DNA of 54,007 bases from Nesterenkonia sp. E16_10 (lineage in GTDB: Bacteria; Actinomycetota; Actinomycetes; Actinomycetales; Micrococcaceae), in contig NZ_JADPSA010000031.1 of assembly GCF_017347085.1 (NCBI RefSeq), positions 1 to 54,007 of the forward strand, written 5' to 3'. Under the pieces are notes generated by a model. That model was not told the origin of the DNA, searched no databases, and saw only the letters and a list, made by a program, of their open reading frames with translations. Within the stretch, counting starts at the first letter, position 1. Every line of letters begins with the position of its first letter. Below are positions 1-54,007 of this stretch, in pieces. Position numbers and translations under genes: made by a program.

Positions 1-2
1 TA

Positions 3-845
3 TGGCGTCTTCTCTTGCTTGTCATGGTCACACCAGTTTTCCTGCCCGGAGCGTCGGGCGCTAGTGCGACTCTCATAACTCGTGGACCGAAATTAGGGGG
101 TCATGCCACCTACAGCGTGAACAACATTTTGCTCGTCATGGCGCAGATGCCGGAAGCCTCGCGCATCGCAGGGTTCCGAAGCTGGCAGACTCGCGGCCGC
201 AGCGTGAAGCGCGGCGAGAAGGGTATCCGCATCCTTGGCTACGCCAAGAAGAAGCTCGAAGAAGAGAACGCCAAGGGCGAGACCGAAGAACGCTATATCG
301 AGTACTTCCCGCCGCTGTCAGTGTTCGATATCTCGCAGACCGAGATAATAGATGAGGACAAGGCCAACGCCGGAGTGATCGCGCACCGCCTCGAAGGTGA
401 AGACGCCGACGGCATCGCAGACGCCGTGGAGAAGTGGCTCACCGATGAGGGATGGACCGTCACCACGGAGACTATCGGCGGTGAGACTAACGGCATGACC
501 AGCCCCGAGCTACGCAAGGTCATTATTTCCGACAAGCTTTCACCGGCCCAACGCGCTAAGACGATGATTCACGAGGCCGCACACGTTGTGCTGCACGCTG
601 ACCAGGACCTCAGCGAGTACGTCGAGCATCGAGGCCAGAAGGAGACCGAGGCCGAGAGCGTCGCCTACGTCGTCGCGGGAATGTTCGGACTGGACACCAG
701 CAGTTACACCATTGGGTATATCGCAGGTTGGGCGCAGGGTGACACCAAGATAATACGCAGCACCGCCGCCCACGTTCTGAAAGCCTCACACATCATCTAC
801 GAGGCATTGACCGAGACCGCCGAGCAGGTCGAAGCAGCAGCCTAA
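3..845 (+). CDS. ardC: ArdC-like antirestriction / ImmA-type zinc peptidase domain protein, 5' end cut or altered
   Basis: The protein resembles plasmid ArdC antirestriction proteins. It has an N-terminal ssDNA-binding-like segment (YSVNN, then a GFRSWQTRGRSVKRGEKGI stretch) and a C-terminal zincin domain with HEAAH near residue 186-190 and a following glutamate-rich helix (ETEAES). ArdC proteins protect incoming plasmid DNA from host restriction after conjugation. The frame is open from base 3, so the gene may start left of the window; the first ATG in frame is at 15. The first ~30 residues (proline/glycine rich) do not look like an ArdC start, which normally has a helical lead-in before YSVNN. 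This suggests a truncation, junction or frameshift close to the window edge. The stop is followed directly by a strong hairpin. The domain call is firm; the 5' end is not. Confidence 0.75.
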   Translation, partial: WRLLLLVMVTPVFLPGASGASATLITRGPKLGGHATYSVNNILLVMAQMPEASRIAGFRSWQTRGRSVKRGEKGIRILGYAKKKLEEENAKGETEERYIEYFPPLSVFDISQTEIIDEDKANAGVIAHRLEGEDADGIADAVEKWLTDEGWTVTTETIGGETNGMTSPELRKVIISDKLSPAQRAKTMIHEAAHVVLHADQDLSEYVEHRGQKETEAESVAYVVAGMFGLDTSSYTIGYIAGWAQGDTKIIRSTAAHVLKASHIIYEALTETAEQVEAAA

Positions 846-859
846 GCAACACACAGAGA

Positions 860-902
860 GAGGCCCGGACCTAGCTATCCAAACTAGCTAGGTACGGGCC
901 TC
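860..902. terminator. Strong bidirectional hairpin terminator
   Basis: Two 18-base arms (860-877 and 885-902) pair with one mismatch around a 7-base loop. A T-rich run (tcttcttt) follows on the plus strand. It lies between the convergent ardC-like gene and the EamA transporter gene and can serve both. Confidence 0.85.
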
Positions 903-1025
903 TTCTTTGATTCTAGCGCGGTATCGGTATGCACCGCATCGAGCGGTGCAAACCGGCGAGGGGCTGCCGCCCCTCGCGCTCCCCGCCGACCCTACTTTCG
1001 AGGATGTTTCGCTCAACGAAGGCTC

Positions 1026-1964
1026 TCAGTGGGCTCGATGAGACGGATGGAGAGATCCCATAGATGATTCTGCGGGTGTTCTGCGACTGAGAATAATGCC
1101 GGTAATGACAACAGCTGCGCCTATGGGCTGGTTCCACGTGATCGTTTCGGACAGGATGAGGGCGCCGAGGGCTACGCCAATGACTGGACTCAGATACGTG
1201 ACACTCGATGCCACAGTGGCACCCCAACCCGCCACGATGTTGGTATTCCAGATGTAGGCCAGTCCAGTTCCAAAGACACCTAGGGCCACCATGCTGGAAA
1301 CCACCGAGGGGGAGAGCGTGAGGCCGTTCCAATCCATGAAGGGCACAGTGACCAGTAGAAGTGCTGCGCCAACACTCACTTGGATCGTCGCGACTGAGAC
1401 TGCAGCCACTCCCAAGGGAGAGACGAATTTCCTTAGGTATACGAAGGCTATTCCGTAGCTCACTGTTGCCGTCAAGCATGCGAGTTGGGCCGTGAAGCTT
1501 GGACTGTTGAGGTCGTCGTCGATCTGCCAGGGAGCGAGGACCATCATCAGTCCCACGAGTCCGATTCCAAGACCCAGAAGCTGGAATCGATGGGGACGTT
1601 CTGATCGGAGCGCCACCAAAGTGACGAGCAAAGTCATCAGGGGAGTCGTGGCGTTGTAGATGCTCGCGAGACCCGAGGGTATGTGTTGTGTGGCCCATGC
1701 GAAGAGCGTGAAGGGAATGACGCACAGGAGAACTGATACCACCGAGATGTGAGCCCAAGTTCTAGGCTCTCTGGGAAGCTTGATCCGCATGGCGAGACAT
1801 AGGCCCAGGAGTGTCAGTGATCCTAGTGTCATACGCACGACTACGACTTGGATGGGTGAGAGACCATCGAGTCCTATTCGCATGAACAGGAAACTTGATC
1901 CCCAGGTCAGGGCGAGGGCAGCGAACTGCAAAGGCAGCAAACGAGGGATTGTTGCGGTAGACAC
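1026..1964 (-). CDS. EamA/DMT-family transporter
   Basis: This 312-residue integral membrane protein shows the two-fold EamA repeat of the drug/metabolite transporter superfamily, with about ten hydrophobic helices. The first EamA unit starts with the characteristic ALTWGSSFLFMRIG segment, and the second repeat includes ALGVFGTGLAYIWNT and SPVIGVALGALILSE. Such permeases export amino acids or other small metabolites or drugs across the cytoplasmic membrane; the substrate cannot be read here. The gene is monocistronic and converges on the ardC-like gene across a shared terminator. Nothing ties it to conjugation, so it is probably accessory cargo. Family assignment is confident, substrate unknown. 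Confidence 0.85.
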   Translation of the reverse strand: MSTATIPRLLPLQFAALALTWGSSFLFMRIGLDGLSPIQVVVVRMTLGSLTLLGLCLAMRIKLPREPRTWAHISVVSVLLCVIPFTLFAWATQHIPSGLASIYNATTPLMTLLVTLVALRSERPHRFQLLGLGIGLVGLMMVLAPWQIDDDLNSPSFTAQLACLTATVSYGIAFVYLRKFVSPLGVAAVSVATIQVSVGAALLLVTVPFMDWNGLTLSPSVVSSMVALGVFGTGLAYIWNTNIVAGWGATVASSVTYLSPVIGVALGALILSETITWNQPIGAAVVITGIILSRRTPAESSMGSLHPSHRAH

Positions 1965-2079
1965 TGAACAGGCGCTCCTGAGTTGATGATCGAAGGCATT
2001 TAAGTCTTTTCAATCTCATCGCATTCAGGAAGGAATAACTGGCGGTTTTCAGACGCGACCCTGAGCCAGTTGGTACAGA

Positions 2080-2124
2080 AGAAGGTGCCACCAGGGACCC
2101 GTTCAGAATCCGGTGGCACCTTCT
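2080..2124 (-). terminator. Hairpin after the small HTH/coiled-coil operon
   Basis: Perfect 13-base arms (2080-2092 and 2112-2124, agaaggtgccacc and its complement) flank a 19-base loop. It sits just downstream of the leftward gene ending at 2148. The poly-U tail is weak. Confidence 0.65.
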
Positions 2125-2147
2125 CGTCCGGAGTGTCGAAGCGACCT

Positions 2148-2447
2148 CTAGTTGTGCGTCATTTCGTAGTTCACGCGCTCCCGCGTATCGCTCTCAGTGT
2201 CGCCCGTCTTGCGTGCGGCACTCTTCGGTGGCTTCGCAAACTTGGTGACCTGAGCGCGTGTCCAACCCTGCTTTTCGGCAGCGGCCATAAGTCGCTTCTC
2301 TTCCTTCTTTGCTTCGTTGAGTTCGTGTTCAAGATCTACCCGCCGCGCAACGGCTTTGGCGAGATCTTCAACGGCGGACATGCGCTCTTCGTTGACCTTC
2401 TTGGCTTCGTCCAGAACGTGGCGCTGTGCTGGTGTCAGTTCACTCAT
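2148..2447 (-). CDS. Small coiled-coil protein of unknown function
   Basis: This 99-residue charged protein is predicted to be almost entirely helical up to about residue 65 (repeated EAKK, EDLAKAV and LEHELNEAKKEEKRL heptad-like patterns), followed by a basic, lysine-rich tail. Its start codon overlaps the stop of the upstream HTH gene by 4 bases (ATGA), so the two are translationally coupled. The position, facing away from the mobilization operon, suggests a plasmid housekeeping or transfer-regulation role, but no function can be assigned. I recognise no domain. Confidence 0.7.
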   Translation of the reverse strand: MSELTPAQRHVLDEAKKVNEERMSAVEDLAKAVARRVDLEHELNEAKKEEKRLMAAAEKQGWTRAQVTKFAKPPKSAARKTGDTESDTRERVNYEMTHN

Positions 2448-2707
2448 ACCGATGAGTCTACGTCTGGTAGCCGTTCCTTTTGAAGGGGCGCAACTACAAC
2501 GTCAGAGCTGCTGACCCTGAGAGTGGTCTCAGGGTCCTTAACCTGCCCGATGATCCACTGATGCACCGTGGAATCCACGTATCTAATCGTGTCGGGTTTG
2601 ATGGTCAACCAGACCGGCCCGAGTCCGAGACTGCGCCAGTATGCGAGATCTTCTTCTGAGACGTCGAGCTGTTCTGCTACTTCGCTGGGAGTGATGATCC
2701 GGGACAT
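2444..2707 (-). CDS. Excisionase/MerR-like helix-turn-helix protein
   Basis: The start at 2707 is chosen because an excellent Shine-Dalgarno sequence (aggaggt) lies 5-6 bases upstream; the longer open frame to 2992 has no such signal and reads as non-coding. The 87-residue protein begins MSRIITPSEVAEQLDVSEED, a winged-helix fold of the HTH_17/excisionase kind (ITPSEVAEQLDVS, helix 2, LAYWRSLGLGP, recognition part). Such proteins usually repress their own operon or act as directionality factors. It is divergent from the mobilization operon across a palindrome-rich gap, so it may regulate that operon. It is coupled to the coiled-coil gene downstream. Confidence 0.75.
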   Translation of the reverse strand: MSRIITPSEVAEQLDVSEEDLAYWRSLGLGPVWLTIKPDTIRYVDSTVHQWIIGQVKDPETTLRVSSSDVVVAPLQKERLPDVDSSV

Positions 2708-2983
2708 GGTTACCTCCTGGTTTGCTTGGTCACCGTTCTTTTCGGCAACTGCCGAACATCGGGTGGAGCAGGTTCGGTCAAGCCTGGAGAGTGGTCCGTG
2801 GAATACCGGAGCGATTGAGCGCAGCGATTGAGTGAGGATATGCCGCGAAAGCCGGTCGGAAGGCTTTACCGGTTCTGCGGAGTCCGTAAGCTTCCCCTGC
2901 GAAAAGAACGCTTGTCTTTTCAGGTTCGCACGTAGGAGCGTCCAAAGACCCACATAAGGTGTCCCGGTCGGAGCAAGCTGTAG

Positions 2984-3000
2984 AGTTAGCACGGCTAACT
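2984..3000. promoter_or_regulatory. 7-bp dyad upstream of the mobilization operon
   Basis: AGTTAGC and GCTAACT are separated by acg. It is a possible operator or relaxosome protein site. Confidence 0.45.
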
Positions 3001-3039
3001 GGCTTTCGGCCCTTGTCGCTGCGCTGGGCCTGTGGCACC

Positions 3040-3060
3040 CTTGAACCCATAGGGTTCAAG
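3040..3060. promoter_or_regulatory. 9-bp perfect dyad just upstream of the mobC-like gene
   Basis: CTTGAACCC and GGGTTCAAG flank ata. The dyad ends 25 bases before the GTG start at 3086. It may be a relaxosome site or an operator for autoregulation by the RHH-like MobC protein. Confidence 0.5.
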
Positions 3061-3085
3061 CGTCGTTGCACTGGGCGGAAGGGCG

Positions 3086-3499
3086 GTGAGTTTCATGGCA
3101 GGACGGATGCGGCAAGCGAACGCCAAGGGCGGTCGCCCGATCCGTCGTGAGGTGAAGCTGACCGAGTTCGAGGACAACGCCCTCTACTTCGCAGCTTCCC
3201 AGGCCGGCATGACGCCCGCGCGATTCCTGAAGGAATCTGCGCTGTCCCGAGAGCGCGGCATGTCCGTGGCGGAGCGCCACGAACTGAGCACCCGGCTGCA
3301 TCAGATCCAAGGATCTCTTGCCGCAGTCGGCAACAACATCAATCAGCTCGCCCGTCGCGCCAACGTCGAGGAAGCCGTCACCAAGGAGATCAGCGCGGAG
3401 CTGACTCACTCACTGGCCCGAGTCCGCGCCGTGATGAACGAGATCAGTGACGCGCTGCCGAGCCTGGCAGTCTCGCCCGAAGAGGCCGATGCCACATGA
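3086..3499 (+). CDS. mobC: MobC-like relaxosome accessory protein
   Basis: The 137-residue protein has the organisation of plasmid MobC proteins: a basic N-terminus (GGRPIRREVKLTEFEDNAL), a ribbon-helix-helix-like DNA-binding part, and a helical MobC region containing the typical AVGNNINQLARRAN segment. MobC proteins bind near oriT and help the relaxase open the nic site. The start is GTG at 3086 (GGAAGG upstream); ATG at 3095 is an alternative. The stop overlaps the relaxase start by 3-4 bases (ATGATG), indicating translational coupling. It is the first gene of the rightward mobilization operon. Confidence 0.85.
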   Translation: MSFMAGRMRQANAKGGRPIRREVKLTEFEDNALYFAASQAGMTPARFLKESALSRERGMSVAERHELSTRLHQIQGSLAAVGNNINQLARRANVEEAVTKEISAELTHSLARVRAVMNEISDALPSLAVSPEEADAT

Positions 3500-4983
3500 T
3501 GCCTAACGTCACGCAAGGTGGTCGCATGGCTGGACTCGTCATGTACCTTGCCGGTCCAGGTCGAGCCAACGAGCACACCGATCAGCGCCTCATCGCTGGA
3601 CATGACTTGGTGACCTTCGCCGTTGAACCAGGCAAGGCACTTAGCCGCGATGATGCGCTGGATATCGCTAATGTTCTTGACGCTCCACGCAAGCAGCACG
3701 GCACGACCGTTCAGGTGCCAGTGAAAGAGTTCGACCAGGAAACCTCGCAGTACGTGACGACCGGCCACAAGGACGCTCACGTCTGGCATTGCTCGCTTGC
3801 CCTGAAAGCGGATGAGGGAAAGCTCAGCGATGAGAAGTGGGCTGAGATCGCGCAGGACTTTGTAGAGGGCATGGGTTTCATCGACCCGGACGGCGCAAAG
3901 ACTTCCCGGTGGGCTGCCATTCACCACGGAGTGTCCAAGAACGGCAATGACCACATTCATATCGCCGTGCAGATGGTCCGCGAGGACGGCACCAAAGCAG
4001 ACGTTCACTTTGATAAGCGCCGGTCACAGAAAGTCGTCGGAGAGATCGAGAAGAAGCACGGTCTCGTAGTGCTCGAATCCAGGGACAAGAGTCGCGGTCT
4101 CGCCGGAGATAAGCCGGCCGAGCGCACCACTGCGCAGCGCAACAACCAGGCGATGCCGGCCCCGGTGGAGCTGCGCCGCCGGATGCGCTCAGCCCTGGCC
4201 ACATCATCGAATCAGCACGAGTACGTGCAGCGCCTCATGGACTCAGGCGTGCGCGTGGCTCCACGCTTCGCCAAGGGCTCCACAGATCACGTCGTGGGCT
4301 ACCGAGTCGGCCTTGCCCCTGAGAAGGGATCAGGTCAGCCGACGATCTACTATGCGCCCTCGAAGATCGACCGCACGCTAGGTTGGCCCTACATCAGCGC
4401 CCGGTTCAACGGCGAGGGCAAAGAGGGTGCAGATCGTCTCCTACGCGGCATTCATTCCGGCTCCATCGTGCAGCCAGACCGCGCGAGTAAGGTCCACGAT
4501 TTCGAGCCGCGCCGAGCGCAGCAGCTTATGGGCGGCAACACCGCCCCCGATGCGCTGGCGAACATCTACGCCCGAGTCTCTATGTCGATGGAGCGCGACA
4601 AGCCGGGAGTGTTCCACCAGCTCTCGGAGAACTACGCGCGCGCCGCTCAGGGAGGCGGCAACGCCGCCCACGCGATACGACTGGGCGGGCGGTTCGCTTC
4701 AAAGAACTCTGCACGCAGTTGGCTCGCTGTCTTGCAGCAAGCGAACCGGCTGGCCCGGGCCATGACCGATGACAAACTGGCCAGCAGCCGCCCGCAGCTT
4801 ACCGCCGCGACCTTGCCGGTTCTGGCCCAGGCAGATCGGATCATCCGGGCCGAGATTATCCGGGTGCAAAAGGAGACCGCGAGCAGCACGGTCGCCGCGC
4901 CGACGAAGGAACCACCTACACGAACCCCCATGAGTGTTCATCGCCCCCAAAGTGGCATTGCTGACCGGGGACACGGACGCTAA
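3496..4983 (+). CDS. Conjugative relaxase (MOBP/Q-type Relaxase domain)
   Basis: This 495-residue protein opens with the actinobacterial relaxase pattern GLVMYLAGPGR followed by NEHTDQRLIAGHD. Tyr17 is the likely nucleophile that covalently holds the nicked strand. The metal-binding motif III appears as HH at residues 143-144 with DHIH at 152-155. The catalytic domain covers roughly residues 1-200; the rest is basic and helical, probably for DNA or T4SS contact. It cuts oriT and pilots the transferred strand to the VirD4 coupling protein. It is translationally coupled to mobC and followed 21 bases later by the coiled-coil gene. Family call is firm; the MOB class is not resolved by eye. Confidence 0.9.
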   Translation: MMPNVTQGGRMAGLVMYLAGPGRANEHTDQRLIAGHDLVTFAVEPGKALSRDDALDIANVLDAPRKQHGTTVQVPVKEFDQETSQYVTTGHKDAHVWHCSLALKADEGKLSDEKWAEIAQDFVEGMGFIDPDGAKTSRWAAIHHGVSKNGNDHIHIAVQMVREDGTKADVHFDKRRSQKVVGEIEKKHGLVVLESRDKSRGLAGDKPAERTTAQRNNQAMPAPVELRRRMRSALATSSNQHEYVQRLMDSGVRVAPRFAKGSTDHVVGYRVGLAPEKGSGQPTIYYAPSKIDRTLGWPYISARFNGEGKEGADRLLRGIHSGSIVQPDRASKVHDFEPRRAQQLMGGNTAPDALANIYARVSMSMERDKPGVFHQLSENYARAAQGGGNAAHAIRLGGRFASKNSARSWLAVLQQANRLARAMTDDKLASSRPQLTAATLPVLAQADRIIRAEIIRVQKETASSTVAAPTKEPPTRTPMSVHRPQSGIADRGHGR

Positions 4984-5004
4984 TCCACTACGGAAGGTAG
5001 AAGC

Positions 5005-5937
5005 ATGGCCGAGAACGAAGAATCAGAGATCACTGAGAGTGTCGCCATTCTCGCGCGCACGCTCACCGGCTCCGCGATGCAAGCCAGCGAGGCGTCTACC
5101 CGTCGCCACCAGGTCGAGTCACAGCAGCGCGCTGCCGAACAGGCCAACGTGCAGCGCACGGAAGCACAGTTAGCTTCCGGGCTGCGCCAGGAGGTCTACA
5201 GCCGCGAATTCTGGCGTACCGCGTCGAGTGAGAACATCGCTGACCACATGACCGTGGCCTCACACCTTGGACGCACCCAGCCCGACGCGCGCATGGCAGC
5301 CATGCACACCGCCGATGTGCTGCGCAATGATTTCGGGATCAACGTCGAGCAGATGAACCGCGATCATCCGAACTCCTTGGAGGATCGACACCACGCGCTG
5401 CGCGATGCCCTCGATGATTACTTCACCCGGGCACGCTCCGACGCCGAAGCGGACCAGGGACGCATCGACGCGCAGCGTGAAACCACTACCCCCGAGGTCG
5501 AAACACCGACCCTGGAGAACGAGGCCGAGCAGTCGGCCGAGCAGTCAGAGGCAGCCGCGCCGGCCGAGGCCGGTAAGACCCAGAACGGTGCAGAGGTCAA
5601 CGCGGCCGAGGACCGCGCCGCCGAGGCCAAGACCTCAGAGACCGCGAACCTTGCCGCCGCTGACCGGGCTGGCTCAGAGGTCAACCAGGACTACGAGCAC
5701 ACCCGCGCCGAGGAAGCCACGGGAGGCCGGCAGCCGCAGCCCTATGCGCGAGTCAGCAAGCAGGAGCTTAACGAGATCCAGAAGCTCGATCCCGCCCTGG
5801 TCGCGGTGCGTCAGCGCCAGGCCCAAGGCTTCCCCATGTCGGCGCAGAAAGCCGTCACCGGGAAGGGAAACACCGGACCCACCCCGGCACGCGGAGCCGT
5901 GAAGACCCAGAGCAAGGATCAGGTGATCTCTCGATGA
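5005..5937 (+). CDS. Glu/Ala-rich coiled-coil protein of the mobilization operon
   Basis: This 310-residue protein has no domain I recognise. Residues 1-70 are helical and glutamine/alanine/glutamate rich, residues 70-150 look compact (REFWRTASSENIADHMTVAS, then DVLRNDFGINVEQM), and residues 150-240 are a low-complexity Glu/Ala stretch. The C-terminus contains YARVSKQELNEIQKLDPALV and is basic. A GGAAGGT Shine-Dalgarno precedes the ATG. Similar proteins follow relaxase genes on actinobacterial plasmids, so a role in relaxosome assembly or substrate presentation is plausible. Its stop overlaps the next start (ATGA). Confidence 0.75.
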   Translation: MAENEESEITESVAILARTLTGSAMQASEASTRRHQVESQQRAAEQANVQRTEAQLASGLRQEVYSREFWRTASSENIADHMTVASHLGRTQPDARMAAMHTADVLRNDFGINVEQMNRDHPNSLEDRHHALRDALDDYFTRARSDAEADQGRIDAQRETTTPEVETPTLENEAEQSAEQSEAAAPAEAGKTQNGAEVNAAEDRAAEAKTSETANLAAADRAGSEVNQDYEHTRAEEATGGRQPQPYARVSKQELNEIQKLDPALVAVRQRQAQGFPMSAQKAVTGKGNTGPTPARGAVKTQSKDQVISR

Positions 5938-6437
5938 GCGACACCAGCGCTTTCGCCCCCGACCTAGAGATCCCCGAGCCAGACGAGCCCGCGGAATCAC
6001 CAGCGGTCGAGGCCACCGAACCGGTGCCGGCCACAGCGGACGAAGAGACCGCCGAGGACGAAACGCCGACACTGGCCTACCCCAACGCTGGCGCATGGGT
6101 AAACGGCTGGCTACTGCCGCACTACCGGCGCGAGCTAGGCGGCAGCAAGCGCCGCTGGGACCCGAACTGGTGGCACTACGAAGAGGTAGGCGGCGCACTC
6201 GAAGCACTCTGGCAAGCCTGGGAGCATCTACGTCTGGAACCAGGGACAGGAATCGCGGTGTTCTACCGCGATTACCTCTACCCGATCATGGACCAGCTCA
6301 CCGCCGCTGACGGGCCGTTCTGGAACCTCCATACAAAGCCCCCCGAGGTCGAAAGCAACACCGTGCCCCCGGCCTGGGAGACCACACCCACGCCCCGAGG
6401 ATGGTTCCGCGAGGAAGGCGACCCCCGCGAGAACTAG
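5934..6437 (+). CDS. DUF4913 family protein
   Basis: The 167-residue protein has an acidic, disordered first ~45 residues. A DUF4913 core follows, marked by NGWLLPHYRRELGGSKRRW, DPNWWHYEEVGGALEALW, AWEHLRLEPGTGIAVFYRDY and a final proline-rich tail. DUF4913 genes recur on actinobacterial plasmids and conjugative elements beside relaxase genes; their biochemical role is unknown. The start overlaps the preceding gene by 4 bases, so it belongs to the mobilization operon. Confidence 0.85.
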   Translation: MSDTSAFAPDLEIPEPDEPAESPAVEATEPVPATADEETAEDETPTLAYPNAGAWVNGWLLPHYRRELGGSKRRWDPNWWHYEEVGGALEALWQAWEHLRLEPGTGIAVFYRDYLYPIMDQLTAADGPFWNLHTKPPEVESNTVPPAWETTPTPRGWFREEGDPREN

Positions 6438-6454
6438 TGCGCGAGAATGAGGAG

Positions 6455-7129
6455 ATGGATGCTTACGTGCGGCCCTCAGTTGAGGCGCCAGTCTTCTACG
6501 ACAGTGACGGGCAGGTCATCAACTACGGGAACCGGTGGAACGGACCACCCCTGGAAGATTCATACTCGGTAGACACGCACCCGCAGCGGTTCGCACCACT
6601 CCACATGGTTGCTGAAGCCCTCATCACGTATCTGGCGGATACCTACGACGTCGAAATCACCAAGGGTGAGGAACCTTCAAAGGATCTGATCTATCCGGCA
6701 CCACAGGCTTTGCGGGCAGTACGGATTCAGCCGAAGAATCCGAGGTGCGCGACCCTGACGTTCGTGTTCACGTCATACCCCGGCATCTTCGTGCATGCCG
6801 GTCTGCTGCACGACTTCCACTACCCGGTATGTGGGTGTGATGCCTGCGATTCCACCTGGAACCTGGAAGCAGACGAACTGGAAAGCCAGGTGCTCGCTGT
6901 CGTCACCGGGCACTATCGCGAGACGATCGAGCGCGGCTTCCGGCCGTGGGTCGAGCACGCATTCACCTACCCTGAGGGCGCGGAGTCAGGGCGGACCCGA
7001 GCACAAGACATTCCGGCTCAACGTCTCAAAGCTGCAACCCCTACCCTTCGAAGCCTCTCGGAGGGGTGGGCACCGTGGCCACGCGCAGATGGAAACATTA
7101 ATGCTGAGCCTAGGTCCGAGACTTCCTGA
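6455..7129 (+). CDS. DUF6226 family protein
   Basis: The protein from ATG 6455 is 224 residues and begins MDAYVRPSVEAPVFYDSDG, matching the usual start of the DUF6226 family. Later hallmarks are YSVDTHPQRFAPLH, TFVFTSYPGIFVHAGLLHDF and the cysteine pair CGCDAC. A GTG at 6437 and an ATG at 6401 are in frame but overlap the DUF4913 gene. The function of DUF6226 is not known; the family is common in Actinobacteria. It closes the rightward mobilization operon and converges on the leftward VirD4 operon, with its last 20 bases overlapping the opposing gene. Confidence 0.8.
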   Translation: MDAYVRPSVEAPVFYDSDGQVINYGNRWNGPPLEDSYSVDTHPQRFAPLHMVAEALITYLADTYDVEITKGEEPSKDLIYPAPQALRAVRIQPKNPRCATLTFVFTSYPGIFVHAGLLHDFHYPVCGCDACDSTWNLEADELESQVLAVVTGHYRETIERGFRPWVEHAFTYPEGAESGRTRAQDIPAQRLKAATPTLRSLSEGWAPWPRADGNINAEPRSETS

Positions 7130-7727
7130 TCTTCTCGAGCTCGGCAGCTATCTTGTCGACAGACGTGCGGACCAGGTGAAGGCTCCCGGTCGGCGCGTCA
7201 CGGGACTCCCGCCACTCGGACAGGTCGACACGGAATTCCAGAGGATCAACGTCACCGTAGGGCCCTTCGGCCGTGAGCTGGAACGTGTGTACCTGGGACT
7301 CAGCGGAACCCAGTATCTCGTGGGCGACGCCTAGAGACCACTCAATGGACCGCCCCGGCGCGATTGAGCTTATTCCCGCTGCCAACCTCTCCTGTGCGAC
7401 TCGCGAGTACTTCCCTGACTGATGATCGGGGATGGGCAGAGGAGGGTCGATGGTGACTTTTACGTTTCGCGCCACAGTGGGTCCTTCATTGGTGAGAACA
7501 AGCTGGAGCAGACCGCCTTGCTTAGTATCCGGTTGACAGTCCACCCAAAGGTTAGGCTGCATCGCCTGTTCAGCAATCTCTTTCTGGAGGCGCGTTTGCG
7601 CCACCGCAGCATTCGCGGCACGAGCGGTGAACGGCAGGGAAATAAAGGCCGCGATGGCGGCGGCTATCGCAGCAAGTGCAGCAGCCATGGTTGCTATCGA
7701 CCTTGGGTCCGTCAGAATTTCGCTCAT
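7110..7727 (-). CDS. Membrane-anchored protein of unknown function
   Basis: I choose ATG 7727 (205 residues) because the protein then begins with a short polar lead followed by a hydrophobic helix (residues ~12-33, alanine rich), a short coiled coil, and a C-terminal domain of about 140 residues (LVLTNEGPTVARNVKVTIDPPLP) that resembles beta-sandwich proteins. The N-terminal anchor suggests it is tethered to the cytoplasmic membrane. It lies 28 bases downstream of the VirD4 gene and probably shares its transcript, but I see no conjugation motif. The function is unknown. Confidence 0.65.
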   Translation of the reverse strand: MSEILTDPRSIATMAAALAAIAAAIAAFISLPFTARAANAAVAQTRLQKEIAEQAMQPNLWVDCQPDTKQGGLLQLVLTNEGPTVARNVKVTIDPPLPIPDHQSGKYSRVAQERLAAGISSIAPGRSIEWSLGVAHEILGSAESQVHTFQLTAEGPYGDVDPLEFRVDLSEWRESRDAPTGSLHLVRTSVDKIAAELEKIRKSRT

Positions 7728-7755
7728 AGGGCCAGTCTGCACGGATCTATGTCCA

Positions 7756-9477
7756 CTATTGGTTAGGCAACATCGCCTCGTAGCGCTCCTGGGAGCCCTC
7801 CACGTCCTTGGCATAGGGCTTCGCAGTGAAGTGTTCGAGCTTTATCAGCGCGGCAGGTTGGCCGGAGCTGAACAGCAACGCTCGCCCCGAGGGCAGTCCC
7901 GCAAGATCGGCCACGTCCAGGATTCGTTCACGCTGGATCGACGTCGAGGTAGACCGGCCGCGCTGTGCGCTGCTGGTCTGCCGCTTGATCACGTCACGTT
8001 CGCCCACGAGCTGGGAGAGGAACGGCAGAAACTCATCCTCAGAGAGCCCTGAGCCGGCCACCCGGATATTGGCTGAGGACCAGAGCTTGCGCATCCCTTC
8101 CTTGCCGAACGCCTCCACACCTTGGACGAAGCTTTGGAAGAATGTTGAGACCACGATCCCGCGCGAACCATAGTGCGAGTACAGGTCCGGCAGCTCACGC
8201 CACCGGACCACGTTCGCGGCTTCATCAAGAACAGCCATGACCGGCGGGGAAAGCCGGCCACCAGGCAGCCGGCCAGCGCGCTTCTCCGCAGTCGTCAGCG
8301 TGGCCATGACCAACGCAGCCGTGATCGCCCGAGCAGATCCGCCACCCTCACGCGAGATCAGATAAAGCGTGTCCGTGGTCTTGGAGAACTCTTCGTGATC
8401 GAACTCGACCACGCCAGGCAGCATAGGATCGCGCAGCCACGGCATCACCCGTTCATCCCCGAGGACCGAGACCCATGGGCGCACGGTGCCATAGACGCCG
8501 TCGCGCTGCTTCGGGGTGAGCTGCATGATCTGCCCCAGCGCATCCGCGTAGTTGGGACTGCCGGCCTTGCGCAGCGCAGTCCGGGGAGTCGGGTCATCGG
8601 GATCATTGGCCCAGGTGAACACGTCCGTGATCGGTCGCGAGGACAGCGCGGCCGAGAGCAGAAGGTGAGAGAGCAGACGCTTACCGTCAGAGGTGAAATA
8701 GGCGTCCTGGGAGGCCCCGGCCGAGGTCTCGGAGGTGATGAACACGTCCGCGAGTTTCTGGGCCGTCTCCATGTCTTTGACGAAGCTCAGCGGGTTCCAG
8801 AACCAGGACGGTTCCTCGCCAATAATGTCTTGCGGATCGTGGACCCACACCCGGCCCTTGGCCAGGCGCGGGCCGCGCGTGAGATCCACAATGTCTCGCT
8901 TATTCGAGGTCGCCAACACCGGCCCGTTGGTCTCTACGATCTGAGGCACGCACACGCACGAGGTCTTACCCGCACGAGGCCCCATGATCCAGGTCTGCAC
9001 CCACTCCCACGAGGCGCGCAGCTCCTTGTTGTTCGCCACTGCACGCGCCAGCGGCACCCCCGGTGACGCGTTGGAAGCTTTCAGACGTTCCGCGTCAGCC
9101 GTCTGAGACTTCATTCCGAGCCCGCTGAGATCCTTCGGCCGCGACATAGACCGCGCCAGGTGATCGACCCGCGAGGACTTCCCGCGCTGGCGCACCGCTG
9201 CAAAGACCAACAGCCCCACCAGGACCAGGACACCGAAGACGATAGTGGCGAACATGACGAGCTGCGCCGCCGTGACCGGCAGCGCGCCCGTGATCTGACC
9301 ACCGATGATCGTGAACGGGTCATTGCCACCGGCAGGGTCGGTGATTCCAGGATCAATCAGCGCAGCGCCCCACCAGCCGGTCACCAGCAGCAACACCACG
9401 GCGAGAAATCCGCCGAGAATGACCCAGCCGGTTTCCCCATTCCCTGGCTGATTGCGCCTGCCTGCCCGGTTGCTCAT
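7756..9477 (-). CDS. virD4: VirD4/TraG-type T4SS coupling protein
   Basis: This 573-residue protein has two N-terminal transmembrane helices (about 17-40 and 70-94) and a cytosolic RecA-like ATPase. Walker A is MGPRAGKTS (165-173) and Walker B is VMAVLDEA (413-420), followed by the VirD4-typical LYLISREGGGSARAI and SGLSEDEFLPFLSQLVG segments. Coupling proteins recruit the relaxase-DNA complex to the T4SS channel and energise transfer. The gene is opposite in strand to the relaxase operon and about 24 kb from the rest of the T4SS genes, which suggests that the cargo was inserted between them. A ribosome site (AGGAG) lies upstream of the ATG. Confidence 0.92.
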   Translation of the reverse strand: MSNRAGRRNQPGNGETGWVILGGFLAVVLLLVTGWWGAALIDPGITDPAGGNDPFTIIGGQITGALPVTAAQLVMFATIVFGVLVLVGLLVFAAVRQRGKSSRVDHLARSMSRPKDLSGLGMKSQTADAERLKASNASPGVPLARAVANNKELRASWEWVQTWIMGPRAGKTSCVCVPQIVETNGPVLATSNKRDIVDLTRGPRLAKGRVWVHDPQDIIGEEPSWFWNPLSFVKDMETAQKLADVFITSETSAGASQDAYFTSDGKRLLSHLLLSAALSSRPITDVFTWANDPDDPTPRTALRKAGSPNYADALGQIMQLTPKQRDGVYGTVRPWVSVLGDERVMPWLRDPMLPGVVEFDHEEFSKTTDTLYLISREGGGSARAITAALVMATLTTAEKRAGRLPGGRLSPPVMAVLDEAANVVRWRELPDLYSHYGSRGIVVSTFFQSFVQGVEAFGKEGMRKLWSSANIRVAGSGLSEDEFLPFLSQLVGERDVIKRQTSSAQRGRSTSTSIQRERILDVADLAGLPSGRALLFSSGQPAALIKLEHFTAKPYAKDVEGSQERYEAMLPNQ

Positions 9478-9575
9478 GTCAGTTCAGTCTCCTGACGAAT
9501 CGTTAGTCGGTATATTTCGTTCTCACGGGCCTAGCCTCGGTCGTCACATGTGGTCGACATGCAACCTGGGAGGCC

Positions 9576-10154
9576 TCAGGCCAAGTCGTCCAGTAGTTCA
9601 GCGACCTCAGTCATCTGATGTTTGGCTGCTAGTAGATGAAGGATCTGTTGGGGTGTTCGCGGGGGAGCGGTGGACCTGTTCGCAAGAGCATGGAGCGCCC
9701 GGGCTCCTGCCTCGAGGTGAGCAACGACGGTGTTAGCGGCAAAAGTCTGAGGTCGCAGGACCTCGACCTGAGCAGAAGCCAGTGTGGGAGATATATCGAA
9801 TCCTGCTCGTCGATCATCAGTGACTATGGCGTCAGCCTTTCCCATGATGGCCGCGTGGGCGACGTGGCCATCATCAGGATCCAGCAGTTGATAGTGGCTG
9901 TAGTCCCCATTCTTGGGGGCTTCAATGCATGCCCCCGGGAATGCACGCTGCATCTGAGTAAAAAGATGACGTCGGCGGGCTTCGCTATCCGGGACTTCTC
10001 GTGCGGCGTCTAACCTCTCGAGGACGTAGTCCAACTCATGAAGTATCCCGGTACCCCAGAGCGGCGAGTAGGTCTGTTCGGCCGCCAGTTGTAGAAGGAA
10101 ATCCCGCTGGAGGCCGGGGACTAAGGCGCACGTATCTAGAACGGCACGGTACAT
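9576..10154 (-). CDS. PIN-domain ribonuclease toxin (VapC-like)
   Basis: The 192-residue protein starts MYRAVLDTCALVPG, with the PIN acidic residue Asp7. It continues with the HELDYVLERL helix and carries DPDDGHVAHAA and AIVTDDRRAGF, which supply the later acidic metal ligands. A C-terminal helical extension (from about residue 150) is typical of the VapC50-like group. Such toxins cleave RNA when unbound by their antitoxin. It lies 38 bases downstream of an HTH antitoxin gene on the same strand, giving a standard antitoxin-first pair. All PIN acidic residues appear intact. Confidence 0.85.
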   Translation of the reverse strand: MYRAVLDTCALVPGLQRDFLLQLAAEQTYSPLWGTGILHELDYVLERLDAAREVPDSEARRRHLFTQMQRAFPGACIEAPKNGDYSHYQLLDPDDGHVAHAAIMGKADAIVTDDRRAGFDISPTLASAQVEVLRPQTFAANTVVAHLEAGARALHALANRSTAPPRTPQQILHLLAAKHQMTEVAELLDDLA

Positions 10155-10192
10155 GCGCCTCAGTATCCCATCGACCTGGTGCTCGAGGGGGC

Positions 10193-10705
10193 TTACTGGA
10201 CTCTCTTCGCCTGGTCTAGAAGTTCGGAGACCTGGTCCTCGTCGACATCGTCGTAGGCGACCGCCGACTCGGCGATAAAGTCGCTGCGTCGAGTCTTCAG
10301 TTCATCTCGGTACCGCAGAACGTCTTTCAGCTTCAGCTTTCGGCGATTCTTCCCAGGAATCGAGGCGTCGAGTTCGCCCTCATCGATGAGCTTCACCACG
10401 GTGGGGCGACTCAGGCCGAGCACTTCAGCAGCCTGTTGCGTCGTGATCTCTTGTTCCCGAGCCAGAACACTGACTGAGTGACCCCTAGAGAGGGCATCTG
10501 CGATTCCCCTGAGCATCTGATGCATCTGCTCAGTGAGCTCAATTCGGTCGTGTTCGTCAGCGCCAGAGAGGAAATAGCGAGGCGAAGGCAAGGCGCCATG
10601 TCGCGTCTCATGCGCATCGAGGAAACTAAGGACCTGAGCGGCGGTCTCACTCTCGGTGATGGCTACAGAGGACACGCTTGCATGGGGTTTCTGTAGTGCA
10701 CTCAT
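10193..10705 (-). CDS. HTH antitoxin partner of the PIN toxin
   Basis: ATG 10705 is chosen because a strong Shine-Dalgarno (gaggaggt) lies just upstream; the open frame reaching 10831 lacks one. The 170-residue protein carries an excisionase-type helix-turn-helix near residues 90-130 (ITTQQAAEVLGLSRPTVVKL, then IDEGELDAS) and an acidic C-terminal tail (YDDVDEDQVSELLDQ) suited to wrap the toxin. It probably neutralises the PIN protein and represses the operon by binding the tandem repeat in its promoter at 10746-10763. Confidence 0.8.
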   Translation of the reverse strand: MSALQKPHASVSSVAITESETAAQVLSFLDAHETRHGALPSPRYFLSGADEHDRIELTEQMHQMLRGIADALSRGHSVSVLAREQEITTQQAAEVLGLSRPTVVKLIDEGELDASIPGKNRRKLKLKDVLRYRDELKTRRSDFIAESAVAYDDVDEDQVSELLDQAKRVQ

Positions 10706-11009
10706 GGGGACCTCCTCAGGTTCAGTAGCTCCGATTGTAGCTGTCTTACGAAAGTTACGAAACCAGCTCTTGACGAGCCCTCGACTCGGTCCACCTGACT
10801 CGAGTCTGTTCGTCTCGGAGCAGGGCAGCATAAAAGCGCTACGGCCTTGTCGTCCCGGGGCCTGCCTAGTCAGTCTTTGTCCAGCGGGCTGTTGGACCCT
10901 CCAGGACGCGCGGGAGAAGTCCGAGGATCAGTGTGTCAGGCGCGCAAACCTGGCGTCCTTGAAGCGCTACCACTGGCCGGCGGGGCGGGGTGCTCGCGCG
11001 ATGATGCTC
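10706..11009. other. Intergenic region with antitoxin promoter
   Basis: This 304-bp gap holds the promoter of the PIN/HTH operon at its left end. I see no convincing gene in the remainder (10770-11009), although it lies where a toxin partner for the MbcA/ParS-like gene would be expected. Confidence 0.5.
10734..10763 (-). promoter_or_regulatory. Promoter with tandem 9-bp operator for the PIN/HTH operon
   Basis: On the minus strand a TACAAT -10 box (10734-10739) is preceded, 17 bases further up, by TTTCGT as a weak -35. The spacer and -35 are made of a tandem repeat, read on the plus strand as TTACGAAAG and TTACGAAAC (10746-10754 and 10755-10763). Binding there would block RNA polymerase, as in autoregulated toxin-antitoxin operons. 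Confidence 0.5.
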
Positions 11010-11423
11010 CTAGGGGCCTTGTTCCTCAGACTGGTCTGCGGCGATAAACGCACGTGCAGCGGCCAAAACAGCAGGCCCCGATTGCTCAGGTGGCCCGCTA
11101 CGAAGGATTACCGCTGGAGTTGAGTCACCCAGGTCTGGATTTAGCCCGGAGAACCATGCCCGGACTACTGTTGCCGGATAGTTCTCATGGAGAATCGCTG
11201 CAACCAAGTACGCACCGCGGAGACGTCTCATGGTCGCCGCGGAAGGCTTGCGTTCGCCCTCCACCCACTGGCGCACCGCTCGAGTTTCTTTGACTGGACC
11301 GATGTCTGCCACGAGCTGGAAACCCAGTAGCTCTCGCAGCTCGTACACCAGTTCAGTATCGGCAAGCTCGACGGATTTGCGGTGAGCCCGCCGGTCGGCG
11401 GGCTCAGGTGCTGTGAACGACAT
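11010..11423 (-). CDS. MbcA/ParS/Xre-type antitoxin-like protein (orphan)
   Basis: The 137-residue protein from ATG 11423 has an N-terminal Xre-like DNA-binding part (LVADIGPVKETRAVRQWVEG, then RKPSAATMRRL) and a C-terminal MbcA/ParS/Xre toxin-binding region (VVRAWFSGLNPDLGD, GPAVLAAARAFIA). Proteins of this layout are the antitoxins of RES-domain toxins. No RES gene follows it; the next leftward gene is the PIN antitoxin 300 bases away. It is either an orphan antitoxin or an anti-addiction remnant. ATG 11435 is an alternative start. Confidence 0.75.
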   Translation of the reverse strand: MSFTAPEPADRRAHRKSVELADTELVYELRELLGFQLVADIGPVKETRAVRQWVEGERKPSAATMRRLRGAYLVAAILHENYPATVVRAWFSGLNPDLGDSTPAVILRSGPPEQSGPAVLAAARAFIAADQSEEQGP

Positions 11424-11508
11424 GACATTGAGCATCCCACACTGACCATTCGATATCAATGGCTCAAACACATGCGTAATCACACCCGATATGCCGATAA
11501 TCTATCTT

Positions 11509-11547
11509 ATGTCAGGTTGAGCCTGACATGTTCGCATCAGATGCGAA
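11509..11547. promoter_or_regulatory. Two adjacent palindromes upstream of the recombinase set
   Basis: ATGTCAGG-ttgag-CCTGACAT (11509-11529) is followed at once by TTCGCATC-a-GATGCGAA (11531-11547), both with perfect 8-bp arms. A third ATGTCAGG lies at 11575-11582. They could be operators for the MbcA-like gene, recombinase binding sites, or an element end. Confidence 0.5.
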
Positions 11548-11681
11548 TACGACAGCCGCAACGGCTCCCCCTCTATGTCAGGCCGGAGATCGTCGTCATA
11601 CCGGCGCTGTCCAGTTTCCAGCCGTCCGGTGTCACGGACTCCGATAAACGATACGGATCTGACGTGGTGGTTTCTCAAACG

Positions 11682-11711
11682 TTGACCGCGATTCGCGTTT
11701 CATGCGATTAT
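11682..11711 (+). promoter_or_regulatory. Promoter of the recombinase set, probably leaderless
   Basis: TTGACC (11682-11687) and GATTAT (11706-11711) are separated by 18 bases. Transcription would begin about 11718, only a few bases before the ATG at 11722, and there is no Shine-Dalgarno, so the first message is probably leaderless. Confidence 0.5.
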
Positions 11712-11721
11712 TTCGCACATT

Positions 11722-12855
11722 ATGGGAATGCATCGGTGGGAGCCTGACGGTGCTGTGCCGGAGACGCTGCGCACCGGCGCACGTGTGCTCAATGAGGCCG
11801 AAACGGTGTGGATCGCGATGCTGCAGGGCTGGGCCGCGCAGCAATCGGCCCGTAACCTCTCGGCCACCACGATCGAGACCCGGCGAGCCACGGTGGTGCG
11901 GTTCCGTCAGTTCGCCGATTGCTACCCCTGGCAGTGGACTGCAGGCACTGTCGATGAGTTCTTCCTGGAGCTTCGCGCGCTCAAGGGGGCGGCCCGCTCG
12001 ACGGTGTTGGGCTATCAGAACGCGTTGCGGATGTTCTTGGAGTACCTGACCGATCCCGCCTACGGGTGGGGTGAGCTGTGTTGGGATCGTTTTAGTGATC
12101 ACCCAGCGCAGGTCTTCCACGAGTGGAACACTGCTCGCCACGCACAGGACGCGGTGGGCTCTCCTGGTAAGCGCCCCTATACCCGTGACGAGCTCGAGGA
12201 CCCCTTCGACTGCGCCGACGAGCGGGTGCTGAGGATCCGGAGGGCCGGGTCCAAGGGCTGGATTCCTGCGTTTCGGACCGCGACGATCATGAAGGTCGCC
12301 TATGCCTGGGGGCTGCGCCGAAACGAGGTCCGAAACTTGGATCTGGTTGATTTCGCTGCCAACCCACTGGCGCCACAGTTCGGTGAGGCTGGGATCGTCT
12401 ACGTTCGCCACGGCAAGGCGATGCGCGGGTCACCGCCGAAGCGTCGCAGCGTGTTGACGGTGCCGGAGTTCGGCTGGGCGGTCGACTGTGTGCAGCAGTG
12501 GATTGATGAAGTGCGACCGCTCTACGCCCCGCCGGGGTCGACTCAGCTGTGGCCCAGTGAACGTGGCACCGCGGTGATCGCTGCGGATTCACTCAGCCGA
12601 GGGTTCAACGAGGTCAAGCGCGCAGCCGGGCTCGAGGAGGCCCTGGACTTTCACTCACTGCGCCGGTCCTACGTGACTCATATGGTCGAACTCGGCTATG
12701 ACGCGTTCTTCATCCAACAACAGGTCGGCCACGCCCACGCCTCGACCACATCTATCTATACCGGCCACTCCCCCGACTACCGCGCTCGGGTGGTCAATGA
12801 CGCGATCGAGCGCACGATCCAGGCTGCCCTGAACCGCAAGGACACTGAGAACTGA
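11722..12855 (+). CDS. Tyrosine recombinase/integrase, catalytically intact
   Basis: This 377-residue protein has an N-terminal SAM-like core-binding domain (about 30-120) and a C-terminal phage-integrase domain. The catalytic set is visible: Arg in AWGLRRNEVRNLD (about 199-200), His311 and Arg314 in FHSLRRS, His337 in GHAHASTT and the nucleophile Tyr346 in SIYTGHS. It should cut and rejoin DNA at specific sites. It is the first of three same-strand genes, followed 16 bases later by an HTH gene and then by a degenerate recombinase. Tn554 and RIT elements use comparable sets of co-acting recombinases. Confidence 0.9.
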   Translation: MGMHRWEPDGAVPETLRTGARVLNEAETVWIAMLQGWAAQQSARNLSATTIETRRATVVRFRQFADCYPWQWTAGTVDEFFLELRALKGAARSTVLGYQNALRMFLEYLTDPAYGWGELCWDRFSDHPAQVFHEWNTARHAQDAVGSPGKRPYTRDELEDPFDCADERVLRIRRAGSKGWIPAFRTATIMKVAYAWGLRRNEVRNLDLVDFAANPLAPQFGEAGIVYVRHGKAMRGSPPKRRSVLTVPEFGWAVDCVQQWIDEVRPLYAPPGSTQLWPSERGTAVIAADSLSRGFNEVKRAAGLEEALDFHSLRRSYVTHMVELGYDAFFIQQQVGHAHASTTSIYTGHSPDYRARVVNDAIERTIQAALNRKDTEN

Positions 12856-12871
12856 TGAGGAGTCCTCAACG

Positions 12872-13204
12872 ATGAAACGGCACGTGGAATACACCTGGCG
12901 GCTGCGGGAACTGATGGCCGCGCGCGGGATGTACAACATCTCGGACATCATCCCCCATCTGGAGGACCGCGGCGTGAGTCTCTCCTCGTCCCAGATCTAC
13001 CGGCTTATCGGTGACACCCCGGAGCGGATGAACCTGGCCTTACTCGGTGCGTTACTTGATGCCCTGGACTGCACCTTCGAGCAGCTCTGCCCCATGACCG
13101 TCGTTGCAGTGCCGACACGTGATTGCCTGAGTGGCACTGAGGCCGGTGCGGTGAATAAGGGCGCGATTCGCCCGACACGAGCTCGGATCCACCGGCCCGA
13201 ATGA
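12872..13204 (+). CDS. Cro/C1-type HTH protein of the recombinase set
   Basis: The 110-residue protein has an XRE-like helix-turn-helix: TWRLRELMAARGMYNISDII, then LSSSQIYRLIGD and LALLGALLDALDCTFEQLC, the usual HTH_26/XRE closing helix. The last 35 residues are polar and basic. A GAGGAG ribosome site precedes the ATG. Wedged between two recombinase-like genes with short gaps, it most likely regulates the set or acts as a DNA-binding accessory in recombination. Confidence 0.8.
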   Translation: MKRHVEYTWRLRELMAARGMYNISDIIPHLEDRGVSLSSSQIYRLIGDTPERMNLALLGALLDALDCTFEQLCPMTVVAVPTRDCLSGTEAGAVNKGAIRPTRARIHRPE

Positions 13205-13214
13205 GCTGAGTCTT

Positions 13215-14672
13215 ATGAGCCGACCAGTGTCCTGCGGCGCCTGCGCCCGCTGTGACCGCGCCGGAGTCAAGTTCGCCACCATGTGGCCCGAGGGACGCAT
13301 CTGCCGCCGCTGTTATCAGCAGGCCACTCGCCTGCGCGGCATCTGCCCCGGCTGCGCCGAGCACAGACTCTTGCCCGGCCTGCTCGACGGCGCCCCAGCC
13401 TGCACCGACTGCACCGGCATCGCCCACGATTTCCGCTGCCCCCGATGTGGCCGCGAGGACGAAGCGGTGCGCGACGGGATCTGCGCACACTGCTGCCTGG
13501 CCGAAGAGCTCACCGACCTCTTCGATGATGGCACCGGAGCCATCGCCGCACCGCTGCAACCGCTCTTTGATGCTCTGATCGGACAGAGACACGCCCGCAG
13601 CGCTCGGACATGGCTGGCCGTGAATCGCCACGCCGCCCAGCTGCTGGGTGAGATCGCTCAGGGACGTAAGCGGCTGGCGCACGAAACCTTCCAGAACCAC
13701 CCCTACCCCGCGAAGGTCGCCTTTCTGCGGGCGCTGTGCATCGAATATCAGCTGTTGGAGCCGGTGAACCTGGACATCGAACGCTTCCAGTCCTGGATCG
13801 AGGCCAAGACCGGCGCCCTGGCCGCCCAGGATGCGCGATTGATCAACCAATATGCCCGCTGGGTCCACCTTCACCGGATGCGTCATCTTGAGAACACCGG
13901 GAAGCTCAAGACAGGCACCTTCCTGGCCGCGAGACAGTCCACCACTATGGCCATCGGCTTCCTTCAACACCTCCGGACCCGCGGGCGCAGTCCGCAGGAG
14001 TGCACCCAGCACGACGTAGATGATTGGTTGGCTGGCGGGCCCACGACCCGCAGCCTCGCCCGAGGCTTTATCCGCTGGGCCGCCCAGCACGGGCACCTGC
14101 CGGCGGTGGACTTCCCCTACCGCACCGCCCACTCCTCGCCTGTCATCAGTCAGGCTCAGCGCCTGGGGCACATCGAAACTCTCACCGACCCATTGGCAGA
14201 GAACCTGGGCGCGGCCCGAATCGCGGCACTGTTCCTGTTGCTCTACGGCCAACCGCTGACCCGCATCTCGTGCATGGATCTAGAGCAGATCCACGACAGC
14301 GAAGGGCGATTGACCGTGTCCTTCACTGATGATCGTCTCGTGATCCCATCACCCTTCGATACCGTCGTGCGCGCGCATCTGACCGCGTTGCCGAATATGA
14401 ACACTGCCGCGCATCGGCAGAACAGCTGGCTCTTTCCCGGCGCTCGGCCGGGGCAGCATCTACACCAAGGCACGATCATGAATCGTCTGCGTGACCGCTG
14501 GATTGACCTGCGAGGGGCTCGCAACGCTTCACTGCGGGCACTGGTCTTAGAAATGCCTGCACCGGTGGTGGCCGACGCGTTCAATTACAGTCACTCCGTG
14601 ACCAACCGGCACCGCCGCGACGCCGGGGCGCTCTTTACGGACTACATCAAGAACCGCAGCGCTGATCCCTGA
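13215..14672 (+). CDS. Zinc-ribbon protein with degenerate tyrosine-recombinase domain
   Basis: This 485-residue protein begins with about 90 residues holding several CxxC pairs (CGACARC, CRRC, CPGC, CTDC, CPRCG, CAHC), suggesting zinc ribbons for DNA or protein contact. The rest has the helical layout of a phage integrase (core-binding part near 190-290, catalytic part after 330; FLLLYGQPLTRISCMDLEQI). In the C-terminal motif the expected HxxR reads ASLRA and the GHxxxxxTxxxY region reads YSHSVTNRHRRDAG, so key catalytic residues seem absent. It is probably a non-catalytic partner of the upstream recombinase. Confidence 0.75.
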   Translation: MSRPVSCGACARCDRAGVKFATMWPEGRICRRCYQQATRLRGICPGCAEHRLLPGLLDGAPACTDCTGIAHDFRCPRCGREDEAVRDGICAHCCLAEELTDLFDDGTGAIAAPLQPLFDALIGQRHARSARTWLAVNRHAAQLLGEIAQGRKRLAHETFQNHPYPAKVAFLRALCIEYQLLEPVNLDIERFQSWIEAKTGALAAQDARLINQYARWVHLHRMRHLENTGKLKTGTFLAARQSTTMAIGFLQHLRTRGRSPQECTQHDVDDWLAGGPTTRSLARGFIRWAAQHGHLPAVDFPYRTAHSSPVISQAQRLGHIETLTDPLAENLGAARIAALFLLLYGQPLTRISCMDLEQIHDSEGRLTVSFTDDRLVIPSPFDTVVRAHLTALPNMNTAAHRQNSWLFPGARPGQHLHQGTIMNRLRDRWIDLRGARNASLRALVLEMPAPVVADAFNYSHSVTNRHRRDAGALFTDYIKNRSADP

Positions 14673-14681
14673 ACAACAGCA

Positions 14682-14696
14682 CGCCCCGATGGGGCG
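14682..14696 (+). terminator. Short GC hairpin after the recombinase set
   Basis: CGCCCC-gat-GGGGCG begins 10 bases after the stop. The stem is short and no U-run follows, so it is a weak terminator candidate. Confidence 0.35.
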
Positions 14697-14761
14697 GTGA
14701 CTCCCCTACTGATGACGAGGTCCAGGGGAATACGCTGGTGCTGAATATGCCAGGCCAGCGC

Positions 14762-14810
14762 TTGGTCGGGATGACAGGCTTCTCTTGGAACTTGGGTCAG
14801 TCCCGACCAA
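14762..14810. repeat. 10-bp inverted repeat downstream of the recombinase set
   Basis: TTGGTCGGGA (14762-14771) and TCCCGACCAA (14801-14810) are perfect complements around 29 bases. It could mark the element end, an att-like site or a hairpin. The surrounding 14673-14920 holds no gene I can support. Confidence 0.4.
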
Positions 14811-14920
14811 TGCGTCGTTGCGGGATCGGATCATCGATGCGGCATGAGAACCAGGAAATCTCGACACCACAAAACCCGGGACAGACCAGAGTCTCCAAGA
14901 ATCCCAGTGTGGTTCAGTCT

Positions 14921-16120
14921 CTACCGACCGTCTTGTTTCGTGGTCTCCGCGGACAGGCGTGGCAAAAGGGACACGACCTTTCGGCTATCAGGGGCGGCCT
15001 GGTCCGCGCCGAACGGATGCGGCGAGAGACGCTGTGGAGTGCGTGCTATGACTGATTGGAAAAGCTTGGCTGGCACTCGGCACTGCTCGATGAGCGTCGA
15101 TTCTTCGATACCCTCATCGTCAAGTAGCTGGACCGCTCGTGCGAGCAGCGAAGGCTGCTCGATAGCTTTAACGAGGCCAGGCTCGTCGCGCCGCCAGCCC
15201 CGCTTTGACAGAGTGACCATTGCGTTGCGGTAGGAGACGTCGCTGAGCCGGCCGAGACGTCGTGCGCGGAAAAGAAGGGCCTGGATGCTGACTCCCCACT
15301 CTTCTTTGAGTTTTGCCAGAGTGACCCAGGCCCCACGGTTCATAAAAGCAGGAAGTAGGTGAACTATCTCGTCCGCGGGCATCAGCAACTCTGATGCGAA
15401 TCTGTGGGCCTGCTCTTCGACGACTCGTCCACCCGGCTCCGCGTCGCTGTGCATGATCAGGTGGCCCAGTTCGTGGGCAACGTCGAAACGCTGACGGTAG
15501 TAGTCCCGCTTGGAGGGGTTTAGCACTACCACGGGACGCAAACGGCTGTTGAATGAGTAGGCATCCACCATGGCCGTCTGGTTCGGGCTGAATACGACGA
15601 GTACTCCGTGATTTTCGCACGCGCGCACTAGATGGCCAGCCGGCCCTCGACCGAAGTCCCAGGCGTCGCGTATTTCTCTCGCAGCCTGCTCGGGCCCCTC
15701 GTTTTCGGGTTCGTCTAATTCGACAGGTCGAGATAGTAGGTCGATGCCAGGCAGCTCGACATGACGTTCTAGCGACTCGGCGACGTCAAGGGCGATTTGT
15801 CCGAAGGCGAAGGCCTGGTCACGCGCGAGTTGGCTCGTTGATCGCAGTGATCGGAAATGTGGGAGGGCACTGGCCTTCGCGACATCGTTCGGGCGCGCGG
15901 AAAAGAAGCCCGGATCGACAGAAAGCCCCAAAGCGAGTTGCGCGACTGTTGTCGCCGTTGGCATCTTGGCGCCCGTTTCCCATGCCGATACAGCCGTTGG
16001 GCTTTTGTTGATGAGCGCCGCGAGATCTGTCTTGCGCAACCCCGCCAGGTGTCGCGCCATGGTCAGTCGTGCGCCATCAAAGAACGCGGCTGCGCTCGCG
16101 CTACGGCCATTGTCGCTCAA
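14921..16120 (-). CDS. XRE regulator fused to ImmA/IrrE metallopeptidase
   Basis: This 399-residue protein joins an N-terminal XRE helix-turn-helix (LAGLRKTDLAALINKSPTAV, then AWETGAKMPTA, about residues 18-75) to an ImmA/IrrE (COG2856) zinc-peptidase domain with HELGH at 216-220 and a downstream glutamate helix (EEQAHRFASELLMP). Such fusions are stress or mobile-element regulators, and Xre-COG2856 proteins have been predicted as toxin-antitoxin components. Its ATG overlaps the stop of the upstream unknown gene by 4 bases, so the two proteins are made together. Full length; all zinc ligands are present. Confidence 0.88.
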   Translation of the reverse strand: MSDNGRSASAAAFFDGARLTMARHLAGLRKTDLAALINKSPTAVSAWETGAKMPTATTVAQLALGLSVDPGFFSARPNDVAKASALPHFRSLRSTSQLARDQAFAFGQIALDVAESLERHVELPGIDLLSRPVELDEPENEGPEQAAREIRDAWDFGRGPAGHLVRACENHGVLVVFSPNQTAMVDAYSFNSRLRPVVVLNPSKRDYYRQRFDVAHELGHLIMHSDAEPGGRVVEEQAHRFASELLMPADEIVHLLPAFMNRGAWVTLAKLKEEWGVSIQALLFRARRLGRLSDVSYRNAMVTLSKRGWRRDEPGLVKAIEQPSLLARAVQLLDDEGIEESTLIEQCRVPAKLFQSVIARTPQRLSPHPFGADQAAPDSRKVVSLLPRLSAETTKQDGR

Positions 16121-16917
16121 CGCTCCGCCTGTCTGGGGTTCGGTTGCTCGATCGTGGGGCGGCGGAGCCTGACCGGGGCATCAGGCGTCAGGTCTGGAAC
16201 CACAGGTGCGGACGTGCTCGGTTGCAGGCGTTCTCCATCCGATTGCGGACCCTGCAGGAGGTCGTGTTTCCAATACCACGCGGAACCGCCACCCGTGTTC
16301 AAGCGGGGCTGTCCTATAACTAGTTCGTGTCGACCGTGCTCGACGTCCAGGGAGTGCCCAACGACCAATGTGTGTCGGTCGAGTTGGTGGACATCGACTT
16401 GCATAGTCAGGTTGGGCTGGTCTTCGCTTGGGAGCTCGTCGAACAACGTCGGCACTTCCGATTCGTCAGTCGGCTGCTGAGCGACGCGCTGTTTCGTCTC
16501 GCTCTTTTGCGACCAAGGGAGCTCGTCGAGCTTGCCGAACGCCGCCGACGCGAGGAGCCACCTAGTCCCGTTATGAGACCAACCTGGGCTGCCGTTGAGG
16601 TCAGCTCGGGTCACCAGGCCTGGTGCGAGTTTCGGAAAACTAACAACATCGCGTTCGGTTAGTTCAGCGTGGAGGATATCGAGGCCCACCTGTCCGTCCG
16701 TATCTCCTGCGACCGCGTACTTGCCGCACGAGAACACCCGATCGAGCCGATCCCGGTATAGCGTGAACCGGCTGATTCCGACCCAAGTTGTGTCGTGGCC
16801 CGCGGCCTCCGAGTAGTCTTCGCGGACGCGACTTGTGGCCGAAAGGAAAGCCCAAAGGATGCCCGCAAGCACGCCATCGGAACCCAGTGGCGCAAGCAGG
16901 TCATCATGTTTAGTCAT
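16117..16917 (-). CDS. Unknown protein coupled to the XRE-ImmA gene
   Basis: I recognise no domain in this 266-residue protein (ATG 16917; a GTG at 16932 would add five residues). The first ~120 residues look folded and mixed alpha/beta (VLAGILWAFLSATSRVRED, WVGISRFTLYRDRLDRVFSC, LLASAAFGKLDELPW), with a proline-rich disordered C-terminus. The stop overlaps the XRE-ImmA start (ATGA). Paired expression with a regulatory protease suggests that it is the protease target, a toxin, or an effector controlled by it. Upstream, CTATGGG occurs twice 11 bases apart, a possible operator. Confidence 0.7.
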   Translation of the reverse strand: MTKHDDLLAPLGSDGVLAGILWAFLSATSRVREDYSEAAGHDTTWVGISRFTLYRDRLDRVFSCGKYAVAGDTDGQVGLDILHAELTERDVVSFPKLAPGLVTRADLNGSPGWSHNGTRWLLASAAFGKLDELPWSQKSETKQRVAQQPTDESEVPTLFDELPSEDQPNLTMQVDVHQLDRHTLVVGHSLDVEHGRHELVIGQPRLNTGGGSAWYWKHDLLQGPQSDGERLQPSTSAPVVPDLTPDAPVRLRRPTIEQPNPRQAER

Positions 16918-17067
16918 GTGCCCATAGTACACCCATAGGTAGTAAAGCGTGACGCAAACAGAACCACTTGTCGCTTAAAGCGATTGGTAGTTTCCTCGTG
17001 GCGATCCCAATCAGGGGCGGCACCTGTGCATCGCAGTCGCTAAGACCGGGACTCTAGGGCCGGGTGA

Positions 17068-17502
17068 CCTTCGCTGCGCAATCTGATCGCCGCCATCGGT
17101 CTTGACCCCACCTCGGCTCGACGTCGCGTCGATGCCATGAGGTCTCACTTCCCTGATGCGATGGTCAAAGACTATGAAGGGCTCATCCCAGCGATGACGA
17201 ACCATGAGAAAGACCGGCATGTCCTGGCCGCAGCGGTCAGGGCCAATGCGGAGCTGGTCGTCACGGACAATAAGAAAGACTTTCCACTTTCTGCGGTGAA
17301 GCCTTATGAAATCAGTGTCTCGACCCCAGATGATTTTCTCCTGGACCAGCTCGATCTGAGTCCAGAGGCCGTCATGGACGTCGCGCAGCAGATCGTGCGG
17401 GACATGAAGAATCCGGCCATAACCTGGTCCCAATACTGCGAAGGACTCGAGACCTCCGGGCTACCGCTCTTTTCACGAGCCCTCATCCAAAACGCAGACT
17501 AA
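17068..17502 (+). pseudogene. PIN-domain toxin remnant lacking its N-terminus
   Basis: The reading frame after a stop at 17065 gives LRNLIAAIGLDPTSARRRVD and then, from ATG 17137, a typical PIN C-terminal half: MTNHEKDRHVLAAAVRANAE and LVVTDNKKDFPLSAVKPY, followed by the C-terminal extension with FLLDQLDLSPEAV. The N-terminal third with the first catalytic aspartate is missing, and no antitoxin gene lies upstream. It is a deletion remnant of a VapC-like toxin gene; a 121-residue product from ATG 17137 could still be made but should be inactive. Confidence 0.75.
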
Positions 17503-18133
17503 CCTTCACCCATTGCAACGTGACTATCCCTGGTGTCGTCACCAAGACAGTCGATGGGGGTCTCCCCCGCTGACTGCTGGCCGAAGGTCAATCTTGATGT
17601 CAGGTTGGCTTCCGGGGTGCCTAGTCTCGGTTGCCACTAGCCTGCGCGCCCTGCTGTCGTGAGAGACGGTATTCCTTTATTCCAGTATCTACGGTTGTGC
17701 GGGTGGAGAGCGGGAACATGCTCAGAACTGGAATCGCTTGTCAGCCCCTGGGCGGCTGGGCCCCATTCGGCTGCTCAAGGATCAACGAGTTGTCTATTAG
17801 GGGAATTATTGGGTGCATTCCGCTCAACTCGAGGGGCTAGCGACTCTCGGATGGTCTACGAGTAGAGAAAACTTTCTCGCGATCTTCGTAGTACGTGAGC
17901 TCCTTCTCGGCCTAGATGCCCTATGGGCCTGCCGCACTCATAGCCGACCCACGACAACGTGGCTAGCATCGGGTTTCGTGGCTACGACGCACGAGTGGTC
18001 TCCCCCACTCACCGCTGCCTGATGACATGTCCCGAAGGTCTTGGCTATTTTCGTTAGAGTGCTGGAGTAAAATAGTGTGAGTAGCTACGTCAATCATGTA
18101 CCGCGGCCTAATTAGGTCAACTATCAAAGTGAT
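17503..18133. other. Gene-free stretch with a degenerate direct repeat
   Basis: No open frame here looks coding. Two related segments occur at about 17556-17589 and 17995-18040: both have GGTCTCCCCC, then a CTG-rich piece, then CCGAAGGTC. ATGTCAGGTTG at 17597-17607 repeats the 11 bases at 11509-11519. The stretch looks like scar tissue between the PIN remnant and the low-GC MFS gene, where base composition falls toward 18.1 kb. Confidence 0.4.
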
Positions 18134-19330
18134 CTACAGATTGTTTCTAGAGTTTAGCGATATGTAGGTGATAGTAGACGCCGAAATAAGCAGTAATATG
18201 ATAATAATTGTCGTATCACTATACTCAAGCGCGAATAACGATATTATACTTGGAGCTAGAAATCCGGTATATGCAAGGGCGTAAAACTTCCCCATAGCTT
18301 CCCCGAGGTGTTGTGGAGCTGACAAGCGTTGAGTCTCAAGTGCACCAGACACCAGCAGTAAACCGTATCCGCAACCCAGGACTCCACTAGCAATAAATCC
18401 GATCATCGTGATCTGAAGCAAAGCAGCCATTAGAGCGAAAATCAGTCCGACAAAACTCACGATCAGAGCAATGATGATGGACCTGGCCGACGTTGGCGTA
18501 TCGATCTTTCTACCCAGCGACTGTACTGCGACACCGCATCCCATCGTCAGTCCTACTGACAGCGTCGAGTGCAATATGGGGCTGCTTGGAGATATCAGTA
18601 ATTGTGGTACCACTGCAAAGCCGATCGTTCCTGATCCAAAGGCCCAGGGGGCGGCCGGAAGGATCACCGTTCGGAATCTCGATGGAGCGCGCACATAGGC
18701 CCAAAGTTGTCGATCTCTGTCATGGGTTCTTGGGACGCCTCGCTGGGTCGCACGAGTTTCCGGCGATTGTAGAAGCAGAAATATAAGCGGAATGCACAAG
18801 GCAATATGGGTTCCGTAGGGAATCACCGCCGGGGCGGGTGCGTATGCTGCCAACAGACCACTGACAACGGGCCCCGTGAAGAATCCTCCCGTGACAAACA
18901 GGGAGGCTCGTCTAGCACCGGAGGTGACGTCAGCTGCTGCGTCCCACGGTGGTTGTGAAAGCTCCTTGATCCAACTCGTGGTGGCAGCCATCGCTATTCC
19001 AGTCGCCACGCCGGAGAGTAGTCGACCTGGAAATATCCAGGGAGACCACCAAGCCCCGATAACCATTGCCACACTTCCAAAGACGGCCACGAGTAATGCA
19101 ATGAAAGTTATTCGTTTGCGACCGTACTTATCCGACCATCCTCCACTGATCAACAGCGCGGGCACGAGCCCAAATATATACACGCTTAACATCAAAGTCA
19201 CGGTTAATCGTGAGAATCCGAAATTACCCTGGTAAAACGTCAGCATCGAAGCGAACTGATTAGCTCCCCAGCCGATAAGGAAAAGCGTGACCGCGGGCGG
19301 GAGCCACCTCCGTCGTGAATTGGGTAGCAC
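18134..19330 (-). CDS. MFS transporter of lower GC content
   Basis: This 398-residue protein has about twelve hydrophobic helices and the MFS signature between helices 2 and 3 (SGGWSDKYGRKRITF). It is a proton-coupled permease of unknown substrate, possibly an exporter. The start is GTG at 19330 without an obvious ribosome site. The coding sequence, especially the last ~250 bases with ATA, ATT and AAT codons, is clearly less GC-rich than its neighbours, suggesting separate acquisition. It is monocistronic and flanked by gene-free DNA on both sides. Confidence 0.8.
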   Translation of the reverse strand: MLPNSRRRWLPPAVTLFLIGWGANQFASMLTFYQGNFGFSRLTVTLMLSVYIFGLVPALLISGGWSDKYGRKRITFIALLVAVFGSVAMVIGAWWSPWIFPGRLLSGVATGIAMAATTSWIKELSQPPWDAAADVTSGARRASLFVTGGFFTGPVVSGLLAAYAPAPAVIPYGTHIALCIPLIFLLLQSPETRATQRGVPRTHDRDRQLWAYVRAPSRFRTVILPAAPWAFGSGTIGFAVVPQLLISPSSPILHSTLSVGLTMGCGVAVQSLGRKIDTPTSARSIIIALIVSFVGLIFALMAALLQITMIGFIASGVLGCGYGLLLVSGALETQRLSAPQHLGEAMGKFYALAYTGFLAPSIISLFALEYSDTTIIIILLLISASTITYISLNSRNNL

Positions 19331-19515
19331 AGACAGTCTCGAATCGCAGTCGATATAAGGAATGGGAGAGTGGGGTAATCCCAGGACCGTGTTTCAGCGG
19401 CTAGCGCGTGAGGCCAGTGGAATAACTGTGGCTGCTGTGAGTCGAGGAGGCCGCTGGCACCTGAAATTCAGCCAAATTGGGTGAACTAATCTGACGATTT
19501 GGCATAGGAATGGGG

Positions 19516-19560
19516 AGACAGGTGGGTCCTCAGAATTTGGGCCCCGAGGCCCACCTGTCT
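19516..19560 (-). terminator. Hairpin after the MFS/quinone-oxidoreductase operon
   Basis: Perfect 11-base arms (agacaggtggg at 19516-19526 and its complement at 19550-19560), extended by CCTC/GAGG inside, lie 60 bases beyond the stop at 19622. The remaining intergenic DNA from 19331 to 19621 holds nothing else I can identify. Confidence 0.65.
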
Positions 19561-19621
19561 ACCTTGTCCCGAACACCGGGCAGCTTATGTGCGGTTTGAA
19601 CCAATGATGGCTGGCTCGGAA

Positions 19622-20629
19622 TCACACATCTAGGAGGATTTTCCCGATATGGGTGCTCGCTTCCATTTCGCGGTGAGCCTTCAGAGCCTCTTCTAAAGGG
19701 TAGCGGGACTGAATGATCGACCGGATAGGGCGCGGGCTATCCGAGTTAAAACTCGGCCATAGATGCTTCTTCGCCTCACTGACGATCTTCGCCTTGGCTT
19801 CCGGTGAGCGGCTGCGCAGTGATGTCGCTAGGATGCTGCCTCGTTTTGCGAGCAAAGCTCCCAGGTCAACCTCTCCGACGCGGCCGCCGAGTAGCCCAAT
19901 GACGACTAATCGTCCATCAGGAGCTAGGACTCGTACGTTCGATTCCAAGTAGGTTGCCCCTACCACGTCGAGGATGACGTCCACTCCCCTGCCTTCTGTC
20001 GCGGACAGGACCGCCTCTGCGAAGTTCTGCTCGCGATAGTTGATCAGCACCTCCGCGCCCAGTTCTGAACACGCCTTTAGCTTCTCGGCCGATCCGGCAG
20101 TCACGATCACGTGGGCTCCGAGGGATGCAGCCACTTGGATCGCCATCGTGCCGATACCACTGGAACCGCCATGGATCAGAACGGTTTCGCCCTCCCGTAG
20201 TCCCGCCTCCAGGACCAGGTTGCTCCATACCGTGCATCCAACCTCGGGCAGTGCGGCCGCATTCGATACGGACATGCCCTCCGGCACAGGAAGTACCTGA
20301 CCGATAGGGACTGCTACAAACTCTGCATAACCACCCCCGGACAGCAACGCACATACCTCGTCACCGATACCCAAGCTGGCGCTCTCAAGACCCGGTCCCA
20401 ACGCCACGATCCGGCCACTGGCTTCCAAGCCTGGCAGCTCACTGGCCCCCGGCGGTGGTGGATACACGCCGTGGCGCTGCATGACATCGGCACGATTCAC
20501 CCCCGCGGTGACGACCTCGATCAACACCTCTCCCTCCCCTGGACTCGGTCGTGGAACGGTCGTCGGTACGAGTGCCTCCGGGGCACCATCTGCGTCGGGA
20601 TCAATAGTTACTGCTCGCATAGTTTCCAT
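19622..20629 (-). CDS. NAD(P)H-quinone oxidoreductase (PIG3-like, zinc-free MDR family)
   Basis: This 335-residue protein matches the medium-chain reductase family: an N-terminal GroES-like domain (GVNRADVMQRHGVYPPPPGA, GLEASGRIVALGPG) and a Rossmann domain with the nucleotide loop IHGGSSGIGTMAIQVA near 155-170. It lacks the zinc-binding cysteines of alcohol dehydrogenases. It would reduce quinones or enoyl-type substrates with NADPH in the cytosol. Its ATG abuts the stop of the MFS gene (TGAATG), so the two form an operon. MRAVTI five bases further in is an alternative start. A role linked to the imported substrate is likely but unproven. Confidence 0.88.
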   Translation of the reverse strand: METMRAVTIDPDADGAPEALVPTTVPRPSPGEGEVLIEVVTAGVNRADVMQRHGVYPPPPGASELPGLEASGRIVALGPGLESASLGIGDEVCALLSGGGYAEFVAVPIGQVLPVPEGMSVSNAAALPEVGCTVWSNLVLEAGLREGETVLIHGGSSGIGTMAIQVAASLGAHVIVTAGSAEKLKACSELGAEVLINYREQNFAEAVLSATEGRGVDVILDVVGATYLESNVRVLAPDGRLVVIGLLGGRVGEVDLGALLAKRGSILATSLRSRSPEAKAKIVSEAKKHLWPSFNSDSPRPIRSIIQSRYPLEEALKAHREMEASTHIGKILLDV

Positions 20630-22024
20630 TCAGACAACCGCTGTCCCTTTCGTTTCAGGATCGAAGTCAAGGCCAGGTTCGAAATCCACATCCCTCGTCT
20701 CTGGGCCCATGAGCGCGCCCACTGAGACCAGCAATCCACCAATGACCAACAGAGGCAGCACTGTGAGATCCAGAGGCATGAAGGATTCCAGGCCCACCTG
20801 ATAGAAGGCGTAGAAGGATGGCGGAATGACGGCGAGGCTGTATCCGAGACCGAACCCAGTCGCCCGAACCCCGGTTTGGAAGCGCTCGTTCAAGTAGGTG
20901 GTCGCCAGACCCCAGAACCAAACGATGATCCAGACCATGGCGCCGACCAGGATGATGACCCCGAGGAACGAGCTGGGTGGCGAAGTCAGCAGCCAGTAGT
21001 AGAGCCCGGCCCCCGGGATAGCCGCACCTAGTCCTGACAGGATCAAGAACGGGCGTCGTCCCACCCGCTGGCTGATCTTGCCCGCAACCATGTAGCCAAC
21101 CCCCAGGAACAAGAATGTGATGCAGAGAAGGATCGTGACCTGCGTGGAGGTCAGCCCGACCACGTTCTGCAACAGCCCAGGCAGTATTGCAGTCACTGTG
21201 TTGAGGGTCAGCCAGAAGCCGCTCATCAAGACAAAGACCTGGGCGAATGCCTTGATACTCCGCTTGCTGCCGAACAAAGTTTTCAGCGGTGACTTAGTGC
21301 CACCTCCCTTGGCGAATACTTCGGATTCTTCTACGTTGACGGCATACCACCAGACATACGCCACTGCTATGAGCCCACCAATGATGAAGGGAATCCTCCA
21401 GCCCCACTGGACATACGGCGAACCGAGGCCATCAGCGGGAGCGATCTGCAACATGACGAGGGTAAGAGCAGAGATGGCAACGAACGCCAGAGGGAACCCC
21501 AACATGATGTAGGCCCCCCACGTGCCGCGCTTCTTCTTAGGCAGGCGCTCCATGGCGAGTGGACTCGCAGATGAATATGACGCTCCCACGAAGATCCCGT
21601 CAACAAGGCGGAGCACGATGAACAGAACGACAGCGAGAATCCCCCAAGTCTCGTAACCAGGCATGGCAGCCATCGCGAAGCTCATGAACCCGTAGCCAGA
21701 GACCGCAACGATATTGACTATCTTCCGACCGAGACGATCAGCAAAGCGTCCGCCGATCAGTGCTCCGATTGGGCGCCCCAGCAATGTCGAGACGAAGATC
21801 AGTGACGTGACGATGACGACCTGACTCGCGGGCATGTTCGGCGACAGAAAATACACCATTGCCGGTCCCAGGGCGACAACAGGCAGATAAATGTCGTACA
21901 TGTCGATAAAGAAGCCAGAAAACGCGCCATGCGCAGCCTTTTTCGCCTTCGGATCTAATTGCTCGTCCTTCACTTCCTGATGCGTCGTCGGACCGTCCGT
22001 GACAGAACTATCAATATTAACCAT
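20630..22024 (-). CDS. MFS metabolite:proton symporter
   Basis: The 464-residue protein has twelve predicted helices and the sugar/metabolite-symporter motifs GGRFADRLGRKIV (helix 2-3 loop) and a helix 4 RLVDGIFVGASYSSASPLA. This resembles the metabolite:H+ symporter branch that imports organic acids. It has an acidic N-terminal tail before helix 1. It is the first gene of a leftward operon with the quinone oxidoreductase and is divergent from the carboxylase operon across a 276-bp regulatory region, which suggests uptake of the substrate metabolised by that operon. The substrate is unknown. Confidence 0.85.
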   Translation of the reverse strand: MVNIDSSVTDGPTTHQEVKDEQLDPKAKKAAHGAFSGFFIDMYDIYLPVVALGPAMVYFLSPNMPASQVVIVTSLIFVSTLLGRPIGALIGGRFADRLGRKIVNIVAVSGYGFMSFAMAAMPGYETWGILAVVLFIVLRLVDGIFVGASYSSASPLAMERLPKKKRGTWGAYIMLGFPLAFVAISALTLVMLQIAPADGLGSPYVQWGWRIPFIIGGLIAVAYVWWYAVNVEESEVFAKGGGTKSPLKTLFGSKRSIKAFAQVFVLMSGFWLTLNTVTAILPGLLQNVVGLTSTQVTILLCITFLFLGVGYMVAGKISQRVGRRPFLILSGLGAAIPGAGLYYWLLTSPPSSFLGVIILVGAMVWIIVWFWGLATTYLNERFQTGVRATGFGLGYSLAVIPPSFYAFYQVGLESFMPLDLTVLPLLVIGGLLVSVGALMGPETRDVDFEPGLDFDPETKGTAVV

Positions 22025-22185
22025 TGTCTTCTTCTCTCAGCACGCAATGGATGAGGATCAATAGCGGGGTGCATACCGCTTGTGATACCTAAAAAAACTC
22101 TTAAAGGGCACTCGAGGGGCAATAGAGCAGCTGCCCCACGGCTTCTCCGCTCTCATGCCGTGCCAGTCTCATGGGACAAAACTAA

Positions 22186-22201
22186 TGTGTCAAATATCAC
22201 A
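22186..22201. promoter_or_regulatory. CRP/GlxR-like site
   Basis: TGTGTCAAATATCACA matches the TGTGA-N6-TCACA consensus of CRP-family regulators (GlxR in corynebacteria) at nine of ten consensus positions. It lies 8 bases upstream of a TTGACG -35-like box (22210-22215), a position typical for activation of the carboxylase operon. Confidence 0.5.
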
Positions 22202-22222
22202 TTTAGGGGTTGACGTAGCGTC

Positions 22223-22258
22223 GTGAGTACGATTTCATGGACGTGAATACGTTTTCAC
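22223..22258. promoter_or_regulatory. Tandem LacI-family operators upstream of the carboxylase operon
   Basis: GTGAGTACGATTTCAT (22223-22238) and GTGAATACGTTTTCAC (22243-22258) are near-identical, each a palindrome around a central CG as in LacI/GalR operators. Their start-to-start distance is 20 bases, two helical turns, so two dimers would bind one DNA face. They lie between the -35-like box and the TTG start at 22301; the LacI gene ends the operon. Confidence 0.65.
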
Positions 22259-22300
22259 AGCCCATGGCGGTCCGATGACGCCAGAGACACGAGGTCAGAG

Positions 22301-23827
22301 TTGACGAACGATACGGAAACCATTGCGTCGGTGATGAGCCGCGGCGGACGACCCGCTAACAGTCGTCGTGAGATCAAGATCATCGACACAACCCTGCGCG
22401 ACGGACATCAAAGTCTCTGGGCAACGCGGATGCGGACCGAGCACATTGAACAGCTCGCTCCGGAGTTCGATCAAGCCGGATACGAGCACGTTGATCTGGT
22501 CGCGCCGATCCAATTCGACGTGGCGGTGCGCTACCTCAAAGAGGATCCTTGGGAACGCGTGCGCAGGGCTCATGAACTGGCTCCGAACACCAAGTTCCGA
22601 GCACTCATCCGCTCTCGCAACATCGCAGCTTTCGATTTCCTGCCCGATGACGTCATCATGGCCTGGGTTGAGCGGCTCTATGCCAACGGATTCCGTGTCA
22701 TCGGCTCCTTCGACGGGCTCAATGACATCGACAACATCGCACCTGGACTGCGCCGGGCGAAAGAACTTGGAGCGGAGACCTTCGGGGCGGTGTCGTTCAG
22801 TGAAAGCCCCGTACATACCGACGAGCTCTTCGTCTCGAAGGCACAGGAGCTCATCGAAAAGGCCGACGTCGACCGCATCATGTTGAAGGACGCCGGCGGG
22901 CTGCTCACACCCGAACGCATTCGGTCTCTCGTGCCCGCGCTCAAAGCAGTGATCGGAGATCGACCGCTCGAAGTCCACACCCATTCGCTCACGGGCCTCG
23001 CTCCCCTGGTCTGCCTCGAATCGGCGGAGGCCGGGGCAGACTCTATCCACCTCTCGGTCGCCCCGCTGGCTGCTGGAAATGCCCAGCCCTCCGTGCAGAA
23101 CGTCATCCGCGACCTCCGGGCCCTGGGTTACACAGTGAATCTCGACGACTCGAAGATCGACGAGATCAGTGACCATATTCGGATGATCGCTGAAACTGAG
23201 GACAAGCCTCTTGGTGAGCCTGTTGAGTACAGCGGCATGCACTTCATGCATCAGACCCCAGGGGGGATGCTCTCGAACTTCCGTTCCCAGCTCGAAACCT
23301 CGGGCCTCGGGGACCGTTACGAGGAGCTTCTGCTCGAGATCGCACGTGTGCGCTCCGAACTCGCCTACCCCATCATGATCACTCCTTTCGCTCAGTTCGT
23401 CGGAACTCAGGCGGCCATGAACGTCTCAACCGGTGAGCGCTACAAGATGGTGCCCAATGAGATCAAGAAGTACGTGCTCGGGTATTACGGTGACCTGCTG
23501 GCCGAGATTAATCCCGAACTGCGCCAGAAGATCATCGACAACGGCGCTTCCGACATCCCCTTGGAACCATCTGACCCAGAACCCATGCTCGACAAACTTG
23601 CCACCCGATATCCAGACGAATCCATCGAATTCCACCTGCTGCGTGCGATGTTCGCCGGCGGCCAGGTTGATGAGATGAAGAAGACGGTAGCTGCAGGTGG
23701 CAATCTCGACGAACTACCGGCGCCGCTGTTCGAAATCGTGAAGTCGCTCCACGAAAACGGACAATCCGGCGTCAACTCCCTGACAGCCGGAGACCTGCAC
23801 ATCAAAATCATCAAAGGAGAGAACTGA
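22301..23827 (+). CDS. Biotin-dependent carboxyltransferase, 5S/pyruvate carboxylase CT type
   Basis: The 508-residue protein is an HMGL-like TIM barrel followed by the PYC/oxaloacetate-decarboxylase helical domain. It shows [18 protein letters not shown] (29-46), the catalytic lysine segment MLKDAGG (Lys196) and the metal-binding HTH at 226-228. The family moves CO2 between biotin and an oxo-acid (pyruvate/oxaloacetate, as in PycB, OadA and transcarboxylase 5S). It has no fused biotinyl domain. The start is TTG at 22301, with GAGG 6 bases upstream; ATG 22334 is an alternative. It is the first gene of a 5S-AccB-AccC operon, with no acyl-CoA carboxyltransferase subunit in sight. Confidence 0.88.
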
Positions 23828-23829
23828 TC

Positions 23830-24363
23830 ATGGCGCTGAACCAGCCTGACATCCGCGAGCTCAAGTCCCTGGTCGACTGGGTCAACACCACTCCCGATGT
23901 CCGGGAGCTCTCCATCAAGTATGGTGACGTCGAACTCTTCGTCTCTCGCAACGAGCGCACCCCCGCATCCGCCCCGGTTGCGCCGGCCGCCTCGACGGTA
24001 CCGACGGGGGCGGCGGAACAGTCACCCGCACCAGCCGCTGCGACCGCAGAATCGGCGACGCCCGCCTCAGCGCCCACCCACGGGGTCGCCCCCAAGCCCG
24101 CTGCCGCAGCCGCTGAGGACGAAGTGACCATCACCGCGCCTATGGTCGGCACGTTCTACTCCGCCCCAAACCCCGGCGCCCCAGCCTTCGTGGAGGTGGG
24201 CGACCGGGTCTCAGCCGACTCGGTCTTGTGCATCCTTGAAGTCATGAAGTTGATGAACAATGTAGAGGCCAAGGTCGATGGTGTCGTGACCGAGATCCTG
24301 GTGGAGAACAACGAGGCCGTGGAGTTCGGCCAGCCGCTGATGGTGATCAAGCGTGACAGCTAA
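23830..24363 (+). CDS. accB: Biotin carboxyl carrier protein (AccB type)
   Basis: This 177-residue protein has an AccB-like N-terminal domain ([19 protein letters not shown]), an Ala/Pro linker (about 45-95) and a C-terminal biotinyl domain. The biotinylated lysine is Lys140 in LEVMKLMNN. It carries CO2 on biotin between the carboxylase and carboxyltransferase active sites. The separate, AccB-style carrier is unusual beside a 5S/PycB-type transferase, which often carries its own biotinyl domain. It starts 2 bases after the preceding stop and overlaps accC by 11 bases. Confidence 0.93.
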
Positions 24364-25717
24364 GCAGCTCAACAGCATCCTCATCGCCAACCGCGGAGAG
24401 ATCGCCCTTCGCATCGTCCGCGCCTGCAAAGAACTGGGAATCACCAGCGTTCTTGCCTACTCCGAAGCAGACCGAAGCTCCCTTCCGGTGAAGCTCGCCG
24501 ACCGAGCGGTCTGCATCGGACCGGCCAGTGCCTCGAAGAGCTATCAGGATCCGCGAGCAATCATCAGCGCTGCATTGGCCTTCAAAGTCGATGCGATCCA
24601 CCCCGGCTACGGCTTCCTGGCCGAGAACGCGGATTTCGCAGAGATGTGCGAGACCGAAGGTGTCGGGTTCGTCGGCCCCGCATCAAGCATCATCCGAAAC
24701 ATGGGAGACAAGATCCAGGCCAAGAAGATCGCGCGCCGTGCGGGCGTTCCCACCGTCCCAGGGTCTGACGGCGCGATCGCTCAGCATGCTGAGGCGGTTG
24801 CCGTGGCCAACGAGGTTGGGTATCCGCTGCTGATCAAAGCCTCCGCGGGCGGCGGCGGCAGAGGGATGCGGGTCGTGGAATCAGCAGAGACCCTGGAGCG
24901 CGATCTCGCCGAGATCATGTCAGAGGCCGAGACGGCCTTCGGTGACCCAGCAGTGTACTTAGAGCGCTATCTCACCGACATCCGCCATATCGAGATACAG
25001 GTGGTCTCCGACGGTGAGTCGACTGTGCATCTCGGCGAGCGTGACTGCACCGCCCAGCGTCGCAACCAGAAGCTCGTGGAGGAGTCGCCCTCCCCGGTTC
25101 TGGACGAGGAGCTAAGAGTCAGCCTGGCGGAGGCCGCTGTAGCCCTGTGTCAGGAGGTCGGCTACCGCAATGCCGGGACGGTGGAGTTCGTTTTCGACAA
25201 CCTCGAGCGACGGTATTACTTCATCGAGATGAACACCCGCATTCAAGTCGAGCATCCGGTCTCCGAGATGGTCACCGGCATCGACCTGATCAAGCTCCAG
25301 CTCGAGATCGCAGCGGGCAATCCACTCCCTATTGCCCAGGACGACATCACGATCCGTGGCCACGCGATCGAGTGCCGGATCAACGCCGAAGACCCCGCTC
25401 AAGCCTTCGCGCCGAAGCCCGGTCGGATCGAGTCTTTCCGGGCTCCAGGTGGCTTCGGAGTCCGTCTCGACACCCATATCGAGACCGGGTACGTGATCCC
25501 TCCGTTCTACGATTCGATGGTAGGCAAGCTCATCGTCTGGGGCAACGATAGGGATGAAGCCATCGCTCGGGCTCTGCGGGCTCTCGACGAGATGCACGTT
25601 GAAGGTGTGACCACCACAGCGGGATTCCAACGAGACATCCTCGACAGTGCGACATTCCGTAGCGGCGACTTCAATACCGCTTTCGTCGCAGAGTTCCTTG
25701 AGGGTGAGACCGCCTAG
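24353..25717 (+). CDS. accC: Biotin carboxylase (AccC type)
   Basis: The 454-residue protein is a full-length biotin carboxylase of the ATP-grasp superfamily: N-terminal [29 protein letters not shown], the glycine-rich ATP loop [13 protein letters not shown] and the active-site [15 protein letters not shown]. It carboxylates the biotin of the carrier protein with bicarbonate and ATP in the cytosol. Its start overlaps accB by 11 bases, implying coupled translation and a fixed subunit ratio. No acetyl-CoA or propionyl-CoA transferase gene is near, so the acceptor is set by the 5S-type subunit. Confidence 0.94.
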
Positions 25718-25869
25718 CCGTAGTTCCGCGACACATAATCGACGCCGCCAGAAGTGCGAGTGACTCTTCGATCGACCGTCTGGCCTGTAAACGCCAAATG
25801 TTCCTCTCCGCGCCGCACATGAGAAAGTAAGTACGGTGCCGCACGTTGTGGCGCGGAGGAGGGATGTCG

Positions 25870-26868
25870 ATGCCTACGGGCAGGGAAATCGCGCAAGCGG
25901 CTGGAGTGTCCCAGGCGACCGTCTCACGCGTGGTGCAAGGATCGGCGCGTGTCAGCGAAGAGAATCGCCGCCGCGTCGAAGAGGCGATGGCCAAATTCGG
26001 ATATGTACCCAACGCGCAGGCTCGTGCCATGCGCACTCAGCGCTCTGGTGCGATCGGCGTCATCGCAGGAGAGTTCACCAACCCCTGGTATCCGGTGATG
26101 ATGTACGCGCTGGCCAGGGAGATCAACCGCGCTGGCCTGCGAATTAACTTCTGGGTATCCGACGGCGAGAACAGCGAGCAAGCCGCCATCGAAGCGATCC
26201 GGTCCAAACTCATCGACGGGCTGATCTTCACGACCGCCACGCGTGACTCACAGGCCTTGCCGATGGCTCTTGAACTAGGTCTTCCTGTGGTGCTGGTCAA
26301 CCGCAGTCTCGAGAACATCACCAGTGATCAGGTCACGGGCGATAACATCGGCGGAGGCGCCGCCGTCGCCTCCTACTTCCTTAAGCACGGACGCACCCGC
26401 GTCGCGGTTGTCGGTGGAGGGCCGTGGGTCAGCACGGGACGAGAACGGCGCAAGGGTTTTCTAGACATCTACGCCGACGCCGGAATCCACGTACCTTCCG
26501 CGCGTGCCCCTGAGACGGGGTTCACCCATCAAGCGGGTCTCGACGCAGGAAGAGCGCTTCTGGCCGCGGATCCACCGCAGGCAATCTTTTGTGCCACCGA
26601 CATCATCGCGTTCGGTGTGATCGATGCCGCGAAGGAACGGGGGCTTCGTGTGCCCGAGGATCTATGGGTCGCCGGTTATGACGATATTCCGATGTCTGCG
26701 TGGCGAGTCCTCGACCTTACGACGGTCCGCCAACCCATCGACGAGATGGCCCGACTCTCGCTGAAAATTCTCCTGGCCCGCATCAAGAACCCCGAAACAG
26801 CAGTCGAACAGGAACGCTTTCAACCCGAGCTCATCGTCCGGGGCACCACGGGCAACATGCCGCGGTGA
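25870..26868 (+). CDS. LacI-family transcriptional regulator
   Basis: From ATG 25870 the protein is 332 residues and begins [20 protein letters not shown], the classic LacI helix-turn-helix, with [20 protein letters not shown] as hinge lead-in. Residues 60-330 form a periplasmic-binding-protein-like effector domain ([37 protein letters not shown]). A GGAGGAGGG ribosome site precedes it; ATG 25864 and GTG 25846 are in frame but too close to or upstream of that site. It follows the carboxylase operon after a 152-bp gap and is the natural candidate to bind the tandem operators at 22223-22258. Confidence 0.9.
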
Positions 26869-27057
26869 TCGCCACCCAAGCACTAGAGAGATGCCCTGCA
26901 CGTATCGAAGCAGCATCTAGGACTGAATCGCTGGGATAGTTCATCAGCGACTACCTCTGTCCAAGAACATGACACCGCTCCGAGTCGGGCCCGAACTACC
27001 CGATGATGAAAGACTCGTGAATCAGCGCTACTCGATTTCCTGCTGCCAGACTCGTGG

Positions 27058-27657
27058 TCACTCTTCCAGTCCGCGTGCGGTCAACGCATCGCCGACATCG
27101 TCGGCATGTTTCAGCGCGAGCACCAGCGTCGGTACGACCCACGACCACGGTGGCAGCCGAACTCCGCGCGAACGTTGGGCATCACGGACCTGACGGATCA
27201 TGGCCGATAGCTGTCCGACTGACGTGAGAACTAGAGCCATGGCCAGGCCAATCTTGGCCGGGTTAGCGCCGAACCGGCGTAACGGAGCAAATAGCCGCTC
27301 AGCAGTGGCGATAATCGACTCGATCTCTGTCGTGCGAGTCAGCACCTGGGCCAGCAGGACAATGCTGATCACCCGCGCAGTATTAGTGGCCGCGGTGAGT
27401 AGGTCAAGAAAGATGAGTTGTGTGACCACCAGGAAAACCAGGAGCATCAGCAACCGACGGAGATCTGTGAGCAGGAGCCGCGCCGGTAAGCCAGCAAGAG
27501 CGTAGCCAAACACGGGAAGCACAAGTAGCCCCCCTACACTCCCCCACGCAACGGGCAGGAAGAACAAGGCCAGCGCCAAGAGCGCGAAGCCAGCAAGCTT
27601 GATCCCGGCCGAGGTGCGGTGCAGCAAAGAAGCCCCCGGGTGATAAAGCGAGATCAT
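27058..27657 (-). CDS. bioN: EcfT-type biotin transporter membrane component BioN
   Basis: ATG 27657 gives a 199-residue protein with about five helices, beginning MISLYHPGASLLHRTSAG, a typical EcfT/BioN start. The signature coupling motifs are present as MIRQVRDAQRSRGVRLPP near residues 155-175 (two ARG-like coupling helices; the first is atypical). It couples ATP hydrolysis by BioM to biotin uptake by BioY in the cytoplasmic membrane. The start overlaps the bioM stop by 4 bases. It is the last gene of the operon. Confidence 0.88.
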   Translation of the reverse strand: MISLYHPGASLLHRTSAGIKLAGFALLALALFFLPVAWGSVGGLLVLPVFGYALAGLPARLLLTDLRRLLMLLVFLVVTQLIFLDLLTAATNTARVISIVLLAQVLTRTTEIESIIATAERLFAPLRRFGANPAKIGLAMALVLTSVGQLSAMIRQVRDAQRSRGVRLPPWSWVVPTLVLALKHADDVGDALTARGLEE

Positions 27658-28409
27658 CCGTGGTGGTCCTTTGACGGCCCCGGGGTGAACGACGCGGGGC
27701 CACTCGAGTCCGTCGCGGAGATCATAGCGAGGTAATTTTCGATGACTGTGTCCGGTCTTCCGTGTTCCTGCACCTGACCTTGATGGATCCACACCGCTTC
27801 TTCGCAACGACGGGCCAAGTCAAGGTCGTGTGTGATCAAGACCAGCTGAGTTTCCGCCGGCTGGGCGAACAACCGGCGGCTGACGAGGCGGTGGTGGCGG
27901 GCATCCAACATCGAGCTCGGCTCATCGGCGATCACTACTCGGGGTCTCCCGACCAATACCGAGCATAAGGCGAGACGCTGGAGTTGTCCGGACGATAGAG
28001 AAAGGCACGAGCGGTCGGCGAGTTCAGTGAGGCCGTGTTCAGCCAGGGCAAGGTCTACCTGGGTGTCGATCTCACGTCGGTTGACGCCTCTGCCACGCAG
28101 AGTGAGCGCGACATCTTCTCGCACAGTGGGCATGATGACTTGGGCGGCGGCGTTAGCGATGATGAACCCGGTGTCGCGACGCAACCGCCTCGCGTCGCGG
28201 ACGACGTCGAGCCCGTTTACCGTGACAGTCCCGGAGGCAGGTGGGAGAAGCCCGCCAATGACTTTCGCCAGCGTAGATTTTCCGGAACCATTCTCGCCAA
28301 TGATCGCTGTCGTCTTAGCCGTGAGTTGTGTAGTGACCCCGTGGAGTAACGTGACGTCGCCCTCATGTCCGGTCGCGGTGACGGTGAGTCGGTCGACACT
28401 GATGCTCAT
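27654..28409 (-). CDS. bioM: EcfA-type ATPase BioM of the biotin transporter
   Basis: The 251-residue protein is an ABC ATPase: Walker A GENGSGKST (38-46), Q-loop region near 85-90, signature LSSGQLQRL (about 137-145), Walker B VVIADEP (about 157-163) and the switch histidine in LITHD (about 193). It powers the energy-coupling-factor biotin importer with BioN and BioY. Four-base overlaps with the thiolase gene upstream and bioN downstream show tight coupling. Confidence 0.9.
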   Translation of the reverse strand: MSISVDRLTVTATGHEGDVTLLHGVTTQLTAKTTAIIGENGSGKSTLAKVIGGLLPPASGTVTVNGLDVVRDARRLRRDTGFIIANAAAQVIMPTVREDVALTLRGRGVNRREIDTQVDLALAEHGLTELADRSCLSLSSGQLQRLALCSVLVGRPRVVIADEPSSMLDARHHRLVSRRLFAQPAETQLVLITHDLDLARRCEEAVWIHQGQVQEHGRPDTVIENYLAMISATDSSGPASFTPGPSKDHHG

Positions 28410-29635
28410 TGATTATCTCCGATCGGATCTTCGAGGCGCTCGAGAAGGACGGCGACTCCCATTCCGCCAGCGATGGCGCATGCTGCAACACCGAGCGATC
28501 CTGGTTCGGCGGCTACGAGTCGATGGATGAGTCGGCCGACGGCGATCGCGCCGGAAGCACCCCAAGGGTGTCCCAGGGCGAGGGCCCCTCCGGTGGCGTT
28601 GACTCTGGAGTCGAACCGCATTTCGGCTCCTGCGGGAGATGTGCCGGACCCGGTGAGACCGAGTTCGTCAACGACCGCCAAGACCTGTGCCGCGTAGGCT
28701 TCAACGATTTCGACAGCGAACAGGTCCTGCAGGCGGGTGCCCGCAGCATCTAGACATGATTGGATCGCGTCTGCCGCGGCGATCCCGGGCAGGGTCGGAT
28801 CTACTCCGACCAATGCAGTCGCTCGAATTCGACACGGTGAAAGCACCACGCCTGTCGAACCCCCACCGTCGTGGATGGACACGTGCTGTACCGCCTGCAA
28901 CGGTGCAAGCAACACAGCGGCCGCGCCGTCGGCAATTCTTGCAGCAGTGGCTGGCGTAACCGTGGCCCCAGGAGCGTCCCGGACTGGTGAGAATCGGGAA
29001 GCTGTGGCCGCATTCAGCCGGCGAGGGCCATCGTCGTACCCCCGGGTCAGACCATCCGGACTCGTCGCGATTTCAAGGGCGGCGAAAGCGGCGTGTCTCA
29101 ACGAAAGGTCGTGGCTGCGCACCGCGGCGGCCTCTTGCCTGCTTCGCGAGATCCCACGGATGAGGGCGAGATCGTCAGCGGCTTCAGTCATTGAGGGATC
29201 TGGCCAGTTAGCTGGAGTAAACGGCGCCTGAGTGTAAGCCTGGCCCCCGAGGGTTCGAATGGGGGCGGTGGAAGGACTCTCGGTGCCGCCCGCGATGAGC
29301 GGTGCACCTATAAGTTGGACGTGGCCGGCAGCCTGAACGATCGCGGCCAAACCGGAACCGCATTGGGCATCGACAGTGATTCCCGGGACGCTCTGGCCCA
29401 GGCCTGCGCCCAGAGCCGCGATGCGGGCGATATTGCCTCCAGGTCCGATGCAGTTACCCAGGACCACACCCGCTGGATCGGTCCCAAGATGCGTCTGAGC
29501 GGCAGCGGCGAGCGGAGCGATGACATCCGAGGCTAGTTGGTCTGCGGTACGGTCAGCTTGGCTCCGGGAGCGTCCAGTCACCGGGGTGCGAGCGGTGGCG
29601 ACCAGAGCGACGTCGAGAGCAGGCGTGACGATCAT
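28406..29635 (-). CDS. Thiolase (acetyl-CoA acyltransferase), YhfS-like
   Basis: This 409-residue protein has the thiolase fold: active-site Cys92 in VDAQCGSGL, His356 in LGHPWGASG and the C-terminal cysteine in CAIAGGMG (about 386). It would condense or cleave acyl-CoA thioesters. It is embedded between an acyl-CoA ligase and bioM. In Bacillus subtilis the BirA-controlled yhfUTS operon likewise joins BioY (yhfU), an acyl-CoA ligase (yhfT) and a thiolase (yhfS), so the grouping with biotin uptake is recurrent. The actual substrate, perhaps a pimelate or biotin side-chain precursor, is unknown. Confidence 0.87.
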   Translation of the reverse strand: MIVTPALDVALVATARTPVTGRSRSQADRTADQLASDVIAPLAAAAQTHLGTDPAGVVLGNCIGPGGNIARIAALGAGLGQSVPGITVDAQCGSGLAAIVQAAGHVQLIGAPLIAGGTESPSTAPIRTLGGQAYTQAPFTPANWPDPSMTEAADDLALIRGISRSRQEAAAVRSHDLSLRHAAFAALEIATSPDGLTRGYDDGPRRLNAATASRFSPVRDAPGATVTPATAARIADGAAAVLLAPLQAVQHVSIHDGGGSTGVVLSPCRIRATALVGVDPTLPGIAAADAIQSCLDAAGTRLQDLFAVEIVEAYAAQVLAVVDELGLTGSGTSPAGAEMRFDSRVNATGGALALGHPWGASGAIAVGRLIHRLVAAEPGSLGVAACAIAGGMGVAVLLERLEDPIGDNQ

Positions 29636-30825
29636 GGCGCTTGATCCATCAGTTGCTGCGCATCCGCATAGGACAGACGGCGGACCTTGCCGGGTCCCGT
29701 GCGAGGTAGGAAAGTCACCAGGCGCAGGCTGCGTGGATACTGTGCTGGGGTGAGCTGTGCGCGAGCTCTACGTAGGAGAGTGCGACGGTCCAGTTGGGCG
29801 CCGAGTTCAGATTCGATGAACGCCACCACTCGTTGGCCAAGCACCTGGTCTGGCGCAGCTACGACCAGGCTCGCCTTAACTCCCGGTAATCCGTTGAGAA
29901 TGGTCTCAACATCGTGTGGCAGGACCGTGGCGCCTGCGGTGAGGATGGCGTCGTCTGCGCGGCCGTGAAGTGTCAATACGCCGTTGGAGAGCGTGGCTCG
30001 GTCCCCAACGGTCCCCCATACTTCCGTGGAGGTTTGAGCCTCGACCGCGGGAGCGGTGCGCAGGGAGGAACCGTTCCCGACTATAGCGGAGCAAAGCTGT
30101 GCGCTGCGGGCCCAGAGGGTCCCGTCGTCGTCCACGCTGAGTTCCACGCCGGGGAACGCACGCAATCCGGTTCCGGCGTCGACGGCGATAAAACTCAGCT
30201 CGGCCGCACCTGCGTAGCTCACCACCTGCAGACCGAGCTGACGGGCATGCATGGCTACTTGGTTATCGAGCCGATCACCCCCGATGAGGATGGCCCGCAG
30301 CGTGCACCGGGCCCCGTTTTGGATCAGGCCCAGGACCTCTCTCAGGTGCCACGGGGTGCCGTGCATGAAGTCAGGTCCATCCAGATCCTCGGCGCGCAGA
30401 CGGTGGGTCTGCGGAACGACGAATCGCAATCCAGTTTCCTGCGCGTGCGCAGCGGCATACAGCGCCATAGATGACACAGGGTGTACTGGGATCAGTATGG
30501 CGTCCCCAGGCCGAGCTTCTAGCAGGCGAGTGATTGCTTTGAAGGAGCATGCCCAGGACTCGTGGCTACGTATTACGATCCGCGGCGAACCCGTCGATCC
30601 AGAAGTGAATCCTGCCCAGGCTGCGTGTTCAGGAAGTTCCCGTTGAGTTGCCTCCGCGAGCAGTCCTCGCCATTGCTCCTGGCTCCACCGTTCATCGCCG
30701 ATCAGGGGAACGCCGCCTTCGAGCCGGATCTGCAATGCCGCCGCGAGCACCGCGGCGTGATTGTCACCGCGCAACGGTTCGAGAAACATTCCCCTCGAAC
30801 CAACCCCTTTAGCTGCTCTGGTCAC
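29632..30825 (-). CDS. AMP-forming acyl-CoA ligase, YhfT-like
   Basis: The 397-residue protein is a short member of the ANL superfamily. The P-loop GFTSGSTGSPRIVIRS lies at 72-87, YAGAAELSFI corresponds to the adenylate-binding motif, and the C-terminal lid has LHGRADDAILTAG and PRTGPGKVRRL with the catalytic lysine. It would activate a carboxylic acid to its CoA thioester. It is shorter than typical FadD proteins (about 500 residues) because the N-terminal region is reduced. Four-base overlaps join it to bioY and the thiolase gene. A biotin-precursor acid is the contextual guess. Confidence 0.87.
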   Translation of the reverse strand: MTRAAKGVGSRGMFLEPLRGDNHAAVLAAALQIRLEGGVPLIGDERWSQEQWRGLLAEATQRELPEHAAWAGFTSGSTGSPRIVIRSHESWACSFKAITRLLEARPGDAILIPVHPVSSMALYAAAHAQETGLRFVVPQTHRLRAEDLDGPDFMHGTPWHLREVLGLIQNGARCTLRAILIGGDRLDNQVAMHARQLGLQVVSYAGAAELSFIAVDAGTGLRAFPGVELSVDDDGTLWARSAQLCSAIVGNGSSLRTAPAVEAQTSTEVWGTVGDRATLSNGVLTLHGRADDAILTAGATVLPHDVETILNGLPGVKASLVVAAPDQVLGQRVVAFIESELGAQLDRRTLLRRARAQLTPAQYPRSLRLVTFLPRTGPGKVRRLSYADAQQLMDQAP

Positions 30826-31436
30826 GCGTGAAAGGCCCGTGGGTAGGCCCGCCAGAGGGCCATTGTCACGACCACCGTGACTCCGGCTTTGATCACATCA
30901 GCTGGGAGGAACGCCAGCGAGGTCAGTGCGGTCTGTCTCAGATCGAGTCCAGTCACCACCGCCTGTGCCGGAATGCCGAATAGATAGATGACGCCGATGC
31001 CCCCGATCATCGCACCCAGTAGTACACGTGGCCATTTGATCCGAGGGTGTCCTCGTACCCCGTGGACGATCAAGCCGATCACCATAGCCCCCACGATCCA
31101 ACCGATCAGATATCCCACCGACGGCCCTACAAATACTCCCAGGCCGCCCCTGCCTCCCGAGAGTAGCGGCAGGCCTAAGGTAACCATTAGGAGCAGCAGT
31201 GATACCGACGCCGCCCCCCGCCACGGGCCAAGTACAGCGCCGGCTAGCATCACACCCAGTGTTTGCGCGGTGATCGGCACAAGTCCCGGCACCGCGATTG
31301 CGCCCATCAACCCAAGTGCACCAATGAGGGCTGCAAACACCGCAATCTGAGCGACTGCTCGCATCGACACCCCAGAGGTTCGAGGACCCGCGTTCGACTC
31401 AAGCTCGGACTCATCGGGGGATGTAATCGTAGTCAT
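30822..31436 (-). CDS. bioY: Biotin-binding S component BioY
   Basis: This 204-residue membrane protein has the BioY helices, including PGLVPITAQTLGVMLAGAVL, the substrate-side segment GLPLLSGGRGGLGVFVGPSV and GYLIGWIVGAMVIG. It binds biotin and pairs with BioM and BioN for high-affinity import. It is the first gene of the operon, with an AGGAG ribosome site that overlaps the proximal BioQ-type operator, so repressor binding would shield the promoter and leader. It is divergent from bioQ. Confidence 0.93.
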   Translation of the reverse strand: MTTITSPDESELESNAGPRTSGVSMRAVAQIAVFAALIGALGLMGAIAVPGLVPITAQTLGVMLAGAVLGPWRGAASVSLLLLMVTLGLPLLSGGRGGLGVFVGPSVGYLIGWIVGAMVIGLIVHGVRGHPRIKWPRVLLGAMIGGIGVIYLFGIPAQAVVTGLDLRQTALTSLAFLPADVIKAGVTVVVTMALWRAYPRAFHA

Positions 31437-31444
31437 CTTGCTCC

Positions 31445-31471
31445 TGAACAGTGTTCACTGAATGGTGTTCA
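31445..31471. promoter_or_regulatory. Two BioQ-type operators between bioY and bioQ
   Basis: TGAACAGTGTTCA (31445-31457) is a perfect palindrome with a 3-base spacer, and TGAATGGTGTTCA (31459-31471) is a one-mismatch copy 14 bases on. Their form matches the known TGAAC-N3-GTT(C)A BioQ sites of corynebacteria. A TAGACT -10-like box (31472-31477) for bioQ abuts the second copy. Confidence 0.75.
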
Positions 31472-31486
31472 GTAGACTCTAGGGTC

Positions 31487-32071
31487 ATGGCTGCCCAAAA
31501 TTCAACTGTGCACATCTCTATTCCGGCCATAGTCGGGGTTGCCACGGAGATCCTCGAGCAGTACGGCCTCGCCGATCTCTCCATGCGTCGCGTAGCTACT
31601 CAACTAGGAGTCCAGCCCAGCGCACTGTACTGGCACGTCAAGGACAAGCAATCCCTCCTGGCTCTTGTCGCGGACCGGCTACTCGACTCAGTGAGACTCG
31701 ACGCGTCGCTCTCGGACTGGCGATCCGAACTTCGTACACGCGCCGTCACTCTGCACGCTGCCCTGCTGAGCACCAGGGACGCAGCAGAACTAGTTGCCTC
31801 GGTGGTCGCCCTCGGAACCGGGGGCCACAGGCTACGAACGATCATCGCCGGCGCGTCCTCTCACCTTCCCCCAATGATGGAAGGCGCCAACACTATCGCT
31901 GAACCTGAACTACTACCCGGCCCGCTGGTTGACGCAGTATGCTCCTTACTGCTCGGCAGTGCCTTGATCACCCAACAACGCGCTCAGGCTGCAGAGTTCG
32001 GAGTGGTCACCACCGATTCCCCACCACTATCTGATTTTCCCGCGATGCTGGACCTGCTGCTCGACGCCTGA
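31487..32071 (+). CDS. bioQ: TetR-family regulator, BioQ type
   Basis: ATG 31487 gives 194 residues starting MAAQNSTVHIS; the GTG at 31451 would lie inside the operators. The N-terminal TetR helix-turn-helix is DLSMRRVATQLGVQPSALYW (about 30-55), followed by a helical ligand-binding domain. Its position, divergent from bioY with two palindromes between them, fits BioQ, which represses biotin genes and itself in corynebacteria. The -10-like box ends only 9 bases before the ATG, so the message may be leaderless. The biological signal is inferred to be biotin status. Confidence 0.82.
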   Translation: MAAQNSTVHISIPAIVGVATEILEQYGLADLSMRRVATQLGVQPSALYWHVKDKQSLLALVADRLLDSVRLDASLSDWRSELRTRAVTLHAALLSTRDAAELVASVVALGTGGHRLRTIIAGASSHLPPMMEGANTIAEPELLPGPLVDAVCSLLLGSALITQQRAQAAEFGVVTTDSPPLSDFPAMLDLLLDA

Positions 32072-32097
32072 GTCTCCCGGACCACGAGCTCGTCGAT

Positions 32098-32427
32098 TCA
32101 ACCTTCATGGGGCGCGACGAAATACAGGTCGGCGTGCAAATGGCATCGTGGGTTGAACGGCGCCGCGCAGTGGGGGCAAGACCCCACTTCCAGGTACTCG
32201 CAGACGGAGAGTTCGCTTGTGCAGACCCCACAGAGGATCGCCTTGGAAGCTTGTTCGTCCACTGGCCACTGCGCCGCCGGGTGATCCGCACTCTCCTGGT
32301 GACAGAGATGGCAGGGATAGTACTCCTGGCAGCACCAGAACTTAATAGCGACTACGTCCAGCGGCGTCCGGTAATGCTTACATCGTGTTTGGTCGTCGAC
32401 CGGACTCCCCAAGACTCGACTCACCAC
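32098..32427 (-). CDS. CHY zinc-finger protein
   Basis: The small protein contains the CHY zinc-finger pattern: TRCKHYRTPLDVVAIKF, CCQEYYPCHLCHQESADHP, then ILCGVCTSEL and CPHCAAPFNPRCHLHADLYF, with most cysteines and histidines of the fold in place. Bacterial CHY proteins are of uncertain role, probably zinc binding or redox. GTG 32427 is preferred because GGAGG lies 6 bases upstream; ATG 32442 would add five residues. It converges on bioQ. It is not obviously linked to biotin uptake. Confidence 0.85.
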   Translation of the reverse strand: MVSRVLGSPVDDQTRCKHYRTPLDVVAIKFWCCQEYYPCHLCHQESADHPAAQWPVDEQASKAILCGVCTSELSVCEYLEVGSCPHCAAPFNPRCHLHADLYFVAPHEG

Positions 32428-32650
32428 AGGGCACCTCCGCATTTCGCTTCGTCCTGGTAAGGAACGCGAGACAGTCCAATTTCGAGTGGCAACAAGAACT
32501 CAACCTCCTCGACTGTTCTGGGTATTCAACTGGGGCAGACCAAAGACTCCCTTGAGCTCAAGCTGCTTCTAGGCGGATCAGACCATCGCGACGACTCTTC
32601 CGCGCTGAGCCTTAGAGAACAACGTCCGGTACAGCTGGCGGTTCATGACG

Positions 32651-33277
32651 TTAGGACTCCAAGTATTGCGTGCGGATGAAGTCCGCGAGGAAACGAGGGT
32701 CGCGGTGACGGTCATAGTCTCGGAGCAGCTCGATGTAGCGCTGTTTGTCGAGATCCCAGTCGTAGATCTCAAGATGTTCAGTTTCTTGTGTTGCCGCAAA
32801 GACTAGGTCTGCCAGCAGCCGGGTGGTGCGGCCGTTGCCATCAACAAAAGGATGGACCCTCACCGTCTCGGCGTGGACAGCGACGCCTAACTGGTGGGGA
32901 GTCCAGTCCACAGTGTGTTCCCAGCGGTAGCGAATGGTTTCTATCGAGTTCCGCAGCTCAACTGCGATATTCTCCGGTGCCACTCCGATGTTTAGTTCGC
33001 GCTTGCGAAAGATTCCAGCCCAGAGCCAAATGTCCGCATAGAGGCGCCGGTGCAAGTCCCGAACGAACTGATCAGTGAGGAGGTTATCAACAGTCAGACT
33101 TCCGTCGAGAACAGCGATTAGAAAGGCTTCAGCGGTGTCTTCCTGCAAGGCCTGTTCAAGGTCATAGACCGCGGCTTTGGTGACTTCACCGCCGAGTAGA
33201 TCTTTGGCTGCGGGGGCCAACGCGGCCAGCTCGTCACCGTCTACCGGTGTCTCACCGTAGCCCGGGGTGAGTGACAT
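32651..33277 (-). CDS. Fic-family AMP-transferase toxin (mobile mystery protein B-like)
   Basis: The 208-residue protein holds the complete Fic motif HPFVDGNGR (142-150) and the flap region WLWAGIFRKRELNIGV. The family transfers AMP or another nucleotide to target proteins. Layout and size recall mobile mystery protein B. I do not see an (S/T)xxxE(G/N) inhibitory helix in it, so restraint probably comes from a partner. Its ATG overlaps the stop of a 51-codon upstream gene by 1 base, the usual arrangement for an antitoxin-toxin pair. It sits at the 3' side of the T4SS operon. Confidence 0.88.
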   Translation of the reverse strand: MSLTPGYGETPVDGDELAALAPAAKDLLGGEVTKAAVYDLEQALQEDTAEAFLIAVLDGSLTVDNLLTDQFVRDLHRRLYADIWLWAGIFRKRELNIGVAPENIAVELRNSIETIRYRWEHTVDWTPHQLGVAVHAETVRVHPFVDGNGRTTRLLADLVFAATQETEHLEIYDWDLDKQRYIELLRDYDRHRDPRFLADFIRTQYLES

Positions 33278-33432
33278 CAGTCGCGCTGGCGGCGTTCAGC
33301 GAGGAAGCGCTCGACACGAGGTTCCCGGACGAATGTGGCCGGAACAACGCGGCGCTCCAGCTTGGCGGAGGCTTTAGTGGATCGGACAGCAGCCTGCTTA
33401 ACCGCGGCTTTGCTGACGACACGACGCTTCAT
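33277..33432 (-). CDS. 51-residue basic protein, putative Fic partner/antitoxin
   Basis: The frame begins MKRRVVSKAAVKQAAVRSTK and ends FLAERRQRD, rich in Arg, Lys, Ala and Val. A clear GGAGGAG ribosome site lies about 10 bases upstream and the stop overlaps the Fic start (TGATG). It lacks the (S/T)xxxE(G/N) motif of VbhA/FicA and does not resemble YhfG. It may neutralise Fic by another route or bind DNA. Short length and basic composition limit the call, but the coupling is strong evidence that it is translated. Confidence 0.7.
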   Translation of the reverse strand: MKRRVVSKAAVKQAAVRSTKASAKLERRVVPATFVREPRVERFLAERRQRD

Positions 33433-33465
33433 GACGTGAATCTCCTCCACACTCGTTAGGTGTTC

Positions 33466-35091
33466 TTATTCTACGTTCTGTCCCTCATGGTGGTCACGGA
33501 CATGATGCCAAGCTTGGTTGGTGTCGGTAACGGTGACCTCAGCCGCGACCTGCACGACCTTGAACGGAATCCCGGGACGCTTACCCGTCTTGAGGATGAA
33601 CTTGCCCGTGTGGGGACGCCGTTCGGTGGCCACTCCCCCGCCTGAGTCATCGGTCCAGTCCGTGATCCAGGACTTCTCCGTGTTCGAGAGGGCGAACACG
33701 GTCTCGAGGTTGCCCATCTCATCGGGGGCGAGCCCGCCGAGGAACACCATTTCGGAGCGGTTCACGAATCCCCACGCCACGTCAGTCAGCGTCTCTGAGG
33801 AGAGCTTCAAGTCGTTCATGGTGTGGGTAATCATGATCTGCCCGATGCCCCGGCCACGGTTGAGTCGGGTCAGGGAGTCCACGAAGTAGACCATCTGTTC
33901 CGAGGCGCGCAGCACCTTCCACAGCTCATCCATCACCAGAAGATAATGCTTCGGCGGAATCCCTCGATCCGTGGTCACGATCTTCTCCGTGGCCACGGTG
34001 ACGGTGCCCAGGTTCCAGCACAACGACTGCACCGCAGCCATGAGAACGGTGTCGTTCTCATTGACCCCGGACACGTCGAAGACCACCGGTTTACCGGGGA
34101 TGATGTGGGCCGAGGTTGGCTGCGAGAACAGATCCCCGTAGAGCCCATCCGGTCCCATCGAGATCGGCGCATCGAGAAGGCCCTGCACACGAGCGTCATA
34201 GGCTCGCTCATCGTCGTGGGTCAGGGTCAGAGTCCGCAGAGTCGCCGGCCGGGACCGGATGAACTCGGTCAGTTCCGGGATCAGCACAGGTGTGGTGAGA
34301 TCTGGGTCCAGGGTGCGGATCGCGTGAGACAGAATCGTGGTCTCGTGCGGTTGAAGGCTGCGCCTGGCGAACATCGCCACGAGTCCGCTCATCAACGAGA
34401 GCTGCTGGGTGCGCAGATCGTTGAGCCCTTCTTCCCGTGCGTTCTCGTTCTTCACGTCTGCCAGCGCGTGAGCGAAGGTGGAGACGTCCATCGGGTTGAT
34501 ATGGGACCGCCCAGGCGCGAACTCGATCACCTGGCCGTCGGCTGCGCGAATGAGGTCCACATAATCGGGCCGCGCGTCAGAGAGCGCCATAGGGATGATC
34601 CCCCAATCCAGGAGCACCGCGACCATGCGCTTGACCAGCGAGGACTTCCCCAGGCCTGGTTGGCCCAGCACGAACGCCGAGGGGTTGCGGATCAGTTCAG
34701 AGGTGAACCACGAGATCGGGTCCGCGCAGACCAGGGACCGGCGCCGCAAATCCACACCCAGCGGAGCGCCGACGAGATCCACCCCGGAGCCGGCGATGAA
34801 GGGCCAGTAGCCGCAGAGCTGCACTGTGGTGCCTTGCAGCTCATAGGGCCGCTCCACGTAGCCCATAGGCCCACCACCACGACGATTCCAGCCCGTAGGA
34901 CCGGGCCGGGAGAGAGTCTTCTGCCGGTCTGCACTGACCTGTGCGAAGACCCGCCGGAGCCCCGTGACTGGCTTGGATTCCGCGCGAGCTCGACGGTCTT
35001 CGCGTTCGAGTCGTTTCCGGTCGCCCTTGGAGAGCACCAGGGGTGAGGCTTCCGCCTGGCTGTGATCGTCTGGTGTGCGTGGACTCATCAT
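33466..35091 (-). CDS. virB4: VirB4-type T4SS ATPase
   Basis: ATG 35091 follows GAAGGGG by about 6 bases and gives 541 residues; GTG 35097 is in frame. The basic N-terminal tail is followed by an ATPase core with Walker A LGQPGLGKSS (about 142-151) and Walker B HYLLVMDELW (about 390), then MITHTMNDL and the VirB4-like NTEKSWI region. VirB4 proteins energise assembly of the T4SS and substrate passage. It lies 43 bases downstream of the SCO6880 gene on the same strand. It is short compared with Gram-negative VirB4 (about 800); the N-terminal half is probably supplied by the SCO6880 protein. Confidence 0.88.
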   Translation of the reverse strand: MMSPRTPDDHSQAEASPLVLSKGDRKRLEREDRRARAESKPVTGLRRVFAQVSADRQKTLSRPGPTGWNRRGGGPMGYVERPYELQGTTVQLCGYWPFIAGSGVDLVGAPLGVDLRRRSLVCADPISWFTSELIRNPSAFVLGQPGLGKSSLVKRMVAVLLDWGIIPMALSDARPDYVDLIRAADGQVIEFAPGRSHINPMDVSTFAHALADVKNENAREEGLNDLRTQQLSLMSGLVAMFARRSLQPHETTILSHAIRTLDPDLTTPVLIPELTEFIRSRPATLRTLTLTHDDERAYDARVQGLLDAPISMGPDGLYGDLFSQPTSAHIIPGKPVVFDVSGVNENDTVLMAAVQSLCWNLGTVTVATEKIVTTDRGIPPKHYLLVMDELWKVLRASEQMVYFVDSLTRLNRGRGIGQIMITHTMNDLKLSSETLTDVAWGFVNRSEMVFLGGLAPDEMGNLETVFALSNTEKSWITDWTDDSGGGVATERRPHTGKFILKTGKRPGIPFKVVQVAAEVTVTDTNQAWHHVRDHHEGQNVE

Positions 35092-35134
35092 CAACACCCC
35101 TTCAGGTGTGTTCGTGCAGTTGTGTGGTCGAGAC

Positions 35135-36646
35135 TTAGGAGAAGAAGTCTTGGATCTCGTCGTTGAGGAGCATGTGATCAGGCAGCACTGTGCCCAGCGG
35201 TAGCCCGGCCTGGAAGGTCACGGCCTGATTGGCGAGTGCTTTGCGTACCCGCAGACGGGTTCTCGAGAACAGGGCTGGCACTTCCTTATCCAGCCGGCGG
35301 AACTGCTCAGGGTTTTCCACTGAGACGGTGACGATGGTCCCGAACCGGGCCACACCGGCACCCATCGTTTCTTCCTGTGCTGATTTCAGTGCCGCTTTCT
35401 GTCGCTGTACCGCCCGGACTGAGACCCGCTGCTGAGATCCACCGAAGGTCGCTTCCTTAATCTCGCGCTGCACGAGATCCGTGGTCCGGTCGATAGGCAC
35501 CGGCCGGTAGAGCAGGGTCACGCGCTTACGCAGCACCCCCGGCATCGGCTCGAGGAGCCGACGCAGAGAATCATGGGTGAAGGTGCCGCGCGGTTCCTCG
35601 TAGAGCGTCCAGGATGAGGAATAGGCCCTGTCGTGCTTGTAGTGCTCGAAGAGATCCGCAGCATAGGACGGGCCGGCGTCAGCCCATCGAAGGTTGGTGC
35701 CGCCGTCCATCTGGGCTTCCTCCACCGCTGAGGCGGTGGTCGGGTCATAGGCCACGCGGGTGAAGTCGATGATCTCCTGTGCGGTGCACGCCCGCACGAC
35801 TCCGGCCCCGGTGGAATGCAGCCCGCCGAGGATTCCGGGGAGCCGGTCGCCAATGTCGATCGCCATTTCCTCGCGGCCGCGATCCTTGTTCGCCTCGAAG
35901 GCTTTGCCGTCGAAGGTCACCGTGAGCCGCACGGTCATTTCTGGTGCGCCGTGGTCGTACTCGTTGGCGATTCCCTCGGTGACGATCCGCGCGAATTCCG
36001 GTCCACCGTCGGCCCGGTTATGGGAGAGCAGCCGGCGCAGCCGCAGACCGGAATCGGGCGCGGATTCGATAGTGACCGAGGCCCCGCGGATTCCGTCCTC
36101 TTGGCCGCGCGCTTGGAGCCAGCCGCCCCAGTGGGCCACCTGACGGTTCACCGAGTCACCGTCTACCAGCGCGTCACCATCTGGACGCGCCTCGATGACC
36201 ACGGAGTAGTTATAGGCCCCGCGCCCGGAGGTGCGCAGCAGCCCGAAGGGCTGATTCGAGCTGTCCAGGTGCTCGGTCAGTTCGGTATCTGCCATGAGCC
36301 CAGGAAGCCGCGTAGCTCCATCGGGGGTGAACCCGGTAGGCCCAGAGATATAGAGGTGCTTGCCGGACTTCTCTTTACGTCGTTGCGCGATTTTCAGCAT
36401 CGTTCTCCCATAGATCGAGCGGCCCTGCCGCTTGGTGGCCACCAACAGCACTGCACCGAGCACGCCCGCGCCGATGAGGACGCCAGCCGCAGCCGCGCGG
36501 CCGGTGGCCATAAGGACGATGGACACGAGGATGAAGGGCACCCCGGCCAGTGAGACACCCAGGGAGAGCCCGAGGATGCCGGTGCGCTGAGGGTGGCGAA
36601 GATTGCCGTACACGCCAGGGATCACCCCGGAAGTGGTCTCGCTCAC
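35135..36646 (-). CDS. SCO6880-family T4SS protein
   Basis: This 503-residue protein starts with a PRG-like YGNLRHPQRTGILGL segment and two membrane helices (about 22-68), then a long cytosolic domain with GPTGFTPDGATRLPG and YNYSVVIEARPDGDALVDGD. This is the SCO6880 family, found beside VirB4 genes on actinobacterial conjugative elements; it resembles the PrgI-plus-VirB4 N-terminal domain arrangement. Its start overlaps the VirB6-like gene by 4 bases. It likely acts as the membrane-anchored companion of VirB4. Confidence 0.85.
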   Translation of the reverse strand: MSETTSGVIPGVYGNLRHPQRTGILGLSLGVSLAGVPFILVSIVLMATGRAAAAGVLIGAGVLGAVLLVATKRQGRSIYGRTMLKIAQRRKEKSGKHLYISGPTGFTPDGATRLPGLMADTELTEHLDSSNQPFGLLRTSGRGAYNYSVVIEARPDGDALVDGDSVNRQVAHWGGWLQARGQEDGIRGASVTIESAPDSGLRLRRLLSHNRADGGPEFARIVTEGIANEYDHGAPEMTVRLTVTFDGKAFEANKDRGREEMAIDIGDRLPGILGGLHSTGAGVVRACTAQEIIDFTRVAYDPTTASAVEEAQMDGGTNLRWADAGPSYAADLFEHYKHDRAYSSSWTLYEEPRGTFTHDSLRRLLEPMPGVLRKRVTLLYRPVPIDRTTDLVQREIKEATFGGSQQRVSVRAVQRQKAALKSAQEETMGAGVARFGTIVTVSVENPEQFRRLDKEVPALFSRTRLRVRKALANQAVTFQAGLPLGTVLPDHMLLNDEIQDFFS

Positions 36647-38193
36647 GCGCTTGTCTCCCCATCGTCGCCTTCAAAGGCCTGATTGATCCCGGCACCAGAA
36701 GGGGTGCCGGTATCAATGACGTTCTTGAGCTGCTGTGTCTTGGCGGCAGTCGATCCACCGGACTTCCCGGCCGAGTCGCTGCCAGTACTTGGTGCAGCGC
36801 CCGAGGCGGCAGATCCGCCCCCAGATCCGTTCTCACTGGTTCCACCAGCGTCGGAGGATTCAGCGCCGCCGGGAGTCCCGGCGTCAACGCCAGAACCTCC
36901 CGAACCGCCGCCACTCTCCGAACCGCCACCAGAGCCCGAGCCACCACCGGCCGAGGATGCCCCGGCCGGAGTCGCCCCAGCAGGGCCGTCGCCGGTAGCC
37001 GAGTCACCAGCACCACCGGCTCCACTCTCGCCAGCGCCGCCCGCAGCCTGTCCAGCGCCGCCACCAGCAGCGCCGGAGGATCCACCGCCCGCACCTCCAC
37101 CGCCGGCTGCGCCAGCGGCACCGGCACCGGTGCCGGCCGTTGCGCCTCCACTGGCAGCAGCGCCACCCGCTACAGCAGGGGCAGCAGCTCCACCCGTTCC
37201 AGTCACTACAGCGGCCCCGGCTGCGACCGTGGCCGCACCCGCGAGAGCAGCGCCACCGCCAAAGGCGGCAGCGCCCATCGCGGCCGCAGGAGCAATGAAC
37301 TTGATAAGGGCCGGCAGCGCGAGGCCGGCCAGCGCGAGAATGAGCATCCCGGTCATGGCTGACGAGTAATTCTGCAGCTCGCCGCCCAGGCCCTCGATTT
37401 CTGAATCTTCGGTCATCATCCGAAGCCCGAGCGCGTAGATCCCGGCCGCGACTGGCTTGAAGAGCAGCAGGGCGATAAGCCAGGCGTTGATCTTCTGAAA
37501 CGCCTGTTTACCCGAGACCGAGCCGGTAGAGGCTGCGACCACGGGCAGGAACGCGAGCAGCACAAGAATGCTCACGTCGCGGAAGATCATCAGCAAGAAA
37601 TTCATGATCGCGCCGAAGAACATCAGCAGCGACACGATCAGGAACACCCCGATGTTCTGCCCGATATTTCCGACCGGGCTGGCCAGGATCTCTAGGTTCG
37701 CGTCTCCGCCGGTGGCTCGATCAAGGAGCCACGCTGCGGTGCTGTCACCAGCGGTGAGCAGCGCGCCGATAGCCACGGCGTAGACCCCGGTGACCACGAT
37801 GAGGGTCACGACCGGGGCAAAGGCGGTGATGATCTTTTTGAAGTCCATGCTCAGGAGCATTCGGCCCAGGCCGAGCAAGAACCCGATGATTGCAAACGCT
37901 GCGATGAAGTAGCCCGTATCCGCTTGGATCGAGGCCACAGCAGGGTTGTTCATGTCCGGCCCTGGTGCGTTCATCCACCAGGTAGAGATCATTTCCAAGA
38001 ACGACACAGCGCCATTGGCGAGACCCTGGGCCACCGCCTCTAGAGCGGCAGTCGCAGCATTGCCAGCGATTGCACTGCCGGTGTCAAAAGCCCCTTCGAT
38101 GGCTCGGCAGCCCCAGTTGTTCCACGAGCACGACGAACCTTCTTCCTCAGCGCCGGCCAGGAGCGTCATCAGGACCATCGGGCCTACCTCCAC
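36643..38193 (-). CDS. VirB6/TrbL-like polytopic T4SS channel protein with Gly/Ala-rich tail
   Basis: The 516-residue protein has a signal-like start, an amphipathic CSWNNWGCRAIEGAFDTGS segment, then six or more membrane helices (about 90-325), as in VirB6/TrbL proteins that form part of the inner-membrane pore. From about 330 to 490 it is a low-complexity Gly/Ala/Ser/Pro tail, probably disordered. The 4-base overlap with the SCO6880 gene and the 10-base overlap with the upstream gene show operon coupling. Low-complexity coding is the reason that many long frames appear on the opposite strand. Confidence 0.82.
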   Translation of the reverse strand: MEVGPMVLMTLLAGAEEEGSSCSWNNWGCRAIEGAFDTGSAIAGNAATAALEAVAQGLANGAVSFLEMISTWWMNAPGPDMNNPAVASIQADTGYFIAAFAIIGFLLGLGRMLLSMDFKKIITAFAPVVTLIVVTGVYAVAIGALLTAGDSTAAWLLDRATGGDANLEILASPVGNIGQNIGVFLIVSLLMFFGAIMNFLLMIFRDVSILVLLAFLPVVAASTGSVSGKQAFQKINAWLIALLLFKPVAAGIYALGLRMMTEDSEIEGLGGELQNYSSAMTGMLILALAGLALPALIKFIAPAAAMGAAAFGGGAALAGAATVAAGAAVVTGTGGAAAPAVAGGAAASGGATAGTGAGAAGAAGGGGAGGGSSGAAGGGAGQAAGGAGESGAGGAGDSATGDGPAGATPAGASSAGGGSGSGGGSESGGGSGGSGVDAGTPGGAESSDAGGTSENGSGGGSAASGAAPSTGSDSAGKSGGSTAAKTQQLKNVIDTGTPSGAGINQAFEGDDGETSA

Positions 38194-38918
38194 TCAGTGA
38201 AGTCAGACGTGTTACTCAACATGGTCAGAGGTGCCTGACCGGGAGATAGATCTAGCCGCCAGTCGTTCGCATCCTCGTCCCACACCAACGTGAATTCGTA
38301 AGCCCCGTCCGCAGACTGTTCGGGTTGGCTTAGCCAGACACTTACGGTCGCTTCTTCGGCGGAAGAGTCCTCAATTCGGAAGCCGCGAACCAGCGTTCCT
38401 TCAAAGCCTTCGGCGGACTCTTCTACTGACTCCTGAGGCACCGCTTCGCGGGCCCCAGGGCTGTCTACAGCAGCGTCGTACTCCCGACTCACCACGAAGT
38501 CCATGAAGAGGCTAGGTGCCGCGAATGCCGCGCCGGCTGGTGTCTGGGAGAAGCAGCGCCAGAAGCCGTCCTCTTGGACGGCTGGCCCGTGCTCATCAGA
38601 CACCGGCAGAGCCAAGCCCTCTACCCCGTCAAAGTCCTCCCATGCGAACTCAGGGGCCTCCGTGGGGAAGGACTCGTCGGCGTCCATGTCCTCACACCGA
38701 GCCGGGGCGTCGCCCTCGGTGGGTTCCTCTTCTGGTTCAACAGGCTCCGATGAGGGATCTGGCCCTTCTGCGACCAATCCATCATCCGGTTCTTCGGCCT
38801 CGTTCGATCCCGTGGGGATCGTGAGCAGACCCACGATCACCACCAGGATGACCACCGATAGACCCGCGCCCCAGAAGATCCACGACCTACCCCCGCCTTG
38901 CTGTTCTTTCCGTGCCAT
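38184..38918 (-). CDS. Single-span extracytoplasmic protein of the T4SS operon (VirB8-like candidate)
   Basis: The 244-residue protein has a short cytosolic lead, one membrane helix (about 12-36), an acidic linker (about 40-85) and a C-terminal domain of some 150 residues with FWRCFSQTPAGAAFAAPSLF and ATVSVWLSQPEQSADGAYEF, VWDEDANDWRLDLSP. The order helix-linker-compact domain, and the strand pattern at the C-terminus, resemble VirB8/TcpC-type NTF2-like proteins. That assignment is inference. It overlaps the VirB6-like gene by 10 bases. Confidence 0.65.
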   Translation of the reverse strand: MARKEQQGGGRSWIFWGAGLSVVILVVIVGLLTIPTGSNEAEEPDDGLVAEGPDPSSEPVEPEEEPTEGDAPARCEDMDADESFPTEAPEFAWEDFDGVEGLALPVSDEHGPAVQEDGFWRCFSQTPAGAAFAAPSLFMDFVVSREYDAAVDSPGAREAVPQESVEESAEGFEGTLVRGFRIEDSSAEEATVSVWLSQPEQSADGAYEFTLVWDEDANDWRLDLSPGQAPLTMLSNTSDFTEWR

Positions 38919-38954
38919 ATCGGTCCCCGTTCTCCGCTGCTGTTCTCAGAGTTC

Positions 38955-39245
38955 CTAGATAAAGACTCGGATGATCGCGGCCGCTGCCACCGCGAGGATG
39001 CAGACGATGATCGAGATCACCAGGCCCTTGAAACCCTGGATCTCACGACCCGTGAACGAGGCGAACGCCAGGTAACCGGCCGAGGCCAGGAACCCGGCCA
39101 AGCCGAGCATGATCACGCCCCAGGAGATCCAGTTCAGCAACGTGGTGAACCCCTCCACCCCAGGAGGTGCCTCCGGGGAAACGTCCGGAACGATCCCTGC
39201 CGGGGTCAGTCCAGTAAGTGCGGACAGGAGTTCGATCATGATCAT
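38955..39245 (-). CDS. Small two-helix membrane protein, pilin-like candidate
   Basis: This 96-residue protein has an N-terminal hydrophobic stretch, a Pro-rich turn (VSPEAPPGVEGF) and two membrane helices (about 38-62 and 73-95) separated by FTGREIQGFKG. The size and topology match VirB2/TrbC-like pilins or VirB3-like proteins of Gram-positive T4SS. It overlaps the DUF6668 gene by 4 bases. Function is inferred from topology and position only. Confidence 0.65.
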   Translation of the reverse strand: MIMIELLSALTGLTPAGIVPDVSPEAPPGVEGFTTLLNWISWGVIMLGLAGFLASAGYLAFASFTGREIQGFKGLVISIIVCILAVAAAAIIRVFI

Positions 39246-39862
39246 GCGTTGTCCTCTTCTGCTTTATGGTGAAACGTGCGAATAATCTTCTGCAGCCGCC
39301 TCGGCGGCCTCTCAAAGTCCGGCGGATGAATCCGCCAACTCTCTACCCAGGGCAGATGAGCCCCGATGGGGACCTTGCGCAAGAGCCGCTTCACAGCTCG
39401 CTGCTGCTGATCCAGCAGCTTGGGTCCGTCATCGACTAACACCAGCCCCAGCAGCCGGGACTCACTGAGATCTCCGGCCAACCACTGCTGAGTGAAGTCT
39501 TGCGCTGCGTCCAGCCCTGCCCAGTGGGTTCGCGCGACGACGACAACGCGCAGCGTCGGCAAGGGTCGCACCCAACCAGACGCGATCGGCCACCCCGTGC
39601 CGGCGTCGAGGGACCGCTCCCCCAGCATTGACGCGACTGTCGAAGTCCCAGCACCCCCATGGAGTCCCACCACAGTGATCAGTCGATGGTCCTCGACGGT
39701 GACCCGTGGCCACGGCGTCGCCCCTGCCGGAGATGGAATCGTCGCCAAGGGCTCTGGGGGTCCTTTGATGATGGTCTCGGCGCCCAAGACATCATCACGG
39801 AGGTCGCCCACGTCTTCTGGCTCGTCCACGGGTGCGTGGGTGAAGGGGTTACTGCGCTGCAC
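39242..39862 (-). CDS. DUF6668 family P-loop protein
   Basis: The 206-residue protein contains a deviant P-loop GLHGGAGTSTVASMLG near residues 68-83, resembling the MinD/ParA class but lacking the usual lysine of GKT. It continues with RVVVVARTHWAGLDAAQDFT and GLVLVDDGP, and a basic C-terminal tail. This is the DUF6668 pattern of actinobacterial conjugative plasmids. Loss of the P-loop lysine suggests nucleotide sensing or a structural role rather than hydrolysis. It is the first gene of the leftward T4SS operon. Confidence 0.75.
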   Translation of the reverse strand: MQRSNPFTHAPVDEPEDVGDLRDDVLGAETIIKGPPEPLATIPSPAGATPWPRVTVEDHRLITVVGLHGGAGTSTVASMLGERSLDAGTGWPIASGWVRPLPTLRVVVVARTHWAGLDAAQDFTQQWLAGDLSESRLLGLVLVDDGPKLLDQQQRAVKRLLRKVPIGAHLPWVESWRIHPPDFERPPRRLQKIIRTFHHKAEEDNA

Positions 39863-39949
39863 CGACTCGCGTGACCTCTGCTTCCTCGTGTGTGCTGCGA
39901 CACCCTTATCAGCATGGGTGTTCGTACAATCGTTGGAGATGGCAAAAGC

Positions 39950-40013
39950 CTAAAGTCATCTACTTGCCCAGTAAAGAGCACTAAAGTCTATAGCGCTGTT
40001 TACGCATCTAAAG
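39950..40013. promoter_or_regulatory. Divergent T4SS promoter region with CTAAAG repeats
   Basis: CTAAAG occurs at 39950, 39981 and 40008, with GTAAAG at 39971, in the gap between the two operons. A TATACT -10-like box (about 40020-40025) for the rightward operon follows. The repeats may be operators for the HTH protein encoded at 40041. Confidence 0.4.
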
Positions 40014-40040
40014 CCGTTCTATACTATAAGGAGTATGAGA

Positions 40041-40340
40041 GTGAATGATCCGGACTCCATTGATGAGTTACTCAAGGATTTTCCCGACCTCGCGCAGCCC
40101 AAGGAGATCGCTGATCTTCTGCGCGTGAAGCTCAACACCGTCAACCAGTGGATCCGGGATGGCCGGTTGTCTTCGATCAACGCTGGGCGCCGGGTCAACC
40201 GGATCATGAAACCGAAGCTGCGGGAGTTCCTCCTGCATGCGGACGAGCTCCCGGACACGGACTCTGAGGGTGATGCTGGGGTCGATATAGCGGCTGATGC
40301 CGGTGATGAGGTTGACGCGAAGGAGAAACACGCAGACTGA
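40041..40340 (+). CDS. Excisionase/MerR-like HTH protein
   Basis: GTG 40041 is preferred because the AAGGAG ribosome site (40028-40033) sits 7 bases upstream; ATG 40035 would leave only 1 base. The 99-residue product has an HTH_17 fold: LAQPKEIADLLRVKLNTVNQ, WIRDGRLSSINAGRRVNRI, ending in an acidic Asp/Glu-rich tail. It heads the rightward operon and is divergent from the T4SS operon, so it is a good candidate regulator of both. It overlaps or abuts the next start at 40340. Confidence 0.78.
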   Translation: MNDPDSIDELLKDFPDLAQPKEIADLLRVKLNTVNQWIRDGRLSSINAGRRVNRIMKPKLREFLLHADELPDTDSEGDAGVDIAADAGDEVDAKEKHAD

Positions 40341-41878
40341 TGGGTCAGATCACTCCTGAACAGGTGCCGGCGTTCCCGCTCTACGTCATCGACTACGACG
40401 AGGACAACGAGACCGCCGAGCTAGACGGTGTTCCCGTGGAACCAGCACCAGGAGTGAGCGTGTCAGACGCGGCCAAGGATGCCGCAGCCCGCAAAGCCCA
40501 GGCCCACGGCCTCGACGCTGTACGAGTAAGAATCCGTTCCGCACTGGGTGAGGAATGGACGATGATCGTCACCGTTCACGGCGACACCTTCGACACCACC
40601 CCCACCCCTGAAGCGCAGCAGAAGAAACCCTCGATACGCCCCGCCACCATCCTGGTGGGAGCAGGCATCACCCTGGGTGCACTAGGAGGCGGAACCGCCC
40701 TCGCTGTGCACCTAAGCACCGATACAGACCCCGACCAGAACGCCGTGCCCGCATGGGAAACCCCCGGGGCCGGCGAGCAGATCCCCGTAGGACTGCCCGA
40801 GGGATTCACCGGCCCCTCTGACTGGTCACTAGATATCAACAGCGACACCGCAGTGACCGGGCTCGACGATGGAGAGATTCTCACTGCCAACAGTGACGGA
40901 ATCCTCTCCATCCGAGACCCTAAGACTGCTGAGCCCGTCTGGGCCGGTTCAGGTGCTCCGCAGGATCTCTCCGAGATCCACGAGAGCACCTGGACCGGCC
41001 AGCCGGTCCTCGGCTCCTACAGTCGCGGCAAACTCAACCTCTGGCCTACCGAAGAAATCACCCCCGGTGATGCGGTAGCCCCCGAACAAGTCCCCGTCGC
41101 CAATGAAGCCGACGTCCTGTGGGAAGGAGACACGCCCTTGGTGTCTCTGGGTGATTTCGTCGTGTTGGTTCCCAACAATGAAGGCGTGCTCACTGAGGTC
41201 ACGATCCCTGCCGGGTCCGTGCCGGTCTCCGCAGTTGATGGCGACGCCGTCTCACTAGGCCCGGAGACGATCTACCGGACCAGTCTCGACGGAGAGACCA
41301 CCTCCACTGAGTTCACCCCGCCTGAGAGCGTGGAAGGCCCAGCAGAGACCTTCTGGACCATCGGCACAGAAGCCCTCGTGCTGGCCTGGACCGGTGGAGG
41401 TTCTAGTGCTCCCCCGGTGATCGCGGTGATCGACCAGAACACCGGGGACACGATCATCAAAGAGCAGGTCGAGCAGCTGCCCAACGAGTCCGCTGAGATC
41501 ACCTACAACGCTGATTCTCAGCGAGCTGTGATCGGGACTCTCGCGGTGCGCTATGACGACGATCCGAGCCTCAACGAGATCCCGACTATCGCAAATCCTG
41601 TGCTCTTCGGGAACGCCCTCTATGGCAACACCAGCGACGGTCCAGTCCTGGTGGATCTGAGTCGGCCTCAGGACGGCGCGCAGCCTTACGCGACCTTCAC
41701 TGACGAGGACACCGCTCCGCTCATCGTCGCTGACGATGCGGCCTACGTGGTGGCACCCCGGCTGGATCAGACCATTCTCTACCGCGCGGCCGCAGAGACC
41801 TCAGGGCAGAGCGCTGATGAGTCTTCTGCGGACGAGACAGACACCGAAGATCCCACCCAGGACGAACAGGACGATTGA
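40340..41878 (+). CDS. Membrane-anchored protein with extracytoplasmic repeat domain
   Basis: The 512-residue protein has a cytosolic N-terminal ~100 residues (including a small domain, AQAHGLDAVRVRIRSALGEE), one membrane helix (about 105-128) and an external region of ~360 residues with repeated short strands (DDGEILTANSDGILSIRDPK, LGSYSRGKLNLWPTEE, VALSLG-like blocks) suggestive of a beta-propeller. The C-terminus is acidic. I recognise no named family. It shares an operon with a deviant ParA-like ATPase. A role in cell-surface contact or T4SS regulation is possible, but the function is unknown. Confidence 0.65.
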   Translation: MGQITPEQVPAFPLYVIDYDEDNETAELDGVPVEPAPGVSVSDAAKDAAARKAQAHGLDAVRVRIRSALGEEWTMIVTVHGDTFDTTPTPEAQQKKPSIRPATILVGAGITLGALGGGTALAVHLSTDTDPDQNAVPAWETPGAGEQIPVGLPEGFTGPSDWSLDINSDTAVTGLDDGEILTANSDGILSIRDPKTAEPVWAGSGAPQDLSEIHESTWTGQPVLGSYSRGKLNLWPTEEITPGDAVAPEQVPVANEADVLWEGDTPLVSLGDFVVLVPNNEGVLTEVTIPAGSVPVSAVDGDAVSLGPETIYRTSLDGETTSTEFTPPESVEGPAETFWTIGTEALVLAWTGGGSSAPPVIAVIDQNTGDTIIKEQVEQLPNESAEITYNADSQRAVIGTLAVRYDDDPSLNEIPTIANPVLFGNALYGNTSDGPVLVDLSRPQDGAQPYATFTDEDTAPLIVADDAAYVVAPRLDQTILYRAAAETSGQSADESSADETDTEDPTQDEQDD

Positions 41879-43293
41879 TGACTATTCAGATCAGCATCAC
41901 CGATGACGGGACCGCGACCCTGCACGGAGAGGGAATCGATCCAGAGACCATAGTCGCCGGCACCTACCATCAGGCCCAAGAACAGGCTATTGACGCGCTC
42001 ATTAGCCGGGCACGCGCGTCAGGTGAACAGCTCTACGCGGTGACCGATGAGACTCCCTCGACGACGTTGCTCATCGAGCCACGCGGCACGGTGACCCCCG
42101 TTCCTACCGACCAGGTTCCCCACAGTTCGCCAGCACCAGCTCAGACCCAGCCCGAGCAGCCGGCCGCAACGCCAGAGCCCGCAGTGCCGGCTGAACCTAC
42201 TCAGGCCGCGAGCCTCGCGAAGCCGGCGGCAGTCCCTCCCCCGCCGGCCGCGCCTACCGCTGCGAGCCCTGCCGAGCAGCCCGTGAAGGCACCGGCACAG
42301 CCAGCCCCGTCCCGGCCTAATCCGCTCACCGCGGATGCGGCTGCCGCCCCGGTATCGAGCCGGCGGCAGGTCCGCGAACAGCGGCAGAGCTTCCTCAACC
42401 AAGAACAGCGCGAGCAGCCAGCCACCGAGGGGTGGCGCGGATTCCTGGCGAGCATGGGTATCCGTGTCGCGCCGAGCGAGGCCGAGAAGGCCCAGCGGAT
42501 CGACCGTCAGGCGGTCTCGCAGCACTGGCCCGGGCCCCGCACTATCGCCATTGTCAACGGCAAGGGTGGAGCCTCGAAGACCCCGACGACGATCCTGCTC
42601 TCAGCAGTGTTCGCCCGCTACGGCGGCGGTGGCGTGTTGGCCTACGACAACAACCAGACGCGCGGCACCCTGGGGTGGCGCACCGAACAAGGCCCGCATG
42701 ATGCGACCATTCTGGATCTGCTGCCGAAGGCCACTGATCTTCTCTCTACCGGAGCCCAGTCGGCGGATCTGGCGCACTTTGTGCACCATCAGACCACCGA
42801 CCGCTATGACGTGCTGCGCTCGAAGCCGGTAGCCCTGGCTGATGCGCAGCGCGTGGATGCCGGCGACGTGGACGCTATTCACCAGGTCACGAGTAAGTTC
42901 TACCGGTTGATCTTCATTGACTCCGGTAACGACGAGTCCGATCCGCTGTGGAAGCGCATGATCGACCTTTCCGACCAGCTCGTGGTGGCCACGACCACCA
43001 AGGACGAGCACGCCGAGGCCGGCGCCCTTCTGCTGGAAGCTCTCGCAGACCGTGACGAGCGTTCCGCAGCACTGGCCGATGACGCCGTGGTGATCGTCTC
43101 GGAATCCAACGATTCCGCGAAGCCCGCGCAAGCGGCCGAGGTCCGCGCAGGGTTCAGCAAGCTCGCTCGAGAAGCGGTCTCGATCCCCTATGACCCAGCG
43201 ATGGTCGATGGGGTGCTGCACTACGACGCGCTGCGCGGCTCCACACAGCGGGCATGGCTGCGCGCCTCCGCAGCCGTCGCCCGAGGACTCTAA
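41878..43293 (+). CDS. Deviant ParA/MinD-like ATPase with long Pro/Ala-rich N-terminus
   Basis: ATG 41878 overlaps the previous stop (TGATG) and gives 471 residues. Residues 1-70 look folded, 70-160 are Pro/Ala low complexity, and from about 220 there is a MinD/ParA-like domain with the P-loop NGKGGASKTPTTI (standard KGGVGKTT is altered to KGGASKTP), then YDNNQTRGTLGW and LIFIDSGNDESDPLWKRM. Such proteins in secretion loci position machinery or DNA at the membrane. The long linker resembles secretion-system associated ATPases. It is coupled to the membrane-anchored protein before it and a 61-residue protein after it. Confidence 0.72.
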   Translation: MTIQISITDDGTATLHGEGIDPETIVAGTYHQAQEQAIDALISRARASGEQLYAVTDETPSTTLLIEPRGTVTPVPTDQVPHSSPAPAQTQPEQPAATPEPAVPAEPTQAASLAKPAAVPPPPAAPTAASPAEQPVKAPAQPAPSRPNPLTADAAAAPVSSRRQVREQRQSFLNQEQREQPATEGWRGFLASMGIRVAPSEAEKAQRIDRQAVSQHWPGPRTIAIVNGKGGASKTPTTILLSAVFARYGGGGVLAYDNNQTRGTLGWRTEQGPHDATILDLLPKATDLLSTGAQSADLAHFVHHQTTDRYDVLRSKPVALADAQRVDAGDVDAIHQVTSKFYRLIFIDSGNDESDPLWKRMIDLSDQLVVATTTKDEHAEAGALLLEALADRDERSAALADDAVVIVSESNDSAKPAQAAEVRAGFSKLAREAVSIPYDPAMVDGVLHYDALRGSTQRAWLRASAAVARGL

Positions 43294-43298
43294 CCGCC

Positions 43299-43484
43299 AT
43301 GCACCCATTCTGGTTCGTCGGACTTATCTGCTGGATCGTCGGACTTGGAACGCTCTACGGCGCGATTGCGGCCTCTAACCGCTGGGACAGGTTCAGGACA
43401 GCGATCCTCTGTACAGGATTCGCCCTGTTCTTCGCTTCCGCAGCGGCCGGGTTCGTTTTCTGGTTCATCGCCAACAACTCCTAA
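43299..43484 (+). CDS. 61-residue two-helix membrane protein
   Basis: The frame starts at ATG 43299, 5 bases after the ATPase stop, and reads MHPFWFVGLICWIVGLGTLY then a short polar loop and a second hydrophobic helix (LCTGFALFFASAAAGFVFWF). The longer frame starting at 43254 overlaps the ATPase gene and is not used. It is probably a small membrane component of the same operon. Function unknown. Confidence 0.65.
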   Translation: MHPFWFVGLICWIVGLGTLYGAIAASNRWDRFRTAILCTGFALFFASAAAGFVFWFIANNS

Positions 43485-43513
43485 CCATCCCCCAACTAGG
43501 AAAGGAACTGCTT

Positions 43514-43663
43514 GTGACTGGCCCCCTCAGGTTCGCAAAACAGCGCACTGGCCGGTCACGCCACATGCCCCAGGGAGCCCAGGGCGGAAAGAAAAGTCCC
43601 GACACGCTGAAACAGTTTCATAGATCTGCGACGCTTATGGGATTGACTAGGGAGCACGGTTAA
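43514..43663 (+). CDS. 49-residue basic protein
   Basis: A GTG at 43514 follows AGGAAAGGA by about 7 bases and opens a 49-codon frame (VTGPLRFAKQRTGRSRHMPQ, then GAQGGKKSPDTLKQFHRSAT) that ends with TAA at 43661-43663. The stop merges into the AAAGGAGGA ribosome site of the next gene, as in coupled operons. The product is strongly basic with no domain I recognise. Confidence 0.5.
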   Translation: MTGPLRFAKQRTGRSRHMPQGAQGGKKSPDTLKQFHRSATLMGLTREHG

Positions 43664-43674
43664 AGGAGGAAATG

Positions 43675-43875
43675 ATGCCGCAGATCAGCAAGGGTCAACG
43701 GACCCAAGTGAGCGCGCGTATTGAGCAGCCTTACTTTGAGAAGTTGGACAGGTACCTGTCTCTCACTGGCGAATCCAAGAACGACTTCGTCAGGGAGCTC
43801 ATCATTGAACGGCTCAACCGAGTCGACCTCGAAAGCCTCGAGAGAAACCAGGAGCCACTTCCCTTGACCGCATAA
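43675..43875 (+). CDS. Ribbon-helix-helix protein
   Basis: ATG 43675 (5 bases after the ribosome site AAAGGAGG) is preferred over ATG 43672. The 66-residue product has a strand (TQVSARIEQPYFEKL) and two helices (YLSLTGESKNDFVRELIIER) as in CopG/Arc regulators. It is the last gene before the replication gene and could repress rep, in the manner of CopG, or its own operon. Confidence 0.72.
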   Translation: MPQISKGQRTQVSARIEQPYFEKLDRYLSLTGESKNDFVRELIIERLNRVDLESLERNQEPLPLTA

Positions 43876-43880
43876 ACGAA

Positions 43881-43908
43881 GAAGCGCCCACCTAGCGGTG
43901 AGCGCTTC
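43881..43908 (+). terminator. Terminator of the rightward operon
   Basis: Arms of 12 bases (gaagcgcccacc / ggtgagcgcttc, one mismatch) with a tagc loop are followed by ccaagactttt. It ends the transcript five bases after the RHH gene. Confidence 0.75.
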
Positions 43909-43987
43909 CCCAAGACTTTTCAGAACCGCTCTAGTTTGCCGACCGGACGGTTCTGAATCCAATCCCCGAAGGAAATTGAACCGATGA

Positions 43988-44003
43988 CTCCCGTGCATGG
44001 GAG
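43988..44003 (+). promoter_or_regulatory. Hairpin sequestering the rep ribosome site
   Basis: CTCCC (43988-43992) can pair with GGGAG (43999-44003), which is part of the GGGAGG Shine-Dalgarno of the rep gene. A larger dyad, CAGAACCG/CGGTTCTG, spans 43921-43955. The leader is thus suited to translational copy control, as in ColE2-like plasmids that use an antisense RNA. Confidence 0.45.
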
Positions 44004-44012
44004 GCACCTTTT

Positions 44013-45266
44013 GTGCTTCCTACTGTAGCACCGTGCGCCCAAACGCCCCAGAGACCACGCAACAACACGGCGTTTCGTGCTGCCTTCCGCGCCTCATTCC
44101 TCGGCAATATGGCCACCGCCTGGGCTCGCGCGTCGCCGACTAAAACCGCACCATCAGTGCGGGTCAGCGCCGCCGACCTGGCTGAGTTCGAGTTCTACAC
44201 GCCCTCACGGTCAGCAGGATCCGTCCTAGTGATCGACGTTGACCGGCCTGAGGCGGTGTTGGACATTTTCGACACGATCCCGGCCGAGATCCGTCCCTCC
44301 TGGATCGTGGAGACCCGCAAAGGCGCACAAGCCGGCTGGATGATCGACACCGTTGATCTGCGATCCACTGCCCGTGAGCGCCCCGTCGCCTACGCCCGCG
44401 CTATCGGCGCAGCACTGCGCGCCGCGCTGGCCGGCGACGAAGCGGTAGACCCCTTGACCCCGGTGCGCGTCCGCAACCCCACCTACACCTGGGCCGAGCT
44501 ACGCGCATCAGCCACTCCCCCGGTGTACGGGCTCAAGCAGCTCCACCAGGGACTCAAAACTGCCGGCCTATGGCCCGAGTCAATGCGCTTTACTGGCCGC
44601 AGCGCGACCAAGCAGGCTCACCGGACGATCGCGGCCGCGATCGACACCGGAAACCGGAACCAAACCGTGTTCGACCTCGCCCGCCACGCCGCCTACGCCG
44701 GGGAGGACTTCGAGGCCGTGGCCTGGGAGACCAACGACGCCGCCCCCGAGCCAATGGGCGCCGCTGAGGTGCGCGGCATCATCCGCAGCATCACCCGATA
44801 CATGGCCAGCCCCCGGGGCCACCGCTCCACCGTCTCTATGCCGTCGCAGATGCGGGAACTGCTCTCAGTGATGGGCCGGCGCGGTGGGCTGGCCAACACG
44901 GCCGCGCAGCGCGCGGCCCGTGCGCTTGGCCCTAGCGCGTCCGCCGCGGCCCGAAAACCCCTCACGGACACCAAAGCCCGCAAGGCCCAAAAGATGCGCA
45001 CACAGGGCCACTCCGTGGCCGCTATCGGCCAGAAACTCGCCGCCTCACCGGCCACGGTTTACCGGTGGCTGCGCCGCCATGTGCAGCATCAATGCCGATT
45101 CTCATCAGTGGAGCATCAGGTGTTCCGTAGCCCCCGGCCCCGGCTTCCTCGGTATCCCTCCCGCCGGTTGCGCAGGCACCAGATCCCGTGTGCGATCCCT
45201 CCACGCGGGCCCGACTCCTCTCCCCCGACTAATTCAGGACCCTCCTGCGGTCCACACAGCGGCTAA
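44013..45266 (+). CDS. repA: Plasmid replication initiator (Replicase/PriCT family)
   Basis: GTG 44013 lies 8-9 bases after GGGAGG. The 417-residue protein has the Replicase-family N-terminal domain (VLVIDVDRPEAVLDIFDT, SWIVETRKGAQAGWMI), a primase C-terminal-like helical region (NRNQTVFDLARHAAYAGEDF) and a helix-turn-helix near 335-360 (GHSVAAIGQKLAASPATVYR). Related initiators of actinobacterial theta plasmids (for example the pRBL1/ColE2-like type) prime replication at a nearby origin. The last ~60 residues (proline/arginine rich) look unlike a folded domain and overlap the opposing gene by 33 bases, so the natural C-terminus may differ. Confidence 0.85.
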   Translation: MLPTVAPCAQTPQRPRNNTAFRAAFRASFLGNMATAWARASPTKTAPSVRVSAADLAEFEFYTPSRSAGSVLVIDVDRPEAVLDIFDTIPAEIRPSWIVETRKGAQAGWMIDTVDLRSTARERPVAYARAIGAALRAALAGDEAVDPLTPVRVRNPTYTWAELRASATPPVYGLKQLHQGLKTAGLWPESMRFTGRSATKQAHRTIAAAIDTGNRNQTVFDLARHAAYAGEDFEAVAWETNDAAPEPMGAAEVRGIIRSITRYMASPRGHRSTVSMPSQMRELLSVMGRRGGLANTAAQRAARALGPSASAAARKPLTDTKARKAQKMRTQGHSVAAIGQKLAASPATVYRWLRRHVQHQCRFSSVEHQVFRSPRPRLPRYPSRRLRRHQIPCAIPPRGPDSSPPTNSGPSCGPHSG

Positions 45267-45512
45267 GCGCCCCGCCTCCGGGAGAACCTCCACTACCGCA
45301 TCAGGAAGCCCTGCGCGATACGACGCCCGGATACAGCCCCGTGACGCTAATCCATGCAGCGCAGTCTTTAACTGCGCTGCCTTGAGCTCCGCACCGCTGA
45401 GATTCCACAGCGGAATTGGCAAAGGACCCCGCCCAATCAGTTCGAGCACGGCCAACAACGTCTCGTACTCCCCCGGTGCTGGTGCATCCTGCTCCATCTG
45501 AGTCACCGTCAT
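45234..45512 (-). CDS. Small protein downstream of umuC, unknown function
   Basis: ATG 45512 gives 92 residues: MTVTQMEQDAPAPGEYETLL then VLELIGRGPLPIPLWNLSGA and a helix-rich end. The pattern of hydrophobic helices with LASRGCIRASYRAGLPDAVV suggests a small winged-helix-like fold, but I cannot name the family. It lies 32 bases downstream of umuC on the same strand and may be part of the SOS operon; its 3' end overlaps repA. Confidence 0.55.
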   Translation of the reverse strand: MTVTQMEQDAPAPGEYETLLAVLELIGRGPLPIPLWNLSGAELKAAQLKTALHGLASRGCIRASYRAGLPDAVVEVLPEAGRLAAVWTAGGS

Positions 45513-45544
45513 CTGCTCCCACGTCCTCGTCGGTTCTCGGTGTC

Positions 45545-46867
45545 CTACTTTGCGTGCACGATAGGCAGCTCTTCCCACTGGGCGGTGTACCTCGGGCTGC
45601 GCATCTCGCGCTTCATCTCCCACGCTTGACCGACCTTGAGCCCCGCAGCGCCCAGGCCTATCGAGGGCTGATTCCACTTGGACTTGATCGACTCGATGAG
45701 CGGGGCGATATTGCGGTCCTCGTGAGCATCAGCGAACAGATCAAACGTCGCGGCCTGGCCAGGTTCTTCAAGATCGGTGAGCCCAATACCGGCCTTGGCG
45801 TACCTGGTGCCCTCCGTGAGTTTCGGCAGGAGCGCGTTAACCTCGCGAGTCAGGGTCACCGGATCAGCCGTAGGCGAGGCCAGCCGCACGGTCACAGTGG
45901 GCTCATTGCCTGCATCGCTGCTGTAGGCACTGGTCTTGGCCCACACTGTGAGGGTGCGGGCTTCACGGTGATTGCGCCGTAGCCGATCTGAGGCCCGCTG
46001 CGCATACACACTGAGCACCTGGGCCATTTCAGCCTTGGTGGTGACCGGCTCAGAGAAGGATCGAGAGACGATCAATTGCCCCTTGACCTCTGATTCCTCT
46101 TCGAAGGGAAGACACGGTGTGCCGCGCAGTTCCAAGCACAGTCGCATAATGACCACGCTAAAGCGGTCACGAAGCATCACCGGGTCTGCATCGCGGAAAT
46201 CCTTCACCGAGTACATGCCCCGACCGATGAGCTTCTTCGCCATGCGGCCGCCAATCCCCCAGACCTCATCGACTGGAAGGTTGGAAAGCAACTGTTCCCG
46301 GTGCGCTTCTGGGACGGCTTCCCACACGCAGACCCCGCCCAGGTGATCGAGCTTCTTGGCAGCCCGGTTACTGAGCTTCGCCAGCGTCTTCGTGGTCCCG
46401 ACACCCACGCAGACAGGGAGCCCGATATGTTTCCACATGCGCTCTTTGACCATCTTTGCCCAGGTCTGCAGCTCGGAAGGGGTGCCGGTGAGTTTCACGA
46501 AGGCTTCATCGATGGAGTACTTCTGCACCTGAGAGGCACACTCGCCCAGGACGCCGATGAATCTGTCTGACATTTGCCCGTACAGCTCGTAGTTCGATGA
46601 TTTCGCTACCAAACCCATCCGTTCGGCGGTCTCTGAGAGTTTGAACCAGGGTTCGCCCATCGTGACCCCGAGGGCCTTGGCTTCGGTACTGAGCGCGATC
46701 GCGCACCCATCGTTATTGGAGAGTACGATGACCGGCCGGCCCCGCAACGTCGGGTCAAAGACCCGCTCGGCCGATACGTAGAACGAGTTCACATCGATCA
46801 GAGCGATGTACTCCCGCATCTCCGAGTCAGCTGAGATCGAGGCGGTATCTAGAGGTTGTGGATGCAT
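45545..46867 (-). CDS. umuC: Y-family DNA polymerase V catalytic subunit
   Basis: The core begins [20 protein letters not shown] with the first catalytic aspartate in DVNSFYVS, and the second acidic pair is in SIDEAFV (about 139-145). The HhH region is [20 protein letters not shown], and the little-finger domain follows, to a total of 440 residues. It performs error-prone translesion synthesis at stalled forks. The ATG at 46867 overlaps umuD by 19 bases; ATG 46819 is a possible later start. Plasmid umuDC genes are common and raise mutation and survival after damage during transfer. SOS control is shown by the LexA box upstream of umuD. Confidence 0.93.
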
Positions 46868-47277
46868 TTGATGACCACTCCCCAGATATCAAGCTCGGAG
46901 AGCCCTTCGACTTGAATCGAGGGATAGGAAGGGTTCTCCGCTTGGAGCACCACTCCCCCGTCGATCAGCCTCAGCCGCTTGACGGTCATCTCGCCGTCGA
47001 GAACAGCGACCACCACGGACATGTCCCGCGCTGTGAGTGAGCGGTCCACGATGAGTTCATCTCCATGGCTAATCCCAGCGCCTTCCATGGAGTCCCCCGC
47101 CACGCGGACAAGGAACGTGCTGTTGAGATCCCGGATCAAGTGCTCGGTGAGATTGATGGGCGCAGTTTGGTAGTCCTGGGCCGGAGACGGGAATCCCGCC
47201 GCGACGGACCCGGGTGCCTTTCGCAAGCCAGGGGTGTGCTCGGTTTCGTCGAGACTCTGGATCTGGTCGATACGCAT
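46849..47277 (-). CDS. umuD: UmuD-like S24 peptidase, Pol V accessory
   Basis: ATG 47277 follows GAGG by 5 bases and gives 142 residues. A probable self-cleavage site Ala27-Gly28 lies in [12 protein letters not shown]; the catalytic dyad is Ser63 in GDSMEGAG and Lys100 in VKRLRLI. RecA-stimulated cleavage yields UmuD', which activates UmuC. It is the first gene of the operon; umuC overlaps its 3' end. The LexA box lies 18-33 bases upstream of the ATG, between -35- and -10-like boxes. Confidence 0.92.
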
Positions 47278-47294
47278 GAGAGCCTCAGTATCTA

Positions 47295-47310
47295 TCGAAC
47301 ATACATTCGA
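47295..47310 (-). promoter_or_regulatory. LexA (SOS) box of umuDC
   Basis: TCGAACATACATTCGA differs at one position from the actinobacterial LexA consensus TCGAAC-N4-GTTCGA. On the minus strand it lies between TTGCTA (-35-like) and GATACT (-10-like, 18-base spacing), where LexA would block transcription of umuDC. Confidence 0.8.
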
Positions 47311-47338
47311 TAGCAACAGGCTTCTAAAGTACACCGTT

Positions 47339-47576
47339 ATACCGGGAGCGGTATCTAAGTCTAAACCGATCCCGGTTTAGAACTATGTACTGTAATACCG
47401 GAAACGTTATTGCGGTATTTAGCCGGATAGGCGGGTCTGTACAGCGGTATCGCGGTATCACGGTATTAGGGTCTGTACTGTAATACCGGGAACTCTAGTG
47501 CGGTATTTAGGCTGATGGGCGTGTCTTTGCAGCGGTATCGCGGTATCACGGTAATACTGGCAGTACTGGAATACCG
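47339..47576. repeat. Iteron-like CGGTAT/ATACCG repeat region, candidate parS/operator
   Basis: The hexamer CGGTAT or its complement ATACCG occurs at about 47339, 47349, 47395, 47413, 47445, 47453, 47461, 47483, 47501, 47533, 47541 and 47571. Two ~79-bp segments (47387-47465 and 47475-47553) are direct repeats with a period of exactly 88 bases. An imperfect dyad, ctaaacc/ggtttag, lies at 47361-47380. The region sits directly upstream of parA and is likely a centromere that also serves as operator. Confidence 0.75.
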
Positions 47577-47593
47577 CGATAAGGAAGAGTTGG

Positions 47594-48181
47594 ATGCGCA
47601 TTGCGATCGTGAACAGCAAGGGCGGAGTAGGGAAGACGACCACCGCCATCTACCTCGCTACCGCCGCAGCGCGCGACGGCAGGCACGTCGAGCTATGGGA
47701 TGCAGATATCCAAGGGTCGGCAACTGAGTGGGCATCCCGCGCTCAGGATGAAGGTGAACCGCTGGAGTATGAAGTCCACTCGGTGTCGCTGCCGAAGCTT
47801 CGCCGCAAAGAGACGAACACCCCATGGGTCTTCGTTGATACCCCGCCGGGGCAGGCAGAAGTTATGCAAGCCGCAGTCGATTTTGCTGACTTCGTCATCG
47901 TTCCTGTCATGCCAGAACCCATGGGACTCGATCGCGCTTACGCCACTCTCGACGGGCTGGCCCACGGAAAAGATGCCGCCCTGCTCCTAGGAGCCGTAGA
48001 TAACCGAGAGAAACTCACTCTGACCACGCGCGATGTCCTTGCCGACGAGGCTGCTCCGCCCAAATTCACGACCGAAATTCGTCGACGAACGGCGATCTCG
48101 CAGAACACCTATTCGCGCCCACACAAGCTTTACGGATACGAGACTGTCTACAAGGAATTGAAGGAGATCGCCGGTGAGTGA
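47594..48181 (+). CDS. parA: ParA partition ATPase
   Basis: This 195-residue, short type Ib ParA has the deviant Walker A KGGVGKTT (9-16), Walker A' WDADIQGSATEW and Walker B VFVDTPPG. Such ATPases form dynamic patterns on the nucleoid to segregate plasmid copies. No N-terminal DNA-binding domain is present, so operon repression should fall to the small RHH partner. The AAGGAAG ribosome site precedes the ATG by 6 bases. Its 3' end overlaps the RHH gene by 8 bases. Confidence 0.92.
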   Translation: MRIAIVNSKGGVGKTTTAIYLATAAARDGRHVELWDADIQGSATEWASRAQDEGEPLEYEVHSVSLPKLRRKETNTPWVFVDTPPGQAEVMQAAVDFADFVIVPVMPEPMGLDRAYATLDGLAHGKDAALLLGAVDNREKLTLTTRDVLADEAAPPKFTTEIRRRTAISQNTYSRPHKLYGYETVYKELKEIAGE

Positions 48182-48404
48182 CATGAAATCAAAGCTGGCC
48201 AATCGGCGGGCCCAGCAGCAAGCCTCGGAACCGAAGCCCACTTTCACGTCGGCCAAGGGGAGTGCGGAGCAGACGAAGCGCACGTCCTACGATCTTCCGG
48301 TTTCTGTGCACCGCCGACTGAAGCTTGCTGCGGTAGAGCAAGATCGGACCCAGGTCTCGATCCTCATTGAAGCGCTCGAGGCCTGGCACGCACAGCAAGC
48401 CTAA
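48174..48404 (+). CDS. Small RHH-like partition partner (ParB/ParG type)
   Basis: GTG 48174 gives 76 residues; ATG 48183 is an alternative. The flexible, basic N-terminus (residues 1-35) and the C-terminal RHH region (KRTSYDLPVSVHRRLKLAAV, then TQVSILIEALEAW) have the layout of ParG-like centromere-binding proteins: the tail stimulates ParA, the RHH dimer binds repeats. It overlaps parA, and directly downstream one more copy of the repeat lies at 48404-48421. Confidence 0.82.
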   Translation: MSDMKSKLANRRAQQQASEPKPTFTSAKGSAEQTKRTSYDLPVSVHRRLKLAAVEQDRTQVSILIEALEAWHAQQA

Positions 48405-48421
48405 ATACCGGAAACGTTATT
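48404..48421. repeat. 18-bp copy of the partition repeat
   Basis: AATACCGGAAACGTTATT is identical to 47394-47411 upstream of parA. It starts within the stop codon of the RHH gene, so repeat copies flank the partition operon. Confidence 0.75.
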
Positions 48422-48487
48422 TAGGGTACTACCGTCACTGGTGAATCCTAGGCGAGAACGGCCTGGCACCGTGATCCGATGCGGGAG

Positions 48488-48532
48488 ACGTGTGGCCTGG
48501 CGGGAGCCCCAAGCTCCCACCAGGCCACACGT
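48488..48532. terminator. Long bidirectional hairpin between the par operon and lsr2
   Basis: Twenty-base arms (48488-48507 and 48513-48532) pair with one mismatch around a cccaa loop. It lies between convergent genes. Confidence 0.85.
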
Positions 48533-48549
48533 GCGTGTCGAGTCGGTAG

Positions 48550-48852
48550 TTACCGCTTCTTGGCGTTGCGGTAGGCCTCGACGACGTCACGGTGCAGCCG
48601 ACCTCTGGATGAGACTTCGTGCCCGTTCTTGATCGCCCAATCACGGATCTGGCGGGCCTCATTCTGCGGGGTGGGCGGCGCGATCGCGCGCCCCTTCCGG
48701 ATGTACTGCTTCAAAGTCTCCCGCAGCTCCTTGGCATGATCCTCGCTGAGATCGATCTCGTAATGCCGAGCATCAAGCCCGAACGTCACGGTCTCCTTCG
48801 CCTCGCTGCCATCAAGGTCATCTACAAGAACAACTGCTACCTTCTGCGCCAT
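48550..48852 (-). CDS. lsr2: Lsr2-family nucleoid-associated protein
   Basis: This 100-residue protein has the Lsr2 layout: N-terminal beta dimerisation part (VVLVDDLDGSEAKETVTFGL) and C-terminal DNA-binding part with the AT-hook-like RGR in VSSRGRLHRDVVEAY. Lsr2 binds AT-rich DNA and silences foreign genes, an H-NS analogue. On a plasmid it may lower the cost of carriage by silencing plasmid genes or complementing host Lsr2. A GAGG site lies about 7 bases upstream of the ATG. Monocistronic. Confidence 0.93.
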   Translation of the reverse strand: MAQKVAVVLVDDLDGSEAKETVTFGLDARHYEIDLSEDHAKELRETLKQYIRKGRAIAPPTPQNEARQIRDWAIKNGHEVSSRGRLHRDVVEAYRNAKKR

Positions 48853-49289
48853 TTCGATACCTCACTCGTTAGTTGAAGAACCGGCACTTGGGGCCTGACT
48901 CTTCGAATCCACTTCACCGGGGGAACGGTCCCGGAGAAGGTGTCGCTCACATTTCATGAAGTGGAAAGTGTAGTCGGAGACGATGATTTCAGTCTCCAGG
49001 TTTTTTCTAGGTGGATGTCTGGTTCTGCACATCAACTCGACTGCAAGAAGAGTCTGTGGACGGTTGTGCGTCTGGTCTGAATCGTGGTCCAACTCAAGGA
49101 TTATTTGCGATAGCAGGGTGACTACTCCGGAGCGCTTCACGGTGGGGGAGGGGTGCCAAACTTCAGCATCCTTCGGGTCACAGGTTCGGTCGTCTTGCCC
49201 CTTCAAGCGGGTCACCGAGGACACGAGGCGTGGCGAATCCTGCTGCCCGCCTCCGTGGCGAGGGCTCGCTGGCTCCTTTGAGGTTGGCT
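48853..49289. other. Gene-free stretch between lsr2 and the RelE/Phd pair
   Basis: I see no convincing gene, repeat or RNA in these 437 bases apart from the likely promoter and leader of lsr2 at the left end. Long frames on both strands have non-coding composition. Confidence 0.4.
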
Positions 49290-49550
49290 CTAGCGGTATA
49301 TCTCGCGTCGGTGTCCCACGCGCAGCACCAACACCACCAGCTCTTGATCCTCGATGTCGTAGACCACCCGGTACTGACCTACTCGGATGCGGCACTCTCC
49401 ATCACCACCGCTGAGCTGGACATACCCCTGAGGGCGCGGGTCTCGAGCGAGATCTTCGATGGCTTCCTTGATCCGCAACCGGTCACTGGGGTGGATCTTG
49501 CGGAAAGCTTTCGCCGCAGAGGGCTTGTACGTGATCGAGTACGGCGGCAT
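49290..49550 (-). CDS. RelE/ParE-family toxin
   Basis: This 86-residue protein is a typical RelE: YSITYKPSAAKAFRKIHPSD, then RIKEAIEDLARDPRPQGYVQL, followed by GECRIRVGQYRVVYDIED and LRVGHRREIYR. The conserved basic residues of mRNA interferases (Arg in RIRVGQYRVVY and the C-terminal HRREIY) are present. It would cleave ribosome-bound mRNA. It follows the Phd antitoxin gene by 20 bases. Confidence 0.9.
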   Translation of the reverse strand: MPPYSITYKPSAAKAFRKIHPSDRLRIKEAIEDLARDPRPQGYVQLSGGDGECRIRVGQYRVVYDIEDQELVVLVLRVGHRREIYR

Positions 49551-49570
49551 TGAGAGGCGCTACTCCTGGC

Positions 49571-49816
49571 TCAGAGGCCGAGCTCGGCCATCAGTTCCTC
49601 GTGGGAGAGCTGGCCATCTTCGCTGCGTGCTTCCCGGGCGCCGCGAATATCAGTCTGGTCTTCAAGGGCCTGGACCGCGCGGTCGAAGAACTCGGGGGAG
49701 ACCACCACGGCTTTGCGTCGGCTGCCACGGCTAAGGATCTCCACCGGCTCGCGCTGCGCGTCATCGAGGATCTTGCTCTGGTGAGCCCGGAAGTCGCTGA
49801 GGGTTGTACTGGTCAT
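49571..49816 (-). CDS. Phd/YefM-family antitoxin
   Basis: The 81-residue protein starts MTSTTLSDFRAHQSKILDDA and continues REPVEILSRGSRRKAVVVSP, the Phd/YefM DNA-binding fold, followed by an acidic helical C-terminus that would cover RelE. It neutralises the toxin and represses the pair. First gene of the module. Confidence 0.9.
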   Translation of the reverse strand: MTSTTLSDFRAHQSKILDDAQREPVEILSRGSRRKAVVVSPEFFDRAVQALEDQTDIRGAREARSEDGQLSHEELMAELGL

Positions 49817-49991
49817 GAGCTAAGAGTACATCTTGTACAAGTAGGGCTCAATCGCCACTAGTTGGGGGCGTCTCACTCAATATTGGTTTTCTGAGACTCG
49901 AGTGGAGTACGGGTGCTGAGGTAAGCCCCGATCAAGGAAGTGTCGGTGCGGATACTTGACCCGCGGGAAAGAAACCTAGATACTTTCCTGT

Positions 49992-50456
49992 ATGGAGAAA
50001 AACTCTGAGGAAAGCGACGCACTCGACGCGGTGGCTACCGCCCGTAGGAGACTCGCCGAGCGGCTATACACTCCATGGTGGTATCACCCGGTCCTCGGTC
50101 TGTTACTCGGCACCCTCGTACTCCAGCTCGGCGGTGTCCTCGGTCGACCTGCGATGTTCCTCATCCCGGTGCCTGTGCTCGGCATCATCGTGTTGGGGCG
50201 CATCTACCGGCGTCTGTCCGGTATCGACCTCTACGGGGACGAAGCGCTCGACGGGGGCCAAAGCGGGCGGTCACTGCTCGCCATCTATGTGTCTGGCATC
50301 ACCATCTGCTTCGCCGCGGGTTTTCTGCTGGGCAATCAGCTCGGCATTGCCTGGACTCCTTGGGTGATCGCTGCGATCCTCGTCGTGGGCACGGTCGTTG
50401 TGGGGCGCCGCTATGACGGGCTGCTGCGCACACAGCTGAGAAGTGCCGCACCATGA
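49992..50456 (+). CDS. Four-helix membrane protein paired with a wHTH regulator
   Basis: The 154-residue protein has four predicted helices (starting GLLLGTLVLQLGGVLG, VPVLGIIVLGRIY, AIYVSGITICFAAGFLLG, WVIAAILVVGTVVVG). It belongs to a group of small actinobacterial membrane proteins encoded with a winged-helix regulator; the function is not known. Its stop overlaps the next start by 4 bases, so the two are made together. Confidence 0.75.
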   Translation: MEKNSEESDALDAVATARRRLAERLYTPWWYHPVLGLLLGTLVLQLGGVLGRPAMFLIPVPVLGIIVLGRIYRRLSGIDLYGDEALDGGQSGRSLLAIYVSGITICFAAGFLLGNQLGIAWTPWVIAAILVVGTVVVGRRYDGLLRTQLRSAAP

Positions 50457-50761
50457 CCGAGGAGTCAATCGACGACGGCCTCGATCCGCTGATCCACGAG
50501 ATCGTTCGGTTGCGCATCTGCGCGACCCTAGCGGCCACGACGGCGGTCGAGGCAAAGACCCTCAAGGAAGTGGCCGGGATCAGCGACTCGGCACTCAGTA
50601 AACATCTGCGCCGCCTCACCGACGCTGGCTACGTCTCGCAGGCCCTGGGCGCATCTCGTGGGCCTGGTCGTCCTCGGACCTGGGTCTCCCTCACTGCGCG
50701 CGGCCATACCGCCTACGCCCAACATGTGGCAGCGCTGCAACGCCTCACACGGAAACCCTGA
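50453..50761 (+). CDS. MarR/ArsR-like winged-helix regulator
   Basis: This 102-residue protein has a compact winged helix: IVRLRICATLAATTAVEAKT, then LKEVAGISDSALSKHLRRLT, recognition helix, and the wing DAGYVSQALGASRGPGRPRT with VSLTARGHTAY. It is likely to repress its own operon and to respond to the membrane protein or a small ligand. Translationally coupled to it. Confidence 0.85.
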   Translation: MTEESIDDGLDPLIHEIVRLRICATLAATTAVEAKTLKEVAGISDSALSKHLRRLTDAGYVSQALGASRGPGRPRTWVSLTARGHTAYAQHVAALQRLTRKP

Positions 50762-50807
50762 CAGGTCCGGCCCAGCCGGATCGTCCGTGCCGTAAATGTT
50801 GGTTTCT

Positions 50808-52267
50808 GACCACAGATCGACCGAGACTCGGAACTGAGCGATACGCCTACGCCGTTGTAGTCAGAAACCGGCTCATCCCAATCGGGGGTGTAGGAGTTGG
50901 GGTCTGAAGCCGCCGGTCTCGAGCAGGCTTCGGGCGATGTAGTTGGTCAGGTTGCGGAACCCGAGTGCGGAGCCGCGCAGGTGTTCGAGCCGTCCGTTGA
51001 GTGCCTCGGTCGGCCCGTTGCTGGTGCCGGGTCGTTCGAAGTAGGCGAGCACGTCGGCGGCTCGCTTCTTCAGGGTCCGGCCCAGGGTGGTGAGCTCGGT
51101 GAGCACCTTGGGGACGCCGGCGCTGAGGTCGGTGATCAGCTTCTCCATGAGCTCGCGGCCACGTTGCCGGTCCTCGTGGCGATAGGCGGCGATCATCCGC
51201 TGGTAGACACCCCAGGTCGCCTCGACCTCGACGTGAGCGTCATCAACGAACAGCGCGCGTAGCCTGTCGCTCTGCTTGTCGGTGAGCAGGTCCGCGCCGG
51301 TGTGCAGCGTGCGCCGCGACTTGTAGAGCGGATCGTCCCTGAACCCACGGTGCCCGTGGATCGCGAGTTGGACCCGGCGCCGGCACCTGTCGAGGGCGTC
51401 ACCGGCCAGGCGCACGACGTGGAAGGGATCCATCACCGTGACCGCGTCCGGGATCTCCTCCGCAGCGGCGGTCTTGAACCCGGTGAAGCCGTCCATCGCG
51501 ACCACCTCGACCGCGTCACGGAAGGCGTCGTCGCGGTCGGCGAGCCAGGTCTTGAATGCCGCCTTCGACCGGCCCTCGACCATGTCCAGCAGCCTTGCTG
51601 GGCCGGCGCCATCGCGGACCGGGGTGAGGTCGATGATCACGGTGACGTACTTGTCGCCACGCCTGGTGTGGCGCCAGACGTGCTCATCGACGCCAATGAC
51701 CTTCACGCCCTCGAACCGCGTGGGGTCGTTGATCAGCAGCCGCTTGCCTTCGGCCAGGACCGCGTTGTTGGCGGTGTCCCACGCGACCCCGAGTCCCTCG
51801 GTGACACGGGCGACGGTGAGGTGTGCGACCACGATCCCTTCCAGCGCCCACCGCAGCCCGGTGCGCGAGAGCTTCGCGCGTGGCTCCGCCGCGGCGCTGG
51901 TGTCTTGGCGCCACACGTGTCCGCAGTCGGCACAGCGGTAGCGGCGCACTACAACTTCCAGCACGGTCGGTCGCCAGCCCAGCGGCTCGTGGTCCAACCG
52001 CCGGATCACGGTGTCACGAGCGGCGCCTTCGCTGCCGCACCGTCGGCACCACTGATCTGGTTCCACCACGCGGCACGCGAGGACCGCACGATCCGGTTCA
52101 AGTCGTTGCCCGATCACGCTCAGACCGAGGCCGTCGAGTCGAGCGAAGGCGGTCAGGTCAGGGCGGCCGAAGCCGGCCGGCGGGGTAGCGTCGGACACGT
52201 CGAGGTCTTTCGGATGGATGGCGTAGGAACCTCCATCGTCGGGAGACCTCGACGTCTATCTGCGGAC
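50808..52267 (-). mobile_element. ISL3-family insertion sequence (ends tentative)
   Basis: The element carries one transposase gene. Candidate terminal repeats are GACCACAGATCGAC (50808-50821) and the complement of 52254-52267, which match at 11 of 14 positions. I could not find an 8-bp target duplication outside them, so the true ends could lie a few bases away. A GGTTTCTGAC/GTCAGAAACC dyad lies at the left end (50801-50868). A partial second copy of the right end is found at 53895-54007. Confidence 0.6.
50873..52198 (-). CDS. ISL3-family transposase
   Basis: The 441-residue protein has the ISL3 layout: two CxxC pairs in the N-terminal zinc-binding part (CRRCG, CADCGH), an HTH region, then the DDE core with IGVDEHVW, VVAMDGFTGFK and the glutamate in SNGPTEALNGRLEHL. 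It appears full length and intact, so the element may still be mobile. It is unrelated to conjugation and marks a boundary where codon usage changes toward a different GC-rich background. Confidence 0.93.
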   Translation of the reverse strand: MSDATPPAGFGRPDLTAFARLDGLGLSVIGQRLEPDRAVLACRVVEPDQWCRRCGSEGAARDTVIRRLDHEPLGWRPTVLEVVVRRYRCADCGHVWRQDTSAAAEPRAKLSRTGLRWALEGIVVAHLTVARVTEGLGVAWDTANNAVLAEGKRLLINDPTRFEGVKVIGVDEHVWRHTRRGDKYVTVIIDLTPVRDGAGPARLLDMVEGRSKAAFKTWLADRDDAFRDAVEVVAMDGFTGFKTAAAEEIPDAVTVMDPFHVVRLAGDALDRCRRRVQLAIHGHRGFRDDPLYKSRRTLHTGADLLTDKQSDRLRALFVDDAHVEVEATWGVYQRMIAAYRHEDRQRGRELMEKLITDLSAGVPKVLTELTTLGRTLKKRAADVLAYFERPGTSNGPTEALNGRLEHLRGSALGFRNLTNYIARSLLETGGFRPQLLHPRLG

Positions 52268-52305
52268 CGACTCGGCGGGGCGCGATCGTCTCGTGCGTTG
52301 GCGGA

Positions 52306-52617
52306 CTACGGGAGCTTGGACGCGAGGACGTCGGCCGCCAGGATCTCGGGTGCTGCGCCGAGGAGGTGCTGGTTGGCCATCAGGGCTGCGACGATGGCGC
52401 CGTTGGCGTGGGCGTCGCGAGCGGCCTCGTCGGGGAATGCATCGAAGATCCAGAAGGTGTCGGCGTGGGTCCTAGCCGCGAACCAGACAATCGTTCCTAC
52501 TTCTTCGTTGGCGAGTGCGACAGCGCCGGCGAGCAGATCGGCGACCGCGTCGTGCTGTCCATCGGCCGCGACGATCTTGGCGACGAAGGCATACGGAAGT
52601 GATGCGGGTGTGGACAT
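52306..52617 (-). CDS. Antibiotic-biosynthesis-monooxygenase (ABM) domain protein
   Basis: ATG 52617 follows AAGGAG by about 8 bases and gives 103 residues: YAFVAKIVAADGQHDAVADL, GTIVWFAARTHADTFWIFDA, ANGAIVAALMANQHLLGAAP. This is the dimeric ferredoxin-like ABM/quinol monooxygenase fold, active on quinols or related compounds without cofactors. The catalytic residues cannot be confirmed by eye. It is divergent from an AraC regulator, the likely controller. Confidence 0.82.
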   Translation of the reverse strand: MSTPASLPYAFVAKIVAADGQHDAVADLLAGAVALANEEVGTIVWFAARTHADTFWIFDAFPDEAARDAHANGAIVAALMANQHLLGAAPEILAADVLASKLP

Positions 52618-52724
52618 GAGGAGTTCTCCTTGACGTCGGGGTTCTTCGTGGGGCAAGTTCAGCATATGACGAGCGAGGGCCGATGGGGAGTGGCGTATAC
52701 GGCAGTATTGCTATTATTCACGCC

Positions 52725-53666
52725 ATGCGTATCGGACTGATCGCGATCGACGGCTGCTTCGGTTCGGCGGTCGCGTCGGTCATCGACATCGTGCGGGTGG
52801 CCGACGGAGCCCGCGGCGATGTCGACCCGCGGATCGACCCGATCGAACTCGCCATCCTCGGACCGAAACGGCGAGTGACCACGACGGCATCGATGACCCT
52901 GTCGGTGGACCACCCGCTGTCGGAGTCCGGAGAGTTCGACGTGGTCGTCGTCCCTGCGCTTGGAACCCTCACGGCCGCCGCGACCCACGACGCCCTCCAG
53001 AGCCGAGATGCTCGTTCGGTCATCGCCTCACTCGGGCGCCTCGACGAGGCGACCACCCGGATCGCCGCGGCGTGCACCGGCGTGTTCGCCGTCGCCGAGA
53101 CCGGACGGATGCATCATCGGCGGGCGACGACCAGCTGGTTCCTGGGGCCGGAGTTCCTGAAGCGCTATCCGACCGTCGCCCTCGATCTCGACACCATGGT
53201 CGTGGTCGACGGGAACCTCGTCACCGCCGGCGCCGCCTTCGCCCACATCGACCTCGCGCTCTCACTCGTGCGATCGATTAGCCCCGACCTGGCCCAACAT
53301 GTCGCCAAGCTCCTCATCATCGACGAGCGCCCGTCGCAGGCGGCTTTCGTCGCCTACGAACATCTCCGGCACGAGGACCCGATCGTCGTCGAGTTCGAAC
53401 GCTTCGTGCGCGCCCGCCTGGACGAACCGTTCAACGTCGCCTTCGTCGCGCAGTCGCTCGGCACCAGCCGGCGCACCCTCGAACGACGAGTCCGTGCGGC
53501 GCTCAACCTCACTCCGCTCGGCTTCGTCCAACGGCTTCGCACCGAACGAGCTCGGCACCTCTCAGCAACCACGGACCTCACCTCCGCCGAGATCGCGCTA
53601 CGGGTCGGCTACGCGAACGCCGAGACTCTGCGCTCCCTCCTGCGCAGGGAGCGACGCCGTTCCTGA
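52725..53666 (+). CDS. GlxA-type AraC regulator with DJ-1/PfpI domain
   Basis: ATG 52725 gives 313 residues: an N-terminal DJ-1/PfpI-like domain (residues 1-190, MRIGLIAIDGCFGSAVASVI and AAACTGVFAVAETG with the conserved cysteine in ACTG) and a C-terminal AraC helix-turn-helix (about 225-310, NVAFVAQSLGTSRRTLERRV). The DJ-1 part binds ligands rather than acting as a peptidase in this family. It likely regulates the divergent ABM gene across the 107-base gap. Confidence 0.9.
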   Translation: MRIGLIAIDGCFGSAVASVIDIVRVADGARGDVDPRIDPIELAILGPKRRVTTTASMTLSVDHPLSESGEFDVVVVPALGTLTAAATHDALQSRDARSVIASLGRLDEATTRIAAACTGVFAVAETGRMHHRRATTSWFLGPEFLKRYPTVALDLDTMVVVDGNLVTAGAAFAHIDLALSLVRSISPDLAQHVAKLLIIDERPSQAAFVAYEHLRHEDPIVVEFERFVRARLDEPFNVAFVAQSLGTSRRTLERRVRAALNLTPLGFVQRLRTERARHLSATTDLTSAEIALRVGYANAETLRSLLRRERRRS

Positions 53667-54007
53667 CCTATCGCCATGCCTGTAGCCGGTGTCCTAGCGC
53701 TCGGTTGGAACCACCTCTCAGCACGTCGCGTCGACGCTCCTGCGTCGCCCCTGGACGACCCACTCGACACGCCCGCAGCACAGCCCATGTGACGTGCCCC
53801 GGCTTCCCGGACGGTCGGGGTTGGGTGGCTGTGATGTCGCTGCGTTCTCGTCGAGAGGGTCAGCAGACCCGATCAGGGTCGATTGGGATGAGCCGCGAAG
53901 GCGGTTAGGTCAGGGCGGCCGAAGCCGGCCGGCGGGGTAGCGTCGGACACGTCGAGGTCTTTCGGATGGATGGCGTAGGAACCTCCATCGTCGGGAAACC
54001 TCGACGT
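53667..54007. other. Intergenic DNA ending in an IS-derived repeat
   Basis: No gene is supported here. From 53895 to the window end the sequence repeats the right end of the ISL3 element. Directly before it, 53880-53895 matches the transposase 3' end in the opposite sense. Confidence 0.6.
53895..54007. repeat. 113-bp direct repeat of the ISL3 right end
   Basis: This segment equals 52143-52255 at all but two positions (C to T at 53906, G to A near the end) in the same orientation. It contains the first ~18 codons of the transposase and the upstream DNA. The identity reaches the window edge, so the terminal repeat itself should lie just outside. Confidence 0.9.

Follow-up and report, generated by a model that had tools for sequence, protein, structure and literature searches.

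Biotin-dependent carboxylase genes beside a biotin importer operon on a putatively conjugative contig of Nesterenkonia sp. E16_10

The window, a whole 54,007-base draft contig of Nesterenkonia sp. E16_10, carries a three-subunit biotin-dependent carboxylase operon and, convergent to it, a biotin importer operon. Recurrent linkage of carboxylase and importer is shown by comparison with related loci. The explanation considered rather probable is that the catabolic carboxylase travels on a conjugative-type element along with a second importer, which would let a host unable to make biotin meet the extra cofactor demand; selection on cofactor supply would keep the linkage. An organic acid would be imported by an MHS-type symporter, and a LacI-family regulator would release the carboxylase genes from an operator doublet, as conserved sites suggest. 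AccB would be biotinylated by a host ligase encoded outside the window. AccC would carboxylate the biotin, and a methyl ketone may then accept the carboxyl group from the 5S-like subunit, yielding a 3-oxoacid, to judge from the neighbouring genes of relatives and from changed motifs. Enzymes of the CoA-transferase and thiolase types, encoded on contig C40 of the host, may cleave the product. As biotin falls, BioQ-type repression would be relieved and import by BioY, BioM and BioN would rise.

Carboxylase and importer operons

The carboxylase unit spans positions 22301-26868 on the forward strand. It comprises a 5S-type carboxyltransferase subunit (22301..23827, HMGL-like and PYC_OADA domains), the biotin carboxyl carrier protein AccB (23830..24363, over the TIGR00531 cut-off), the biotin carboxylase AccC (24353..25717, over the TIGR00514 cut-off) and a LacI-family regulator (25846..26868, Pfam LacI and Peripla_BP_3). 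Carrier, biotin carboxylase and carboxyltransferase share one operon, as defines biotin-dependent multisubunit carboxylases. Acetyl-CoA carboxylase was rejected as the main function, the carboxyltransferase being of the 5S type. The LacI gene is found at the same place in the two nearest relatives, L054 (84% identical) and L071 (83%). A doublet of putative LacI-type operators lies upstream of the 5S gene (22224..22257, copies at 22224 and 22244) and recurs there in L054, L071 and Nesterenkonia pannonica L109. On the reverse strand follow an MHS-type metabolite/H+ symporter (20630..22024; best model TIGR00883 with 160 bits, under the cut-off of 443) and a PIG3-family NAD(P)H quinone oxidoreductase (19622..20629, over the TIGR02824 cut-off). 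A PIG3-type gene adjoins MHS and 5S in N. pannonica L109 as well.

The gap between LacI and BioN measures 189 bases, in agreement with the distance of about 190 bases given in the earlier note for the 5S-AccB-AccC-LacI unit and the importer. The importer operon forms an overlapping run on the reverse strand in the order bioY, ligase-like, thiolase-like, bioM, bioN. Its products are the BioY biotin S component (30822..31436, PF02632 with 118 bits, over cut-off), an AMP-binding acyl-CoA-ligase-like protein (29632..30825, PF00501 and PF13193 over cut-off), a thiolase-family protein (28406..29635, PF02803 and PF00108 over cut-off), a BioM-like ECF ATPase (27654..28409, TIGR04520 best but under its cut-off) and a BioN-like ECF T component (27058..27657 from an internal ATG, the listed frame reaching 27807; PF02361, CbiQ family, over cut-off). 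The S, T and A components of a BioMNY-type ECF importer are present in one operon, as previously claimed; the two extra genes between bioM and bioY had been overlooked. By position these resemble YhfT (ligase-like) and YhfS (thiolase-like). The Bacillus subtilis yhfT and yhfS genes are of the acyl-CoA-ligase-like and thiolase-like kinds, respectively. The window shares with B. subtilis a BioY accompanied by one gene of each kind. The B. subtilis bioY is mentioned together with yhfT and yhfS in PMC11089781. Control there is by BirA, whereas the operon of the window has a BioQ-type operator.

Beyond bioY, a TetR-family regulator, perhaps BioQ-like, is encoded on the forward strand (31451..32071, likely start ATG 31487, PF00440 over cut-off), followed by a CHY zinc-finger protein on the reverse strand (32098..32442, PF05495). 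CHY zinc-finger homologues adjoin BioYMN genes in L054, L056/L079, L063, L071, L082 and L120. The TetR assignment holds at family level; similar proteins occur at two other BioY places, G138 (L044) and G178 (L043/L069).

A predicted BioQ-type operator doublet (31445..31471) lies between bioY and the likely tetR start, so that the TetR gene faces bioY across it. The first copy, TGAACAGTGTTCA at 31445-31457, matches the consensus TGAAC-N3-GTTCA exactly, and the second, TGAATGGTGTTCA at 31459-31471, has one mismatch. This consensus is the one printed in PMC3398298 for Corynebacterium glutamicum, whose biotin uptake operon is likewise BioYMN. Both operons have the same three components and the same operator consensus, but that of the window adds the ligase-like and thiolase-like genes, a mobile-type contig and a carboxylase neighbour. 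Matches with up to one mismatch number three in the window against 0.98 expected by shuffling, so the weight rests on position and on comparison across loci. Among 12 further BioY loci taken from the genus, 11 contain the exact motif (L037 lacks it); where the distance was checked, the motif lies about 150-170 bases away from the BioY match. The BioQ-type control proposed earlier for the importer is borne out to the extent of this predicted motif at bio genes. LacI control of the bio operon of the window was rejected: apart from the pair upstream of 5S, no site lies within two mismatches of TGAATACGTTTTCA. With a distinct operator for each operon, the window leaves room for no more than indirect joint control. 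The importer lies closely downstream of LacI in two relatives.

Replicon and host biotin genes

The contig carries a relaxase and a TraG-type coupling protein, the pair that marks a conjugative plasmid, and a ParA-like gene. The best plasmid relatives of the coupling protein, at 60-63%, are Micrococcales plasmids. Closure of the replicon aside, the contig is likely a plasmid; the earlier designation as such gains from the mobility and ParA-like genes and is qualified by the draft state of the contig, whose ends have no exact overlap, and by an integrase-family gene also present. Megablast yielded no near-identical plasmids for positions 33000-48500; for 19000-32000 it gave just five records, whose matches were short or partial.

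No BioB was found over cut-off in the host. A second BioY with BioN is encoded on contig C38; a threshold as loose as E up to 1 still revealed no BioM-like gene next to it, and at 1e-25 the genome has its next BioM-like match on contig C29 (39%). The importer of the window was rejected as the only one of the host. It had been claimed that the plasmid brings the means to obtain the cofactor; an importer is indeed added, although not as the sole one. The genome's two PF03099 matches lie on other contigs (C1 and C36), confirming that the window has no BirA ligase gene.

Recurrence of the pairing

A BioY profile built from 22 proteins, including all paired loci, was run over 89 loci or windows. 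It detected BioY in the window, L054, L056 with L079 (one place), L071, L072, L082, L085, L120 and L148; because the profile includes every paired locus, the scan adds only that no other scanned locus has BioY. The layouts of carboxylase and BioY differ among these relatives. That the same two functions stand side by side in differing arrangements suggests a benefit from the pairing rather than coincidence. The two operons are not always apart in relatives, an outcome named beforehand as evidence against a link.

In a tree of 49 chosen rows with states assigned by hand, 10 were paired, 29 unpaired and 10 set aside. The pairing state needs seven changes, six of them forced by starred branches, and the labels are modestly clustered (in 24 of 500 shuffles no more changes were needed). 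Within the nearest clade of 15 rows, BioY lies within about 10 kb in eight and does not in four, while three were set aside for short flanks; the proportion is 8/12 of assessable rows, or 8/15 with the set-aside rows counted as unpaired. The background by BioY density, from 19 BioY loci in 15 genomes, is about 0.8% per 20 kb. In the tree of BioY itself the paired label needs only three changes, so a single importer lineage may underlie several of the pairings. A Caballeronia relative on pNK84 combines the carboxylase with an ActP-like symporter, carbonic anhydrase, and BioA, BioF and BioB over cut-off. Three of five other close carboxylase carriers in the family sample, N. pannonica (G331), G055 and G384, have BioY elsewhere. 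A spare importer needs no carboxylase, as is seen in G153, where two BioY loci occur and 5S gave no match at 1e-60.

The two operons could be chance neighbours, independent cargo pieces inserted side by side on one mobile element. Their separate operators agree with this, as does the resemblance of the bio operon to ordinary chromosomal ones (L063, L066): its thiolase-family protein is 48% identical in L063 and 56% in L066, both adjoining a chromosomal-type BioY. The wider family is mostly unpaired as well (29 of 39 assessable rows, all 13 Corynebacterium included). A search of plasmids with the thiolase of the window gave no match at 1e-40. The paired majority of the nearest clade, in several layouts, and the biosynthesis version in Caballeronia speak against chance, which is considered unlikely. 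The proposal that both operons form a single functional cargo is strengthened by the recurrence and by those biosynthesis genes, and weakened by the unpaired rows and separate operators. In the open-licence literature, no pairing of a biotin transporter with a carboxylase appeared in titles or abstract starts among the matches listed, nor did papers on acetone carboxylase and biotin mention one there.

Substrate of the carboxylase

An ordinary enzyme of the pyruvate carboxylase or oxaloacetate decarboxylase type, serving anaplerosis and backed by the importer, is considered quite unlikely. The best PDB and NCBIfam relatives of the 5S-type protein are pyruvate carboxylase subunit B, OadA and transcarboxylase 5S, and it shares with them the domain family. 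It passes the domain model NF006761 narrowly (412 vs 402 bits) but stays under the equivalog cut-offs NF008985, TIGR01108, NF010644, NF008984 and NF009554. The presumed metal-site residues D34, K196, H226 and H228, also common to these enzymes, are invariant in eight family members. The motifs KDM, FRxFDA and WGGATFD common to pyruvate carboxylase, OadA and 5S are, however, replaced across the family of the window. Whereas the host's own pyruvate-carboxylase-like protein of 1168 aa, whose presence itself argues against this reading, reads IKDMAGL and FRIFDALND, the corresponding motifs of the family are KDA and (I/V)GxFDGLND in that part of the rows which the patterns matched; VAPIQFD stands for WGGATFD. 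Of 19 actinobacterial loci outside Corynebacterium, from Micrococcales and Nakamurella, eight have 3-oxoacid CoA-transferase A and B genes plus a thiolase gene next to the carboxylase (L072, L077, L078, L080, L083, L084, L109, L120); none of this set was found in the fetched stretches of the window, L054 and L071. Because of the differing motifs and these neighbours, the enzyme is probably no pyruvate carboxylase.

The carboxylase may instead act on a methyl ketone, giving a 3-oxoacid, although the evidence is mixed. The phosphophenylethanone carboxylase HpeCBA of Rhodococcus rhodochrous GD02 likewise has three separate subunits (carrier, carboxyltransferase, biotin carboxylase) and carboxylates a methyl ketone, according to PMC9618137. 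The carboxyltransferases that were aligned, those of two Rhodococcus plasmid clusters, are 38% identical to that of the window and read EDA and YDGLF, whereas the family of the window reads KDA and FDGLN. Both clusters have kinase-, thiolase- and phosphatase-type genes; no HpeCBA/Xcc-type kinase or phosphatase gene was found beside the operon of the window among 16 ORFs scanned from 18134 to 35097.

Acetone could be the ketone, carboxylated to acetoacetate, which would undergo CoA transfer and thiolysis to acetyl-CoA; this is judged improbable. The CoA-transferase and thiolase neighbours fit such a route. Among solved structures, SCOT-type subunits come closest to the CoA-transferase A of L072. 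The L087 thiolase shares 56% identity with the AtoB-like thiolase of the host, and the Corynebacterium L091 thiolase passes the acetyl-CoA C-acetyltransferase model (644 vs 551 bits). CoA-transferase A of L091 and L104 is also nearer to the SCOT-like one of the host (56-58% vs 43-44%). Organic-acid-type transporters beside many carboxylase loci argue against acetone. So do the Micrococcales and Nakamurella rows tested, in which CoA-transferase A (six rows, 68-80% vs 42-46%) and thiolase (six rows, L087 apart, 54-64% vs 36-38%) are nearer to the host set by a PcaR-type gene. As a clean marker of 3-oxoadipate, the CoA-transferase or thiolase type gave a mixed picture, since Corynebacterium and L087 lean to acetoacetyl types.

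A levulinate carboxylase is a tentative reading, put clearly below an even chance. It would convert 4-oxopentanoate, bicarbonate and ATP into 3-oxoadipate, which would enter the beta-ketoadipate route. If levulinate is right, the lva levulinate pathway of Pseudomonas putida shares the substrate, but it proceeds via levulinyl-CoA and a phosphorylated intermediate rather than by carboxylation (PMC6692424). A levulinate carboxylase with biotin and 3-oxoadipate was not found in the open-licence literature, nor by wider queries in titles or abstract starts among the matches listed. An MPAB/Lcp-type oxygenase gene was observed nearby in L059 and Corynebacterium L104; for L059, a gene of the aldehyde dehydrogenase family was confirmed as well. 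Such an oxygenase might feed a levulinate carboxylase from isoprenoid cleavage.

Mobile catabolic genes are usually judged on the enzyme alone. A repeated pairing with cofactor supply, achieved through import in actinobacteria and through synthesis on one plasmid of Caballeronia, would show that a transferable trait can include the provision of its cofactor. The pairing also points at a carboxylase family for which a candidate substrate can now be proposed. Should levulinate prove correct, mobile DNA would be spreading a carboxylation route for this keto acid along with the vitamin supply that the route needs.

Gene content and operators of the window

The draft genome of Nesterenkonia sp. E16_10 comprises 51 contigs (3.30 Mb), one of which, C31 (54,007 bases), makes up the window in full. 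An integrase-family gene is located at 11722-12855, and the window may therefore still belong to an integrative element. A Y-family polymerase (UmuC-like) gene lies at 45545-46867. ORF and family searches recovered all genes named in the earlier note, the carboxylase operon with its LacI regulator and the biotin importer. BioY, BioM and BioN are present as described, while the operon's gene list was incomplete: thiolase-family and AMP-binding ligase-like genes (28406-30825) lie between bioM and bioY. The order is LacI, convergent bioN-bioM-thiolase-ligase-bioY, TetR, and a CHY zinc-finger gene (32098-32442). The BioM and BioN reading frames overlap, provided that BioN begins at an internal ATG. 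Ligase-like and thiolase-like genes likewise occur within the biotin uptake operons of two other loci (L063 and L066), and the arrangement resembles Bacillus bioY with yhfT and yhfS. CHY zinc-finger proteins are repeated neighbours of BioYMN operons (L054, L056, L063, L071, L082, L120).

The biotin operator doublet is situated at 31445-31471; its consensus is that printed in PMC3398298. Of the 12 further BioY loci retrieved from this genus, 11 contain the exact motif. It is absent from every paired locus, i.e. carboxylase with BioY or biotin-synthesis genes close by, except the window. A LacI-type operator doublet is predicted upstream of the 5S-type carboxyltransferase gene in four loci (window, L054, L071, L109); scanning the window with up to two mismatches yielded no further LacI-type site.

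Carboxyltransferase residues and candidate product

Residues D34, K196, H226 and H228 are invariant among eight family members compared. By analogy with transcarboxylase 5S, they presumably form the metal site. Two carboxyltransferases from Rhodococcus plasmids (38%; L073, 11965-13464; L074, 9965-11464) carry glutamate in place of the lysine, a presumed metal ligand. The host pyruvate-carboxylase-like protein contains IKDMAGL and FRIFDALND. The window's family has KDA(A/G/S/C)GL and (I/V)GxFDGLND in all rows where the patterns matched, and WGGATFD of solved relatives is VAPIQFD in the window. The changed motifs presumably lie in the substrate pocket.

Of 19 loci from Micrococcales and Nakamurella, eight (L072, L077, L078, L080, L083, L084, L109, L120) have CoA-transferase A and B and thiolase genes close to the carboxylase; the other 11, some with short flanks, include the window, L054 and L071. 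The same holds for 8 of 13 Corynebacterium loci (L091, L092, L094, L095, L098, L099, L100, L104). Several of these genes and carboxylase genes look frame-broken in L109 (Nesterenkonia pannonica), or the assembly is poor there. Judged from these neighbours and the changed motifs, the carboxylase product would be a 3-oxoacid. Levulinate may be the ketone substrate, yielding 3-oxoadipate; acetone is another candidate. For 3-oxoadipate speak the thiolases of L072 and L077, which score best with PcaF models, yet under the cut-offs, and that of L096 (Vreelandella), which exceeds the PcaF cut-off and has as neighbours genes for protocatechuate dioxygenase subunits, likewise above cut-off, and a PcaD-like gene that falls short of it. 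Among PDB entries, the L072 thiolase is closer to beta-ketoadipyl-CoA thiolases than to most listed acetoacetyl-CoA thiolases, though two entries without the former label rank ahead. PcaR-family regulators were detected over cut-off in L104 and on host contig C40 (287.5 versus 284.8). The C40 regulator is accompanied by similar genes for CoA-transferase and thiolase, and by an ORF that is QuiC-like but scores under the cut-off. Against 3-oxoadipate, the thiolase of L091 scores above the cut-off of an acetyl-CoA C-acetyltransferase model, the L087 thiolase is closer to the host's AtoB-like one, and the Corynebacterium CoA-transferases are closer to the host's SCOT-like set; the closest solved CoA-transferases are SCOT-type. 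An MPAB/Lcp-type oxygenase gene lies near the carboxylase in L059 (10447-13089), accompanied by an aldehyde dehydrogenase family gene, and in L104 (17226-19883).

Pairing of the carboxylase with biotin genes

No BioB over cut-off was found in the host genome (two weak matches below it). Two ligase-family matches are located on C1 and C36, the family spanning biotin and lipoate ligases. Four biotin-carboxylase C-terminal domains were counted, including the window's. A second BioY and BioN pair on C38 (L064) has no adjacent BioM-like ATPase, likewise L067 and L068. The host probably needs external biotin.

The family sample comprised 395 genomes, of which 18 gave 5S matches at 1e-60 or better: six, window counted, at identities of at least 73%, and the remaining 12 at 35-39%. 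BioY lies about 5 kb (G272) and 1.7 kb (G375, with an additional, broken 5S copy) from 5S in two of the five other close carriers; none was found near the close 5S homologue in G331, G055 and G384. Both plasmid records above 70% identity to 5S harbor BioY. In L072 it follows AccC directly, whereas in L071 LacI, a small gene, BioM and BioN precede it.

A scan of genome contigs retained the best 79 loci of at least 540 relatives. The BioY profile, built from 22 BioY proteins with every paired one among the training set, matched the window, L071, L054, L120, L056, L079 (the same place as L056), L082, L148, L072 and L085, and no other scanned locus; a short BioY-like piece in L084 was left out of the count. 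The carboxylase tree comprised 49 chosen rows: 10 paired (nine by BioY, L075 by biotin-synthesis genes), 29 unpaired and 10 set aside for short flanks. The unpaired label required at least 5 kb upstream and 7 kb downstream, from which paired rows were exempt, a slight bias towards pairing. The paired label requires seven changes, six of them being forced by starred branches of the quick tree; label shuffles gave a mean of 9.0, with 24 of 500 as low as seven. The 15 rows nearest the window include eight paired, four unpaired and three set aside. Paired copies fall into several groups of the BioY tree, yet the label requires only three changes there.

Layouts vary. L054 and L071 share 5S-AccB-AccC-LacI-CHY-BioM-BioN-BioY in one direction. 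Since the CHY homology heading the importer genes starts just 54 and 82 bases past LacI, respectively, a single transcript is plausible. BioY-BioM-BioN diverges from 5S in L056 and lies several kb downstream in L082 and L120, in opposite orientations. BioY is immediately 3' of AccC in L085, as in L072, and convergent after AccC in L148 (Sulfitobacter, 42%). In L083, L086 and L087, the position directly after AccC, which BioY occupies in L072 and L085, is taken by a class III transaminase; that of L087 is GABA-transaminase-like.

In Caballeronia sp. NK8 pNK84 (L075, 14010-24863), the neighbourhood of a carboxylase relative (55% identity) encodes BioA, BioF and BioB, all over cut-off, and an ORF without family assignment at the place expected for BioD. 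An ActP-like symporter, shorter than its model, and a carbonic anhydrase, so annotated with a score under the NCBIfam cut-off, are also encoded. This carboxylase is thus accompanied by genes for both cofactor (bioA, bioF, bioB) and bicarbonate (carbonic anhydrase) supply.
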